Source: a virus. From it: DNA of 39,314 nucleotides. Shown piece by piece: positions 1-39,314 of this stretch. Position 1 is the stretch's first letter. Each line of letters starts with the position of its first letter. A program made the translations under genes and the position numbers. The stretch lies in IMG/VR virus record IMGVR_UViG_3300025712_000012, positions 1-39,314 of that record; one strand, 5' to 3'. Below the pieces are notes generated by a model. That model had not been told where the DNA came from. It searched no databases and was given only the letters and a program-made list of their open reading frames with translations.

Positions 1-1668
1 CTGTGCATCACGAGTATCAGCGAATGCCATATAGATGTATGTATCGCCTGATGTATTAACTCCACCAGAAGAGCCAGTAATTTGAAATCCATCACTATTA
101 AAATCTATTTGATTTGTAGATGTTACTTCTGCATTGCTTGTATTTGCTGTTAATACATTGTTTGCAGGATTTGCTACATTTCTTGTATTATCATACATCA
201 TCCAATTTGTTCCAGAAGAACTAGATTTCTTAATCAACACAAACGCAGGTTTGAATCCAGTGGTAACTACAGGTCCTGTTGTACTACCATTACCAGTATA
301 TGAACCAAATTTAGAGTAACCTGCTACTTCAGAGAAGCAGTAGGCAACATAAGTTCCACTAGATTGATTAGTATCAGCACTTGTACCAACACTAAATACA
401 GAGCTTGTGGGAGTAGTTGCATTAAAAGCCGTAGTATCTGTATTTGCAGCACTTGTTACATTAAGATATATTACTTGGTTTGATGCTAAATTTTTATTGT
501 ACGTAACCCAACCACGAACAGCATCTCTTTGTTTTACTATTATAAAGCCTGGAGCAACTCCTAAACCATGACCTATAGTAGCAATTGCACCTGACCCTGT
601 CCATGTCACCACAGAGAATCCCGTAGCAGGATTAGCTTTAACAGTAGAAGTAATCGTACCATCAGTATTGCTTATAGGTGAACCTGACCCTGCATCCCAA
701 CACCATGCTACATAAGTGTTTGTATTAGTATTTAATCCAGTATCACTTCCTAATGTAAATCCATCTGAATCAAAAGATGTTAATGAGGTTGCTGTTGTAA
801 CTTCTGCTTCAGTAGAATTACTAAATAATCTTTTAGTTGCACCTCGTACTGTGTCTAATAAATTATGACTTGCTGTTGCACCTCTATTTTTACCCCAGAC
901 TAAATCAGGTGAGAATCCTACACCTGTAATAGCCTGTGCTGCACCAGTACCAGTATATAAAACTGTGTTAAATCCTGTAGCCTGTGTAGTAGGTTTGAAT
1001 GGTAAGTAGAATCCGTTAGTACCATATGTGCCTGTGTATTCTTTAGGTTGCCATACACCTGTGTCTTCATTGGTTTCACCAAAGTCTGATGGTGTAAGTG
1101 CTTGTCCATCTACTAAGTTGACTTCTGTTAGGTAGCCGTCAAAGTATTTATTTATTGTTCCATTAGAGTACCTTCTAGCACCAGTAACATGGGTATTTGT
1201 TGAATTAACAAAAGTATTATAATTTAAACTTGGGTACGTTGCCGAAGAAAATGATGTTATTTGCTCACCATTAACATAAAGTTTTACTCTATTAGTTGAT
1301 GTTGCTTGTGCAGTATCTATTGCTACTACGATATGATACCAAGCAGAAGGGTCACGAAATAAACCAGTAGTAGTTAATGAAATAGTAGCTGTTGTTACTT
1401 GTTCATATATAAATATAGCATTAGCTGAAAATGTAATTTCTGTTCTATCAGTAGGTGTAACTCCGTCAACACCAAACAAACAATAATAAGAAGAATCTGC
1501 TACATTACCTCTTTTAACCCAAGCACTCCAAGTCCAAGTCTTACGATTACCTGCAGTAGTAGGAGTTCTTAATAAATTTGCAGAAGCAGACTCACGAAAG
1601 CGTAAGCTGTTCTCTAGGTTATAACCACCACCTGTGGATATGGCATTACTGTTGTTTAATAAACTCAT
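1..1668 (-). CDS. LamG-like / repeat tail-tip protein, partial (form A downstream gene)
   Basis: This leftward gene starts at ATG 1668, eight bases after the fibre A stop, and stays open for 556 codons to the window edge, so its C-terminus is missing. The first ~150 residues resemble a LamG-like (concanavalin A-type) jelly roll, with motifs such as TWTWSAWVKRG and WYHIVVAID followed by KLYVNGE. After that come three loosely repeated ~100-residue units, each with an 'F.P..(V/I)..K' type start and a 'TY.A.(C/M)F' type end, a pattern common in marine phage tail proteins. The likely role is sugar or receptor binding at the tail tip. It occupies the position held by a different 220-aa protein next to fibre B. 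Family placement is from pattern recognition; the receptor is unknown. Confidence 0.75.
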   Translation of the reverse strand, partial: MSLLNNSNAISTGGGYNLENSLRFRESASANLLRTPTTAGNRKTWTWSAWVKRGNVADSSYYCLFGVDGVTPTDRTEITFSANAIFIYEQVTTATISLTTTGLFRDPSAWYHIVVAIDTAQATSTNRVKLYVNGEQITSFSSATYPSLNYNTFVNSTNTHVTGARRYSNGTINKYFDGYLTEVNLVDGQALTPSDFGETNEDTGVWQPKEYTGTYGTNGFYLPFKPTTQATGFNTVLYTGTGAAQAITGVGFSPDLVWGKNRGATASHNLLDTVRGATKRLFSNSTEAEVTTATSLTSFDSDGFTLGSDTGLNTNTNTYVAWCWDAGSGSPISNTDGTITSTVKANPATGFSVVTWTGSGAIATIGHGLGVAPGFIIVKQRDAVRGWVTYNKNLASNQVIYLNVTSAANTDTTAFNATTPTSSVFSVGTSADTNQSSGTYVAYCFSEVAGYSKFGSYTGNGSTTGPVVTTGFKPAFVLIKKSSSSGTNWMMYDNTRNVANPANNVLTANTSNAEVTSTNQIDFNSDGFQITGSSGGVNTSGDTYIYMAFADTRDAQ

Positions 1669-1675
1669 CTAACCC

Positions 1676-3427
1676 TTATGCGTAAGATGCACTAACTGTT
1701 AAATAAGCATTAGTGCCGTTGTCAAAGTAAGATACAAGGTAAGTACCTGTTGTGCTAATAGTAGCTAAGTCCGCTGCATTAATCTTCGTATTAGCATGGG
1801 CTGCAATGGCATAGTCACTACCATTAACTAAAAGTATATATCCTGATTGGCCTGCGGTATGGTTAGTAAATGTAAGAGTACCTCCACCTGTCGGTGTACA
1901 AGTAAAGTTGTTAGTTACATTCATATCAAATGACAGGTCATTATCAGCAGTAACTGTTCCTCGTTGTGGGGCAGTGAATGTTTGAGTAGCATCTGTCACC
2001 GCGTTATCAGCATCATAGGCTTGTACATCTGAGCCTATAGCTAATCCAAGGTTAGCCCTAGAGGTTCCTGCGTCAGCTACGTCAGATAAGTTGTTTGCTG
2101 TAGTTAGTAATCCAGCAGTAGATATAGCCGTTACTTGCCATGTTGATCCATTGTAAATGCGTGTCTCATTCGCTACTGTATTAAAGTACCAATCACCTGC
2201 GGTTACAGGATCGCCATTACCATCTACAGTAGGATCGGATGCTTGCGCTCCTAGATAAAAAGCTTCAATACTGTCCGCTGCATTTTCAGCTGCGGTCTGT
2301 GCAGCTTCAGCAGCAGTCTGTGCATTGGAAGCATTAGTCGCACTAGCAGCTGCGTTAGTTTCACTGGTGCTTGCATTAGATGCAGATGTAGCCGCATTGC
2401 TTGCCTGAGTGGTTGCTATGCCTGCTTGTGTTGTTGCAGTAGAAGCTGATGTCGATGCGGATGATGCACTTGATGCTGCATTGGTTTCGCTAGTGGCTGC
2501 ATTAGTTTCTGATGTTGCCGCATTGGTTTCGCTAGTGGCTGCGTTACTTTCAGATGTACTCGCTGAACTTGCACTACTTGAAGCACTAGACTCAGAAGCT
2601 GCTGCGTTACTTGCACTTGTTGAAGCTTCACTAGCTTTGGTTGTTGCTGTACTAGCAGAAGTCGCTGCATTAGTTTCTGATGTAGCTGCGTTAGTTTCTG
2701 ATGTAGATGCTGCCGCTGCACTAGCTGCTGCCGCTGCTTCACTTGCCGCTGCACTAGCTGCATCAACTAATAGATCCCATTTAGCTGCATCGGTATTGGT
2801 GAATATAGGTTGTGAACCAGAGGATGTATGCGCTGTATTACAGAGGTAAACATTGTTGTTACTGGTATCTTTAACTAAGTCACGTTTGTTATAGGTTGTT
2901 CCTGCTGCCCAGTCACCTCGGTTATCACCAATGATCTCACCAATAACTGGATCCCCGTTAGCATCAAACGCTAAGGTTTTGTTTGCCCGAACAGTGTTGA
3001 TAGGCAATGTCATATTGACTGTAGTTGGATCAGTGTTAGGTGCGCGTAGTGATCGGTTAGATTGTTCTAAGTTTTGTTGGGTAAAGATGGTTAGACTATC
3101 AAACTCATCGTTTAATGCTTGAGCAAATAAAGGGCCACCAGTAGTAAAGTCTGTTGATCTTTCAATGGCTCTATCGCCAACAATAGTAATACGATCATCA
3201 GCGTCTGGTGTAGTAGGTACATTCACACCAACAACAATAGTTACGCTACCTGTACCAGTACCACTAATAGATACTGTATAATCAGTAGTAAGTGTAAGTT
3301 CAGTCTCATTGAAGTATACGGCAATGTCTGTTTCAGACAATACCTCGAACGCAAAAGCATAAGGACCTGTACCAGCAGATCCTGTATAGACTATGCGCCT
3401 AGTTGTGTTTGATATATCAATTGCCAT
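1676..3427 (-). CDS. Tail fibre protein, form A (T7 gp17-like N-terminus)
   Basis: 583 aa. Residues 1-150 match the T7 gp17-type N-terminal domain that anchors fibres to the tail, including a DFTTGG-type segment and a helix around FDSLTIFTQQNLEQSNRSL. Residues ~225-385 form a low-complexity shaft made almost only of Ala, Ser, Thr and Asn with SETNAAT repeats. Next comes a small module (YLGAQASDP ... GDWYFNT ... RIYNGS.W) common in marine phage fibres, then a beta-rich tip. Residues 1-344 are identical to fibre B; everything after codon 345 is diverged. SD AGAGG precedes ATG 3427. It follows the internal virion proteins, as gp17 does in T7. Confidence 0.9.
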   Translation of the reverse strand: MAIDISNTTRRIVYTGSAGTGPYAFAFEVLSETDIAVYFNETELTLTTDYTVSISGTGTGSVTIVVGVNVPTTPDADDRITIVGDRAIERSTDFTTGGPLFAQALNDEFDSLTIFTQQNLEQSNRSLRAPNTDPTTVNMTLPINTVRANKTLAFDANGDPVIGEIIGDNRGDWAAGTTYNKRDLVKDTSNNNVYLCNTAHTSSGSQPIFTNTDAAKWDLLVDAASAAASEAAAAASAAAASTSETNAATSETNAATSASTATTKASEASTSASNAAASESSASSSASSASTSESNAATSETNAATSETNAATSETNAASSASSASTSASTATTQAGIATTQASNAATSASNASTSETNAAASATNASNAQTAAEAAQTAAENAADSIEAFYLGAQASDPTVDGNGDPVTAGDWYFNTVANETRIYNGSTWQVTAISTAGLLTTANNLSDVADAGTSRANLGLAIGSDVQAYDADNAVTDATQTFTAPQRGTVTADNDLSFDMNVTNNFTCTPTGGGTLTFTNHTAGQSGYILLVNGSDYAIAAHANTKINAADLATISTTGTYLVSYFDNGTNAYLTVSASYA

Positions 3428-3470
3428 ATGTTTTCCTCTTTAAAATTCTAGCATAATTTGGGGTTTTAAT

Positions 3471-6400
3471 CTAGTAATAACTGTATACTCCCTCAACAGC
3501 ACTCTCTAAATCTTTATCTTCTAGATGCATCTCTAGGTCAGGATAAAACTCTTTCAATTCTATCAATGCCTCTTTGTATCCTGTGGTCATCGTTCTGCGT
3601 AGAGTTCTTTGAACTTTGCCTAGGTCATCATCTTCATACATCATATCTGCTGCATCAATTACTGCATCCTCTAGCTCTCCACCGGCAGTAGCAATAACAA
3701 TCCATTCGTTATACATCTCAGCTGATAGTTGATAGCCGTGTAATTTCCTTGGAGGACTATATACTGGAACACCAGCACTAACTAAGGCTCGGTATCCTTC
3801 AGCAACTTTACCTTCTGAGTTTTTAAATGGATTAAATGCTTCTCCCCAATTGCCTTTTCCTATAGTAACTATATCACCAGTTAATGGATCTAATGCCTCT
3901 GGAAGCTCATCATTATAAAATGGAGACCTAGATGTATACTGATTCCATGCTCTATCGAATCCATCACCTAATGCAGATATTGGCCCACCCTCTGGACTGC
4001 CCTCTGACCTCATAACATTAGATCGTTCTGGAGACATGATTCTTTCTACTGTAGCCATACCACTGCTATATACGCCTAATGGAGATCCACCAATAGCAAC
4101 ATCAGCAGCCTTCTTCCCTAACTTATTTAACATGTTATTTAAACTAGCAGCACTACTCATAGGGTCGCCAGCAAGAATGTCAGTAAACTCGGAATATCCT
4201 TGTAGCATAGGGAGCTGACCAACAAAGTCATAAACACCCAAACCTGCTGCTTGCACTATTTTATCGAGTTCTTCTGCTGTAGTTTGTTCTGCGGTATTAG
4301 CATATGAGTTGTATGTAAAGTATTCAGCTATAGTGGCTGATACACCGATTAATGTGGAGATAGGTTGCAAGCCTTGATACGAGACATAGACCTTATCCTC
4401 TCCGACAGATACTGGTGTTTTGTCCATGAAGTCTTTAATCTGATCTTCGCTTAAATCACTTTTGTTGTATACATAAGAGTATGGTTGCCATCCGGTTGCT
4501 TCTAATGTTTTTCGTAGCTGTCTATTAGTTGGACCTGCGCCAGTTAGTTGTCCTTGAAGAGCATAATAGGCAGCACCTCCCATCATAGTCGTACCTAATG
4601 TCATCTTCGCTATAGCTGCATCTGCTTCCACGCCACCTTTAGCTACCGTTCTATAAAACCCTGGGTTAATCAACTGTAATGGACTTCTCTTCCCAGCCTC
4701 GATAACAAGATTTGTTGGAGTACGAACAAAGGGAAAGAACATCTTAAGTATTGGAGATAACTTGCCGCTATTTATACCACGCTGTATGTCAGCCATAGTG
4801 CCTGTTAGTTCTTTAGTAAACGTCATCTCTTTAGCTCTTTCTGTAGAAGCTGTTAGGATGTCATCTGTTGGGTTAGTTCTTATCTCAGCTAAATAATCTG
4901 AAGTAAGTTTCTTAGCAGTCTCTTTGTCAATACCTTCCTTTAATCTTGCACTATAAAATACCTCAGCTTTTTGTTTTGTTAGGAATCTAAATTCTCCAAC
5001 ATAAGCCACTCCTTTAAAGAACTCGTCCTCAGCAAGTAATGTTCTGCCCGGCAAAGTAACAAACTTTCCGTACAGCCTTAACATATCACTTGTTGCTTTT
5101 CCTATGGTTGAATCTCCAAAGTCAACATCAAACTCATTGCGTCTTGCAAACTTATCTAATTCCATTTTAGATGCTTCATCCATGCCTTGATTCTTGACGA
5201 ATGCTTTTCCAGCTAATCTTCCAGCATCTACAATGGAGCCAAAGTATCCTTGAGCTTGATCGACTACAGCGCTCATCCTAATCGCATCATCACTACCAAA
5301 TACACCATTACGTACCTTTCCAACAATAGACATCATAGCTCGCTCAACTGGTTGCATTGCGCCAAACATAGCGTTACCTGCTATATTCTTAGCATGAGTT
5401 ATTGGGCTAGATAATAATCCATTAATCCATGTAGAAAGCCAAATATCCTTAACAGCACCCATACCAAATGCCGCTCTTGCAGTACGTGCTTTTGATTCAG
5501 TTGTGGGTAATGCTAAGAATTGTCTTGCTCTTTCTTCAGTGCCAGACCTTCCTCCATGCTCAGCAATGAAGTTATCAATCTCTTTCAAGTTTCCAGAGCT
5601 TCTTAATTCACCAAACATACGCAATGTTCTACCATAGTCAGCAGTCCTTCTGTCTACTGCTTTAGATATTTCACCAGCTAATGCTAATGTCTGGTCAAAC
5701 TCAAGTCTTAATGCATCTGTTGCATTTACACCTTGGTCAATAATCTGTCTGGCTAATATCTCTGCTTTATTGGTAACATCTAATTGCGCCATCAACATCT
5801 TGTATGCTTCTGTTGGATCTGCAATCGTAGGGTTGTTAGGGTCTAGTATTCTAGCTAGATAGTCACTAGAGTATGGAGCCTTGCCTTCTACAGTAAAGTT
5901 CACTGCATTATCCCCTTGCTCTCTAACATAGGCATAAGCTTCATCTTGTGTCTTAAATTGCTTAAATGAATTGCCGTCTTTATATACTGTATACCTAGCT
6001 CTGCTTAATTCCTCAGCTATTTGCTTAGTAGAGATTACTTTCTTTTCACCAAGATAAACATCACCAACGACATTAATAAAGTCTTTAACGCCCTGTGAGT
6101 CTTCAATCTGATTAACATTAAATCTAGGTGAGATTGTAGCTTTTGCTCCAACGGTAGCGCCTTCTGCTGCTGGGTCAACAGGCGTATCTCCATAGCTCTT
6201 TAATACGGCATTTACCTCATCGTCAGTAGCATTTGGGATAATTAAGTATTCATCAGAACTTGATGGTAATTTGCTACGCTTTGCCATTAAGTCAGCGAAA
6301 TCTTCGCTTTGAGTCGTAACCTTTTTAATAACTTTAGGAATTATGCCTGCAACCTTGGTTGGTTCTTCGTCAGTAAATGTTGGTTGACCTGTTGGTACTA

Positions 6401-6566
6401 ATACGTCTTGATCTACTTCCTCAGGAATATCGTCTGCAACATCTTCTTGTAATACATCCTCGGCAGTAGCTAATGGAGTAATCTCTTTAGTTACTTCTTC
6501 TAAGTCTTGCTCAATACCAACCATTTGGTCTATGTCTTGATTGATAGATTGTTCTTGTGTAGACAT
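3471..6566 (-). CDS. Large internal virion protein (gp16-position, putative DNA-ejection protein)
   Basis: 1031 aa, acidic and Gln/Glu-rich at the N-terminus. The middle and C-terminal halves are mostly helical, with hydrophobic stretches near residues 380-420 (WLSTWINGLL region) and 670-690 (MTLGTTMMGGAAYYAL). It is the last large gene before the fibre, the place of T7 gp16, which forms part of the ejection channel. I see no transglycosylase motif in it; a separate transglycosylase-like gene lies at 17457-18029. The role is inferred from position, size and hydrophobic segments rather than from a recognised domain. It starts two bases after the stop of the 161-aa upstream gene. A second identical copy is at 34446-37541. 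Confidence 0.6.
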   Translation of the reverse strand: MSTQEQSINQDIDQMVGIEQDLEEVTKEITPLATAEDVLQEDVADDIPEEVDQDVLVPTGQPTFTDEEPTKVAGIIPKVIKKVTTQSEDFADLMAKRSKLPSSSDEYLIIPNATDDEVNAVLKSYGDTPVDPAAEGATVGAKATISPRFNVNQIEDSQGVKDFINVVGDVYLGEKKVISTKQIAEELSRARYTVYKDGNSFKQFKTQDEAYAYVREQGDNAVNFTVEGKAPYSSDYLARILDPNNPTIADPTEAYKMLMAQLDVTNKAEILARQIIDQGVNATDALRLEFDQTLALAGEISKAVDRRTADYGRTLRMFGELRSSGNLKEIDNFIAEHGGRSGTEERARQFLALPTTESKARTARAAFGMGAVKDIWLSTWINGLLSSPITHAKNIAGNAMFGAMQPVERAMMSIVGKVRNGVFGSDDAIRMSAVVDQAQGYFGSIVDAGRLAGKAFVKNQGMDEASKMELDKFARRNEFDVDFGDSTIGKATSDMLRLYGKFVTLPGRTLLAEDEFFKGVAYVGEFRFLTKQKAEVFYSARLKEGIDKETAKKLTSDYLAEIRTNPTDDILTASTERAKEMTFTKELTGTMADIQRGINSGKLSPILKMFFPFVRTPTNLVIEAGKRSPLQLINPGFYRTVAKGGVEADAAIAKMTLGTTMMGGAAYYALQGQLTGAGPTNRQLRKTLEATGWQPYSYVYNKSDLSEDQIKDFMDKTPVSVGEDKVYVSYQGLQPISTLIGVSATIAEYFTYNSYANTAEQTTAEELDKIVQAAGLGVYDFVGQLPMLQGYSEFTDILAGDPMSSAASLNNMLNKLGKKAADVAIGGSPLGVYSSGMATVERIMSPERSNVMRSEGSPEGGPISALGDGFDRAWNQYTSRSPFYNDELPEALDPLTGDIVTIGKGNWGEAFNPFKNSEGKVAEGYRALVSAGVPVYSPPRKLHGYQLSAEMYNEWIVIATAGGELEDAVIDAADMMYEDDDLGKVQRTLRRTMTTGYKEALIELKEFYPDLEMHLEDKDLESAVEGVYSYY

Positions 6567-6568
6567 AA

Positions 6569-7054
6569 TTATTTAGCCTTTTTCTTAATGATTTTCTTAA
6601 CGCCCTTTGCTACAACCTCTGTAACCGGTCCTACTTCACCAATAAGTTCTGCTGCTTGTTCTGGCCCTTCTTCATACTTCCATCCAGCGTCTTCCAACAT
6701 ACCTTTAATATCTTCTGAGGTAAATGGTATAGCCCCATATATTTCCTCAAATTGAGCCAGGTTACCTTTACCTTCTGGGTCAGGACTAGCCATGTTTAAT
6801 AGTCCACCAAGTAAGCCCACAATATCCATTGGTGTTCCAAGAGCTTGTACACCACCTTTAGCTGTAGCGCCAGCCATCTTCTTATAAGCATCTGGAGTAG
6901 CTTTTGTTACATCAGCTAATGGCTCTGTTACAGCAGCAGCGTACGTATCCATAAGGGATGGATCTTCTTTTGGAGAGACAACAATTGGATCAACCATAAT
7001 ACCTTTACGAATGTATGCATCGTCTATAAACAACTGTTCAATATCATCATTCAT
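6569..7054 (-). CDS. Small virion-module protein of unknown function
   Basis: 161 aa. It has an acidic N-terminus, a Gly/Ala-rich middle (GGVQALGTPMDIVGLLGGLL) that could be an amphipathic or membrane-active helix, and a very basic C-terminus ending KKIIKKKAK. Its start overlaps the 3' end of the 567-aa gene by eight bases, and its stop lies two bases before the 1031-aa gene, so the three are probably translated together. The position between gp15-like and gp16-like genes suggests an internal or ejected protein. No family recognised. Copy 2 is at 37544-38029. Confidence 0.55.
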   Translation of the reverse strand: MNDDIEQLFIDDAYIRKGIMVDPIVVSPKEDPSLMDTYAAAVTEPLADVTKATPDAYKKMAGATAKGGVQALGTPMDIVGLLGGLLNMASPDPEGKGNLAQFEEIYGAIPFTSEDIKGMLEDAGWKYEEGPEQAAELIGEVGPVTEVVAKGVKKIIKKKAK

Positions 7055-8750
7055 TTGGCATCTCCATTACAATCTGTCCTTCATAAATATCTTTTAGAGT
7101 GTTACGATTCTTCATTAATCGTTCATAGGTTCTTGGAGCTAAGTCCTTACCTTTATACTTAAGTGAAAGAATCTCTGCGTCAGTAAGTTCAGCAAAGGCT
7201 TCACCAGTAGTAAACTGATAGTCAGTTTTTTTAAGATGTCTTGATACAGTAGAGATATGTTTTGGTAAAGCTAATTCTTTGTATTTCTGAGCAGTCTTCT
7301 CTGCTATCTCTATCGCAGCTGTTCTTTGGTCGAACTCTTCGCCATTGCCTACAGCTCTACTTTGAGCTAGTGATAATTCAAATCTTGCATCAGCAATCAA
7401 TGTTCTTAGTGGATTGTCTTGATTCATTCTCATTACAGTCAAGTCGTCAATCCGGAGTCTGTTATTAATAATATCATTGCCTGCTTTCAATGTCTTAGTA
7501 ACTTGCAAGTATTGTTTTTTAAGATCAGCTGCTTGAAAGTAACTAATATCACCAGCGTAAGCCTTATTATCAATTGATCCATAATCCATCTTGCCAAGCT
7601 GTACTTGCAGTGATAAGTCAGAAAAGTTTTCATTCTGTATTAAGCTAGAAGCTTTTTCGTTGTTAATCTCTTTAAGCAATTCAACTGATAGTGGATAATT
7701 AATAGCTTTAAGTTCATTCTTAAACTCTTCCCCGCTATAAACTTGAGAGGTAAATTTATCATACAGGTCAATAAAGGTTTCTTGTTTAAGATTGTATTGA
7801 GCATCTCTTTCAGCTTTCATGAGAGTACCTTGCTGGTCAATCTTATCAGTAGCTATTTTAATAATCTTCTGTATATTATCTGGAGTATCTAATCCTCTTG
7901 CTGCTAGAATCATGCCCCACTCACCTCTTTCCCCGTTATAGAACTTAGAGATAGTTTTGCTTTCAATAAGGTGGTTAGCTAATTCGTTCTGTATACCTGA
8001 GTCTACCTCTGCATTAAACTTAGCTACATTGTCACTAAATGTCTTAGGATTCCTTCTAAATACCGCAAAGGAATTAACCTCCCTTTCCTTTAAGAAAGCA
8101 AGTTTAGATAAGGCATCTGAGTCAGTTCTTAATGTACTAGCCCAATATTGTTTAAAGAAGTTAAGTTGATTTTGTGACTTGACTTCATTCTCTGCCATGT
8201 TTCTTGCTTCTGCCGCATCTAATGCTTTCTTTACAGTAGCTGCTCCAATGGTTGCAGCGGATGCTCTAAAGTTAATAGATGACTCAGGATCAATCTGAGA
8301 CAATACATTGGCGTATCCATCTATATTCGCATTAACGTCAACAATAACTGAGTCAACATCAGTAACCATATTTGAATCAATACCTGAGTTTAACTCTTGA
8401 AGCTTTAAGGTAAAGTCATTTAGTAGATCCTGTCTTAATAATGTAGCTTGTGCTGCTGCTGCTGATGCACCAAATACGGTATCACTGTCTTGAATTAAGC
8501 TTTCTAAAGGTGTCCCACTGCCAATAGCATCTTGAATTTGCTGAAGTGAAATAGGGTTTTGTACTGCATACATCTTTCCCTCTCTTTCAGCTTTAGTCTT
8601 TAGTTCAGAAAAAGCAATGTCAGTTACTCGATCTAATCGCTTTTGCAGCGACTGAGATGCCTGAAAGCTCTCACGCACTGAAGCAAAATCAAGAGGTCTG
8701 GTATTCTCTAAACTTACTCCTCTGCTTCTGTATCTTGGGTCTTGTGCCAT
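7047..8750 (-). CDS. Internal virion protein (gp15-position)
   Basis: 567 aa, almost entirely predicted helical, charged, without signal peptide or obvious membrane segment. It follows the 160-aa gp14-like gene and precedes the gp16-position gene. In T7, gp14, gp15 and gp16 are the core proteins ejected to form the trans-envelope channel. Assignment rests on order, size and helical character; no catalytic motif is visible. The second copy (38022-39314) is cut by the window end. Confidence 0.6.
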   Translation of the reverse strand: MAQDPRYRSRGVSLENTRPLDFASVRESFQASQSLQKRLDRVTDIAFSELKTKAEREGKMYAVQNPISLQQIQDAIGSGTPLESLIQDSDTVFGASAAAAQATLLRQDLLNDFTLKLQELNSGIDSNMVTDVDSVIVDVNANIDGYANVLSQIDPESSINFRASAATIGAATVKKALDAAEARNMAENEVKSQNQLNFFKQYWASTLRTDSDALSKLAFLKEREVNSFAVFRRNPKTFSDNVAKFNAEVDSGIQNELANHLIESKTISKFYNGERGEWGMILAARGLDTPDNIQKIIKIATDKIDQQGTLMKAERDAQYNLKQETFIDLYDKFTSQVYSGEEFKNELKAINYPLSVELLKEINNEKASSLIQNENFSDLSLQVQLGKMDYGSIDNKAYAGDISYFQAADLKKQYLQVTKTLKAGNDIINNRLRIDDLTVMRMNQDNPLRTLIADARFELSLAQSRAVGNGEEFDQRTAAIEIAEKTAQKYKELALPKHISTVSRHLKKTDYQFTTGEAFAELTDAEILSLKYKGKDLAPRTYERLMKNRNTLKDIYEGQIVMEMPNE

Positions 8751-8761
8751 AGTATTATTCT

Positions 8762-9244
8762 TTAACTAATTAATAATGATGGGGTTGTACTTGTTGGTGC
8801 TGGTGCTGATCCTATCTTACTATACTTGTATCCAGCTTCAGCTAATCCAGCTGCTGCACTAAACATACCGCTAGTGTAAGCAGTTTTACCAGCTATGCCG
8901 TAAATTTCAGCTTGTGTTGTTCCTGCTAGTAATGCATTTTCTGCATTCTGAATATCAAACATAAAGTCTCTTCCAGCATCTCTTCCACTGGCTGTATTGA
9001 TTAAAGCTGTTGACCCTTCAAAGCCTACTACTCCGCCAGCATAGCCACGAGATAGATTAGAAGCAATAGCTTTATTTAGGTTACGTAACGTATCATTTGC
9101 ACGTTGTTCATACTGTAATGCTTTGCGTTCACTTTCTGCTTGTGTCTGCAATGCCTGTAGTTTGTACATGGCCTTTTGGCTTTTTGCCTGTTGCATCCCT
9201 TGCATTGCACTGAAGACCGATCCTGCTATTGATAACATTTCCAT
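8762..9244 (-). CDS. Internal virion protein (gp14-like)
   Basis: 160 aa. The N-terminal part (IAGSVFSAMQGMQQAKSQKA) is Ala/Gln-rich and helical. It is followed by LQTQAESERKALQYEQRAND and a glycine-containing segment (SRGYAGGVVGFEGS), then an Ala/Gly-rich helix. This layout is typical of podoviral gp14-type internal proteins, which insert into the outer membrane during ejection. It sits two bases after the tail tubular protein B stop. In family terms this is moderately secure; the function is inferred. Confidence 0.65.
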   Translation of the reverse strand: MEMLSIAGSVFSAMQGMQQAKSQKAMYKLQALQTQAESERKALQYEQRANDTLRNLNKAIASNLSRGYAGGVVGFEGSTALINTASGRDAGRDFMFDIQNAENALLAGTTQAEIYGIAGKTAYTSGMFSAAAGLAEAGYKYSKIGSAPAPTSTTPSLLIS

Positions 9245-9246
9245 AA

Positions 9247-11229
9247 TTATGTTCCTTGGTGTACTGACACTTTATATTCTAACCCTAACAATGTAAACTT
9301 AAGCGGGGCGCTTTGTGTCACAGTGATTTGCCCATCGCTGTTGTAACCTAGTATACCATGTAAAGTTTTAGTCCCTGTAAATTCTGGCACTGCGGTTCCA
9401 ACTACATCTAGTCCTAATGACCTAATAGGAACTAGGTTTCCATTAATCACTAAATTTTGAGTATTCAATATTAAAGCATTAACCTCAACAATTCGTTTTC
9501 TAAATCCTAATCTAGTGCCAGATTGAATCTTAAGGTCAATTGGCATAGTCTTAATCTCTACATGTATTGGTAGTCCTACTTCACTTGAGGTGGCAGGTGG
9601 GTTTGTAAATGTTACTGTTCCGCCAGCGGGTACTGTTTGATCTGACTCAACGTAACCATCTGAAATAACATGTACTACCTGCCCAACCAGATGACTCATA
9701 TCGGCAGTAGGAGATGTAGTTCCTATTACCGCACAATCGGTTAGTGTAGTGTTGTCGAATACCTCAACGTAGTATCTAGTTGTCCCTCCATCATCTCTTG
9801 AAGTTACGGTATAAATATCGGTAATATCTACACCAACATCAAGAAAATTACCTTCAGTGGTAAACTGTGATGGCGCAATAACATTCTGTGATCTTAGTAG
9901 TGAGAATGCTGCAATACTACCATCATCTTCATTAACTAATAATAACAAGTCATTTTCATCTGTAGCAACAGCTCTTCGTAAGTCCATCCTATTAGGATTC
10001 TTTAAAAGATGCCCGGCTAATAATGATATTTTAGATGTTAAGTAAGTTAGCTGTGTATCAGAATACGCAATCTCAGATAATGACTTTCCTTGTCTTTGCA
10101 CAAAGAGAACGCCAGATTCTAGTTGTTTAACACGGATACCTTCTTTTGAGCCAATACGCGATGTAGTGGAGAAGAAGAAGTCCGATGGTGTAATAGGTGT
10201 TAATCCTTCTTGCGGAACGTAGAACTCACCGCCCGTAGTAAACACTTGCAAATCACGGCCAGAAATAATATCAGTGATAGCATTATAAGTATTAGTATCG
10301 AGGGTAGCTTCAACAGCGTCATCATCCAATCCTTCCACGGCTTCAAAATCAAAGAATAATCCTACTTTAGAACCCCATATAGTTGACGGCCTTGATTGAG
10401 ATCCGCCAAAGTATAAACGACCTTGATGGAACGTAACAGTTCTAGGCCATCCTCTACTGTTGGACCATACATCCTCATACCCTGTTTCTAACTCCCAGTT
10501 ACCTGTAGTGGTAGCCGTAGTGTCAAAGAATGGAAATTCTGTTACTACATTGACTGATGTTGCGCTAGTATATTTAACAATCTTTGCTCTGCCTTGTGGA
10601 GATGCATTGATATATTGACCAACATGACTTGCATTAAATACACCAGATGTTGCTGTAATAGTAACCTTGCCTGATACATCACTAGGAGTAATACTGCCTG
10701 CTGGATTGCTAGTTGTTAATGTAAATGCATACTTAGGTATGCTAGCAAATGATATGTTAGTAATGCTCCATGAACTGTCTGTAGCGCCACGAACAATCTT
10801 TACTGGGGCATCATGTTCATCAACAGCAATAAGTGTGTCAGCAGACTGTGTCCAACACATATGATCTAAATGAGATCCTACCAGCCCATACCCTGTGGTA
10901 TCTAAATAATCATTACCAGAACCATTAATGTTGGTAATTAGCACTTTATCTTTATAGACATACATTCTGTTTGTAGTAAAACACAACATATAACTATCAT
11001 CTACTGAAAACTCAAACGACGCTAATCTAATCCCATTCTCTGGACTACCACCAAGCTCATTAATAAACTTTGTACCAGGTCTGCGGGTTACTCCACCTTG
11101 AGGTTGGCATATAACATTTTGTGCTTTTTCAGCAGAGTTTTCGTAAGCCTTTAAGTCTACACGTGAACGCAATAATGGATCTAGTTCACCGGATGTAAAG
11201 TTAGTTTGTATGCTTACAAAGCGAGCCAT
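9247..11229 (-). CDS. Tail tubular protein B (nozzle, gp12-like)
   Basis: 660 aa, beta-rich. The N-terminus (FTSGELDPLLRSRVDLKAYE, then QGGVTRRPGTKFI) is the classic start of T7 gp12-type nozzle proteins, which form the distal tail tube and dock the fibres. It is somewhat shorter than T7 gp12 (794 aa). Its ATG overlaps the stop of tail tubular protein A by one base (TAATG), indicating translational coupling. Order A then B then internal proteins matches T7. Confidence 0.92.
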   Translation of the reverse strand: MARFVSIQTNFTSGELDPLLRSRVDLKAYENSAEKAQNVICQPQGGVTRRPGTKFINELGGSPENGIRLASFEFSVDDSYMLCFTTNRMYVYKDKVLITNINGSGNDYLDTTGYGLVGSHLDHMCWTQSADTLIAVDEHDAPVKIVRGATDSSWSITNISFASIPKYAFTLTTSNPAGSITPSDVSGKVTITATSGVFNASHVGQYINASPQGRAKIVKYTSATSVNVVTEFPFFDTTATTTGNWELETGYEDVWSNSRGWPRTVTFHQGRLYFGGSQSRPSTIWGSKVGLFFDFEAVEGLDDDAVEATLDTNTYNAITDIISGRDLQVFTTGGEFYVPQEGLTPITPSDFFFSTTSRIGSKEGIRVKQLESGVLFVQRQGKSLSEIAYSDTQLTYLTSKISLLAGHLLKNPNRMDLRRAVATDENDLLLLVNEDDGSIAAFSLLRSQNVIAPSQFTTEGNFLDVGVDITDIYTVTSRDDGGTTRYYVEVFDNTTLTDCAVIGTTSPTADMSHLVGQVVHVISDGYVESDQTVPAGGTVTFTNPPATSSEVGLPIHVEIKTMPIDLKIQSGTRLGFRKRIVEVNALILNTQNLVINGNLVPIRSLGLDVVGTAVPEFTGTKTLHGILGYNSDGQITVTQSAPLKFTLLGLEYKVSVHQGT

Positions 11230-11843
11230 TAATATCTCACGTCAATAAGTGAGAAGTCTTGGAATGCATTGGTAGGTTGTCCTTGTCCATCAATGCTCAT
11301 AGCTTGGCGCATGTAACCACCTCTACCATTTTCTCCAGGAGTTCCTTGTGCTACTACTTGCCAATATTGAGACTTTTCATTTTGATCGGTAATAGGCATT
11401 GCGAGATGCCAAGCCATTTGGTATTTCAGTAACTGCACAAAATAGTGAGGTAATGCATATTCTGGAACATTATACTGATAGTCTACGTATACTTTTTCGT
11501 AGTCAGTCAGTATTTTATCTCCCATCAATCTATATTCTTTTCTAACAGGACCACCAACACTGGCTGTGTCGTACACAGCTCTTGGAACGCCAACCATGTC
11601 TGATGGCATTTGATATTGGTACTTGTATTCGTTGGTTGGTGTCGTAATTAGCCTAGCTAACTGCACCTTTTTAAATGAGAAAGACCAGGGGTAACTGGCC
11701 AATGTTTTAATCTTAATATCAGGATAAAGTCTGTCGCAGATGTTTGCTTCATCTGTTCCTTCTGTAAATGAAGAAATAGGATTTGCGCCCAACATTAATA
11801 ATGAGTCAGAGCATATTCTAATATCGGTATCACCTGTTGCCAT
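11229..11843 (-). CDS. Tail tubular protein A (gatekeeper, gp11-like)
   Basis: 204 aa, close to T7 gp11 (196 aa). The pattern 'ICSDSLLMLGANPISSF' then a Trp-containing segment (ASYPWSFSFKKVQLARL) and 'YQYQMPSDMVGVPRAVYD' is characteristic of this family. The protein forms the ring that joins the portal to the nozzle. A 65-base gap separates it from the upstream small gene; the start has an SD (GGAG) shortly before ATG 11843. Confidence 0.92.
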   Translation of the reverse strand: MATGDTDIRICSDSLLMLGANPISSFTEGTDEANICDRLYPDIKIKTLASYPWSFSFKKVQLARLITTPTNEYKYQYQMPSDMVGVPRAVYDTASVGGPVRKEYRLMGDKILTDYEKVYVDYQYNVPEYALPHYFVQLLKYQMAWHLAMPITDQNEKSQYWQVVAQGTPGENGRGGYMRQAMSIDGQGQPTNAFQDFSLIDVRY

Positions 11844-11908
11844 TTACTTTCTCCAAATGTGCAAATAGGTGAGAGCCTAAACCCCCACCTTCTGCATTAT
11901 TACTATTA

Positions 11909-12175
11909 CTAAGCTACGCTTATTGCAGTACCTGCTGATACATCGACAACGCCAGCAGCGTTAGTTAATACAACATGTACGTACATTGTTGGCGCATCTG
12001 AATCATAGTTCCAGACAATATCACCAACTTTAAGTAAGCTAGATACTTCATTGAAATAGCCTGAAGCTGCTACTGCTGTATAAGCATCAATAGTTGTGTA
12101 GTTCCAGGTTTGTGGTGCATCACCAGCTTTAGACTGTCCGCCCGCCGCTACTAATCCGTCTTTATTAAAAGCCAT
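11909..12175 (-). CDS. Small virion protein after capsid (possible decoration protein)
   Basis: 88 aa. It begins MAFNKDGLVAAGGQSK and continues with a short beta-rich body containing PQTWNYTTIDAYTAV and GYFNEVSSLLKVGDIV. Proteins of this look often follow the major capsid gene in marine podoviruses, and a head-surface or decoration role is plausible. It starts 16 bases after the capsid stop with a clear SD (AGGAGAAAA). No experimental function is known to me. Confidence 0.55.
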   Translation of the reverse strand: MAFNKDGLVAAGGQSKAGDAPQTWNYTTIDAYTAVAASGYFNEVSSLLKVGDIVWNYDSDAPTMYVHVVLTNAAGVVDVSAGTAISVA

Positions 12176-12191
12176 TTATTTTCTCCTAATA

Positions 12192-13034
12192 TTAAGATTC
12201 ACGACATGTGAGTTGAACAATACCTTCAGCATCAATCGCTACTGATGCAGCAGAGAACATAGCATTCACAAGGAATGATGTTTTTTCTGGTACATAGTTG
12301 ATTTCTGTTTTAGGACCAATACCTTCAGCATAACCCATAGATTCTTTATGGAATGCAAAAAGAGTTCTATCTAAAGAACCATCAACAGCTAAACCACCTT
12401 CAGCACGATCGCCTAATGTGTGGAATGTGAAACCTAAGAATGTATTGATTTCACCAGCAACTAAAGCTTTAACAGTGTTAAAGTCAGATGATGTTACTGC
12501 TGTTTCTGATAGTAAAGATGCTAGGTTGTTAGCATGAAGAAGAATGTGACGATCTTGCGGTGGCACGTTGTTCTTATCTAGTAACTTCTTAGCTTCACGT
12601 AGTTTAGCTACGTTAAGGTTTGTGTCAGTACCACCAATGTCGTTGGCAACTGTGTTAGATGTACCTGAAGCAGCAAGTGCGTCAAGAATCAATTGATCTT
12701 GTCTACGGCCAATAGCGTTCGCTACTACTTGAACTAACTCTTGTCTTTCGTCAAAATTAACTTTTTGTTGCATGAAAATGTCTGAGTATTCAGCTGCATT
12801 CCAATCTTCGAGTGTAGCTGTTACTTGACTGAAGTCCACATTAAGTGGAGTTACGTCTGTTTGTGGTACACGTAGTGTAGCCACGCCTTTCCCAACTTTA
12901 GGGAATTTTACTGTTGCACCTTCAACGCCGCGTCTTTGTCTAGTTGCACCAACCAATTGTGCTTTCGCTTGGTAAGCCTGCTTAACTTCGGCATCAAAGA
13001 GTGTTACAAAAGCATTAGATAATCCAATAGCCAT
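12192..13034 (-). CDS. Major capsid protein (T7 gp10-like)
   Basis: 280 aa, shorter than T7 gp10A. Features typical of the podoviral HK97-fold capsid include an N-terminal helix with 'FDAEVKQAYQAKAQL', a 'VKFPKVGKGVATLRVPQTDVTP' beta region, 'RRQDQLILDAL', and a C-terminal domain ending with beta strands. A strong SD (AAGGAG, eight bases before ATG 13034) and a preceding AT-rich stretch fit high expression. The gene follows the scaffold and precedes the tail tubes, as in T7. An untranslated 184-base gap upstream may hold a late control site. Confidence 0.93.
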   Translation of the reverse strand: MAIGLSNAFVTLFDAEVKQAYQAKAQLVGATRQRRGVEGATVKFPKVGKGVATLRVPQTDVTPLNVDFSQVTATLEDWNAAEYSDIFMQQKVNFDERQELVQVVANAIGRRQDQLILDALAASGTSNTVANDIGGTDTNLNVAKLREAKKLLDKNNVPPQDRHILLHANNLASLLSETAVTSSDFNTVKALVAGEINTFLGFTFHTLGDRAEGGLAVDGSLDRTLFAFHKESMGYAEGIGPKTEINYVPEKTSFLVNAMFSAASVAIDAEGIVQLTCRES

Positions 13035-13218
13035 TGTTGTTTCTCCTTAGAAATTAAAAATAAAATTTAATCGCTTTGGTATGCCAGAAAGTCTGGGCCT
13101 GTGCTTGCTATTTACGATAGCCATTCGACAAGGTTACTTGCATTAAGGGTTGTATGATGGTGCTTTACAATATGCCTTACCCATGAATATACCACAGATA
13201 AGGCTTATTTGCAATGAA

Positions 13219-14025
13219 TTACGAGCCGAAGTTTTGAGCGAAAAGCTTTTCTACTTTAGCACGATAGGCTGGGTCATTCTTATACTTCTCGTCACCAACC
13301 ATTTGATATAGTTCGTCTTTAGAAGGTGCGCCTTCAACTGGAGCTGCTTCTATTGGAACACTGCCTTCATAAGATGATCTAAGCTTCTCTAATGCGTTGA
13401 TACCTCTTGCTGTACCACCCATGATAGTAAACTCTTCGTAATCATCATTAGACCATATTCCTTTGCTTACAAGGCTTGCGCCCCATTTCTTCATACCGTT
13501 AATTCTGGCATCAGCATTAGGTCCAAGCTGCTTCATTTCTTGTTGGACGTTGACTTGGAATGTTTCTTGTTGCATAGCTCCCATGTCTACAACTTTACCA
13601 ACTAGGTGATCTAAAGCTGATTGACTAACGCTATTATCTCTTGCCCAATCCATAACATGCTTTCTAACTGGGTCATCTTCAGGTGTATTACCAAAAGCTG
13701 ATGTATCATACTTGCCATCAGCAGGTGCTTTATGTTTACCTTGAGATATTTGTTTCCTAAGGTCAGTCCAAGATTTTGCTATGGCTTCTAAATCTGGTTC
13801 AGCTTCTTCGCCTTTCCAAAAGTTTTCTGGCCACCAATCGGGTCTTTCTAATGGTTCATCATCAGCATTTTCATAATCTTGCTTTGCTTGTAGTTCTGCT
13901 GGATCACGATGATCTATTTCTACTGCATTTGTATCTTGACTAACTTCCTCGGTTTCTGGCATTGCTCCATCGAGTAGGCCAGTCGATTCAGTTTCCTGAA
14001 CACTAGGCTCGATTGCTTCTTCCAT
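13219..14025 (-). CDS. Capsid assembly scaffolding protein (gp9-like)
   Basis: 268 aa, strongly acidic and helical, with a disordered Glu/Asp-rich N-terminal third. A central 'RPDWWPENFWK' segment recurs in podoviral scaffolds. The C-terminus (SKDELYQMVGDEKYKNDPAY ending AQNFGS) is the kind of helical hairpin that binds the capsid shell. It lies directly upstream of the capsid gene. Its ATG overlaps the preceding stop by one base. Confidence 0.88.
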   Translation of the reverse strand: MEEAIEPSVQETESTGLLDGAMPETEEVSQDTNAVEIDHRDPAELQAKQDYENADDEPLERPDWWPENFWKGEEAEPDLEAIAKSWTDLRKQISQGKHKAPADGKYDTSAFGNTPEDDPVRKHVMDWARDNSVSQSALDHLVGKVVDMGAMQQETFQVNVQQEMKQLGPNADARINGMKKWGASLVSKGIWSNDDYEEFTIMGGTARGINALEKLRSSYEGSVPIEAAPVEGAPSKDELYQMVGDEKYKNDPAYRAKVEKLFAQNFGS

Positions 14026-14288
14026 TATAGTTTCCTTGCTCTAATTATCCTTGCTTCTAAATCCCTAATTAACGAATTTTGCCCTTCTCGATAAAATGCA
14101 TAACTAGGATCGCTTCCCGGCAAGGCTACGGGTTGCTCCAAAATAGATTGGCGTAACCAATCCATCAGTTTCTTTCCGTCTTCATCACCTAACACTCTTA
14201 ATGTTAAGCGATCTAAATCATCTCTAGCTTGACTAACATCACGTACGTCAAGAGGTAGTGCTTGTTCTAAATCATCCCATCCTGCCAT
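14025..14288 (-). CDS. Small head-region protein with Bbp19-like domain
   Basis: 87 aa. The core 'VLGDEDGKKLMDWLR' followed by proline-rich spacing and 'FYREGQNSLIRDLEARI' matches the pattern of the Bbp19-like small structural proteins found beside podoviral portals. It lies between portal (three bases away) and scaffold (one-base overlap). A head or portal accessory role is inferred from context. Identification is from memory of the motif, so moderately sure. Confidence 0.6.
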   Translation of the reverse strand: MAGWDDLEQALPLDVRDVSQARDDLDRLTLRVLGDEDGKKLMDWLRQSILEQPVALPGSDPSYAFYREGQNSLIRDLEARIIRARKL

Positions 14289-14291
14289 AAT

Positions 14292-15872
14292 CTATCCTTG
14301 TTTTTTAATCGCAGCTTCCGCTACTTGAGTAGCCATCTCAGGATTTTGTTGCGCCATCTGTTGTGCTTGTTGTGCCATCTGTTGTTGCATCATCATGCGC
14401 TCTTGTGGGGTAGGTCTCAATTTCTGAGGTATACCTAGCTTCTCTGCAATATGATCTAACATAACATCAACTTTAATAGCCATTTGTCCTTGTGGTCCAG
14501 CTTGCTGTGCAATCTGTGCGTATTGTAAGATGTTCTGTACTTCATCCATGTTTTGTGCCATAGCTAATGGCGCTACTGGAGAAATCTTAATCTCAAGTCC
14601 ATTGACTTTAAGTGGTAAGTCTATTATGCCACGCTGATCCATCACCTGCAACATCTTGGATACTAAAGGAATCATTGTTTCATTAATGAGCCTACCAAAT
14701 GCAGAGCCGAGGTTCTGTGATAATTCTTTCATTCTTTCTACAACCTCAGTAGCAGAACGTGCTGACATGTTGTCTGGAGGTAATGACTCATCTAACAATG
14801 TGCGTTTAATGTTCATTCGCAAATCATTAATAACAATTTGTGATACATTAAAGTCACCAGCTCTTGGTAAAGCTTTAAGTGATTCACCTTGTGGTCCGCC
14901 ATTACGTGCAACAGGAATAATAGCACCAGGCATAATCTTCACCGTATTTGGATTAAGCACTCCGTCATCAGCTGCTGTATACACACCACTAATAGCTAGA
15001 GAAGCATTTTTAAGTAACAACTCTAATGTTTTATTTAGTGTTTTAATGTCAGGCATTGCAGTGATTAATGGTCCGCGCCCATATATTTCACCAGCAACTT
15101 TAGCGTACCTAGACACAACCCAAGGACTATATTCCATTCTTTTGTAGAGCAATTCTGTCTTGGATTCTTTGTGTATAATATGATAACAATAGTCACCACG
15201 CTTTTGATCTAATACCGTTGCTTCAATTAGTTCAACTTCGTCAGTTGGCTTTTGATCTATTTTCTTTTGTAGTTCTGATGGAATTTTTGCTTCAGGCCAT
15301 TGTCTTTGTATTGCTTCACCTTTGATACGCATACGTCTATATACATTATCTACTTGACCATTAGCGCCTTCCTCAATTGAAACAAGGTATTGTGGAACTG
15401 GAATAAAGTTAATTGGATTAATATCATCACCTGGTTGAACCATCATAACCGCAGTACCTACAGACAAGTCTAACAAAAACTCACCAATGGCAATGTCAAA
15501 GTTAGACTGCTTTAATGCAGCAAACAATCTTTCGTTATAGACATCTAGCGCTGCTTGTGCATCAGCATTTCGTTCTTCAGGAATATCTGGTCCTGGTTCT
15601 AACCTACACCATTTTCTTTGTGGAGGGAATATGCCTGACTGCATCCTGTTTGCAAAACGCTGAGTAGAGCTGATTGCAGTAGAATCAAACACACGATTCA
15701 TTTTCTTACTGCCACCGACCTTACCATCATAATGTCCGTCATACAGATTGCGCTGTGGTAATGCAAACTCATAGGCTTCTTCGTATAAGTTTCTAAAATC
15801 TTCTTTTCTAATTAAAGCTTTTTCATGTCTGTTTAAAACATCTTCAGCTGTTAATCTCATCATTGCTACCAT
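14292..15872 (-). CDS. Portal protein (head-tail connector, T7 gp8-like)
   Basis: 526 aa, close to the T7 gp8 length (536 aa). Recognisable parts include the N-terminal helix region with 'YEEAYEFALPQRNLY', then 'FDSTAISSTQRFANRMQSGI FPPQRKWCRL', the 'GRGPL' clip region, 'SARSATEVVERM' and a Gln/Met-rich C-terminus. It forms the dodecameric packaging vertex and binds TerL and the gp11-like ring. First ATG 15872 has an SD (AAGGA) at good spacing and lies two bases after the stop of the preceding gene. Confidence 0.95.
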   Translation of the reverse strand: MVAMMRLTAEDVLNRHEKALIRKEDFRNLYEEAYEFALPQRNLYDGHYDGKVGGSKKMNRVFDSTAISSTQRFANRMQSGIFPPQRKWCRLEPGPDIPEERNADAQAALDVYNERLFAALKQSNFDIAIGEFLLDLSVGTAVMMVQPGDDINPINFIPVPQYLVSIEEGANGQVDNVYRRMRIKGEAIQRQWPEAKIPSELQKKIDQKPTDEVELIEATVLDQKRGDYCYHIIHKESKTELLYKRMEYSPWVVSRYAKVAGEIYGRGPLITAMPDIKTLNKTLELLLKNASLAISGVYTAADDGVLNPNTVKIMPGAIIPVARNGGPQGESLKALPRAGDFNVSQIVINDLRMNIKRTLLDESLPPDNMSARSATEVVERMKELSQNLGSAFGRLINETMIPLVSKMLQVMDQRGIIDLPLKVNGLEIKISPVAPLAMAQNMDEVQNILQYAQIAQQAGPQGQMAIKVDVMLDHIAEKLGIPQKLRPTPQERMMMQQQMAQQAQQMAQQNPEMATQVAEAAIKKQG

Positions 15873-15874
15873 GA

Positions 15875-16147
15875 TTATCCTTTTTTATGTCTGTTTGCAA
15901 AATTACGTGCTGCTTCTTTACTACCAAAACCCCATTTCTTTAATGCAAGTTTTAATCTTGTTGGTCTACCTTTCTCGTCTGTTAAAGGTCCAGCCATACC
16001 GCTAAAACGAGCAGCGAAAGATACACGCCGACTATCAGTGCCAGATCCTTGCGGTCTTTTAAGGTTAGCACCTTCTGTTTTTTTAAAGTGTTTTCTTCCT
16101 GCTTCATTAAGTCCACCCTCTGGATTTTGATATTTTTTAGCAGGCAT
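15875..16147 (-). CDS. Small basic DUF6321-like protein
   Basis: 90 aa, very rich in Lys and Arg. The pattern 'GGLNEAGRKHFKKTEGANLK', then 'RRVSFAARFSGMAGPLTDEK', then 'KLALKKWGFGSKEAARNFA' matches the DUF6321 family often seen beside terminase or portal genes in marine phages. Its function is not established; the charge suggests DNA or nucleoprotein contact. Tightly packed: two bases after the preceding stop and two before the portal start. Confidence 0.65.
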   Translation of the reverse strand: MPAKKYQNPEGGLNEAGRKHFKKTEGANLKRPQGSGTDSRRVSFAARFSGMAGPLTDEKGRPTRLKLALKKWGFGSKEAARNFANRHKKG

Positions 16148-16149
16148 AG

Positions 16150-16287
16150 TTAAGCTTTCTTCTTTTTAGGAAAGCCAGCTTTCATCTGTGCATAAGCTTT
16201 ATCAGATATAGTTGATTTCTTTTTAGTCCTGCTAGTACCTGCTTTCTTTCTTGCATTAATGTTTGCGTATAATCCTGGCTTATTCAT
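16150..16287 (-). CDS. KPGLYANI small basic protein (45 aa)
   Basis: 45 aa; ATG 16287, TAA at 16152-16150. It begins MNKPGLYANINARKKAGTS and ends in PKKKKA. A KPGLYANI-type N-terminus on a short Lys/Arg-rich protein recurs in many marine cyanophages and pelagic podoviruses, where it has no known role. It overlaps the 3' end of the preceding virion gene by eight bases and ends two bases before the DUF6321-like gene, so it is part of the same translational chain. Confidence 0.7.
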   Translation of the reverse strand: MNKPGLYANINARKKAGTSRTKKKSTISDKAYAQMKAGFPKKKKA

Positions 16288-16864
16288 ACCATTCTAACTC
16301 CAAAGTTGCGTATTGTGCAGCATTGCTTACATTAGTTAATCGAACTAAATAAGTAGTTAATGGGCTTAAGATATATTCTAACGAACCACCATCACCACCA
16401 CCTGCTTTCTTTTTAATCCCACCAGCTACTAACTCAGCAAATAACTCTGTTCCTACATTAGTTACTGTTGGGTCTAATAAAGCTGCTGTATTACTTGTGT
16501 TACTAATAGTGCGATTTCTTCTAACAGCGGTTACGCTAGTGCCACCTGAGGCAGTTGCTCCCTCATATAAATATAATTCTGCATCGCCACCACAAATTGC
16601 ACCAAATGTTATGTGCATGTTTGTACCACTACCTGAGGCAATCACAAAATCTATTGAAGCACCATCTGCTAAAGGTGTACCATTAGTTCTGTTTTCATAT
16701 AAAAAATATGCACGCCCTTCATGTAGCCTATGATGATTAGTATTAACAACGATTAGTGGTCTTTCACTACCAGTAACCTGCTGGTTATTATCTATGTCAG
16801 CTTGTGTTAATACAACGTACCTAGAATTCGTGGTATCTGATTCTCTTTTTACATTAATAGCCAT
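16280..16864 (-). CDS. Putative virion structural protein
   Basis: 194 aa from ATG 16864 (MAINVKRESDT). I prefer this start to the in-frame GTG at 16873 because ATG 16864 forms a TAATG overlap with the stop of the small upstream gene. The protein is beta-rich, with a Gly/Asp-rich loop (KKKAGGGDGGSLEYIL) and a C-terminal strand set that looks like a jelly-roll or beta-sandwich virion protein. It resembles unnamed structural proteins near terminase/portal genes of marine phages. Function unknown. Confidence 0.6.
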   Translation of the reverse strand: MAINVKRESDTTNSRYVVLTQADIDNNQQVTGSERPLIVVNTNHHRLHEGRAYFLYENRTNGTPLADGASIDFVIASGSGTNMHITFGAICGGDAELYLYEGATASGGTSVTAVRRNRTISNTSNTAALLDPTVTNVGTELFAELVAGGIKKKAGGGDGGSLEYILSPLTTYLVRLTNVSNAAQYATLELEWYE

Positions 16865-17001
16865 TACGCCCACTCACTATATTGAATGCGTAAGCATCCT
16901 ATGTTAATTAAGAAGTGAGAGATAATCTCACCTGAATGCCATTCAGACTCAGTCCATTCAACACCAAAACCCATACCCCAATATAAATGCCAGCTCCACA
17001 T
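16864..17001 (-). CDS. Trp-rich small protein (45 aa)
   Basis: 45 aa; ATG 17001, TAA 16866-16864. The peptide (MWSWHLYWGMGFGVEWTESE ... FLINIGCLRIQYSEWA) is aromatic and amphipathic, with alternating residues suggesting two to three beta strands. It begins four bases after the previous stop, has AAGG upstream at about seven bases, and its stop overlaps the next ATG (TAATG). This coupling makes it a real gene despite its size. I recall similar short proteins in other marine podoviruses; no function is known. Confidence 0.6.
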   Translation of the reverse strand: MWSWHLYWGMGFGVEWTESEWHSGEIISHFLINIGCLRIQYSEWA

Positions 17002-17005
17002 ATCT

Positions 17006-17269
17006 TTACCTTATTGTTGACATCAAACCTGATCTGCCTCGCATGGCCCTTCTTCTTGCAGCGGAAGTAGATGCTACATCACTTTTTTCTCTTACTGCTT
17101 CTTGTTTGCTTGCATTAACTTGCTCTGTTGGCGAATATAAAGCTTTTCTAGCTTTCTCCAAAAATGCCTTTTTCTCAGGGTTTTTTTCTTTTTTTAATGT
17201 CAGTTCTGTAAACAGCCTAGCCAAGAGTGGACCGCCTTTTAACTCAGATGACCATGTATTATTTTGCAT
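17006..17269 (-). CDS. Small Lys/Arg-rich head-region protein
   Basis: 87 aa. The first 50 residues are helical and charged. The C-terminus carries AARRRAMRGRSGLMSTIR, an Arg/Gly motif echoed in the 69-aa and 80-aa proteins encoded just upstream in transcription order (18046-18255 and 18260-18502). Motifs of this kind occur in small proteins between terminase and portal in podoviruses; I cannot name the role. It ends four bases before the Trp-rich gene. Confidence 0.55.
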   Translation of the reverse strand: MQNNTWSSELKGGPLLARLFTELTLKKEKNPEKKAFLEKARKALYSPTEQVNASKQEAVREKSDVASTSAARRRAMRGRSGLMSTIR

Positions 17270-17271
17270 AT

Positions 17272-17448
17272 TTATTTACCTAGTAGTTTTTTAAGGACTT
17301 TCATCATTTTTTCTCTGTCGGCTTTGTTGTCTTTTTCTTCATCTTCATAATACTTGTCATAGCCTTCGTCAGTCTTTTCGTCCATCTTCTTTTCCATTTG
17401 CTTCTTCAGCATTTCTTTTTGTTTCTTTGTTAGCTTTGGTTCTGCCAT
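17272..17448 (-). CDS. Charged coiled-coil small protein (58 aa)
   Basis: 58 aa; ATG 17448, TAA 17274-17272. More than half of the residues are Lys, Glu or Asp (MAEPKLTKKQKEMLKKQMEK ... KVLKKLLGK), predicting a long charged helix or coiled coil. An SD (TAGGAGC) precedes the ATG by about five bases. It lies eight bases after the transglycosylase-like stop and two bases before the 87-aa gene. Function unknown. Confidence 0.65.
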   Translation of the reverse strand: MAEPKLTKKQKEMLKKQMEKKMDEKTDEGYDKYYEDEEKDNKADREKMMKVLKKLLGK

Positions 17449-17456
17449 GTTAGCTC

Positions 17457-18029
17457 CTAGTCTTTAATGTTATCGCGATAATCTAAAAGATACGACTTGT
17501 AATCATCTAAAAATTTAGCACGTCTTGTCGGTTTGTTTCTCTTCCCTGCCCACCAATAATTTTCCCATAGCATCTTAATACTTTCTACTCCAGAAGTTAC
17601 CAAAGCAATATTAGCTTTAGGTTTCTGCAACAAATCATAAACAGCTAATGCTGACTGTTGTCCAGTGGTTAGTTTAGATGCATCAGTAATCTTTCGATCA
17701 ATTACCTTTTGTATGTAAGAAGGAACTTTCTGGTTGTTTTTTTCAAGTAACATTTTTGCTCTTTTAGATGCGGTGTATAGTGACGCGTCCTCAAATTGCA
17801 TTAACCCTTTTCCTGGTCCATCTACCTCTACGCCACGCTTAATTATCTTTTGCCTAGCTTGTGGATCTAGTTGAGACTCATGATATGCTATAGGCAGTAT
17901 AACGGTATCAACAATAGATTCTTTGCTAATACTAGGATCTTGTCTTTCTTTTAAACTAGCAGCAAGCTCTAATGCAGATACTGAATCAGCATCAGAAAGC
18001 AACTCGCTTCTTATTGTCTTTAACCCCAT
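17457..18029 (-). CDS. Lytic transglycosylase-like virion murein hydrolase
   Basis: 190 aa. 'IAYHESQLDP' (Glu51) followed about 20 residues later by 'GPGKGLMQFE' (residues 71-80) is the signature of the soluble lytic transglycosylase fold, Glu51 being the likely catalytic acid. No signal peptide is seen, so it is probably carried in the virion and opens peptidoglycan during DNA entry. In T7 this domain is fused to gp16; here it is a free gene in the head module. It could also act in lysis, but the lysis cassette elsewhere already has its own hydrolase. Confidence 0.78.
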   Translation of the reverse strand: MGLKTIRSELLSDADSVSALELAASLKERQDPSISKESIVDTVILPIAYHESQLDPQARQKIIKRGVEVDGPGKGLMQFEDASLYTASKRAKMLLEKNNQKVPSYIQKVIDRKITDASKLTTGQQSALAVYDLLQKPKANIALVTSGVESIKMLWENYWWAGKRNKPTRRAKFLDDYKSYLLDYRDNIKD

Positions 18030-18045
18030 TTGTTATCCTAGGTAA

Positions 18046-18255
18046 TTATACTTTTGTTTTAGTGCCTAATGTGTTGGCAGTTTCCATTTCTGATGGCAAT
18101 GCTTTAGCTAACAAGCCACCTGCTCTTCCACGTCTTGACCTTAACGTAGCCGCTTCTCTTTCAGCACCTACATCTCTTGTTTTAATAACTGGTACAGGCT
18201 TTGGTGCTGGCGCCGGTGCTGCTGCTTTTGGTTTTGATTTTACTACTCCACCCAT
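18046..18255 (-). CDS. Small Pro/Ala and Arg/Gly protein
   Basis: 69 aa. The N-terminal half is Ala/Pro/Lys low complexity (SKPKAAAPAPAPKPVPV). The second half has TLRSRRGRAGGLLAKALPSE, a version of the Arg/Gly motif shared with its neighbours. It starts with MGGVV, similar to MGGLF of the adjacent 80-aa protein, suggesting relatedness or a common docking end. Four bases separate it from that gene. Function unknown. Confidence 0.55.
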   Translation of the reverse strand: MGGVVKSKPKAAAPAPAPKPVPVIKTRDVGAEREAATLRSRRGRAGGLLAKALPSEMETANTLGTKTKV

Positions 18256-18259
18256 AATA

Positions 18260-18502
18260 CTATCCTCCTAGTGTTGTACTAGCTTCATCATCGATGCCAG
18301 TCTCTGGTGTTAATCTTGTATCAGATAAAAGCGCTCTTGATCCGCCAGCAAGTCTTGCTCTTTTCTTTGCTGCCATCTCTTCTTGCAATGTTCTTTTCTC
18401 TTCTTGTGCGTCAGCTCTTGCTTGCTCTGTCTCTTTACGAGATTGTTCAATCTGAGCCATAGCAGCTGAATTATCTGGCGTTCCTCCAAATAAACCACCC
18501 AT
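18260..18502 (-). CDS. Small coiled-coil protein with MGGLFGG start
   Basis: 80 aa. MGGLFGGTPDNSA is followed by a ~35-residue charged coiled coil (EQSRKETEQARADAQEEKRT), then KKRARLAGGSRALLSDTRLT. Proteins with a short glycine start, coiled coil and an 'ARxxGGSRALLS' type tail are frequent next to podoviral terminases and may be minor head or internal proteins. SD precedes ATG 18502, one base after the upstream gene's stop. Confidence 0.55.
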   Translation of the reverse strand: MGGLFGGTPDNSAAMAQIEQSRKETEQARADAQEEKRTLQEEMAAKKRARLAGGSRALLSDTRLTPETGIDDEASTTLGG

Positions 18503-18503
18503 G

Positions 18504-18998
18504 TTACTTTCTCCTCATAATATGATAATCTTTCTTATCTGAACTATATTCTTTCATCAAACCCTCTGATTCAAACTTTAAGCATTTTGCCCATCGCATA
18601 GCTCGACTATCACTGGAGTCTACCGTAATTTGCACTCTATGTAAATTAAATAATATCTCACAGATATCAAAGAATGTAAATGCAGACTTAGTCATAGCTA
18701 TTGGGTATCGTCTAGCTTTCTCATCGAAAGTAGACCACGCCTCACCCACACCCTTCCATACAAGCACCATACCAAAAATAGCGACAAGATCACGCTCAAC
18801 GAAAACAGCAACAGATGGACCGCATTCAGACTGATGATTGATATGATTCTTTCTATCTTGAGCCGACATGTGTGGAAACCCATAGTTGTCTAATCCTTTA
18901 TATTGTTCTACATAATATGGTTGATAAACTCGATAAGTAACTCCAGTCACGCTTGGCATGAACTTATCTAAATATTGTTGATTAAGAAAAGACGTCAA
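18504..18998 (-). CDS. GNAT-fold protein (gp13-like internal virion protein A)
   Basis: 164 aa if it starts at TTG 18998, which has AGGGAG five bases upstream; GTG 19004, TTG 19025 or ATG 18959 are alternatives. The body fits a GNAT fold: 'GPSVAVFVERDLVAIFGMVL' as central strands, then 'EAWSTFDEKARRYPIAMTKS', and a C-terminal 'LHRVQITVDSSDSRAMRWAK' and 'LKFESEGLM' as in acetyltransferases and T7 gp13-like proteins. It overlaps the terL 3' end. Whether it acetylates anything is unknown; T7 gp13 is needed for virion assembly. Confidence 0.65.
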   Translation of the reverse strand: MTSFLNQQYLDKFMPSVTGVTYRVYQPYYVEQYKGLDNYGFPHMSAQDRKNHINHQSECGPSVAVFVERDLVAIFGMVLVWKGVGEAWSTFDEKARRYPIAMTKSAFTFFDICEILFNLHRVQITVDSSDSRAMRWAKCLKFESEGLMKEYSSDKKDYHIMRRK

Positions 18999-20538
18999 AG
19001 TCACTCCCTGCAACTGTTGGCGCAATCAATGTACTAGCAGCTAATGGACTCTTAGTCATGCGCTTATGTTCACCACCACCTAACATTAAGTAGCCAAACG
19101 CATCACCAATGTGTGAGTGTTCGTTTTTGTTTGGACTATCTTTGAATCGCTCATGGCCCGCACCAACTGCTACACGTTTAAAATGATAACCACCAGCCAA
19201 TGACTTACGAATCATCTTACATGACTTGTGTATCATTAGACCTGGCTTACCGGCAATCAATCGTTGCATTGGAGCTGCTGCCCCTTCACGTCTTACTCTG
19301 AAGTTGTTAGATGCAGTTGGCTGTGCGCGTAGTCCTAATGTACGTAAGTAGTCAAAGGCTGTTACTTCATAGATAGCATCACGTTGCATACCAGCAGGAT
19401 CGCCCCACACTAACACTTGTGCCTTAGGGTACCTAGCATTGAGTTCAGCTAGTAACTGATTACCAAATCTTTCTAGTCCCATATCTTCAGTAACTATCTC
19501 ATGTAATACAACCCAACGTCCATTTGCTAGGCGCTGACCAATAGCTGCTGCTGGAGTTAAACCAAAGTCAAGACCAATATGTAATGGAAGGTTAGGATCG
19601 TACTCTACCTCATCTGAACTCATTAAATTATCATCGTACTCCGGCCATACAGGTCTGCCTTCTTGTACGTAAGTATATTTACCCTCAGCATAACAGCGCA
19701 CCCAGTCCAAGTTCTTACCACCCAACATTTGTGAATAGTAACCTGCTGGTAAGTTCTTTACATTCTCTGCTTTAGGATTCAGTTTCCACCATCGTCCACT
19801 AGCAAAGATATGATCGTTTGCTTCTGGATTATCTGGTAGTTCATCTATCGGTACTTCTATAACACCACCGGGTTGTTGAAAGAAGTCCCAGCCATACTTA
19901 CCGGTAATCGGTTCTTTCTCTGCTAGACGATGCCACCAATGATCGTCATCCATTGGGTTGGTATCCATCCAAACACCATGCCATGTAGGACCACCATCAC
20001 GCTGAGTAGGATAACGACCCACCCTATGAGTAAGACCGTCAATAACTGCCTTAGGAAGTTCTCTAGCTTCATTAACCCACGCCCCCGTTAGTTCAAGTGA
20101 TAATAGTTTTCTTACATCTTTAGGTTGATCCAATGCTAAGAATATGACCTCACAATCGATTCCCGCAGCATCTCCTCTGGAGGGGAGACGTATGTGGTGC
20201 GTGATGGGTGGGGTATATAACATTGGACCAAAAGTATTCTCAGGAAATAACTCCTGCCATGTCTTAATTGTGGTAGTCTTAAGTTCTGGATACGAGTTTC
20301 GTACGATGACAAAACGGGTATAGCGAATGCCATCCTGTGGGGAGGGCTTTTGTCTAACGGCACGCATCATAATCTCAGCAGCACAGGCGTATGATTTGCC
20401 TGACCCAACTGGTCCCATTAGTCCGCGGACAAACTTATTAGACTGTAAGAATCCATATACCGCCGGCGATGTGCTAAAGTCCAGGTCAATGCCCGGACCA
20501 CTGAGTGCTTTTTTACTGCGCTCTTTTTTATTGCTCAT
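18982..20538 (-). CDS. terL: Terminase large subunit
   Basis: 518 aa. Walker A is GPVGSGKS (42-49) and the Walker B region is ELTGAWVNEARE (149-160) with the catalytic Glu. The RNase H-type nuclease domain shows Asp324 in IGLDFGL, Asp380 in VLVWGDPAG and Asp479 in HIGDAFGY. The enzyme pumps DNA through the portal and cuts concatemers. Its start overlaps the 53-aa upstream ORF by 11 bases. The circularly permuted sequence would suit headful packaging, but the cut mode cannot be read from the protein by eye. Confidence 0.96.
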   Translation of the reverse strand: MSNKKERSKKALSGPGIDLDFSTSPAVYGFLQSNKFVRGLMGPVGSGKSYACAAEIMMRAVRQKPSPQDGIRYTRFVIVRNSYPELKTTTIKTWQELFPENTFGPMLYTPPITHHIRLPSRGDAAGIDCEVIFLALDQPKDVRKLLSLELTGAWVNEARELPKAVIDGLTHRVGRYPTQRDGGPTWHGVWMDTNPMDDDHWWHRLAEKEPITGKYGWDFFQQPGGVIEVPIDELPDNPEANDHIFASGRWWKLNPKAENVKNLPAGYYSQMLGGKNLDWVRCYAEGKYTYVQEGRPVWPEYDDNLMSSDEVEYDPNLPLHIGLDFGLTPAAAIGQRLANGRWVVLHEIVTEDMGLERFGNQLLAELNARYPKAQVLVWGDPAGMQRDAIYEVTAFDYLRTLGLRAQPTASNNFRVRREGAAAPMQRLIAGKPGLMIHKSCKMIRKSLAGGYHFKRVAVGAGHERFKDSPNKNEHSHIGDAFGYLMLGGGEHKRMTKSPLAASTLIAPTVAGSDFDVFS

Positions 20539-20689
20539 CGTCTATATCTTTGAACTTCATTGTCATTAGACGTTTGAGTTCTTGGTTTTCCGCATATAGC
20601 GTATCAATGATCTGCATGACTCGAGAGTTATTCATGTTTGCCATCTTAAATTCTTCACGCAGTTGGTCAATCTGTAGCTTTATGTCCAT
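20528..20689 (-). CDS. Small helical protein upstream of terL (53 aa)
   Basis: 53 aa; ATG 20689, TAA 20530-20528. MDIKLQIDQLREEFKMANMN and a second helix with TLYAENQELKRLMTMK predict a short coiled coil. A strong SD (GGAGGAAAG) stands about four bases before the ATG. It overlaps the DUF3310 gene by 23 bases and terL by 11, so it belongs to the same coupled chain. Function unknown; a terminase accessory is only a positional guess. Confidence 0.6.
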   Translation of the reverse strand: MDIKLQIDQLREEFKMANMNNSRVMQIIDTLYAENQELKRLMTMKFKDIDDEQ

Positions 20690-20897
20690 TATCTTTCCTC
20701 CACTGTTTCCAAAGTTGTAGTGTGTGTATTGCTTTGTCTATATCTTCATCGCCATTGCCTTTAAGGTCAACACGAGTGACATACTTAATAATAGTATGCT
20801 GCATAGGATTAAGATTGTTTGCCATGGAAAACTCCATTGGCTGTATCTTCATCTTAGTGTAATGGTTACCACCGACTTGGGTGTCTTTAGGATTCAT
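20667..20897 (-). CDS. DUF3310 protein
   Basis: 76 aa. 'VGGNHYTKMKIQPMEFSMAN', then 'MQHTIIKYVTR' and 'GDEDIDKAIHTLQLW' is the signature of DUF3310, a small protein widespread in phages and sometimes labelled nucleotide-kinase-like. Its reaction is unknown. The GNGDEDIDK segment corresponds to the usual KGG..DL.KA part. It overlaps the genes on both sides (11 and 23 bases). Confidence 0.85.
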   Translation of the reverse strand: MNPKDTQVGGNHYTKMKIQPMEFSMANNLNPMQHTIIKYVTRVDLKGNGDEDIDKAIHTLQLWKQWRKDNGHKATD

Positions 20898-21066
20898 CTT
20901 TGATTCCTCTTAAGTTGTTAGGGTCTAGTGCTTTCTTGGCCATAGCAATGCCAAGGTCGGATTTGTAATTAGGATCAGCTAATATATCACGCGCCCATTG
21001 CTTTGGGTCTCTTCGTTTCGCCGCAAGGTCTTTTACTGCTTGAAGATATTTTTCTCTAGGACTCAT
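20887..21066 (-). CDS. Small hypothetical protein (59 aa)
   Basis: 59 aa; ATG 21066, TAA 20889-20887. The sequence begins MSPREKYLQAVKDLAAKRRD and contains PKQWARDILADPNYKSDLGI, an alpha-helical charged protein. It overlaps the terS 3' end by 11 bases and the DUF3310 gene by 11 bases. The overlapping frames on both sides and the sensible codon use argue that it is translated. No family recognised. Confidence 0.6.
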   Translation of the reverse strand: MSPREKYLQAVKDLAAKRRDPKQWARDILADPNYKSDLGIAMAKKALDPNNLRGIKDES

Positions 21067-21481
21067 CGATATCGCTATCTATTATAGTGGGTGCTTTAAT
21101 GTTAATACCAATAACGGATGGTTTATCCGATTCTTCTGGGTTATCTAATAAGCCTGATGCTTTTGCTAGTATGCGTAACACTCCGGGCTTGTCCCACATC
21201 TCAATAGCAATCTGCCCATCCTTATCAATCTTGATAGACTTAATTGCTTGCAGGGCATGCTCCGGAATATCACGACTTGGTTTTACTCTTACTTTACCTG
21301 TCTCATCCCATTCCATAAAGTCAGTAATCTTGGTGTTAGCAATAGACAATAAGGAATACGCGACAGCTTCTCTGTTGGCAGCTAATGTTGTGCTGCGCTC
21401 CAGATTCTTTTGTAGTGTTTTCACACCACCATAACCCGCCAAAGACGGGATAGGTTTATTCTTGTTTTTAGCTTCACTCAT
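21056..21481 (-). CDS. terS: Terminase small subunit
   Basis: 141 aa. A helical N-terminal region (QKNLERSTTLAANREAVAYS) is followed by 'ITDFMEWDETGKVRVKPSRD', 'HALQAIKSIK' and 'KPGVLRILAKASGLLDN'. This succession is typical of the terminase small subunits that recognise DNA and load TerL in many proteobacterial phages. Location ahead of terL supports it, with three small genes in between. Its ATG overlaps the preceding stop by one base (TAATG). Confidence 0.8.
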   Translation of the reverse strand: MSEAKNKNKPIPSLAGYGGVKTLQKNLERSTTLAANREAVAYSLLSIANTKITDFMEWDETGKVRVKPSRDIPEHALQAIKSIKIDKDGQIAIEMWDKPGVLRILAKASGLLDNPEESDKPSVIGINIKAPTIIDSDIDES

Positions 21482-21771
21482 TAAAAGGGAAGATCGTCCT
21501 CGAGTTCGGCCACAGTCTCAGGCGCTGGTGCTTGATTACGTACTGGTGCGGATGTGTTGGATGCGGATGCCGCGACAGGATTACCAATTCGTAAGCCATA
21601 ATACTCCGTGCCATCTCGCTGACTTTTGTTACTGTATAAGTCTACGTAATGCTCCGTGCCATCTGGTAGTAATACTTTACCACGCCAATCAGCATGCCAA
21701 TCTTCTGTCTTACGATCATTCTTAAAAATACTTCCGCTACCTGGTTTACGTTGATATGGTTGTTCAGCCAT
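21481..21771 (-). CDS. Putative ssDNA-associated protein with SSB-like acidic tip
   Basis: 96 aa. The front (GSGSIFKNDRKTEDWHADWR) resembles a phage protein family that begins GSGSLFKN and has a small beta domain. A disordered Ala/Pro segment and the C-terminus ELEDDLPF follow. The DDLPF end closely resembles the DDIPF tip with which bacterial SSB recruits repair enzymes. The protein may bind ssDNA or imitate SSB to recruit host replication proteins. The tip is visible; the role is inferred. Confidence 0.6.
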   Translation of the reverse strand: MAEQPYQRKPGSGSIFKNDRKTEDWHADWRGKVLLPDGTEHYVDLYSNKSQRDGTEYYGLRIGNPVAASASNTSAPVRNQAPAPETVAELEDDLPF

Positions 21772-22138
21772 GTTCTTCTCCTATATAGTCATATAAATGT
21801 ACGACAGCTTTACCGCCATCGACTGCTTCACCTCTAGCAATCTCAATGTACTCAATCTGACTGTCATCATTATACATGCCAGCCTTCATTAATGCATCTA
21901 ATATTGCCTTAAGTGTGTTATCTAAGTCAAACTTTCTTTTAGATCTGGGGTGTATCATTACACTAATTGCTACTTTCTTTTCTTCAAAACTCTTGGCATT
22001 ACTTTGCTTCACTACAAGATCTACTGCTTTAGTAAACTCTACACCTTCTTTACTGATGTATCGTCTATGTCCATTAGCACGCCAATAACTATTGACGCTT
22101 GGTGGATAAGGCAGTTCTAATCTTATAGTTGGACTCAT
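21764..22138 (-). CDS. rusA: RusA-type Holliday junction resolvase
   Basis: 124 aa, normal length for RusA (120 aa in E. coli). 'LPYPPSVNSYWR' at residues 9-20 and 'FDLDNTLKAILDAL' at 70-83 are diagnostic. Asp71, Asp73 and the 91-92 Asp pair (NDDSQI) match the metal-binding acidic residues of the family. It cuts four-way junctions as a dimer, probably to resolve recombination intermediates before packaging. Its ATG overlaps the stop of the ribbon-helix-helix gene (ATGA). Confidence 0.95.
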   Translation of the reverse strand: MSPTIRLELPYPPSVNSYWRANGHRRYISKEGVEFTKAVDLVVKQSNAKSFEEKKVAISVMIHPRSKRKFDLDNTLKAILDALMKAGMYNDDSQIEYIEIARGEAVDGGKAVVHLYDYIGEEHG

Positions 22139-22296
22139 AATCTCTTTAATCTGGATTTTAAGTCAGATGTTAAGTAAGCCTTAATAGCCTCATTAATTAA
22201 TCCGGCCTTCGTCTTCTCTTCTGACTTTGATGCTTTATCTAGCAGCTCAACACTTTGCGGTGTCAGTCTAACTAGAAATGGTTTTAAATCACTCAT
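22135..22296 (-). CDS. Ribbon-helix-helix DNA-binding protein (53 aa)
   Basis: 53 aa; ATG 22296, TGA 22137-22135. The N-terminal strand KPFLVRLTPQSVELLDKASK followed by two helices (TKAGLINEAIKAYL) is the CopG/Arc ribbon-helix-helix pattern, with strand residues 6-11 as the likely DNA readers. SD AGGAGAGG lies about four bases ahead. ATGA overlaps join it to both neighbours. It sits in the first part of the leftward operon, close to a palindromic operator at 22799-22812, and is a candidate autoregulator; that link is inference. Confidence 0.8.
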   Translation of the reverse strand: MSDLKPFLVRLTPQSVELLDKASKSEEKTKAGLINEAIKAYLTSDLKSRLKRL

Positions 22297-22553
22297 AGTT
22301 CCTCTCCTTTATATTTAGTAACAACTTTCTTAATCCTGCCTGGCTTACGCTTATCTGCATCTTTCTCTTTCAACAGCCATCGTTCGTATTCCATTACCTC
22401 TGCTACTGCGTGGAGTGAGACTGATCTACCTCCCATTGGAAAGCCCTTAGTTACCTTCCAATAGCCATCAGCCCTCGTCCACTTATACTCCAACGGCTCA
22501 CCCTCGTTGAACTCTTTACAGATCCACTGGTAAAAAGCTTTCAGCTCCATCAT
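22293..22553 (-). CDS. Hypothetical protein
   Basis: 86 aa. MMELKAFYQWICKEFNEGEP, an aromatic-rich centre (KWTRADGYWKVTKGF) and a basic C-terminus (DADKRKPGRIKKVV). No recognised family. It is the second gene after the leftward promoter; its start lies inside the preceding gene (38-base overlap) and its stop overlaps the ribbon-helix-helix ATG. Confidence 0.6.
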   Translation of the reverse strand: MMELKAFYQWICKEFNEGEPLEYKWTRADGYWKVTKGFPMGGRSVSLHAVAEVMEYERWLLKEKDADKRKPGRIKKVVTKYKGEEL

Positions 22554-22749
22554 GAATCCTTATTGTGCGTTTCTTAACTGAATCAGGTAAATAGATATAA
22601 TCTTCTAACAAGCATCGTGTTGCTTTAACATCAGGTATGTTTAACTCTACATACAGATGTGCTTGCTCGCAGCTAGTAAAATGTCCAATATATCTAAAAC
22701 TTTCTATTGGTGTAGTAACACTCACTACTAATACAAACTCTACTATCAT
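22516..22749 (-). CDS. Hypothetical protein, first gene of the leftward operon
   Basis: 77 aa from ATG 22749 (MIVEFVLVVSVTTPIESFR). An upstream in-frame ATG at 22767 is unlikely because the SD (GGAGG, at about 22754-22758) lies between the two. The sequence suggests a small alpha/beta protein (SFRYIGHFTSCEQAHLYVEL) with two cysteines; no family recognised. The promoter at 22770-22797 would give a 5' leader of about 15 bases. Confidence 0.65.
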   Translation of the reverse strand: MIVEFVLVVSVTTPIESFRYIGHFTSCEQAHLYVELNIPDVKATRCLLEDYIYLPDSVKKRTIRIHDGAESFLPVDL

Positions 22750-22769
22750 ATCCCTTCCTCCATACATTT

Positions 22770-22797
22770 AGTATATCTCATAGATACATTGTGTCAA
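22770..22797 (-). promoter_or_regulatory. Leftward sigma70-type promoter (late/virion operon)
   Basis: On the minus strand TTGACA (22797-22792), 16 bases, then TATACT (22775-22770). The -35 is a perfect consensus match. Transcription would start near 22763, just before the SD of the first leftward gene. The palindrome 22799-22812 abuts the -35. Confidence 0.8.
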
Positions 22798-22798
22798 C

Positions 22799-22812
22799 TG
22801 TCATATATGACA
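22799..22812. promoter_or_regulatory. 14-bp palindromic operator candidate
   Basis: TGTCATATATGACA is a perfect inverted repeat. It is two bases upstream of the leftward -35 and about 24 bases upstream of the rightward -35, so a bound dimer could control both promoters. An extra TGTCA half-site at 22792-22796 overlaps the leftward -35. Candidate binders are the ribbon-helix-helix protein and the winged-helix protein. Confidence 0.65.
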
Positions 22813-22835
22813 TTTTTAGCGTTAATTATATGTAC

Positions 22836-22864
22836 TTGCAATTTATTTTAGTTGTGTATATAAT
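22836..22864 (+). promoter_or_regulatory. Rightward sigma70-type promoter
   Basis: TTGCAA (22836-22841), 17 bases, TATAAT (22859-22864). Spacing is ideal and the -10 is perfect. It would transcribe a ~250-base leader and the DUF1289 gene. Confidence 0.75.
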
Positions 22865-23119
22865 CAATCTACGGGACCATAACCCAGTCCACCGGCGGTA
22901 GAGCATGACCAATGGTATAAACAAGTTGAATCAAGGGTATCCTTACAGGTACAGTTCCTTGGGTATATAGGTAGACACTATATATAAACCAGATAAACGA
23001 GAATGCTCATCACTTTATGTGATTATCCCTTTTTACTACGGGTGAGATTGTTATTGTCTGTAGTTATGTTACCCACACGATCAGGTTGCCACTCGGCAAT
23101 CTTAACAAGGTTTAAAAAC
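22865..23119 (+). other. Leader region without a clear gene
   Basis: About 250 bases separate the rightward promoter from the DUF1289 start. A 21-codon ORF at 22903-22968 (MTNGINKLNQGYPYRYSSLG plus one residue) is the only short reading frame of note and has at best a weak SD. The text around 22894-22903 (GGCGGTAGAG) recalls a tRNA D-arm, but I find no acceptor or T-arm. Small imperfect hairpins exist (for example around 22930-22945). It may be a regulatory leader or a small RNA. Confidence 0.3.
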
Positions 23120-23320
23120 ATGTCTTTAAAAACTAGCAGCAAGGCCGCGTCGAGTCCATGCACGAACCTATGTAAGTACATTCAGACAGACCATGGTGCG
23201 ATATGCTCCGGGTGCGGACGAGATTACGATGACTTAGAGCAATGGATGTATATGTCCCGAGAAGAAAAGATAGCTTGTGTTAAACGTTGTAAGGAAAACC
23301 TAGCAAAAATTTGCTTGTAA
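23120..23320 (+). CDS. DUF1289 small Cys-rich protein
   Basis: 66 aa from ATG 23120 (MSLKTSSKAASSPCTNLCKY). The pattern 'SPCTNLC ... CSGCGRDYDDLEQWMYMSRE' followed by a helix (EKIACVKRCKENL) is the DUF1289 signature, with Cys residues likely to bind metal. Function is not established; members are common in proteobacteria. An in-frame ATG at 23003 would add 39 residues that do not match the family. The gene stands alone behind the rightward promoter and may have been taken from a host. Confidence 0.8.
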   Translation: MSLKTSSKAASSPCTNLCKYIQTDHGAICSGCGRDYDDLEQWMYMSREEKIACVKRCKENLAKICL

Positions 23321-23495
23321 CACCCCTACCTCACAGTCAGGGGACGGGGAGGGAAGGTGTACCCTTCGGACAAAGCAATGTTATTTTTTACCAGTTCACC
23401 ATGCAATTACTAATCTAAACTAATGGGATGATTGCACAGCCTAAAGCGTTCCACTCGCAGACATGCCACCTTATGTTGTACAGCTATACGTCCCT
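23321..23495. other. Convergent intergenic region with possible terminator hairpin
   Basis: This 175-base stretch separates two converging genes. CCCCT (23323-23327) can pair with AGGGG (23339-23343) across an 11-base loop just after the DUF1289 stop, but no U-run follows directly. A T-rich run lies at 23382-23388. I see no gene here. Confidence 0.3.
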
Positions 23496-24101
23496 TTAGC
23501 CTTGCAACTCTTTCAATATGTCCCCAGGATTCTCACCACTTGCCAGCCTACGCTCGACTATGACCAAATCCTGCTCACTCTTCACACACTCAAACACACT
23601 AGCTAATAACTCATTGTGTAACTGATTTGATTGCTTAGCACTGACAGGCTTTGCTTCCTTCGCTATCTTATTGCTTTTGCTTATCCTTTTCTTCATTAGT
23701 TCCCCTTTGATTTCCCTGTTGTTGTATGGTTCGATTGGTGCGTTAGCTATTCGACTAGCGTCCTCATTGCTCAGACTGTCATCGTATATAATGCGTCTAG
23801 TTGCGCCCTTAATCATAGAATAATGACCGCTGACCTTTTTAACTATCCCTAACTTCTGTAAACGTTGTATCTGTCTTGATACACTCGGCGCAGTGATTCC
23901 CAAGTCGTTCCCTATCCTTGCCAATGACACATAAGTAAACCCCGCTTTGTTGCAATAGCTCGACAACACAACCAACACTCGATAGCTTGCTAATGTCATA
24001 CGTTTATTAATAACTGATAATGGCATGACGCTGAACTTCCGTTGGTCTGGTGCGGGTGTCTTCTCTTTAATCTTCGGCTTTTTTGGTAGGCTGTATTCCA
24101 T
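23496..24101 (-). CDS. Winged-helix DNA-binding regulator or replication-initiation-like protein
   Basis: 201 aa. Residues ~36-95 form a winged helix: 'MTLASYRVLVVLSSYCNKAG', then 'VSLARIGNDLGITAPSVSRQ' as the HTH and 'LQKLGIVKKV' leading into the wing. The C-terminal part is basic and then helical, perhaps for oligomer contacts. It resembles MarR-like or phage O/RepA-type N-terminal domains. It stands alone on the minus strand between the two rightward units. A TATAAT six bases before its ATG suggests leaderless expression, as for lambda cI from PRM. Repressor is my favoured role; initiator is the alternative. Confidence 0.7.
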   Translation of the reverse strand: MEYSLPKKPKIKEKTPAPDQRKFSVMPLSVINKRMTLASYRVLVVLSSYCNKAGFTYVSLARIGNDLGITAPSVSRQIQRLQKLGIVKKVSGHYSMIKGATRRIIYDDSLSNEDASRIANAPIEPYNNREIKGELMKKRISKSNKIAKEAKPVSAKQSNQLHNELLASVFECVKSEQDLVIVERRLASGENPGDILKELQG

Positions 24102-24107
24102 ACCTTA

Positions 24108-24118
24108 ATTATACCAAT
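24108..24118 (-). promoter_or_regulatory. Extended -10 promoter giving a possibly leaderless mRNA
   Basis: On the minus strand TTGG then TATAAT (24113-24108), i.e. a TGn-extended -10. Only six bases (TAAGGT) separate it from ATG 24101, so transcription should begin at or next to the start codon. No good -35 is seen. Confidence 0.55.
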
Positions 24119-24129
24119 TTAAAAAAGTG

Positions 24130-24159
24130 TTGCATTAATCGATATCTTTGTTATATACT
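24130..24159 (+). promoter_or_regulatory. Rightward promoter for the early operon
   Basis: TTGCAT (24130-24135), 18 bases, TATACT (24154-24159); a 16-base alternative uses TATATA at 24152. The start would be near 24166, exactly where the hairpin of the first repeated element begins. It diverges from the promoter of the winged-helix gene. Confidence 0.6.
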
Positions 24160-24165
24160 TATATC

Positions 24166-24210
24166 AACACGACGAAACGTGTTTTTCTTAACAACTATAT
24201 AAGGACTAAG
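24166..24210 (+). repeat. Repeated hairpin-RBS element, copy 1
   Basis: AACACG (24166-24171), loop ACGAAA, CGTGTT (24178-24183), a short T-run, then the shared block CTTAACAACTATATAAGGAC up to 24210. The hairpin would be the very 5' end of the mRNA. It precedes the gene at 24214. Confidence 0.75.
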
Positions 24211-24213
24211 ACA

Positions 24214-24531
24214 ATGCAAACAATAGACAGAATGATAAAGGTAAGACTGGAAGATGTGGGTTTAATCATGTATGAAGCAGATGGCACACCCTACGAGATG
24301 TCATCAATGGTGGGAGTTTATGAAGACGGTTTTGAAGATCGTGATTTTGACGCCCTATTCAACTGCTACTTAGATGAGAAATGTTATAGATGGTTTTCTG
24401 AGTCTGAGTACAGGGACATTCTGAACAAGCTATCAAATGCCTTTTTGTATCCGCTTGACGATGGCGAATTTATTTCCGAACTATCAGACAGTGGCATATT
24501 AATGAATATCAAACTTAGGGAGGTTGCATAA
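24214..24531 (+). CDS. Hypothetical early protein 1
   Basis: 106 aa from ATG 24214 (MQTIDRMIKVRLEDVGLIMY), chosen because the shared AAGGA ribosome site lies eight bases upstream. Acidic, with EDGFEDRDFDALFNCYLDEK in the middle and a helix-rich second half. No family recognised. First gene of the early operon, so a host-takeover or regulatory role is possible, but that is only position-based. The next gene follows after two bases. Confidence 0.7.
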   Translation: MQTIDRMIKVRLEDVGLIMYEADGTPYEMSSMVGVYEDGFEDRDFDALFNCYLDEKCYRWFSESEYRDILNKLSNAFLYPLDDGEFISELSDSGILMNIKLREVA

Positions 24532-24533
24532 TC

Positions 24534-24935
24534 ATGACTATAACCACAATCAAAAGAATTACGCCAGACATTGAAGCAAGCGTTATTAATCAATTCAAAG
24601 CATGGGCGCAGACAAAATCAGGACAAGATATACTGATGGAGTTCGACACGTGGCACGCTTTCGAGGTTGAGGGAGGAGCTTTTGTCGATGTCAATTTCTA
24701 TGTAGATGAAACTTTAAACCTCGATCTTTACCCGTGCAACACAACCAACTTTCGCGAGGATGGCAACACAACCACTATTTATTTGTCATCAGACCACACC
24801 AACCAAATTTCTTTGACTAGCGATGAAATTGAAAAGCTGTTGCCTAAATGGCTGATCGAATATTATAAGACCGAGCATGATTGGCTTAGAGATGACGCGC
24901 CAGTATTAGAAAATAGCATAACTGACGAGACCTAA
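24534..24935 (+). CDS. Hypothetical early protein 2
   Basis: 133 aa, acidic, alpha/beta in appearance: a helix (ASVINQFKAWAQTKSGQDIL), beta strands (EGGAFVDVNFYVDETLNLDL), and a C-terminal helix (LLPKWLIEYYKTEHDWL). SD GGGAGG lies about ten bases before the ATG. It is the only one of the first three early genes with no copy of the repeated leader. No family recognised. Confidence 0.7.
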   Translation: MTITTIKRITPDIEASVINQFKAWAQTKSGQDILMEFDTWHAFEVEGGAFVDVNFYVDETLNLDLYPCNTTNFREDGNTTTIYLSSDHTNQISLTSDEIEKLLPKWLIEYYKTEHDWLRDDAPVLENSITDET

Positions 24936-24996
24936 TTGGTCGAAACCAACGCGAGTTGGTCTTATGCAACATCTTAAAAACTATATAAGGACTAAG
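24936..24996 (+). repeat. Repeated hairpin-RBS element, copy 2
   Basis: ACCAAC (24945-24950) GCGA GTTGGT (24955-24960) is a six-pair stem with a GNRA tetraloop. TTGGT (24936-24940) can instead pair with ACCAA (24945-24949) around CGAA, so two hairpins exclude each other. Then GCAACA and the shared CTTAAAAACTATATAAGGAC block. Confidence 0.8.
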
Positions 24997-24999
24997 AAA

Positions 25000-25323
25000 A
25001 TGAGAAAAGTAACCGAGCAAATAACAGAAGCATTCTTAAATGGTCGTAAATTAACAGTTGGCAATTCTATGACTGATGGCAATTCGATATTTTTACACGG
25101 CAACAAAATAGCATGGCGCGATGAAGGCGAGTTATATATCTCCATGTGTGGTTGGGGTACACCTACAACACGCGAACGCCTTAACGGGTTATTACGTACT
25201 ATCAATGCAGATGTTCGTATTCACCAAAGAAACTATGAGCAATTGTTGGTTAATGATAAAACAAAGGTTCAAATTCCAATGATACAAAGCAACGCGAACG
25301 TGATCGTTCGAGTGGAGGTGTAA
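25000..25323 (+). CDS. Hypothetical early protein 3
   Basis: 107 aa from ATG 25000 (MRKVTEQITEAFLNGRKLTV), fixed by the shared AAGGA site. The sequence 'GNSMTDGNSIFLHGNKIAWR' then 'ELYISMCGWGTPTTRERLNG' suggests a compact alpha/beta fold. The layout resembles small proteins found on conjugative plasmids and phages, but I cannot name a family. The next gene starts two bases after its stop, with GGAGG at its end acting as SD. Confidence 0.7.
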   Translation: MRKVTEQITEAFLNGRKLTVGNSMTDGNSIFLHGNKIAWRDEGELYISMCGWGTPTTRERLNGLLRTINADVRIHQRNYEQLLVNDKTKVQIPMIQSNANVIVRVEV

Positions 25324-25325
25324 AC

Positions 25326-25757
25326 ATGAACATCAAGCAATTAGTCAATTATATGTATAAATGCGCGGAGATGAACTGCGACACATGGCAAGAGCCATAC
25401 AGGGACAAGTTCGAGGCTTGGGAACTGTCCCACGAATCAACATGGCTTGAAGACTATGAAGACATGCAAGAGGAATACGGCGTTACATGGTCGCAAATCA
25501 ACGAAGCAATCGACATTATCAACGCGGAAGCAACCAAGATGACAACGCAATACATAGTTGAAACCGACACCATCTGCGATGGTTGGGTTAATGCTTGGCA
25601 TACTGACGGCGAGCCGCAAACATTCCCGACCTACAAGCAAGCGGAGAAAGAACTGGAGGATTTCTTTGCAGACATTAGCGAAGCATACGAGGCGGAAGAC
25701 TTACCCGACGAATACAACCGCGAGGATTACCGCATAGTTGCACTGACGAGGGTTTAA
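25326..25757 (+). CDS. Hypothetical early protein 4
   Basis: 143 aa, very acidic and tryptophan-rich (YEDMQEEYGVTWSQINEAID; ETDTICDGWVNAWHTDGEPQ). The C-terminal half looks like a domain that reads 'YIVETD..CDGW.NAW..D' followed by a helix (YKQAEKELEDFFADISEAYE). High negative charge could mean DNA mimicry, a common way to block restriction or other DNA-binding host proteins; this is inference only. It uses more G+C-rich codons than the late genes. Confidence 0.7.
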   Translation: MNIKQLVNYMYKCAEMNCDTWQEPYRDKFEAWELSHESTWLEDYEDMQEEYGVTWSQINEAIDIINAEATKMTTQYIVETDTICDGWVNAWHTDGEPQTFPTYKQAEKELEDFFADISEAYEAEDLPDEYNREDYRIVALTRV

Positions 25758-25758
25758 T

Positions 25759-25813
25759 ACCCGAAACGCCCGCGAGGGTGTCTGCAACACTTTAATAACC
25801 ATATAGGAATTAA
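25759..25813 (+). repeat. Repeated hairpin-RBS element, copy 3
   Basis: ACGCCC (25766-25771) GCGA GGGTGT (25776-25781), a six-pair stem with the same GCGA tetraloop as copy 2. GGGT/ACCC (25750-25753 with 25759-25762) forms a second small hairpin over the upstream stop codon. Then TCTGCAACA and the shared block with AGGA. Confidence 0.8.
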
Positions 25814-25818
25814 TCAAA

Positions 25819-25989
25819 ATGAATATAAACAAAGAAAAGTTATTCGATATTTTAACTAAAAAGCTTAATAGAAAATGGTCAAAAAAAGACTTAATGGCGC
25901 TTTATTTGGAGGATACGTTTTCTAATAACAGACCGCGCTTATTTCATTTTATAAACGAAAACGAATACAAGCTAATAACAAAGGATTAG
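25819..25989 (+). CDS. Hypothetical early protein 5 (56 aa)
   Basis: 56 aa; ATG 25819, TAG 25987-25989. MNINKEKLFDILTKKLNRKW SKKDLMALYLED is helical and basic, followed by FHFINENEYKLITKD. The repeated leader element immediately upstream with its AGGA site supports translation. Base use is clearly AT-rich compared with the gene before it. Function unknown. Confidence 0.65.
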   Translation: MNINKEKLFDILTKKLNRKWSKKDLMALYLEDTFSNNRPRLFHFINENEYKLITKD

Positions 25990-25996
25990 TGATACC

Positions 25997-26067
25997 TTCT
26001 AGCGCCTCACGGGGTGCTAGGGGATTATCATTTTGATAGTCATATTAATAACTATATAAGGATTAAT
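25997..26067 (+). repeat. Repeated hairpin-RBS element, copy 4
   Basis: CTAGCGCC (25999-26006), loop TCACGG, GGTGCTAG (26013-26020): eight pairs with one G-T. A second hairpin at 26024-26040 (ATTATCA/TGATAGT) follows, then the shared TTAATAACTATATAAGGATT block. The stem sequence differs from other copies although the position is kept. Confidence 0.75.
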
Positions 26068-26070
26068 ACC

Positions 26071-26439
26071 ATGGAAGATCAATTTATCCAACTACAACTC
26101 GAGGACGCCTCGCCCGAGGTTAACGAAGCCTTACTACCTTATGACATTGTTATACGCGTAGACGATCAAGGCAAGCCTTCAAGCTTCACGCTCGAGCTTA
26201 ACCACGAACACCGCAACGACGAAACTGTTGTAGATTATTACGACAGCTTAAAGGGTGCGCCATCATCTGGAAAAGCACTGACAGCGCAAGAGGTAACTTC
26301 ATTTATTGAAATATCACCGCACGACAGCGCGCAACGCCTTGCAAAGTGTATAAACCAAGGTAAGGACTTGAAGCGCCTTATTAAAACTTATGAGCTTGTG
26401 GACGCTCCCACGTTCGAGAGGGTGTCTGCAACAATTTAA
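26071..26439 (+). CDS. Hypothetical early protein 6
   Basis: 122 aa from ATG 26071 (MEDQFIQLQLEDASPEVNEA), set by the shared AAGGA site. Acidic N-terminal half, then a region with KALTAQEVTSFIEISPHDSA and a helix (RLAKCINQGKDLKRLIKTYE). No family recognised. Its last codons (RVSATI and stop) are read from the hairpin part of repeat copy 5, so the repeat is both coding and a leader for the next gene. Confidence 0.7.
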   Translation: MEDQFIQLQLEDASPEVNEALLPYDIVIRVDDQGKPSSFTLELNHEHRNDETVVDYYDSLKGAPSSGKALTAQEVTSFIEISPHDSAQRLAKCINQGKDLKRLIKTYELVDAPTFERVSATI

Positions 26440-26457
26440 CAACCATATAGGAATTAA
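26401..26457 (+). repeat. Repeated hairpin-RBS element, copy 5 (overlaps upstream gene)
   Basis: GACGC-T-CC (26401-26408) can pair with GGGTGTC (26420-26426), one base bulged. The segment GTGTCTGCAACA and the shared ATATAGGAATTAA block are nearly identical to copy 3. The first 39 bases lie inside the coding region of the 122-aa gene. Confidence 0.75.
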
Positions 26458-26460
26458 AAA

Positions 26461-26619
26461 ATGGATAACATTAAAATCGTGTTAGAACGTAGCACGTTCA
26501 AAGACCTGTACGACTGGCAACAGCTTTGCACCACTGCCAACGTAGATCAAGACGTTCAAACCATCGTCATCAACTGCGCACCAAGCGACATAGGCGCGCG
26601 GAAGGATGTCGAGCAATGA
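26461..26619 (+). CDS. Hypothetical early protein 7 (52 aa)
   Basis: 52 aa; ATG 26461, TGA 26617-26619. MDNIKIVLERSTFKDLYDWQ then QDVQTIVINCAPSDIGARKD. An alpha/beta mini-protein, not recognised. It follows repeat copy 5, and its stop overlaps the recombinase ATG (ATGA), so it is probably translated and coupled to the recombinase. Confidence 0.65.
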   Translation: MDNIKIVLERSTFKDLYDWQQLCTTANVDQDVQTIVINCAPSDIGARKDVEQ

Positions 26620-27305
26620 AATATATCACCTATCTAAGAATAAGCACCAACGAAACCAAGCAAGTCTATGGAATCGACGCTCAACGTGCCACAGTAATGG
26701 CGCATATTAAGGCGAACGATGGCGAGTTGGTAGCTGAGTTCATCGACCACGAAAGTGGACGCAAGACTTCCATCGAAGACCGCCCCCAACTGCATGATGC
26801 TATGGCATTGGTTAAGTCGACGCCTGACTGTAAGTTATTACTAGCTAAGACTGACAGGGTCGCCCGTGATCTGCATTTCATTAGCGGACTACTTAAGGAC
26901 AACGTGCCGTTGATCGTTGCGGGTCATGAACATATGACGAAGCTCGAATGGCACATGCACGCCATGATTGCCGAACATGAGGCCGACATGATAAGCCAAC
27001 GAACCAAGCTCGCACTCGAGCAAGCCAAGGCGCGCGGGGTTATCCTAGGCGCACCACGCGACCAGATACAACGCATTAGTAAACTGGGAGGTATTGCAAC
27101 GCATAACAAGTCGAAGCAGTACCGCGAAAAGATCATGCCATTAATCAACCAACTACTAGATGACCCTCAATACTTAAGGCGAGGCAATAAACACACGCCA
27201 CACCTTGAGAAGATGGCGGACAGGTTGCACGAATTAGGCATGCGGTCTGCTCAAAATAAGCGGATTACCAAATCCACCATTTACGCACTTTTGAATAGGA
27301 AATAG
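26616..27305 (+). CDS. Serine recombinase (resolvase/invertase family)
   Basis: 229 aa from ATG 26616. The catalytic domain shows 'ITYLRIST' with nucleophile Ser10 and Arg8, 'KTDRVARDLHF' with Arg81 and Arg84, and the long E-helix 'EHEADMISQRTKLALEQAKA'. A C-terminal region (residues ~150-229) contains a basic HTH-like segment ending RITKSTIYALLNRK. The size fits small resolvase/invertases rather than large serine integrases. It could act in inversion, resolution or integration. No recombination site was identified. It is cotranscribed with the recombination genes YqaJ and ERF. Confidence 0.88.
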   Translation: MKYITYLRISTNETKQVYGIDAQRATVMAHIKANDGELVAEFIDHESGRKTSIEDRPQLHDAMALVKSTPDCKLLLAKTDRVARDLHFISGLLKDNVPLIVAGHEHMTKLEWHMHAMIAEHEADMISQRTKLALEQAKARGVILGAPRDQIQRISKLGGIATHNKSKQYREKIMPLINQLLDDPQYLRRGNKHTPHLEKMADRLHELGMRSAQNKRITKSTIYALLNRK

Positions 27306-27308
27306 ACT

Positions 27309-28325
27309 ATGAATGACAAAAAAAACGCAACTGTCCAGGGGCAACAGACCCCAAACATCGCCGAGGGTAAGCTTACGCGCGATGACATACTGAGTGGCTC
27401 GCAAGTAGCTGCTGCAATGGGTAGGAACCCCTACCAAACTCCCAACGATCCATTAAAGCATGCCTTCAATGCCGTAAAAGGTCTTGAGCGTGAGCCATTG
27501 AACTTTGAAGCATTGCATTGGGGGACGCAGTTTGAAGTACCTATCATTGAAGAGGCTGTCCAGAGGCTTGGGCTGAAAAACACAGTGACTAACTTTGGCA
27601 AAGCGTTTTATCACAAAGATGTGCCATTAGGTGTATCCTTGGACGCGACAGCTGAAGCCAGTGGTCAAATTATCACAGTTGACCCAGAAAAAGGTATCTT
27701 TGTTGTAGATGACGATGAGATTGTGCTTGAAGGATTAGGCATTATCGAAGCTAAATTGACATCTCAAGAGAAAGAAATAGAACTGCCTGACTATCGCGGG
27801 CGCATACAACTGCAAGCGCAGATGGATGTAGTACAAAGTGAGACAGGCGTGCCAGTAAATTGGGGTATAGTCTGTGTCCTGTATCGTGGTATCACATTAC
27901 GGATGTTTGTATTCAAAAGGAATGAGGCATTAATTCAAGAGATCAAGGATTGTGCTATTGACTTTGACCGAAGAGTGCAAAAGTATCGTAACAACGAAGA
28001 GACTGAATGGTATGAATTTACTAAGGTTTCAGATGCTACCAGCATTTATGACCAGGCTAGTGATGAAACACTATTAGATGATTCTTTGGCGTCTGATGTC
28101 GGTAGTATTGACTTAATGTACAAACTGATTGACGAAACGAAAGAGAAGATTGAATCAACTCAAGCTAAGATTATGGCTGAAATGCGAGATCATAAACATT
28201 TGATTGCCGGGCCATATCGTGTGACATGGGGTGAGTTGAACTACAAGGCAACACCCGAGAAGATTGTGCCTGCGAAGCCTGCACGTACAATCCGAGTAAG
28301 TAAACTTAAAATTAAACCACTATAA
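27309..28325 (+). CDS. YqaJ-family recombination exonuclease
   Basis: 338 aa. 'GSQVAAAMGRNPYQTP' and 'LHWGTQFEVPIIEEA' form the N-terminal part of the YqaJ/lambda-exonuclease-like fold. Catalytic residues are visible as Asp112 in SLDAT, Glu147 and Lys149 in IIEAKLT, and Gln167/Gln171 in RIQLQAQMDV. The enzyme resects double-strand ends to make ssDNA for the ERF annealing protein encoded next. The C-terminal 90 residues are helical and charged. It starts four bases after the recombinase stop. Confidence 0.9.
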   Translation: MNDKKNATVQGQQTPNIAEGKLTRDDILSGSQVAAAMGRNPYQTPNDPLKHAFNAVKGLEREPLNFEALHWGTQFEVPIIEEAVQRLGLKNTVTNFGKAFYHKDVPLGVSLDATAEASGQIITVDPEKGIFVVDDDEIVLEGLGIIEAKLTSQEKEIELPDYRGRIQLQAQMDVVQSETGVPVNWGIVCVLYRGITLRMFVFKRNEALIQEIKDCAIDFDRRVQKYRNNEETEWYEFTKVSDATSIYDQASDETLLDDSLASDVGSIDLMYKLIDETKEKIESTQAKIMAEMRDHKHLIAGPYRVTWGELNYKATPEKIVPAKPARTIRVSKLKIKPL

Positions 28326-28334
28326 GGAATCTAT

Positions 28335-28736
28335 ATGGAAACTAATACCATAGCAAAAGCATTCTTGGCGGCGCAAAAAGCCTTTGCCCCGGCATTGAAG
28401 ACATCAACTAACCCACACTTCAGAAGCAAGTACGTTGCTTTAGATGGGTGTATCGAAGCAGTCATTGACGCACTACATACCAATGGCTTATCTATGATTC
28501 AAAAGACACACGACTGTGACACAGGAATCAAGATTGAAACTATCCTGTTGCATGAATCAGGTGAAACTATGAGTGGTGGTATTCTGTACGTGCCTGCAAA
28601 TAAGCATGACGCGCAAGGATATGGCTCAGCATTGACCTATGCCAGACGTTACTCTTTAATGACAACAGCAGGCATCGCACCAGAAGATGACGATGGCAAC
28701 GCTGCGGTTAAGGCAGAGCAGCCAAAAAAGGCATAA
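28335..28736 (+). CDS. erf: ERF-family single-strand annealing protein (0-frame product)
   Basis: 133 aa in the zero frame. 'NPHFRSKYVALDGCIEAVID' (26-45) and 'QGYGSALTYARRYSLMTTAG' (94-113), then IAPEDDDGN, are diagnostic of ERF. ERF proteins form rings on ssDNA and anneal complementary strands. The zero frame stops six bases after an A_AAA_AAG heptamer (28724-28730). The -1 frame continues for 83 codons that look coding, so the full product is probably about 215 aa, nearer the usual ERF length. See the next entry. Confidence 0.88.
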   Translation: METNTIAKAFLAAQKAFAPALKTSTNPHFRSKYVALDGCIEAVIDALHTNGLSMIQKTHDCDTGIKIETILLHESGETMSGGILYVPANKHDAQGYGSALTYARRYSLMTTAGIAPEDDDGNAAVKAEQPKKA

Positions 28737-28981
28737 GCCTCAGTCTTCCAGGCAAAGATCCAATAGTTTGTAAAGACAAAGATGCATTCTTTACTAAGCT
28801 GAAAGAGATCGGCGAGAAGATTGAGGCCAGTAGTTTAGAGACAGATGCTAAGGTTGAAAAGATCACAGCATTGCACAAGGTGAACGACTTTGTTATTAAG
28901 GGATTGAGTCCTGAGGTAGCACTGAAAGTCAAGTATAACTTTGGTGAGATAATGGTGAGGCTAGGCGTTCATAACGAATAG
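28730..28981 (+). CDS. ERF C-terminal extension in -1 frame (frameshift product)
   Basis: 83 codons from GGC 28730 to TAG 28979-28981, beginning GISLSLPGKDPIVCKDKDAF and ending EIMVRLGVHNE. Codon use and amino acid pattern are those of a real protein (helical, charged), yet no start codon with an SD exists. The slippery heptamer A_AAA_AAG at 28724-28730 is the one used by E. coli dnaX for -1 frameshifting. A short AGGC/GCCT hairpin (28729-28740) lies at the site. A missed A in the A6 run would give the same picture, so sequencing error must be excluded. Confidence 0.75.
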   Translation, partial: GISLSLPGKDPIVCKDKDAFFTKLKEIGEKIEASSLETDAKVEKITALHKVNDFVIKGLSPEVALKVKYNFGEIMVRLGVHNE

Positions 28982-29167
28982 CCCCACTATGTATTACATG
29001 TATTACTTGTTCATTACGTACATTGTAACTTCAAAGCCGAAGCGCATTTCTGTTGCTTTAGGTGATGTCCACATAATAGTTTCCTTGGTTCGTTAATCAA
29101 GATATTATTATGATCTACAGTGTACGTTTGAGCATCCTTAAAATCATTAATAAAAGGTAGATTAATC
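28982..29167. other. Intergenic region with weak promoter candidate
   Basis: 186 bases between ERF and the next gene. A possible rightward promoter is TTGGTT (29085-29090), 18 bases, TATGAT (29109-29114). A 35-codon ORF at 28989-29096 (MYYMYYLFITYIVTSKPKRI ...) has no SD and is not called. GTATTACAT is tandemly repeated near 28991. Confidence 0.3.
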
Positions 29168-29452
29168 ATGAGTCAGATATACCAGTATGACCATACCAGT
29201 GATGCAGAATTATACAATGAAGTCAATCCACTATTTGATATTCCTATGGTCCCGTTGCTGCAAGCTATATTAAAACAAGCAGTACATGATGCCATTAAAT
29301 TAAAGCCAACCAGTCCGAATAAATTAGAAGCAACTCAGTGGCTGTGCGATGAAGATAACGAGATGTTGCAATTATGTTTGAGCTGTGTAACAATGGATTA
29401 TCAAAGAATGATTAGGAAGGTAGCAAAGCAAGGATGGAACCTAAGTTTATAG
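29168..29452 (+). CDS. Hypothetical protein
   Basis: 94 aa. 'MVPLLQAILKQAVHDAIKLK' followed by 'EATQWLCDEDNEMLQLCLSC' and 'YQRMIRKVAKQGW' forms an all-helical protein. The order of conserved-looking positions (helix, A..WL..D, C...M, R) reminds me of a small phage protein type seen in proteobacterial phages, without known function. SD AAAGG is about ten bases before the ATG. Confidence 0.6.
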   Translation: MSQIYQYDHTSDAELYNEVNPLFDIPMVPLLQAILKQAVHDAIKLKPTSPNKLEATQWLCDEDNEMLQLCLSCVTMDYQRMIRKVAKQGWNLSL

Positions 29453-29604
29453 TAGTAGATGAGTACGGCGATAGCCTTCGTGCATTCTTTTCAAGAGAAT
29501 CTGCGGAGGCATTCGTTAAAGTACGCCCGGAATGCAAAGTCGAGGACATTCCTGTACTAACTGATGAAGAGTTTGATGAGTTATACGGGTTACCACCCTT
29601 CTGA
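29434..29604 (+). CDS. Small hypothetical protein (56 aa)
   Basis: 56 aa; ATG 29434, TGA 29602-29604. MEPKFIVVDEYGDSLRAFFS then 'ESAEAFVKVRPECKVEDIPV' and an acidic end. The fold looks like a small beta-beta-alpha unit. It overlaps the previous gene by 19 bases and is the last gene of the rightward unit. Function unknown. Confidence 0.6.
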   Translation: MEPKFIVVDEYGDSLRAFFSRESAEAFVKVRPECKVEDIPVLTDEEFDELYGLPPF

Positions 29605-29616
29605 GCTGTCCTCAGC
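29602..29616 (+). terminator. Weak terminator-like hairpin at convergent junction
   Basis: CTGAG? pairing is possible using TGAG (29602-29605) with CTCA (29612-29615) around the stop codon; alternatively GCTG/CAGC pairs at 29605-29616. No U-run follows, so the call is weak. It lies where rightward and leftward transcripts meet. Confidence 0.2.
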
Positions 29617-29703
29617 CCCGTCATCAATACTTTAATATAATCTGATACTAACCCCTCAAGTGCCATAAGAAAACCTCACCACGGGCTTTATGCAAGGTCG
29701 TTT

Positions 29704-29928
29704 TTAGTGCAGAGCCTTCGGTTTTGGTTCAACGAGATATAAATCTGCACCTTCGCAGTGAATCATAAGATAATCTTCCTCATCGTCACTAAAAAAGATT
29801 CTGATAACAGATTGATCTTCATCTGGATCTTCAAGCAGCTCAATATTCCAGATCTTTTTACCAATTAATTTGTCAAGTAAAGCAGCCTGATTAGAATCCG
29901 CTTCGCTTATACTATTTTCTTCGTCCAT
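29704..29928 (-). CDS. Small acidic hypothetical protein
   Basis: 74 aa, very acidic (MDEENSISEADSNQAALLDK; LLEDPDEDQSVIRIFFSDDE) with a predicted beta-rich second half. It overlaps the metallophosphoesterase 3' end by 22 bases and is the last gene of the leftward late unit. No family recognised. Confidence 0.6.
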   Translation of the reverse strand: MDEENSISEADSNQAALLDKLIGKKIWNIELLEDPDEDQSVIRIFFSDDEEDYLMIHCEGADLYLVEPKPKALH

Positions 29929-30614
29929 CGTCCATCCTCTTTTAATACCATAGGCATAAGTTTAGGCTGACCATCTATAATCATGCCGCAACCAATGATG
30001 AATCGATTTTTAAAGTTCTTAGCGTAGTCGAACGCCATAGATTTTTGAGAAGTTAAACAGCCAACTTGCATACCCCAATGCAGCGCATCTGGATTGCTGA
30101 AATAACCGATAGAAAATTTTGAATGATAATGTCCCTGGACACAATGCTTACCCATCTGCATAGATAACTTTAGTACGTCAGCACTCATGCCATGCGTAAA
30201 GAAGCAGCGTGTACCATCAGATAAGGTAAGAGTTATGTCATCCACCCATTCCCATCCCGGGCCAACACCAAGGTATTCATTGTAAGACTTGAGGTAGTCT
30301 TTAGGTAGTCCATACTTTAACGCTCTGCGATAAACGAGAGACGAATGATTGGAATGTACTAGGATCATCCTAGGAAAAACCTTTTCCAACTCATAGATGT
30401 ATTGCCTAGACAGTCGCAGCTCATCACCAGCTGATGGTAGGTCAGGGTTACTATCGTGCATACTGATAGCGTGCTGATCGAGTTCATCACCGATGTTAAT
30501 AACTAAGTCAGGTTTGTATTTCTTCTTGAGTGCTTTGAGAAAGTCGAATGCATCTTGATGGTGGTAAGGGATATGAAGATCGGATATAACTAAAACTCTA
30601 CTATTCTTTGACAT
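29907..30614 (-). CDS. Metallophosphoesterase (calcineurin-like)
   Basis: 235 aa. Motifs in order: SDLHIPYHH (Asp12, His14), NIGDELDQH (Asp43), HSNHSS (Asn89, His90; a variant of GNHD), FFTHG (His141) and QGHYHS (161-165). These are the metal ligands of the calcineurin-like fold. The natural substrate is unknown; phage members may act on nucleotides, DNA ends or phosphoproteins. It lies after the lysis genes, which is unusual for a DNA-repair enzyme. A TATACT -10-like box (about 30635) lies upstream on this strand without a clear -35. Confidence 0.88.
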   Translation of the reverse strand: MSKNSRVLVISDLHIPYHHQDAFDFLKALKKKYKPDLVINIGDELDQHAISMHDSNPDLPSAGDELRLSRQYIYELEKVFPRMILVHSNHSSLVYRRALKYGLPKDYLKSYNEYLGVGPGWEWVDDITLTLSDGTRCFFTHGMSADVLKLSMQMGKHCVQGHYHSKFSIGYFSNPDALHWGMQVGCLTSQKSMAFDYAKNFKNRFIIGCGMIIDGQPKLMPMVLKEDGRWTKKIV

Positions 30615-30670
30615 AACTGTTACTCATGTATTAGATAGTATAAGGATATCATATATACCGCAGGTTGCAA

Positions 30671-31111
30671 CTACTCGTAGATGCGCACACCACTTTTACT
30701 GATAGCTAACATCTGTCTGCGTGGCTTGTCTGTACCTTTAGGAAATGCCACATGAATCCAGCTTCCAAATTCAAGGATCAATTGGTCGAACTCTATCGAA
30801 CTTCCAGCAAGAGTCCGCATAATGTCGTGAACATCGCCAAAGCCAGGACAAGTAAAATCTGCCGCAAGGCCGTATGTATGGTACGAGGTATCCTTAGAAC
30901 GCAAAGCGCGGTTAAGGTCCATAGACCTAAAACCACTAGATACACGAATAGCATGTCCATCAAGCTTAGTCCTAACAAGTTCCAGCCCCTCCGCTAATGT
31001 CACAAGGTTGAATTTCTGTACATCGTTCGGTGTATTATCTATGTCTAGTCTGGTTGCTGTGTTACTGAAGGTGAGTTCTTCTAAAGTAAAGTGTGGAGTG
31101 AGTCTGGTCAT
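30671..31111 (-). CDS. Endolysin, M15 peptidase (D-Ala-D-Ala carboxypeptidase-like fold)
   Basis: 146 aa. 'ISSGFRS'-type motif appears as VSSGFRS (57-63), followed by SYHTYGLAADF with zinc ligands His78 and Asp85, and WIHVAF with His120. This is the M15A peptidase set, used by many phages as an endopeptidase that cuts peptidoglycan cross-bridges. No signal peptide is present, so it depends on the holin encoded just upstream. Its ATG overlaps the holin stop by one base (TAATG). Confidence 0.9.
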   Translation of the reverse strand: MTRLTPHFTLEELTFSNTATRLDIDNTPNDVQKFNLVTLAEGLELVRTKLDGHAIRVSSGFRSMDLNRALRSKDTSYHTYGLAADFTCPGFGDVHDIMRTLAGSSIEFDQLILEFGSWIHVAFPKGTDKPRRQMLAISKSGVRIYE

Positions 31112-31503
31112 TACTTACTTAGACCTTTTTGTTTCTCATAAGTTCGCAGTCCAGCAAGTCCCAGTAAAGCAAAGGTAAGTTCTAATAGAATGTCGGATTG
31201 TAATACAGGTAATACCACTGTGTTGCCAGTGAGTAGCAGCACCCATTGTGTGATAGGTGCAAGTAAAAATATCCAAGCAAAGCTTAATGCAGACACCCAA
31301 CCTAAAGCTGGTCTCCATCCTGCTACCCATATACTACGATGGGCTGCTTCTATCTTGTTTGTTTCTGCTTGTGCTAGGTTCAGTTGTGTAGCATTGGCAA
31401 TTAGCTCGGCCTCTATGGCTTGCTTTGCTTTGTTAGCGCCATTCTTATCTGGGACAACTCGATCAATAACCGTTGAGATTAGGGGAAGTAATACATTAAT
31501 CAT
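31111..31503 (-). CDS. Holin (3TM, GTA-type)
   Basis: 130 aa from ATG 31503, chosen because it forms an ATGA overlap with the preceding micro-ORF; ATG 31527 would add eight residues. The sequence has an N-terminal hydrophobic stretch (MINVLLPLISTVIDRVVPDK), a charged Gln/Ala helix, the signature IWVAGWRPALGWVSALSFAW, and two further membrane segments (ITQWVLLLTG; LLELTFALLGLAG). This matches the 'holin of 3TMs' family known from gene transfer agents. It would form the lesion through which the M15 endolysin escapes. Confidence 0.88.
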   Translation of the reverse strand: MINVLLPLISTVIDRVVPDKNGANKAKQAIEAELIANATQLNLAQAETNKIEAAHRSIWVAGWRPALGWVSALSFAWIFLLAPITQWVLLLTGNTVVLPVLQSDILLELTFALLGLAGLRTYEKQKGLSK

Positions 31504-31607
31504 ATAAACCATCCATATAATATACAAGCAATGACAGGGCTGATAGGCAGCACTGCTAATAGTGTAATTATTGCTAAAAAAATCTTACGCGTAAGTAAGG
31601 ATTGCAT
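31500..31607 (-). CDS. Micro-ORF, single-pass membrane peptide (35 aa)
   Basis: 35 aa; ATG 31607, TGA 31502-31500. MQSLLTRKIFLAIITLLAVL PISPVIACILYGWFI is a short basic end followed by one or two hydrophobic segments. SD GGAG is about eight bases upstream. The stop overlaps the holin start (ATGA). A role as antiholin or spanin-like lysis helper is possible, but only by position. Confidence 0.5.
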   Translation of the reverse strand: MQSLLTRKIFLAIITLLAVLPISPVIACILYGWFI

Positions 31608-31665
31608 AGCAATAACTCCATACTAATACCAATGCAAAGCATACAATGACTGTAGTTTCTTTCAT
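31585..31665 (-). CDS. Micro-ORF, membrane peptide (26 aa)
   Basis: 26 aa; ATG 31665, TAA 31587-31585. MKETTVIVCFALVLVWSYCY and six more residues form a single hydrophobic segment with two cysteines. It starts in an ATGA overlap with the 55-aa gene and overlaps the next micro-ORF by 23 bases. Plausible lysis-cassette peptide; too short to be sure. Confidence 0.4.
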   Translation of the reverse strand: MKETTVIVCFALVLVWSYCYAILTYA

Positions 31666-31829
31666 ATATTGTTTACCACAACTGCGACCACGATAGCACC
31701 GAAGCCTGTCATGCAACCCCAGATGAGTTTGTTAATCATAGACTCTAAGCGATCAAGTCTATAATGTAGTGTAGTATACCTCTCGGCACACAGCTTCTCA
31801 TGAGCTAACAGTTCTTCGTGGGGTGTCAT
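31662..31829 (-). CDS. XhlA-like small membrane protein (55 aa)
   Basis: 55 aa; ATG 31829, TGA 31664-31662. An N-terminal charged helix (HEELLAHEKLCAERYTTLHY RLDRLES) is followed by one membrane segment (GCMTGFGAIVVAVVV). Coiled coil plus C-terminal anchor is the layout of XhlA-type haemolysin/lysis proteins. SD GGGAAG precedes the ATG. First of four coupled genes leading to the holin and endolysin. Confidence 0.6.
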   Translation of the reverse strand: MTPHEELLAHEKLCAERYTTLHYRLDRLESMINKLIWGCMTGFGAIVVAVVVNNI

Positions 31830-31856
31830 TCAACTTCCCAATTCTGTGAGTTCAAT

Positions 31857-32519
31857 TTAACTCCATACTGCAACAGCCATAGTTGTTCCTTGAGCTGGTG
31901 CAGAAAGTACAGTTGATTGTATTGTATGGGTCTGTGTTGTTGATGTATCTAAAGAAGCTCCTGTTTGCCCTGTCAATCCTCCAGCAATTCGATTATCATA
32001 ATTTTCAGTAACTCCTGACCAAGTATGAGCATATAAATCTCCAGTTGTTCTAACAGCAATTATAGAAGAGCCACTACTAATTGATGGAGTAGTTATACTT
32101 GTAGTTATTGAAGTTCCCCCAACTGCATTAGTATATACTGGTGTTGCTGATAGATAGTTTTCAATAGTATATACACCTATTCCACAACGGAGTTGAGCAA
32201 CTACAAAACTAACACTAACTGATGTTGTAGATGATCCGATAACCGCATACCAAATTGCGCCGACAGTTCCTCCGTTGAAGTTTTGGGAAAATTCTGCAGC
32301 TCGTGTAGCAGAAACTCCGCCTATTGTTACACTAGAAATCGCAGTATTAGAAGGATCTTCAGAACTAATAGTAATAGCAACTAGACCAGCAGGAATAGTT
32401 GCGGTCGTAAAATTGTAAGTTGATATGGCTGAACCTATAGCATATGTGTTTATGAATGTTGATGTAGCTATGTTACCTTGTTGAGCCTGACCTAAAAACA
32501 TTAACTGTATCCCGCTCAT
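31857..32519 (-). CDS. Tail-tip protein of form B
   Basis: 220 aa. It begins MSGIQLMFLGQAQQGNIATS, a start I recognise from many marine phage tail proteins, and is Ser/Thr/Gly/Ile-rich with beta-strand periodicity throughout, suggesting a single beta-sandwich domain. Its ATG overlaps the fibre B stop (ATGA), so the two form one unit. In form A this position is taken by an unrelated LamG-like protein. Probably receptor-binding or fibre-associated. Confidence 0.6.
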   Translation of the reverse strand: MSGIQLMFLGQAQQGNIATSTFINTYAIGSAISTYNFTTATIPAGLVAITISSEDPSNTAISSVTIGGVSATRAAEFSQNFNGGTVGAIWYAVIGSSTTSVSVSFVVAQLRCGIGVYTIENYLSATPVYTNAVGGTSITTSITTPSISSGSSIIAVRTTGDLYAHTWSGVTENYDNRIAGGLTGQTGASLDTSTTQTHTIQSTVLSAPAQGTTMAVAVWS

Positions 32520-34402
32520 GACAGATTACCTGATATAGCACATACAGTACCACTAATAAATAATATGGTTGCTAGACCTCTTGTTTCCAAAGTAACTGAA
32601 GCTACATTTGTATTTGTTCCAGCAATATATGCTGTAGTAATTGAACAAGTTATAGTGACATTACCTGCTGTGTTGTTAAATATTGTGATTGCATCGCCTT
32701 CAGAAAAAGTAGAATTAGGAATAGTAATAGAACCACCTGAACCTACTTGAACATATTTACCTACATCAGAGGTAGTTAATGAATAAGATGTTGTTTTTGT
32801 ACCAACTGCTGGTATGTTTGGATAACCTACTGTACCTGTAGCTCCAATATCAGAATCTACTAAAACATTAGAACCACCATTTTGAAGTGTTCCTGTAAAG
32901 TTAGCAGTCGAAGCATCATATTTAGCAGTATCTGCATCATAGGCTTGTACTGTGACACCAATATCTGCATCCACAACAATGGTAGCATCGTATGCCTGTA
33001 CATCTGAGCCTATAGCTAATCCAAGGTTAGTCCTAGAGGTTCCTGCGTCAGCTACGTCAGATAAGTTGTTTGCTGAGGTTAAGAAACCTGCTGAAGATAT
33101 AGCGGTTACTTGCCAGGCTGATCCATTGTAAATGCGTGTCTCATCTGCTGTCGTATTAAAGTACCAGTCACCAGCAGTAACAGGATTACCATTGTTATCT
33201 AAGGTTGGATCAGATGCTTGTGCGCCAAGGTAGAACTCATCAATGCTATCCTTAATTGCTTGTGCATCACTTGCTGAAGTCGCTGCATTAGTAGCTGAAG
33301 TAGACGCGGCTGAAGCTGAGGATGATGCTGCACTTGCTGAACTAGCAGCGTTAGTAGCAGAGGTACTGGCATTGCTTGCCTGAGTGGTTGCTATGCCTGC
33401 TTGTGTTGTTGCAGTAGAAGCTGATGTCGATGCGGATGATGCACTTGATGCTGCATTGGTTTCGCTAGTGGCTGCATTAGTTTCTGATGTTGCCGCATTG
33501 GTTTCGCTAGTGGCTGCGTTACTTTCAGATGTACTCGCTGAACTTGCACTACTTGAAGCACTAGACTCAGAAGCTGCTGCGTTACTTGCACTTGTTGAAG
33601 CTTCACTAGCTTTGGTTGTTGCTGTACTAGCAGAAGTCGCTGCATTAGTTTCTGATGTAGCTGCGTTAGTTTCTGATGTAGATGCTGCCGCTGCACTAGC
33701 TGCTGCCGCTGCTTCACTTGCCGCTGCACTAGCTGCATCAACTAATAGATCCCATTTAGCTGCATCGGTATTGGTGAATATAGGTTGTGAACCAGAGGAT
33801 GTATGCGCTGTATTACAGAGGTAAACATTGTTGTTACTGGTATCTTTAACTAAGTCACGTTTGTTATAGGTTGTTCCTGCTGCCCAGTCACCTCGGTTAT
33901 CACCAATGATCTCACCAATAACTGGATCCCCGTTAGCATCAAACGCTAAGGTTTTGTTTGCCCGAACAGTGTTGATAGGCAATGTCATATTGACTGTAGT
34001 TGGATCAGTGTTAGGTGCGCGTAGTGATCGGTTAGATTGTTCTAAGTTTTGTTGGGTAAAGATGGTTAGACTATCAAACTCATCGTTTAATGCTTGAGCA
34101 AATAAAGGGCCACCAGTAGTAAAGTCTGTTGATCTTTCAATGGCTCTATCGCCAACAATAGTAATACGATCATCAGCGTCTGGTGTAGTAGGTACATTCA
34201 CACCAACAACAATAGTTACGCTACCTGTACCAGTACCACTAATAGATACTGTATAATCAGTAGTAAGTGTAAGTTCAGTCTCATTGAAGTATACGGCAAT
34301 GTCTGTTTCAGACAATACCTCGAACGCAAAAGCATAAGGACCTGTACCAGCAGATCCTGTATAGACTATGCGCCTAGTTGTGTTTGATATATCAATTGCC
34401 AT
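32516..34402 (-). CDS. Tail fibre protein, form B
   Basis: 628 aa. Residues 1-344 are the same as in fibre A (gp17-type domain and Ala/Ser/Thr/Asn shaft). From residue 345 the shaft continues with a different set of repeats (SASAASSSASAAS), then the GDWYFNT/RIYNGS module with scattered substitutions, a common NLSDVADAGTSRTNLGLAIG segment, and a new tip with IVVDADIGVTVQAYDADTAK and a beta-rich end. The tip differs from fibre A both in sequence and in length. It is coupled to the 220-aa tip protein. Confidence 0.9.
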   Translation of the reverse strand: MAIDISNTTRRIVYTGSAGTGPYAFAFEVLSETDIAVYFNETELTLTTDYTVSISGTGTGSVTIVVGVNVPTTPDADDRITIVGDRAIERSTDFTTGGPLFAQALNDEFDSLTIFTQQNLEQSNRSLRAPNTDPTTVNMTLPINTVRANKTLAFDANGDPVIGEIIGDNRGDWAAGTTYNKRDLVKDTSNNNVYLCNTAHTSSGSQPIFTNTDAAKWDLLVDAASAAASEAAAAASAAAASTSETNAATSETNAATSASTATTKASEASTSASNAAASESSASSSASSASTSESNAATSETNAATSETNAATSETNAASSASSASTSASTATTQAGIATTQASNASTSATNAASSASAASSSASAASTSATNAATSASDAQAIKDSIDEFYLGAQASDPTLDNNGNPVTAGDWYFNTTADETRIYNGSAWQVTAISSAGFLTSANNLSDVADAGTSRTNLGLAIGSDVQAYDATIVVDADIGVTVQAYDADTAKYDASTANFTGTLQNGGSNVLVDSDIGATGTVGYPNIPAVGTKTTSYSLTTSDVGKYVQVGSGGSITIPNSTFSEGDAITIFNNTAGNVTITCSITTAYIAGTNTNVASVTLETRGLATILFISGTVCAISGNLS

Positions 34403-34445
34403 ATGTTTTCCTCTTTAAAATTCTAGCATAATTTGGGGTTTTAAT

Positions 34446-37400
34446 CTAGTAATAACTGTATACTCCCTCAACAGCACTCTCTAAATCTTTATCTTCTAGA
34501 TGCATCTCTAGGTCAGGATAAAACTCTTTCAATTCTATCAATGCCTCTTTGTATCCTGTGGTCATCGTTCTGCGTAGAGTTCTTTGAACTTTGCCTAGGT
34601 CATCATCTTCATACATCATATCTGCTGCATCAATTACTGCATCCTCTAGCTCTCCACCGGCAGTAGCAATAACAATCCATTCGTTATACATCTCAGCTGA
34701 TAGTTGATAGCCGTGTAATTTCCTTGGAGGACTATATACTGGAACACCAGCACTAACTAAGGCTCGGTATCCTTCAGCAACTTTACCTTCTGAGTTTTTA
34801 AATGGATTAAATGCTTCTCCCCAATTGCCTTTTCCTATAGTAACTATATCACCAGTTAATGGATCTAATGCCTCTGGAAGCTCATCATTATAAAATGGAG
34901 ACCTAGATGTATACTGATTCCATGCTCTATCGAATCCATCACCTAATGCAGATATTGGCCCACCCTCTGGACTGCCCTCTGACCTCATAACATTAGATCG
35001 TTCTGGAGACATGATTCTTTCTACTGTAGCCATACCACTGCTATATACGCCTAATGGAGATCCACCAATAGCAACATCAGCAGCCTTCTTCCCTAACTTA
35101 TTTAACATGTTATTTAAACTAGCAGCACTACTCATAGGGTCGCCAGCAAGAATGTCAGTAAACTCGGAATATCCTTGTAGCATAGGGAGCTGACCAACAA
35201 AGTCATAAACACCCAAACCTGCTGCTTGCACTATTTTATCGAGTTCTTCTGCTGTAGTTTGTTCTGCGGTATTAGCATATGAGTTGTATGTAAAGTATTC
35301 AGCTATAGTGGCTGATACACCGATTAATGTGGAGATAGGTTGCAAGCCTTGATACGAGACATAGACCTTATCCTCTCCGACAGATACTGGTGTTTTGTCC
35401 ATGAAGTCTTTAATCTGATCTTCGCTTAAATCACTTTTGTTGTATACATAAGAGTATGGTTGCCATCCGGTTGCTTCTAATGTTTTTCGTAGCTGTCTAT
35501 TAGTTGGACCTGCGCCAGTTAGTTGTCCTTGAAGAGCATAATAGGCAGCACCTCCCATCATAGTCGTACCTAATGTCATCTTCGCTATAGCTGCATCTGC
35601 TTCCACGCCACCTTTAGCTACCGTTCTATAAAACCCTGGGTTAATCAACTGTAATGGACTTCTCTTCCCAGCCTCGATAACAAGATTTGTTGGAGTACGA
35701 ACAAAGGGAAAGAACATCTTAAGTATTGGAGATAACTTGCCGCTATTTATACCACGCTGTATGTCAGCCATAGTGCCTGTTAGTTCTTTAGTAAACGTCA
35801 TCTCTTTAGCTCTTTCTGTAGAAGCTGTTAGGATGTCATCTGTTGGGTTAGTTCTTATCTCAGCTAAATAATCTGAAGTAAGTTTCTTAGCAGTCTCTTT
35901 GTCAATACCTTCCTTTAATCTTGCACTATAAAATACCTCAGCTTTTTGTTTTGTTAGGAATCTAAATTCTCCAACATAAGCCACTCCTTTAAAGAACTCG
36001 TCCTCAGCAAGTAATGTTCTGCCCGGCAAAGTAACAAACTTTCCGTACAGCCTTAACATATCACTTGTTGCTTTTCCTATGGTTGAATCTCCAAAGTCAA
36101 CATCAAACTCATTGCGTCTTGCAAACTTATCTAATTCCATTTTAGATGCTTCATCCATGCCTTGATTCTTGACGAATGCTTTTCCAGCTAATCTTCCAGC
36201 ATCTACAATGGAGCCAAAGTATCCTTGAGCTTGATCGACTACAGCGCTCATCCTAATCGCATCATCACTACCAAATACACCATTACGTACCTTTCCAACA
36301 ATAGACATCATAGCTCGCTCAACTGGTTGCATTGCGCCAAACATAGCGTTACCTGCTATATTCTTAGCATGAGTTATTGGGCTAGATAATAATCCATTAA
36401 TCCATGTAGAAAGCCAAATATCCTTAACAGCACCCATACCAAATGCCGCTCTTGCAGTACGTGCTTTTGATTCAGTTGTGGGTAATGCTAAGAATTGTCT
36501 TGCTCTTTCTTCAGTGCCAGACCTTCCTCCATGCTCAGCAATGAAGTTATCAATCTCTTTCAAGTTTCCAGAGCTTCTTAATTCACCAAACATACGCAAT
36601 GTTCTACCATAGTCAGCAGTCCTTCTGTCTACTGCTTTAGATATTTCACCAGCTAATGCTAATGTCTGGTCAAACTCAAGTCTTAATGCATCTGTTGCAT
36701 TTACACCTTGGTCAATAATCTGTCTGGCTAATATCTCTGCTTTATTGGTAACATCTAATTGCGCCATCAACATCTTGTATGCTTCTGTTGGATCTGCAAT
36801 CGTAGGGTTGTTAGGGTCTAGTATTCTAGCTAGATAGTCACTAGAGTATGGAGCCTTGCCTTCTACAGTAAAGTTCACTGCATTATCCCCTTGCTCTCTA
36901 ACATAGGCATAAGCTTCATCTTGTGTCTTAAATTGCTTAAATGAATTGCCGTCTTTATATACTGTATACCTAGCTCTGCTTAATTCCTCAGCTATTTGCT
37001 TAGTAGAGATTACTTTCTTTTCACCAAGATAAACATCACCAACGACATTAATAAAGTCTTTAACGCCCTGTGAGTCTTCAATCTGATTAACATTAAATCT
37101 AGGTGAGATTGTAGCTTTTGCTCCAACGGTAGCGCCTTCTGCTGCTGGGTCAACAGGCGTATCTCCATAGCTCTTTAATACGGCATTTACCTCATCGTCA
37201 GTAGCATTTGGGATAATTAAGTATTCATCAGAACTTGATGGTAATTTGCTACGCTTTGCCATTAAGTCAGCGAAATCTTCGCTTTGAGTCGTAACCTTTT
37301 TAATAACTTTAGGAATTATGCCTGCAACCTTGGTTGGTTCTTCGTCAGTAAATGTTGGTTGACCTGTTGGTACTAATACGTCTTGATCTACTTCCTCAGG

Positions 37401-37541
37401 AATATCGTCTGCAACATCTTCTTGTAATACATCCTCGGCAGTAGCTAATGGAGTAATCTCTTTAGTTACTTCTTCTAAGTCTTGCTCAATACCAACCATT
37501 TGGTCTATGTCTTGATTGATAGATTGTTCTTGTGTAGACAT
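34446..37541 (-). CDS. Large internal virion protein, second copy
   Basis: 1031 aa, identical to the protein at 3471-6566; see that entry for features. The absence of any difference over three kilobases shows that the two passes are the same or very recently diverged genomes. Confidence 0.6.
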   Translation of the reverse strand: MSTQEQSINQDIDQMVGIEQDLEEVTKEITPLATAEDVLQEDVADDIPEEVDQDVLVPTGQPTFTDEEPTKVAGIIPKVIKKVTTQSEDFADLMAKRSKLPSSSDEYLIIPNATDDEVNAVLKSYGDTPVDPAAEGATVGAKATISPRFNVNQIEDSQGVKDFINVVGDVYLGEKKVISTKQIAEELSRARYTVYKDGNSFKQFKTQDEAYAYVREQGDNAVNFTVEGKAPYSSDYLARILDPNNPTIADPTEAYKMLMAQLDVTNKAEILARQIIDQGVNATDALRLEFDQTLALAGEISKAVDRRTADYGRTLRMFGELRSSGNLKEIDNFIAEHGGRSGTEERARQFLALPTTESKARTARAAFGMGAVKDIWLSTWINGLLSSPITHAKNIAGNAMFGAMQPVERAMMSIVGKVRNGVFGSDDAIRMSAVVDQAQGYFGSIVDAGRLAGKAFVKNQGMDEASKMELDKFARRNEFDVDFGDSTIGKATSDMLRLYGKFVTLPGRTLLAEDEFFKGVAYVGEFRFLTKQKAEVFYSARLKEGIDKETAKKLTSDYLAEIRTNPTDDILTASTERAKEMTFTKELTGTMADIQRGINSGKLSPILKMFFPFVRTPTNLVIEAGKRSPLQLINPGFYRTVAKGGVEADAAIAKMTLGTTMMGGAAYYALQGQLTGAGPTNRQLRKTLEATGWQPYSYVYNKSDLSEDQIKDFMDKTPVSVGEDKVYVSYQGLQPISTLIGVSATIAEYFTYNSYANTAEQTTAEELDKIVQAAGLGVYDFVGQLPMLQGYSEFTDILAGDPMSSAASLNNMLNKLGKKAADVAIGGSPLGVYSSGMATVERIMSPERSNVMRSEGSPEGGPISALGDGFDRAWNQYTSRSPFYNDELPEALDPLTGDIVTIGKGNWGEAFNPFKNSEGKVAEGYRALVSAGVPVYSPPRKLHGYQLSAEMYNEWIVIATAGGELEDAVIDAADMMYEDDDLGKVQRTLRRTMTTGYKEALIELKEFYPDLEMHLEDKDLESAVEGVYSYY

Positions 37542-37543
37542 AA

Positions 37544-38029
37544 TTATTTAGCCTTTTTCTTAATGATTTTCTTAACGCCCTTTGCTACAACCTCTGTAAC
37601 CGGTCCTACTTCACCAATAAGTTCTGCTGCTTGTTCTGGCCCTTCTTCATACTTCCATCCAGCGTCTTCCAACATACCTTTAATATCTTCTGAGGTAAAT
37701 GGTATAGCCCCATATATTTCCTCAAATTGAGCCAGGTTACCTTTACCTTCTGGGTCAGGACTAGCCATGTTTAATAGTCCACCAAGTAAGCCCACAATAT
37801 CCATTGGTGTTCCAAGAGCTTGTACACCACCTTTAGCTGTAGCGCCAGCCATCTTCTTATAAGCATCTGGAGTAGCTTTTGTTACATCAGCTAATGGCTC
37901 TGTTACAGCAGCAGCGTACGTATCCATAAGGGATGGATCTTCTTTTGGAGAGACAACAATTGGATCAACCATAATACCTTTACGAATGTATGCATCGTCT
38001 ATAAACAACTGTTCAATATCATCATTCAT
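37544..38029 (-). CDS. Small virion-module protein, second copy
   Basis: 161 aa, identical to 6569-7054, with the same overlaps on each side. Confidence 0.55.
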   Translation of the reverse strand: MNDDIEQLFIDDAYIRKGIMVDPIVVSPKEDPSLMDTYAAAVTEPLADVTKATPDAYKKMAGATAKGGVQALGTPMDIVGLLGGLLNMASPDPEGKGNLAQFEEIYGAIPFTSEDIKGMLEDAGWKYEEGPEQAAELIGEVGPVTEVVAKGVKKIIKKKAK

Positions 38030-39314
38030 TTGGCATCTCCATTACAATCTGTCCTTCATAAATATCTTTTAGAGTGTTACGATTCTTCATTAATCGTTCA
38101 TAGGTTCTTGGAGCTAAGTCCTTACCTTTATACTTAAGTGAAAGAATCTCTGCGTCAGTAAGTTCAGCAAAGGCTTCACCAGTAGTAAACTGATAGTCAG
38201 TTTTTTTAAGATGTCTTGATACAGTAGAGATATGTTTTGGTAAAGCTAATTCTTTGTATTTCTGAGCAGTCTTCTCTGCTATCTCTATCGCAGCTGTTCT
38301 TTGGTCGAACTCTTCGCCATTGCCTACAGCTCTACTTTGAGCTAGTGATAATTCAAATCTTGCATCAGCAATCAATGTTCTTAGTGGATTGTCTTGATTC
38401 ATTCTCATTACAGTCAAGTCGTCAATCCGGAGTCTGTTATTAATAATATCATTGCCTGCTTTCAATGTCTTAGTAACTTGCAAGTATTGTTTTTTAAGAT
38501 CAGCTGCTTGAAAGTAACTAATATCACCAGCGTAAGCCTTATTATCAATTGATCCATAATCCATCTTGCCAAGCTGTACTTGCAGTGATAAGTCAGAAAA
38601 GTTTTCATTCTGTATTAAGCTAGAAGCTTTTTCGTTGTTAATCTCTTTAAGCAATTCAACTGATAGTGGATAATTAATAGCTTTAAGTTCATTCTTAAAC
38701 TCTTCCCCGCTATAAACTTGAGAGGTAAATTTATCATACAGGTCAATAAAGGTTTCTTGTTTAAGATTGTATTGAGCATCTCTTTCAGCTTTCATGAGAG
38801 TACCTTGCTGGTCAATCTTATCAGTAGCTATTTTAATAATCTTCTGTATATTATCTGGAGTATCTAATCCTCTTGCTGCTAGAATCATGCCCCACTCACC
38901 TCTTTCCCCGTTATAGAACTTAGAGATAGTTTTGCTTTCAATAAGGTGGTTAGCTAATTCGTTCTGTATACCTGAGTCTACCTCTGCATTAAACTTAGCT
39001 ACATTGTCACTAAATGTCTTAGGATTCCTTCTAAATACCGCAAAGGAATTAACCTCCCTTTCCTTTAAGAAAGCAAGTTTAGATAAGGCATCTGAGTCAG
39101 TTCTTAATGTACTAGCCCAATATTGTTTAAAGAAGTTAAGTTGATTTTGTGACTTGACTTCATTCTCTGCCATGTTTCTTGCTTCTGCCGCATCTAATGC
39201 TTTCTTTACAGTAGCTGCTCCAATGGTTGCAGCGGATGCTCTAAAGTTAATAGATGACTCAGGATCAATCTGAGACAATACATTGGCGTATCCATCTATA
39301 TTCGCATTAACGTC
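38022..39314 (-). CDS. Internal virion protein (gp15-position), second copy, partial
   Basis: The last 431 codons of the 567-aa protein at 7047-8750, identical where present. The N-terminal 137 residues lie beyond the window; an internal ATG at 39278 is not the true start. Confidence 0.6.
   Translation of the reverse strand, partial: DVNANIDGYANVLSQIDPESSINFRASAATIGAATVKKALDAAEARNMAENEVKSQNQLNFFKQYWASTLRTDSDALSKLAFLKEREVNSFAVFRRNPKTFSDNVAKFNAEVDSGIQNELANHLIESKTISKFYNGERGEWGMILAARGLDTPDNIQKIIKIATDKIDQQGTLMKAERDAQYNLKQETFIDLYDKFTSQVYSGEEFKNELKAINYPLSVELLKEINNEKASSLIQNENFSDLSLQVQLGKMDYGSIDNKAYAGDISYFQAADLKKQYLQVTKTLKAGNDIINNRLRIDDLTVMRMNQDNPLRTLIADARFELSLAQSRAVGNGEEFDQRTAAIEIAEKTAQKYKELALPKHISTVSRHLKKTDYQFTTGEAFAELTDAEILSLKYKGKDLAPRTYERLMKNRNTLKDIYEGQIVMEMPNE

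Follow-up and report, generated by a model that had tools for sequence, protein, structure and literature searches.

The early polycistronic transcript of phage T7 is cut by RNase III at gene boundaries, directly upstream of ribosome sites. Self-cleaving RNAs have been described beside phage genes as well. Clustered prophage hammerheads flank single genes or short gene blocks, and Perreault et al. (2011), who showed cleavage for three tandem arrays, proposed that they cut the transcript into single-gene mRNAs (PMC3088659). Such tandem phage hammerheads cleave in vitro, and one also cleaves in E. coli (PMC3088659). In the lytic haloviruses HF1 and HF2, the hammerhead HHphage lies 13 nt upstream of an early gene start (PMC3088659). 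Hammerhead chemistry leaves a 2',3'-cyclic phosphate on the upstream product and a 5'-OH on the downstream product, and the role of hammerheads in bacteria and phages has been called an open question (PMC6155905). A further system, the PeSL cassettes of T4-type phages, is summarized in PMC4503421, with reference to Arbiol 2010 and Comeau 2014, as repeated structured intergenic elements before early genes that are associated with gene shuffling.

Here we describe a phage early region with a repeated element for which the initial annotation knew no described equivalent. Clustered hammerheads flanking phage genes are already known, as is the proposal of 2011 that they process transcripts into single-gene mRNAs (PMC3088659), and T4-type stem-loop cassettes, as far as they are summarized in PMC4503421, are a second precedent. 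A literature search covering few subscription journals yielded no later survey of phage hammerheads. What is new is a further member of this kind with its own anatomy, elements that can replace one another and whose edges coincide with breakpoints, and a two-hairpin motif (DH) not found in Rfam.

The early region and its shared leader

The window, i.e. the whole stretch of DNA analysed, is a virus record of 39,314 bases. Methylophilales phage MEP301, an OM43 phage cultured on Methylophilales bacterium FZCC2181, is its nearest named relative and matched 51% of an 8-kb query at 95.6%; the MEP301 paper makes no mention of ribozymes. We infer the early status of the region from gene content and position. 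It adjoins a divergent gene on the minus strand (23496-24101) with weak similarity to replication initiators or helix-turn-helix proteins, its small genes without known function are followed by a serine recombinase of the DNA-invertase type (26616-27305), and a RecE/YqaJ-like exonuclease gene and an ERF-like gene lie further along. Reading the sequence, we place a putative early promoter at 24130..24159 on the plus strand (TTGCAT, 18 nt, TATACT), with the start expected near 24166. The same promoter sequence is present in MEP301 (L001 34690-34730); the site at 24130..24159 was not listed by the consensus promoter scan.

Five early genes are each preceded by a constant leader, TTAANAACYATATARGRAYTAA, with a ribosome site, followed by an ATG. 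The near-constant block reported at the outset is thus confirmed: the leader is present in five exact copies on the plus strand, its ribosome site is AAGGA/AGGA, and the ATG follows 3-5 nt further in every copy. Leader copy 1 (24188..24209) precedes ORF 24214-24531; copy 2 (24974..24995) precedes ORF 25000-25323, which belongs to PHROG 554, of unknown function (PHROGs); copy 3 (25792..25813) precedes ORF 25819-25989; copy 4 (26045..26066) precedes ORF 26071-26439, encoding the MEDQF protein; and copy 5 (26436..26457) precedes ORF 26461-26619. The sequence AACYATATARGRAYTAA occurs exactly five times, always on the plus strand (24193, 24979, 25797, 26050 and 26441). No further occurrence was found in the record when up to two mismatches were allowed, and a reversed control sequence gave none. 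A decayed sixth leader copy with three mismatches (28329..28353, plus strand) precedes the ERF-like gene, and a better-kept leader stands before the same gene in the relatives L014, L015 and L016. MEP301 carries the leader in front of two genes, gp01 and gp03; the gp01 copy runs across the ends of its linear record.

Hammerhead structures, their covariation and distribution

One hairpin element had been thought to keep its place in all five copies. This did not hold, as the structures upstream of the leaders differ in kind. Judged by sequence and fold, two of the copies, 2 and 3, are hammerhead ribozymes of type I, complete in all parts and predicted to cleave themselves. Copy 2 (24916..24967, plus strand) reads GCATAA-CTGACGA-GACC TAATT GGTC-GAAA-CCAAC GCGA GTTGG-TC/TTATGC, where the slash marks the predicted cut between 24961 and 24962. 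Copy 3 (25737..25788, plus strand) reads GTTGCA-CTGACGA-GGGT TTAAT ACCC-GAAA-CGCCC GCGA GGGTG-TC/TGCAAC, with the predicted cut between 25782 and 25783. The core letters CUGANGA, GAAA and UC are exact in both and absent from copies 1, 4 and 5. Stems of 6, 4 and 5 bp plus A15.1-U16.1 surround this core, the three helices being open at stem I as seen from both folds and covariation, and the cleavage triplet is GUC, as in RF00163. The GCGA tetraloops and the compensating pairs ACCAAC/GTTGGT and ACGCCC/GGGTGT noted initially are indeed present. The hairpin and the GCAACA noted with it were likewise recovered, with another meaning: the hairpin corresponds to stem III, and most of GCAACA belongs to the 3' strand of stem I.

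The ViennaRNA minimum-energy and centroid folds of both copies were the hammerhead, with MFE z-scores of -3.5 and -2.6. Applied to the window, a strict hammerhead descriptor found two instances; in 300 dinucleotide-shuffled versions of it there were none. At the gathering threshold, the Rfam search of the window was empty. RF00163 (Hammerhead_1) matched copy 2 with 29.8 bits (E 1.8e-4, and 3.8e-7 in a second search) against a gathering score of 34, while copy 3, found by the descriptor, was not reported by Rfam up to E 10; on the relative L031 the same model scored 36.3 bits, above the gathering score of 34. In both copies the stop codon of the upstream gene lies within stem-loop II (ORF 24534-24935 for copy 2, ORF 25326-25757 for copy 3), so ribosomes finishing that gene might unfold the ribozyme. 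With a catalytic core of their own, copies 2 and 3 do not need the phage or host factor once suggested to recognise the element.

Copies 1 and 5 lack this structure. Copy 1 is a hairpin (AACACG-ACGAAA-CGTGTT; 24166..24183, plus strand) located where the early transcript is expected to begin. It folds alone (z -1.7) and has no hammerhead core; the relative L011 has a hairpin of other sequence, ACACGGCTTGCCGTGC, at the same position. Copy 5 (26410..26433, plus strand) is what remains of the 3' part of a copy-3-type hammerhead, and it has become fused with ORF 26071-26439 at the 3' end of that frame. Copies 3 and 5 share a 48-nt repeat with 90% identity, and copy 5 retains stem III with wobble pairs, the UC and the 3' strand of stem I. 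The descriptor found no hammerhead at copy 5 (MFE z -0.7), and with CUGANGA and GAAA missing this copy is expected to be inactive. Reading on into the 3' half of this hammerhead type, ORF 26071-26439 stops within the leader, an arrangement consistent with a recombination scar.

A covariance-model search of relatives, as the initial annotation had proposed, supports the structure. In 11 close relatives, 12 of the 16 pairs changed on both sides, every cell was paired and all three stems covaried; when partners were slid by 1-3 columns as a control, pairing fell to 27-44%. The covarying relatives include the isolated phage MEP301, whose homologous hammerhead lies at L001 702-753. In order to examine hammerheads without bias by structure, IMG/VR was searched with a pattern that fixed core letters and spacing only. 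This gave at least 131 distinct matches; among the matches listed, 126 formed at least 11 of the 13 unconstrained pairs and 119 formed all 13. The same core pattern gave 79 distinct matches in 257 Gb of prokaryote genomes, of which six had at least 11 of 13 pairs, and the pairing of the rest was spread as expected by chance. The architecture is therefore overwhelmingly viral, at least 126 hammerheads in viral contigs against six in the cellular genomes, in collections that differ in size and with a viral figure that counts the matches listed.

Stem I is bordered by conserved bases. The unpaired base preceding it was A in 141 of 142 examples and the one following it was A in 133 of 142, and loop II was mostly U-N-A-N-U in the same 142; all these letters lay outside the search pattern. 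Fast hammerhead cleavage needs a tertiary contact between loop II and stem I, and the flanking A's and loop II letters would fit such a contact. Among the matches listed, 95% of the 196 hammerheads with context had a start codon within 60 nt downstream (median 26), compared with 43% of random positions in the same contigs. In about half of the hammerheads listed, the stop of the long upstream frame lay inside the ribozyme, in 34 cases within the catalytic CUGANGA. Many contigs hold several hammerheads, up to six, often sharing a contig-specific leader.

The two-hairpin motif at copy 4

Copy 4 (25987..26041, plus strand) consists of UAGUG-N-UAMCU, a hairpin P1, GG, and a hairpin P2 with an AUU loop, and it starts on the TAG stop codon of ORF 25819-25989. 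Rfam gave no credible match for this motif. The window had none at copy 4 with E up to 10, and the one hit, at L266, was a chance microRNA match (E 0.4, 23.7 bits, gathering score 80.5). Our own covariance model scored copy 4 at 64.8 bits (E 1e-8), copy 4 itself being among the model sequences. Fourteen relatives had 98.1% of cells paired, and eight pairs changed on both sides. IMG/VR was then searched with patterns that fixed parts of the 5' segment, the P1 base and the 5' strand of P2, and left the remainder of P1 and the 3' strand of P2 free. The matches listed fell into two distinct groups. In the 35 with P1, P2 had 6-7 of its 7 pairs in 33 cases and a start codon lay within 60 nt in 34; in the 31 without P1, the corresponding counts were two and five.

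In a set of 44 examples, P1 was 99.0% paired versus a shuffled mean of 65.1, and P2 98.4% versus 84.8. Because the selection required P1 and P2 to be largely paired, the evidential weight rests on changes on both sides. Such changes were found at eight of the nine P1 pairs, in 133 cells versus 45.7 in shuffles, and by RNAalifold at 14 of 19 pairs. The conserved UAG was the exact stop codon of the upstream frame in 28 of 43 cases, and nearly all examples stand just before a start codon, the distance from P2 being mostly 17-35 nt. Two or three DH copies occur together in some contigs. The motif was not found in the related stretch of the complete genome MW202753. An association of DH with hammerheads beyond the near family was unsupported (1 of 28 DH contigs versus 2 of 148 controls, p 0.41).

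Two other readings of DH were rejected. As an intrinsic terminator it lacks a real U run, the tail in relatives being N-UUADCAUU; the window copy trips a loose scan. A three-strand switch, in which the 5' strand of P2 pairs either with the upstream segment or with the 3' strand of P2, was considered, as both pairings looked kept in 14 sequences. In the 44 sequences, the one variable position of the alternative pairing was paired in 64% versus 50%, only weakly above chance, and P2 is the better helix. An alternative fold of copy 4 is a long, imperfect hairpin that includes the 5' segment and has about 19 pairs, largely kept in near relatives. At T7-like sites, RNase III cuts a duplex of about 20 bp.

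DH and the hammerheads occupy the same slot, at a similar short distance from the start codon, and precede the same gene families. DH could act in processing, serve as a protein site or be a ribozyme; occupying this slot, it is a concrete candidate for a ribozyme or for an alternative device that processes RNA. That it forms an undescribed RNA-processing class, possibly a new self-cleaving ribozyme, interchangeable with hammerheads at gene boundaries, is a bolder reading of these sequences that we consider rather doubtful.

Gene exchange, predicted RNA processing and known systems

Breakpoints were located by comparing the window with its relatives. At copy 2, identity to L008 and L011 was at chance until the first base of stem I and about 100% from there on; at copy 3, identity to L001, L008 and L011 was about 100% upstream and fell to chance within the leader. 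Gene neighbours had also changed. Upstream of the MEDQF gene the window has DH and L011 a hammerhead. MEP301 and L008 have a hammerhead before the gene for a 52-aa protein, L029 has DH there, and the window has the remnant. One and the same hammerhead can also be preceded by different genes. The gene shuffling known from PeSL cassettes is thus seen here as breakpoints at element edges together with changed neighbours. As non-homologous neighbour genes meet exactly at the elements, these also act as recombination linkers. The early idea of a mobile or duplicated RNA-processing cassette came close in that the elements are covarying structured RNAs at recombination boundaries; it missed in that they are not one structure.

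We consider it probable, on the basis of these sequences, that the early unit runs from about 24166, that hammerheads would cut themselves at two of its gene boundaries, and that leader and element together would provide homology for gene swaps. The sequences show the structures, their covariation and position and the breakpoints; cleavage, its products and a possible influence on expression are inferred from them. Assuming a single early transcription unit from near 24166, the RNA would fold into the type I hammerheads and cut itself after 24961 and after 25782. Each downstream message would then have a 5'-OH end and open with 36-38 nt of unstructured leader that includes the ribosome site, resembling the promoter-proximal message, and each upstream message, closing with stems II and III, would bear a 2',3'-cyclic phosphate. 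A polycistron would in this way be converted into single-gene messages opening with a common short leader. In the slot of the MEDQF gene the two-hairpin RNA would stand instead, and the last gene would have the hammerhead remnant only. Since hammerheads occur in only two of the five copies, the common feature is not the cut; it is the leader, which together with the structured element would offer the stretch of homology for swaps of early genes.

The same breakpoints could mean that the elements are mainly DNA-level recombination linkers for small early genes, with ribozyme activity incidental or lost. That breakpoints fall exactly at element edges, that one gene family has different elements depending on the phage and that one hammerhead accompanies different genes all agree with this. 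However, a DNA linker needs no pairing, whereas pairing and catalytic core are kept while stems change on both sides, and stems that differ between copies of one genome would be poor substrates for recombination; we regard a mainly DNA-level role as unlikely. A shared protein or host RNase, e.g. RNase III as at the T7 early sites, might instead read the hairpins and process the RNA. The imperfect hairpin of copy 4 would suit such an enzyme, but the pairing of its 5' segment is weakly above chance in the larger set (64% versus 50%), the five hairpins present no common sequence or shape to one protein, and copies 2 and 3 have a full catalytic core, so that this explanation appears very improbable.

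The least credible proposal is that each copy combines a terminator and a promoter, like the promoter-early stem-loop cassettes of T4, and gives each gene a separate transcript. Hairpins do precede shuffled early genes, and two terminator-like calls were obtained, at copy 1 (24166-24183) and copy 4 (25996-26023). Yet the copy 4 hairpin has no real U run in relatives, and a promoter in each copy was rejected because the consensus scan gave a single weak promoter-like site, which overlaps leader 1, none at copies 2-5, and fewer than in shuffles (mean 7.3); the hammerhead structure would also be left unexplained. Processing by self-cleavage at copies 2 and 3 accordingly remains our preferred reading, and with hammerheads directly before ribosome sites in a phage family with the cultured member MEP301, it can be tested by infection.

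Compared with the clusters of Perreault et al. (2011), the likeness lies in several hammerheads flanking phage genes. Here, however, they belong to the early region of a relative of an OM43 phage, stop codons lie in the ribozymes, a common leader follows, and another RNA motif can replace the hammerhead at the same gene. HHphage, reported before one early gene, is a hammerhead of variant type from a high-salt environment, whereas this locus has the canonical core in two copies and a remnant. The common core, type I topology and GUC cleavage triplet are those of RF00163, while the uniform open 6-bp stem I flanked by A's and the U-N-A-N-U loop II set the hammerheads here apart, with scores near or under the gathering cut-off. 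In contrast to PeSL cassettes, in so far as PMC4503421 summarizes them, copies 2-5 have no promoter, ribozymes take the place of terminators, and the genome is about 31-35 kb with T7-like tail genes rather than T4-type. Finally, unlike at the RNase III sites of T7, the cut in copies 2 and 3 is predicted to be made by the RNA itself.

Ends of the window record

A stretch of about 6 kb at about 2100-8339 of the window is repeated at 33100-39314, with an offset of 30,975 and 100% identity, and in the 2 kb preceding this terminal repeat the two versions differ. From the sequence, the record seems to extend over more than one turn round its genome, and a tail-fibre-like gene seems to be present in it in two partly differing forms, at 1676-3427 (583 aa) and at 32516-34402 (628 aa).

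Variation in the early hairpin and the DH motif

Hairpins lie at the predicted early transcription start both in the window (24166) and in the compared contig L011 (5833). Given that they differ in sequence and keep their place, the 5'-terminal hairpin of the early transcript may itself be conserved. In DH, the two-hairpin RNA motif (P1, P2) of window copy 4, insertions appear to be accepted: two minus-strand copies in L154 (1819-1900 and 2349-2429) have small hairpin-like repeats (ACGCTATGCRTT) inserted in the P2 loop, which suggests that this loop tolerates them. Weaker DH-like elements were found at L058 6661, L122 7157, and L143 6884, in contigs retrieved with the hammerhead pattern; they have GGGGCTRANNTTGGCC in common, 3' of P1, and perhaps represent a second DH subtype.

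Hammerheads in other genomes

Among the matches listed, six phage contigs (L120, L119, L151, L048, L053, and L137) each carried 4-6 predicted hammerhead ribozymes within a few kilobases, nearly all with a gene downstream and, 3' of the hammerhead, a common leader that is contig-specific, such as AAAAGTCAGGTGCAGACTATAACAGGC in L120. Rare hammerheads, with the internal spacing of the phage ones and just 5' of start codons, also occurred in the Flavobacteriales MAG contigs L192, L223, and L241, and are possibly cellular or prophage. The paper on MEP301, a cultured OM43 phage, makes no mention of ribozymes; its genome contains a hammerhead, without annotation, between gp02 and gp03 (702-753).
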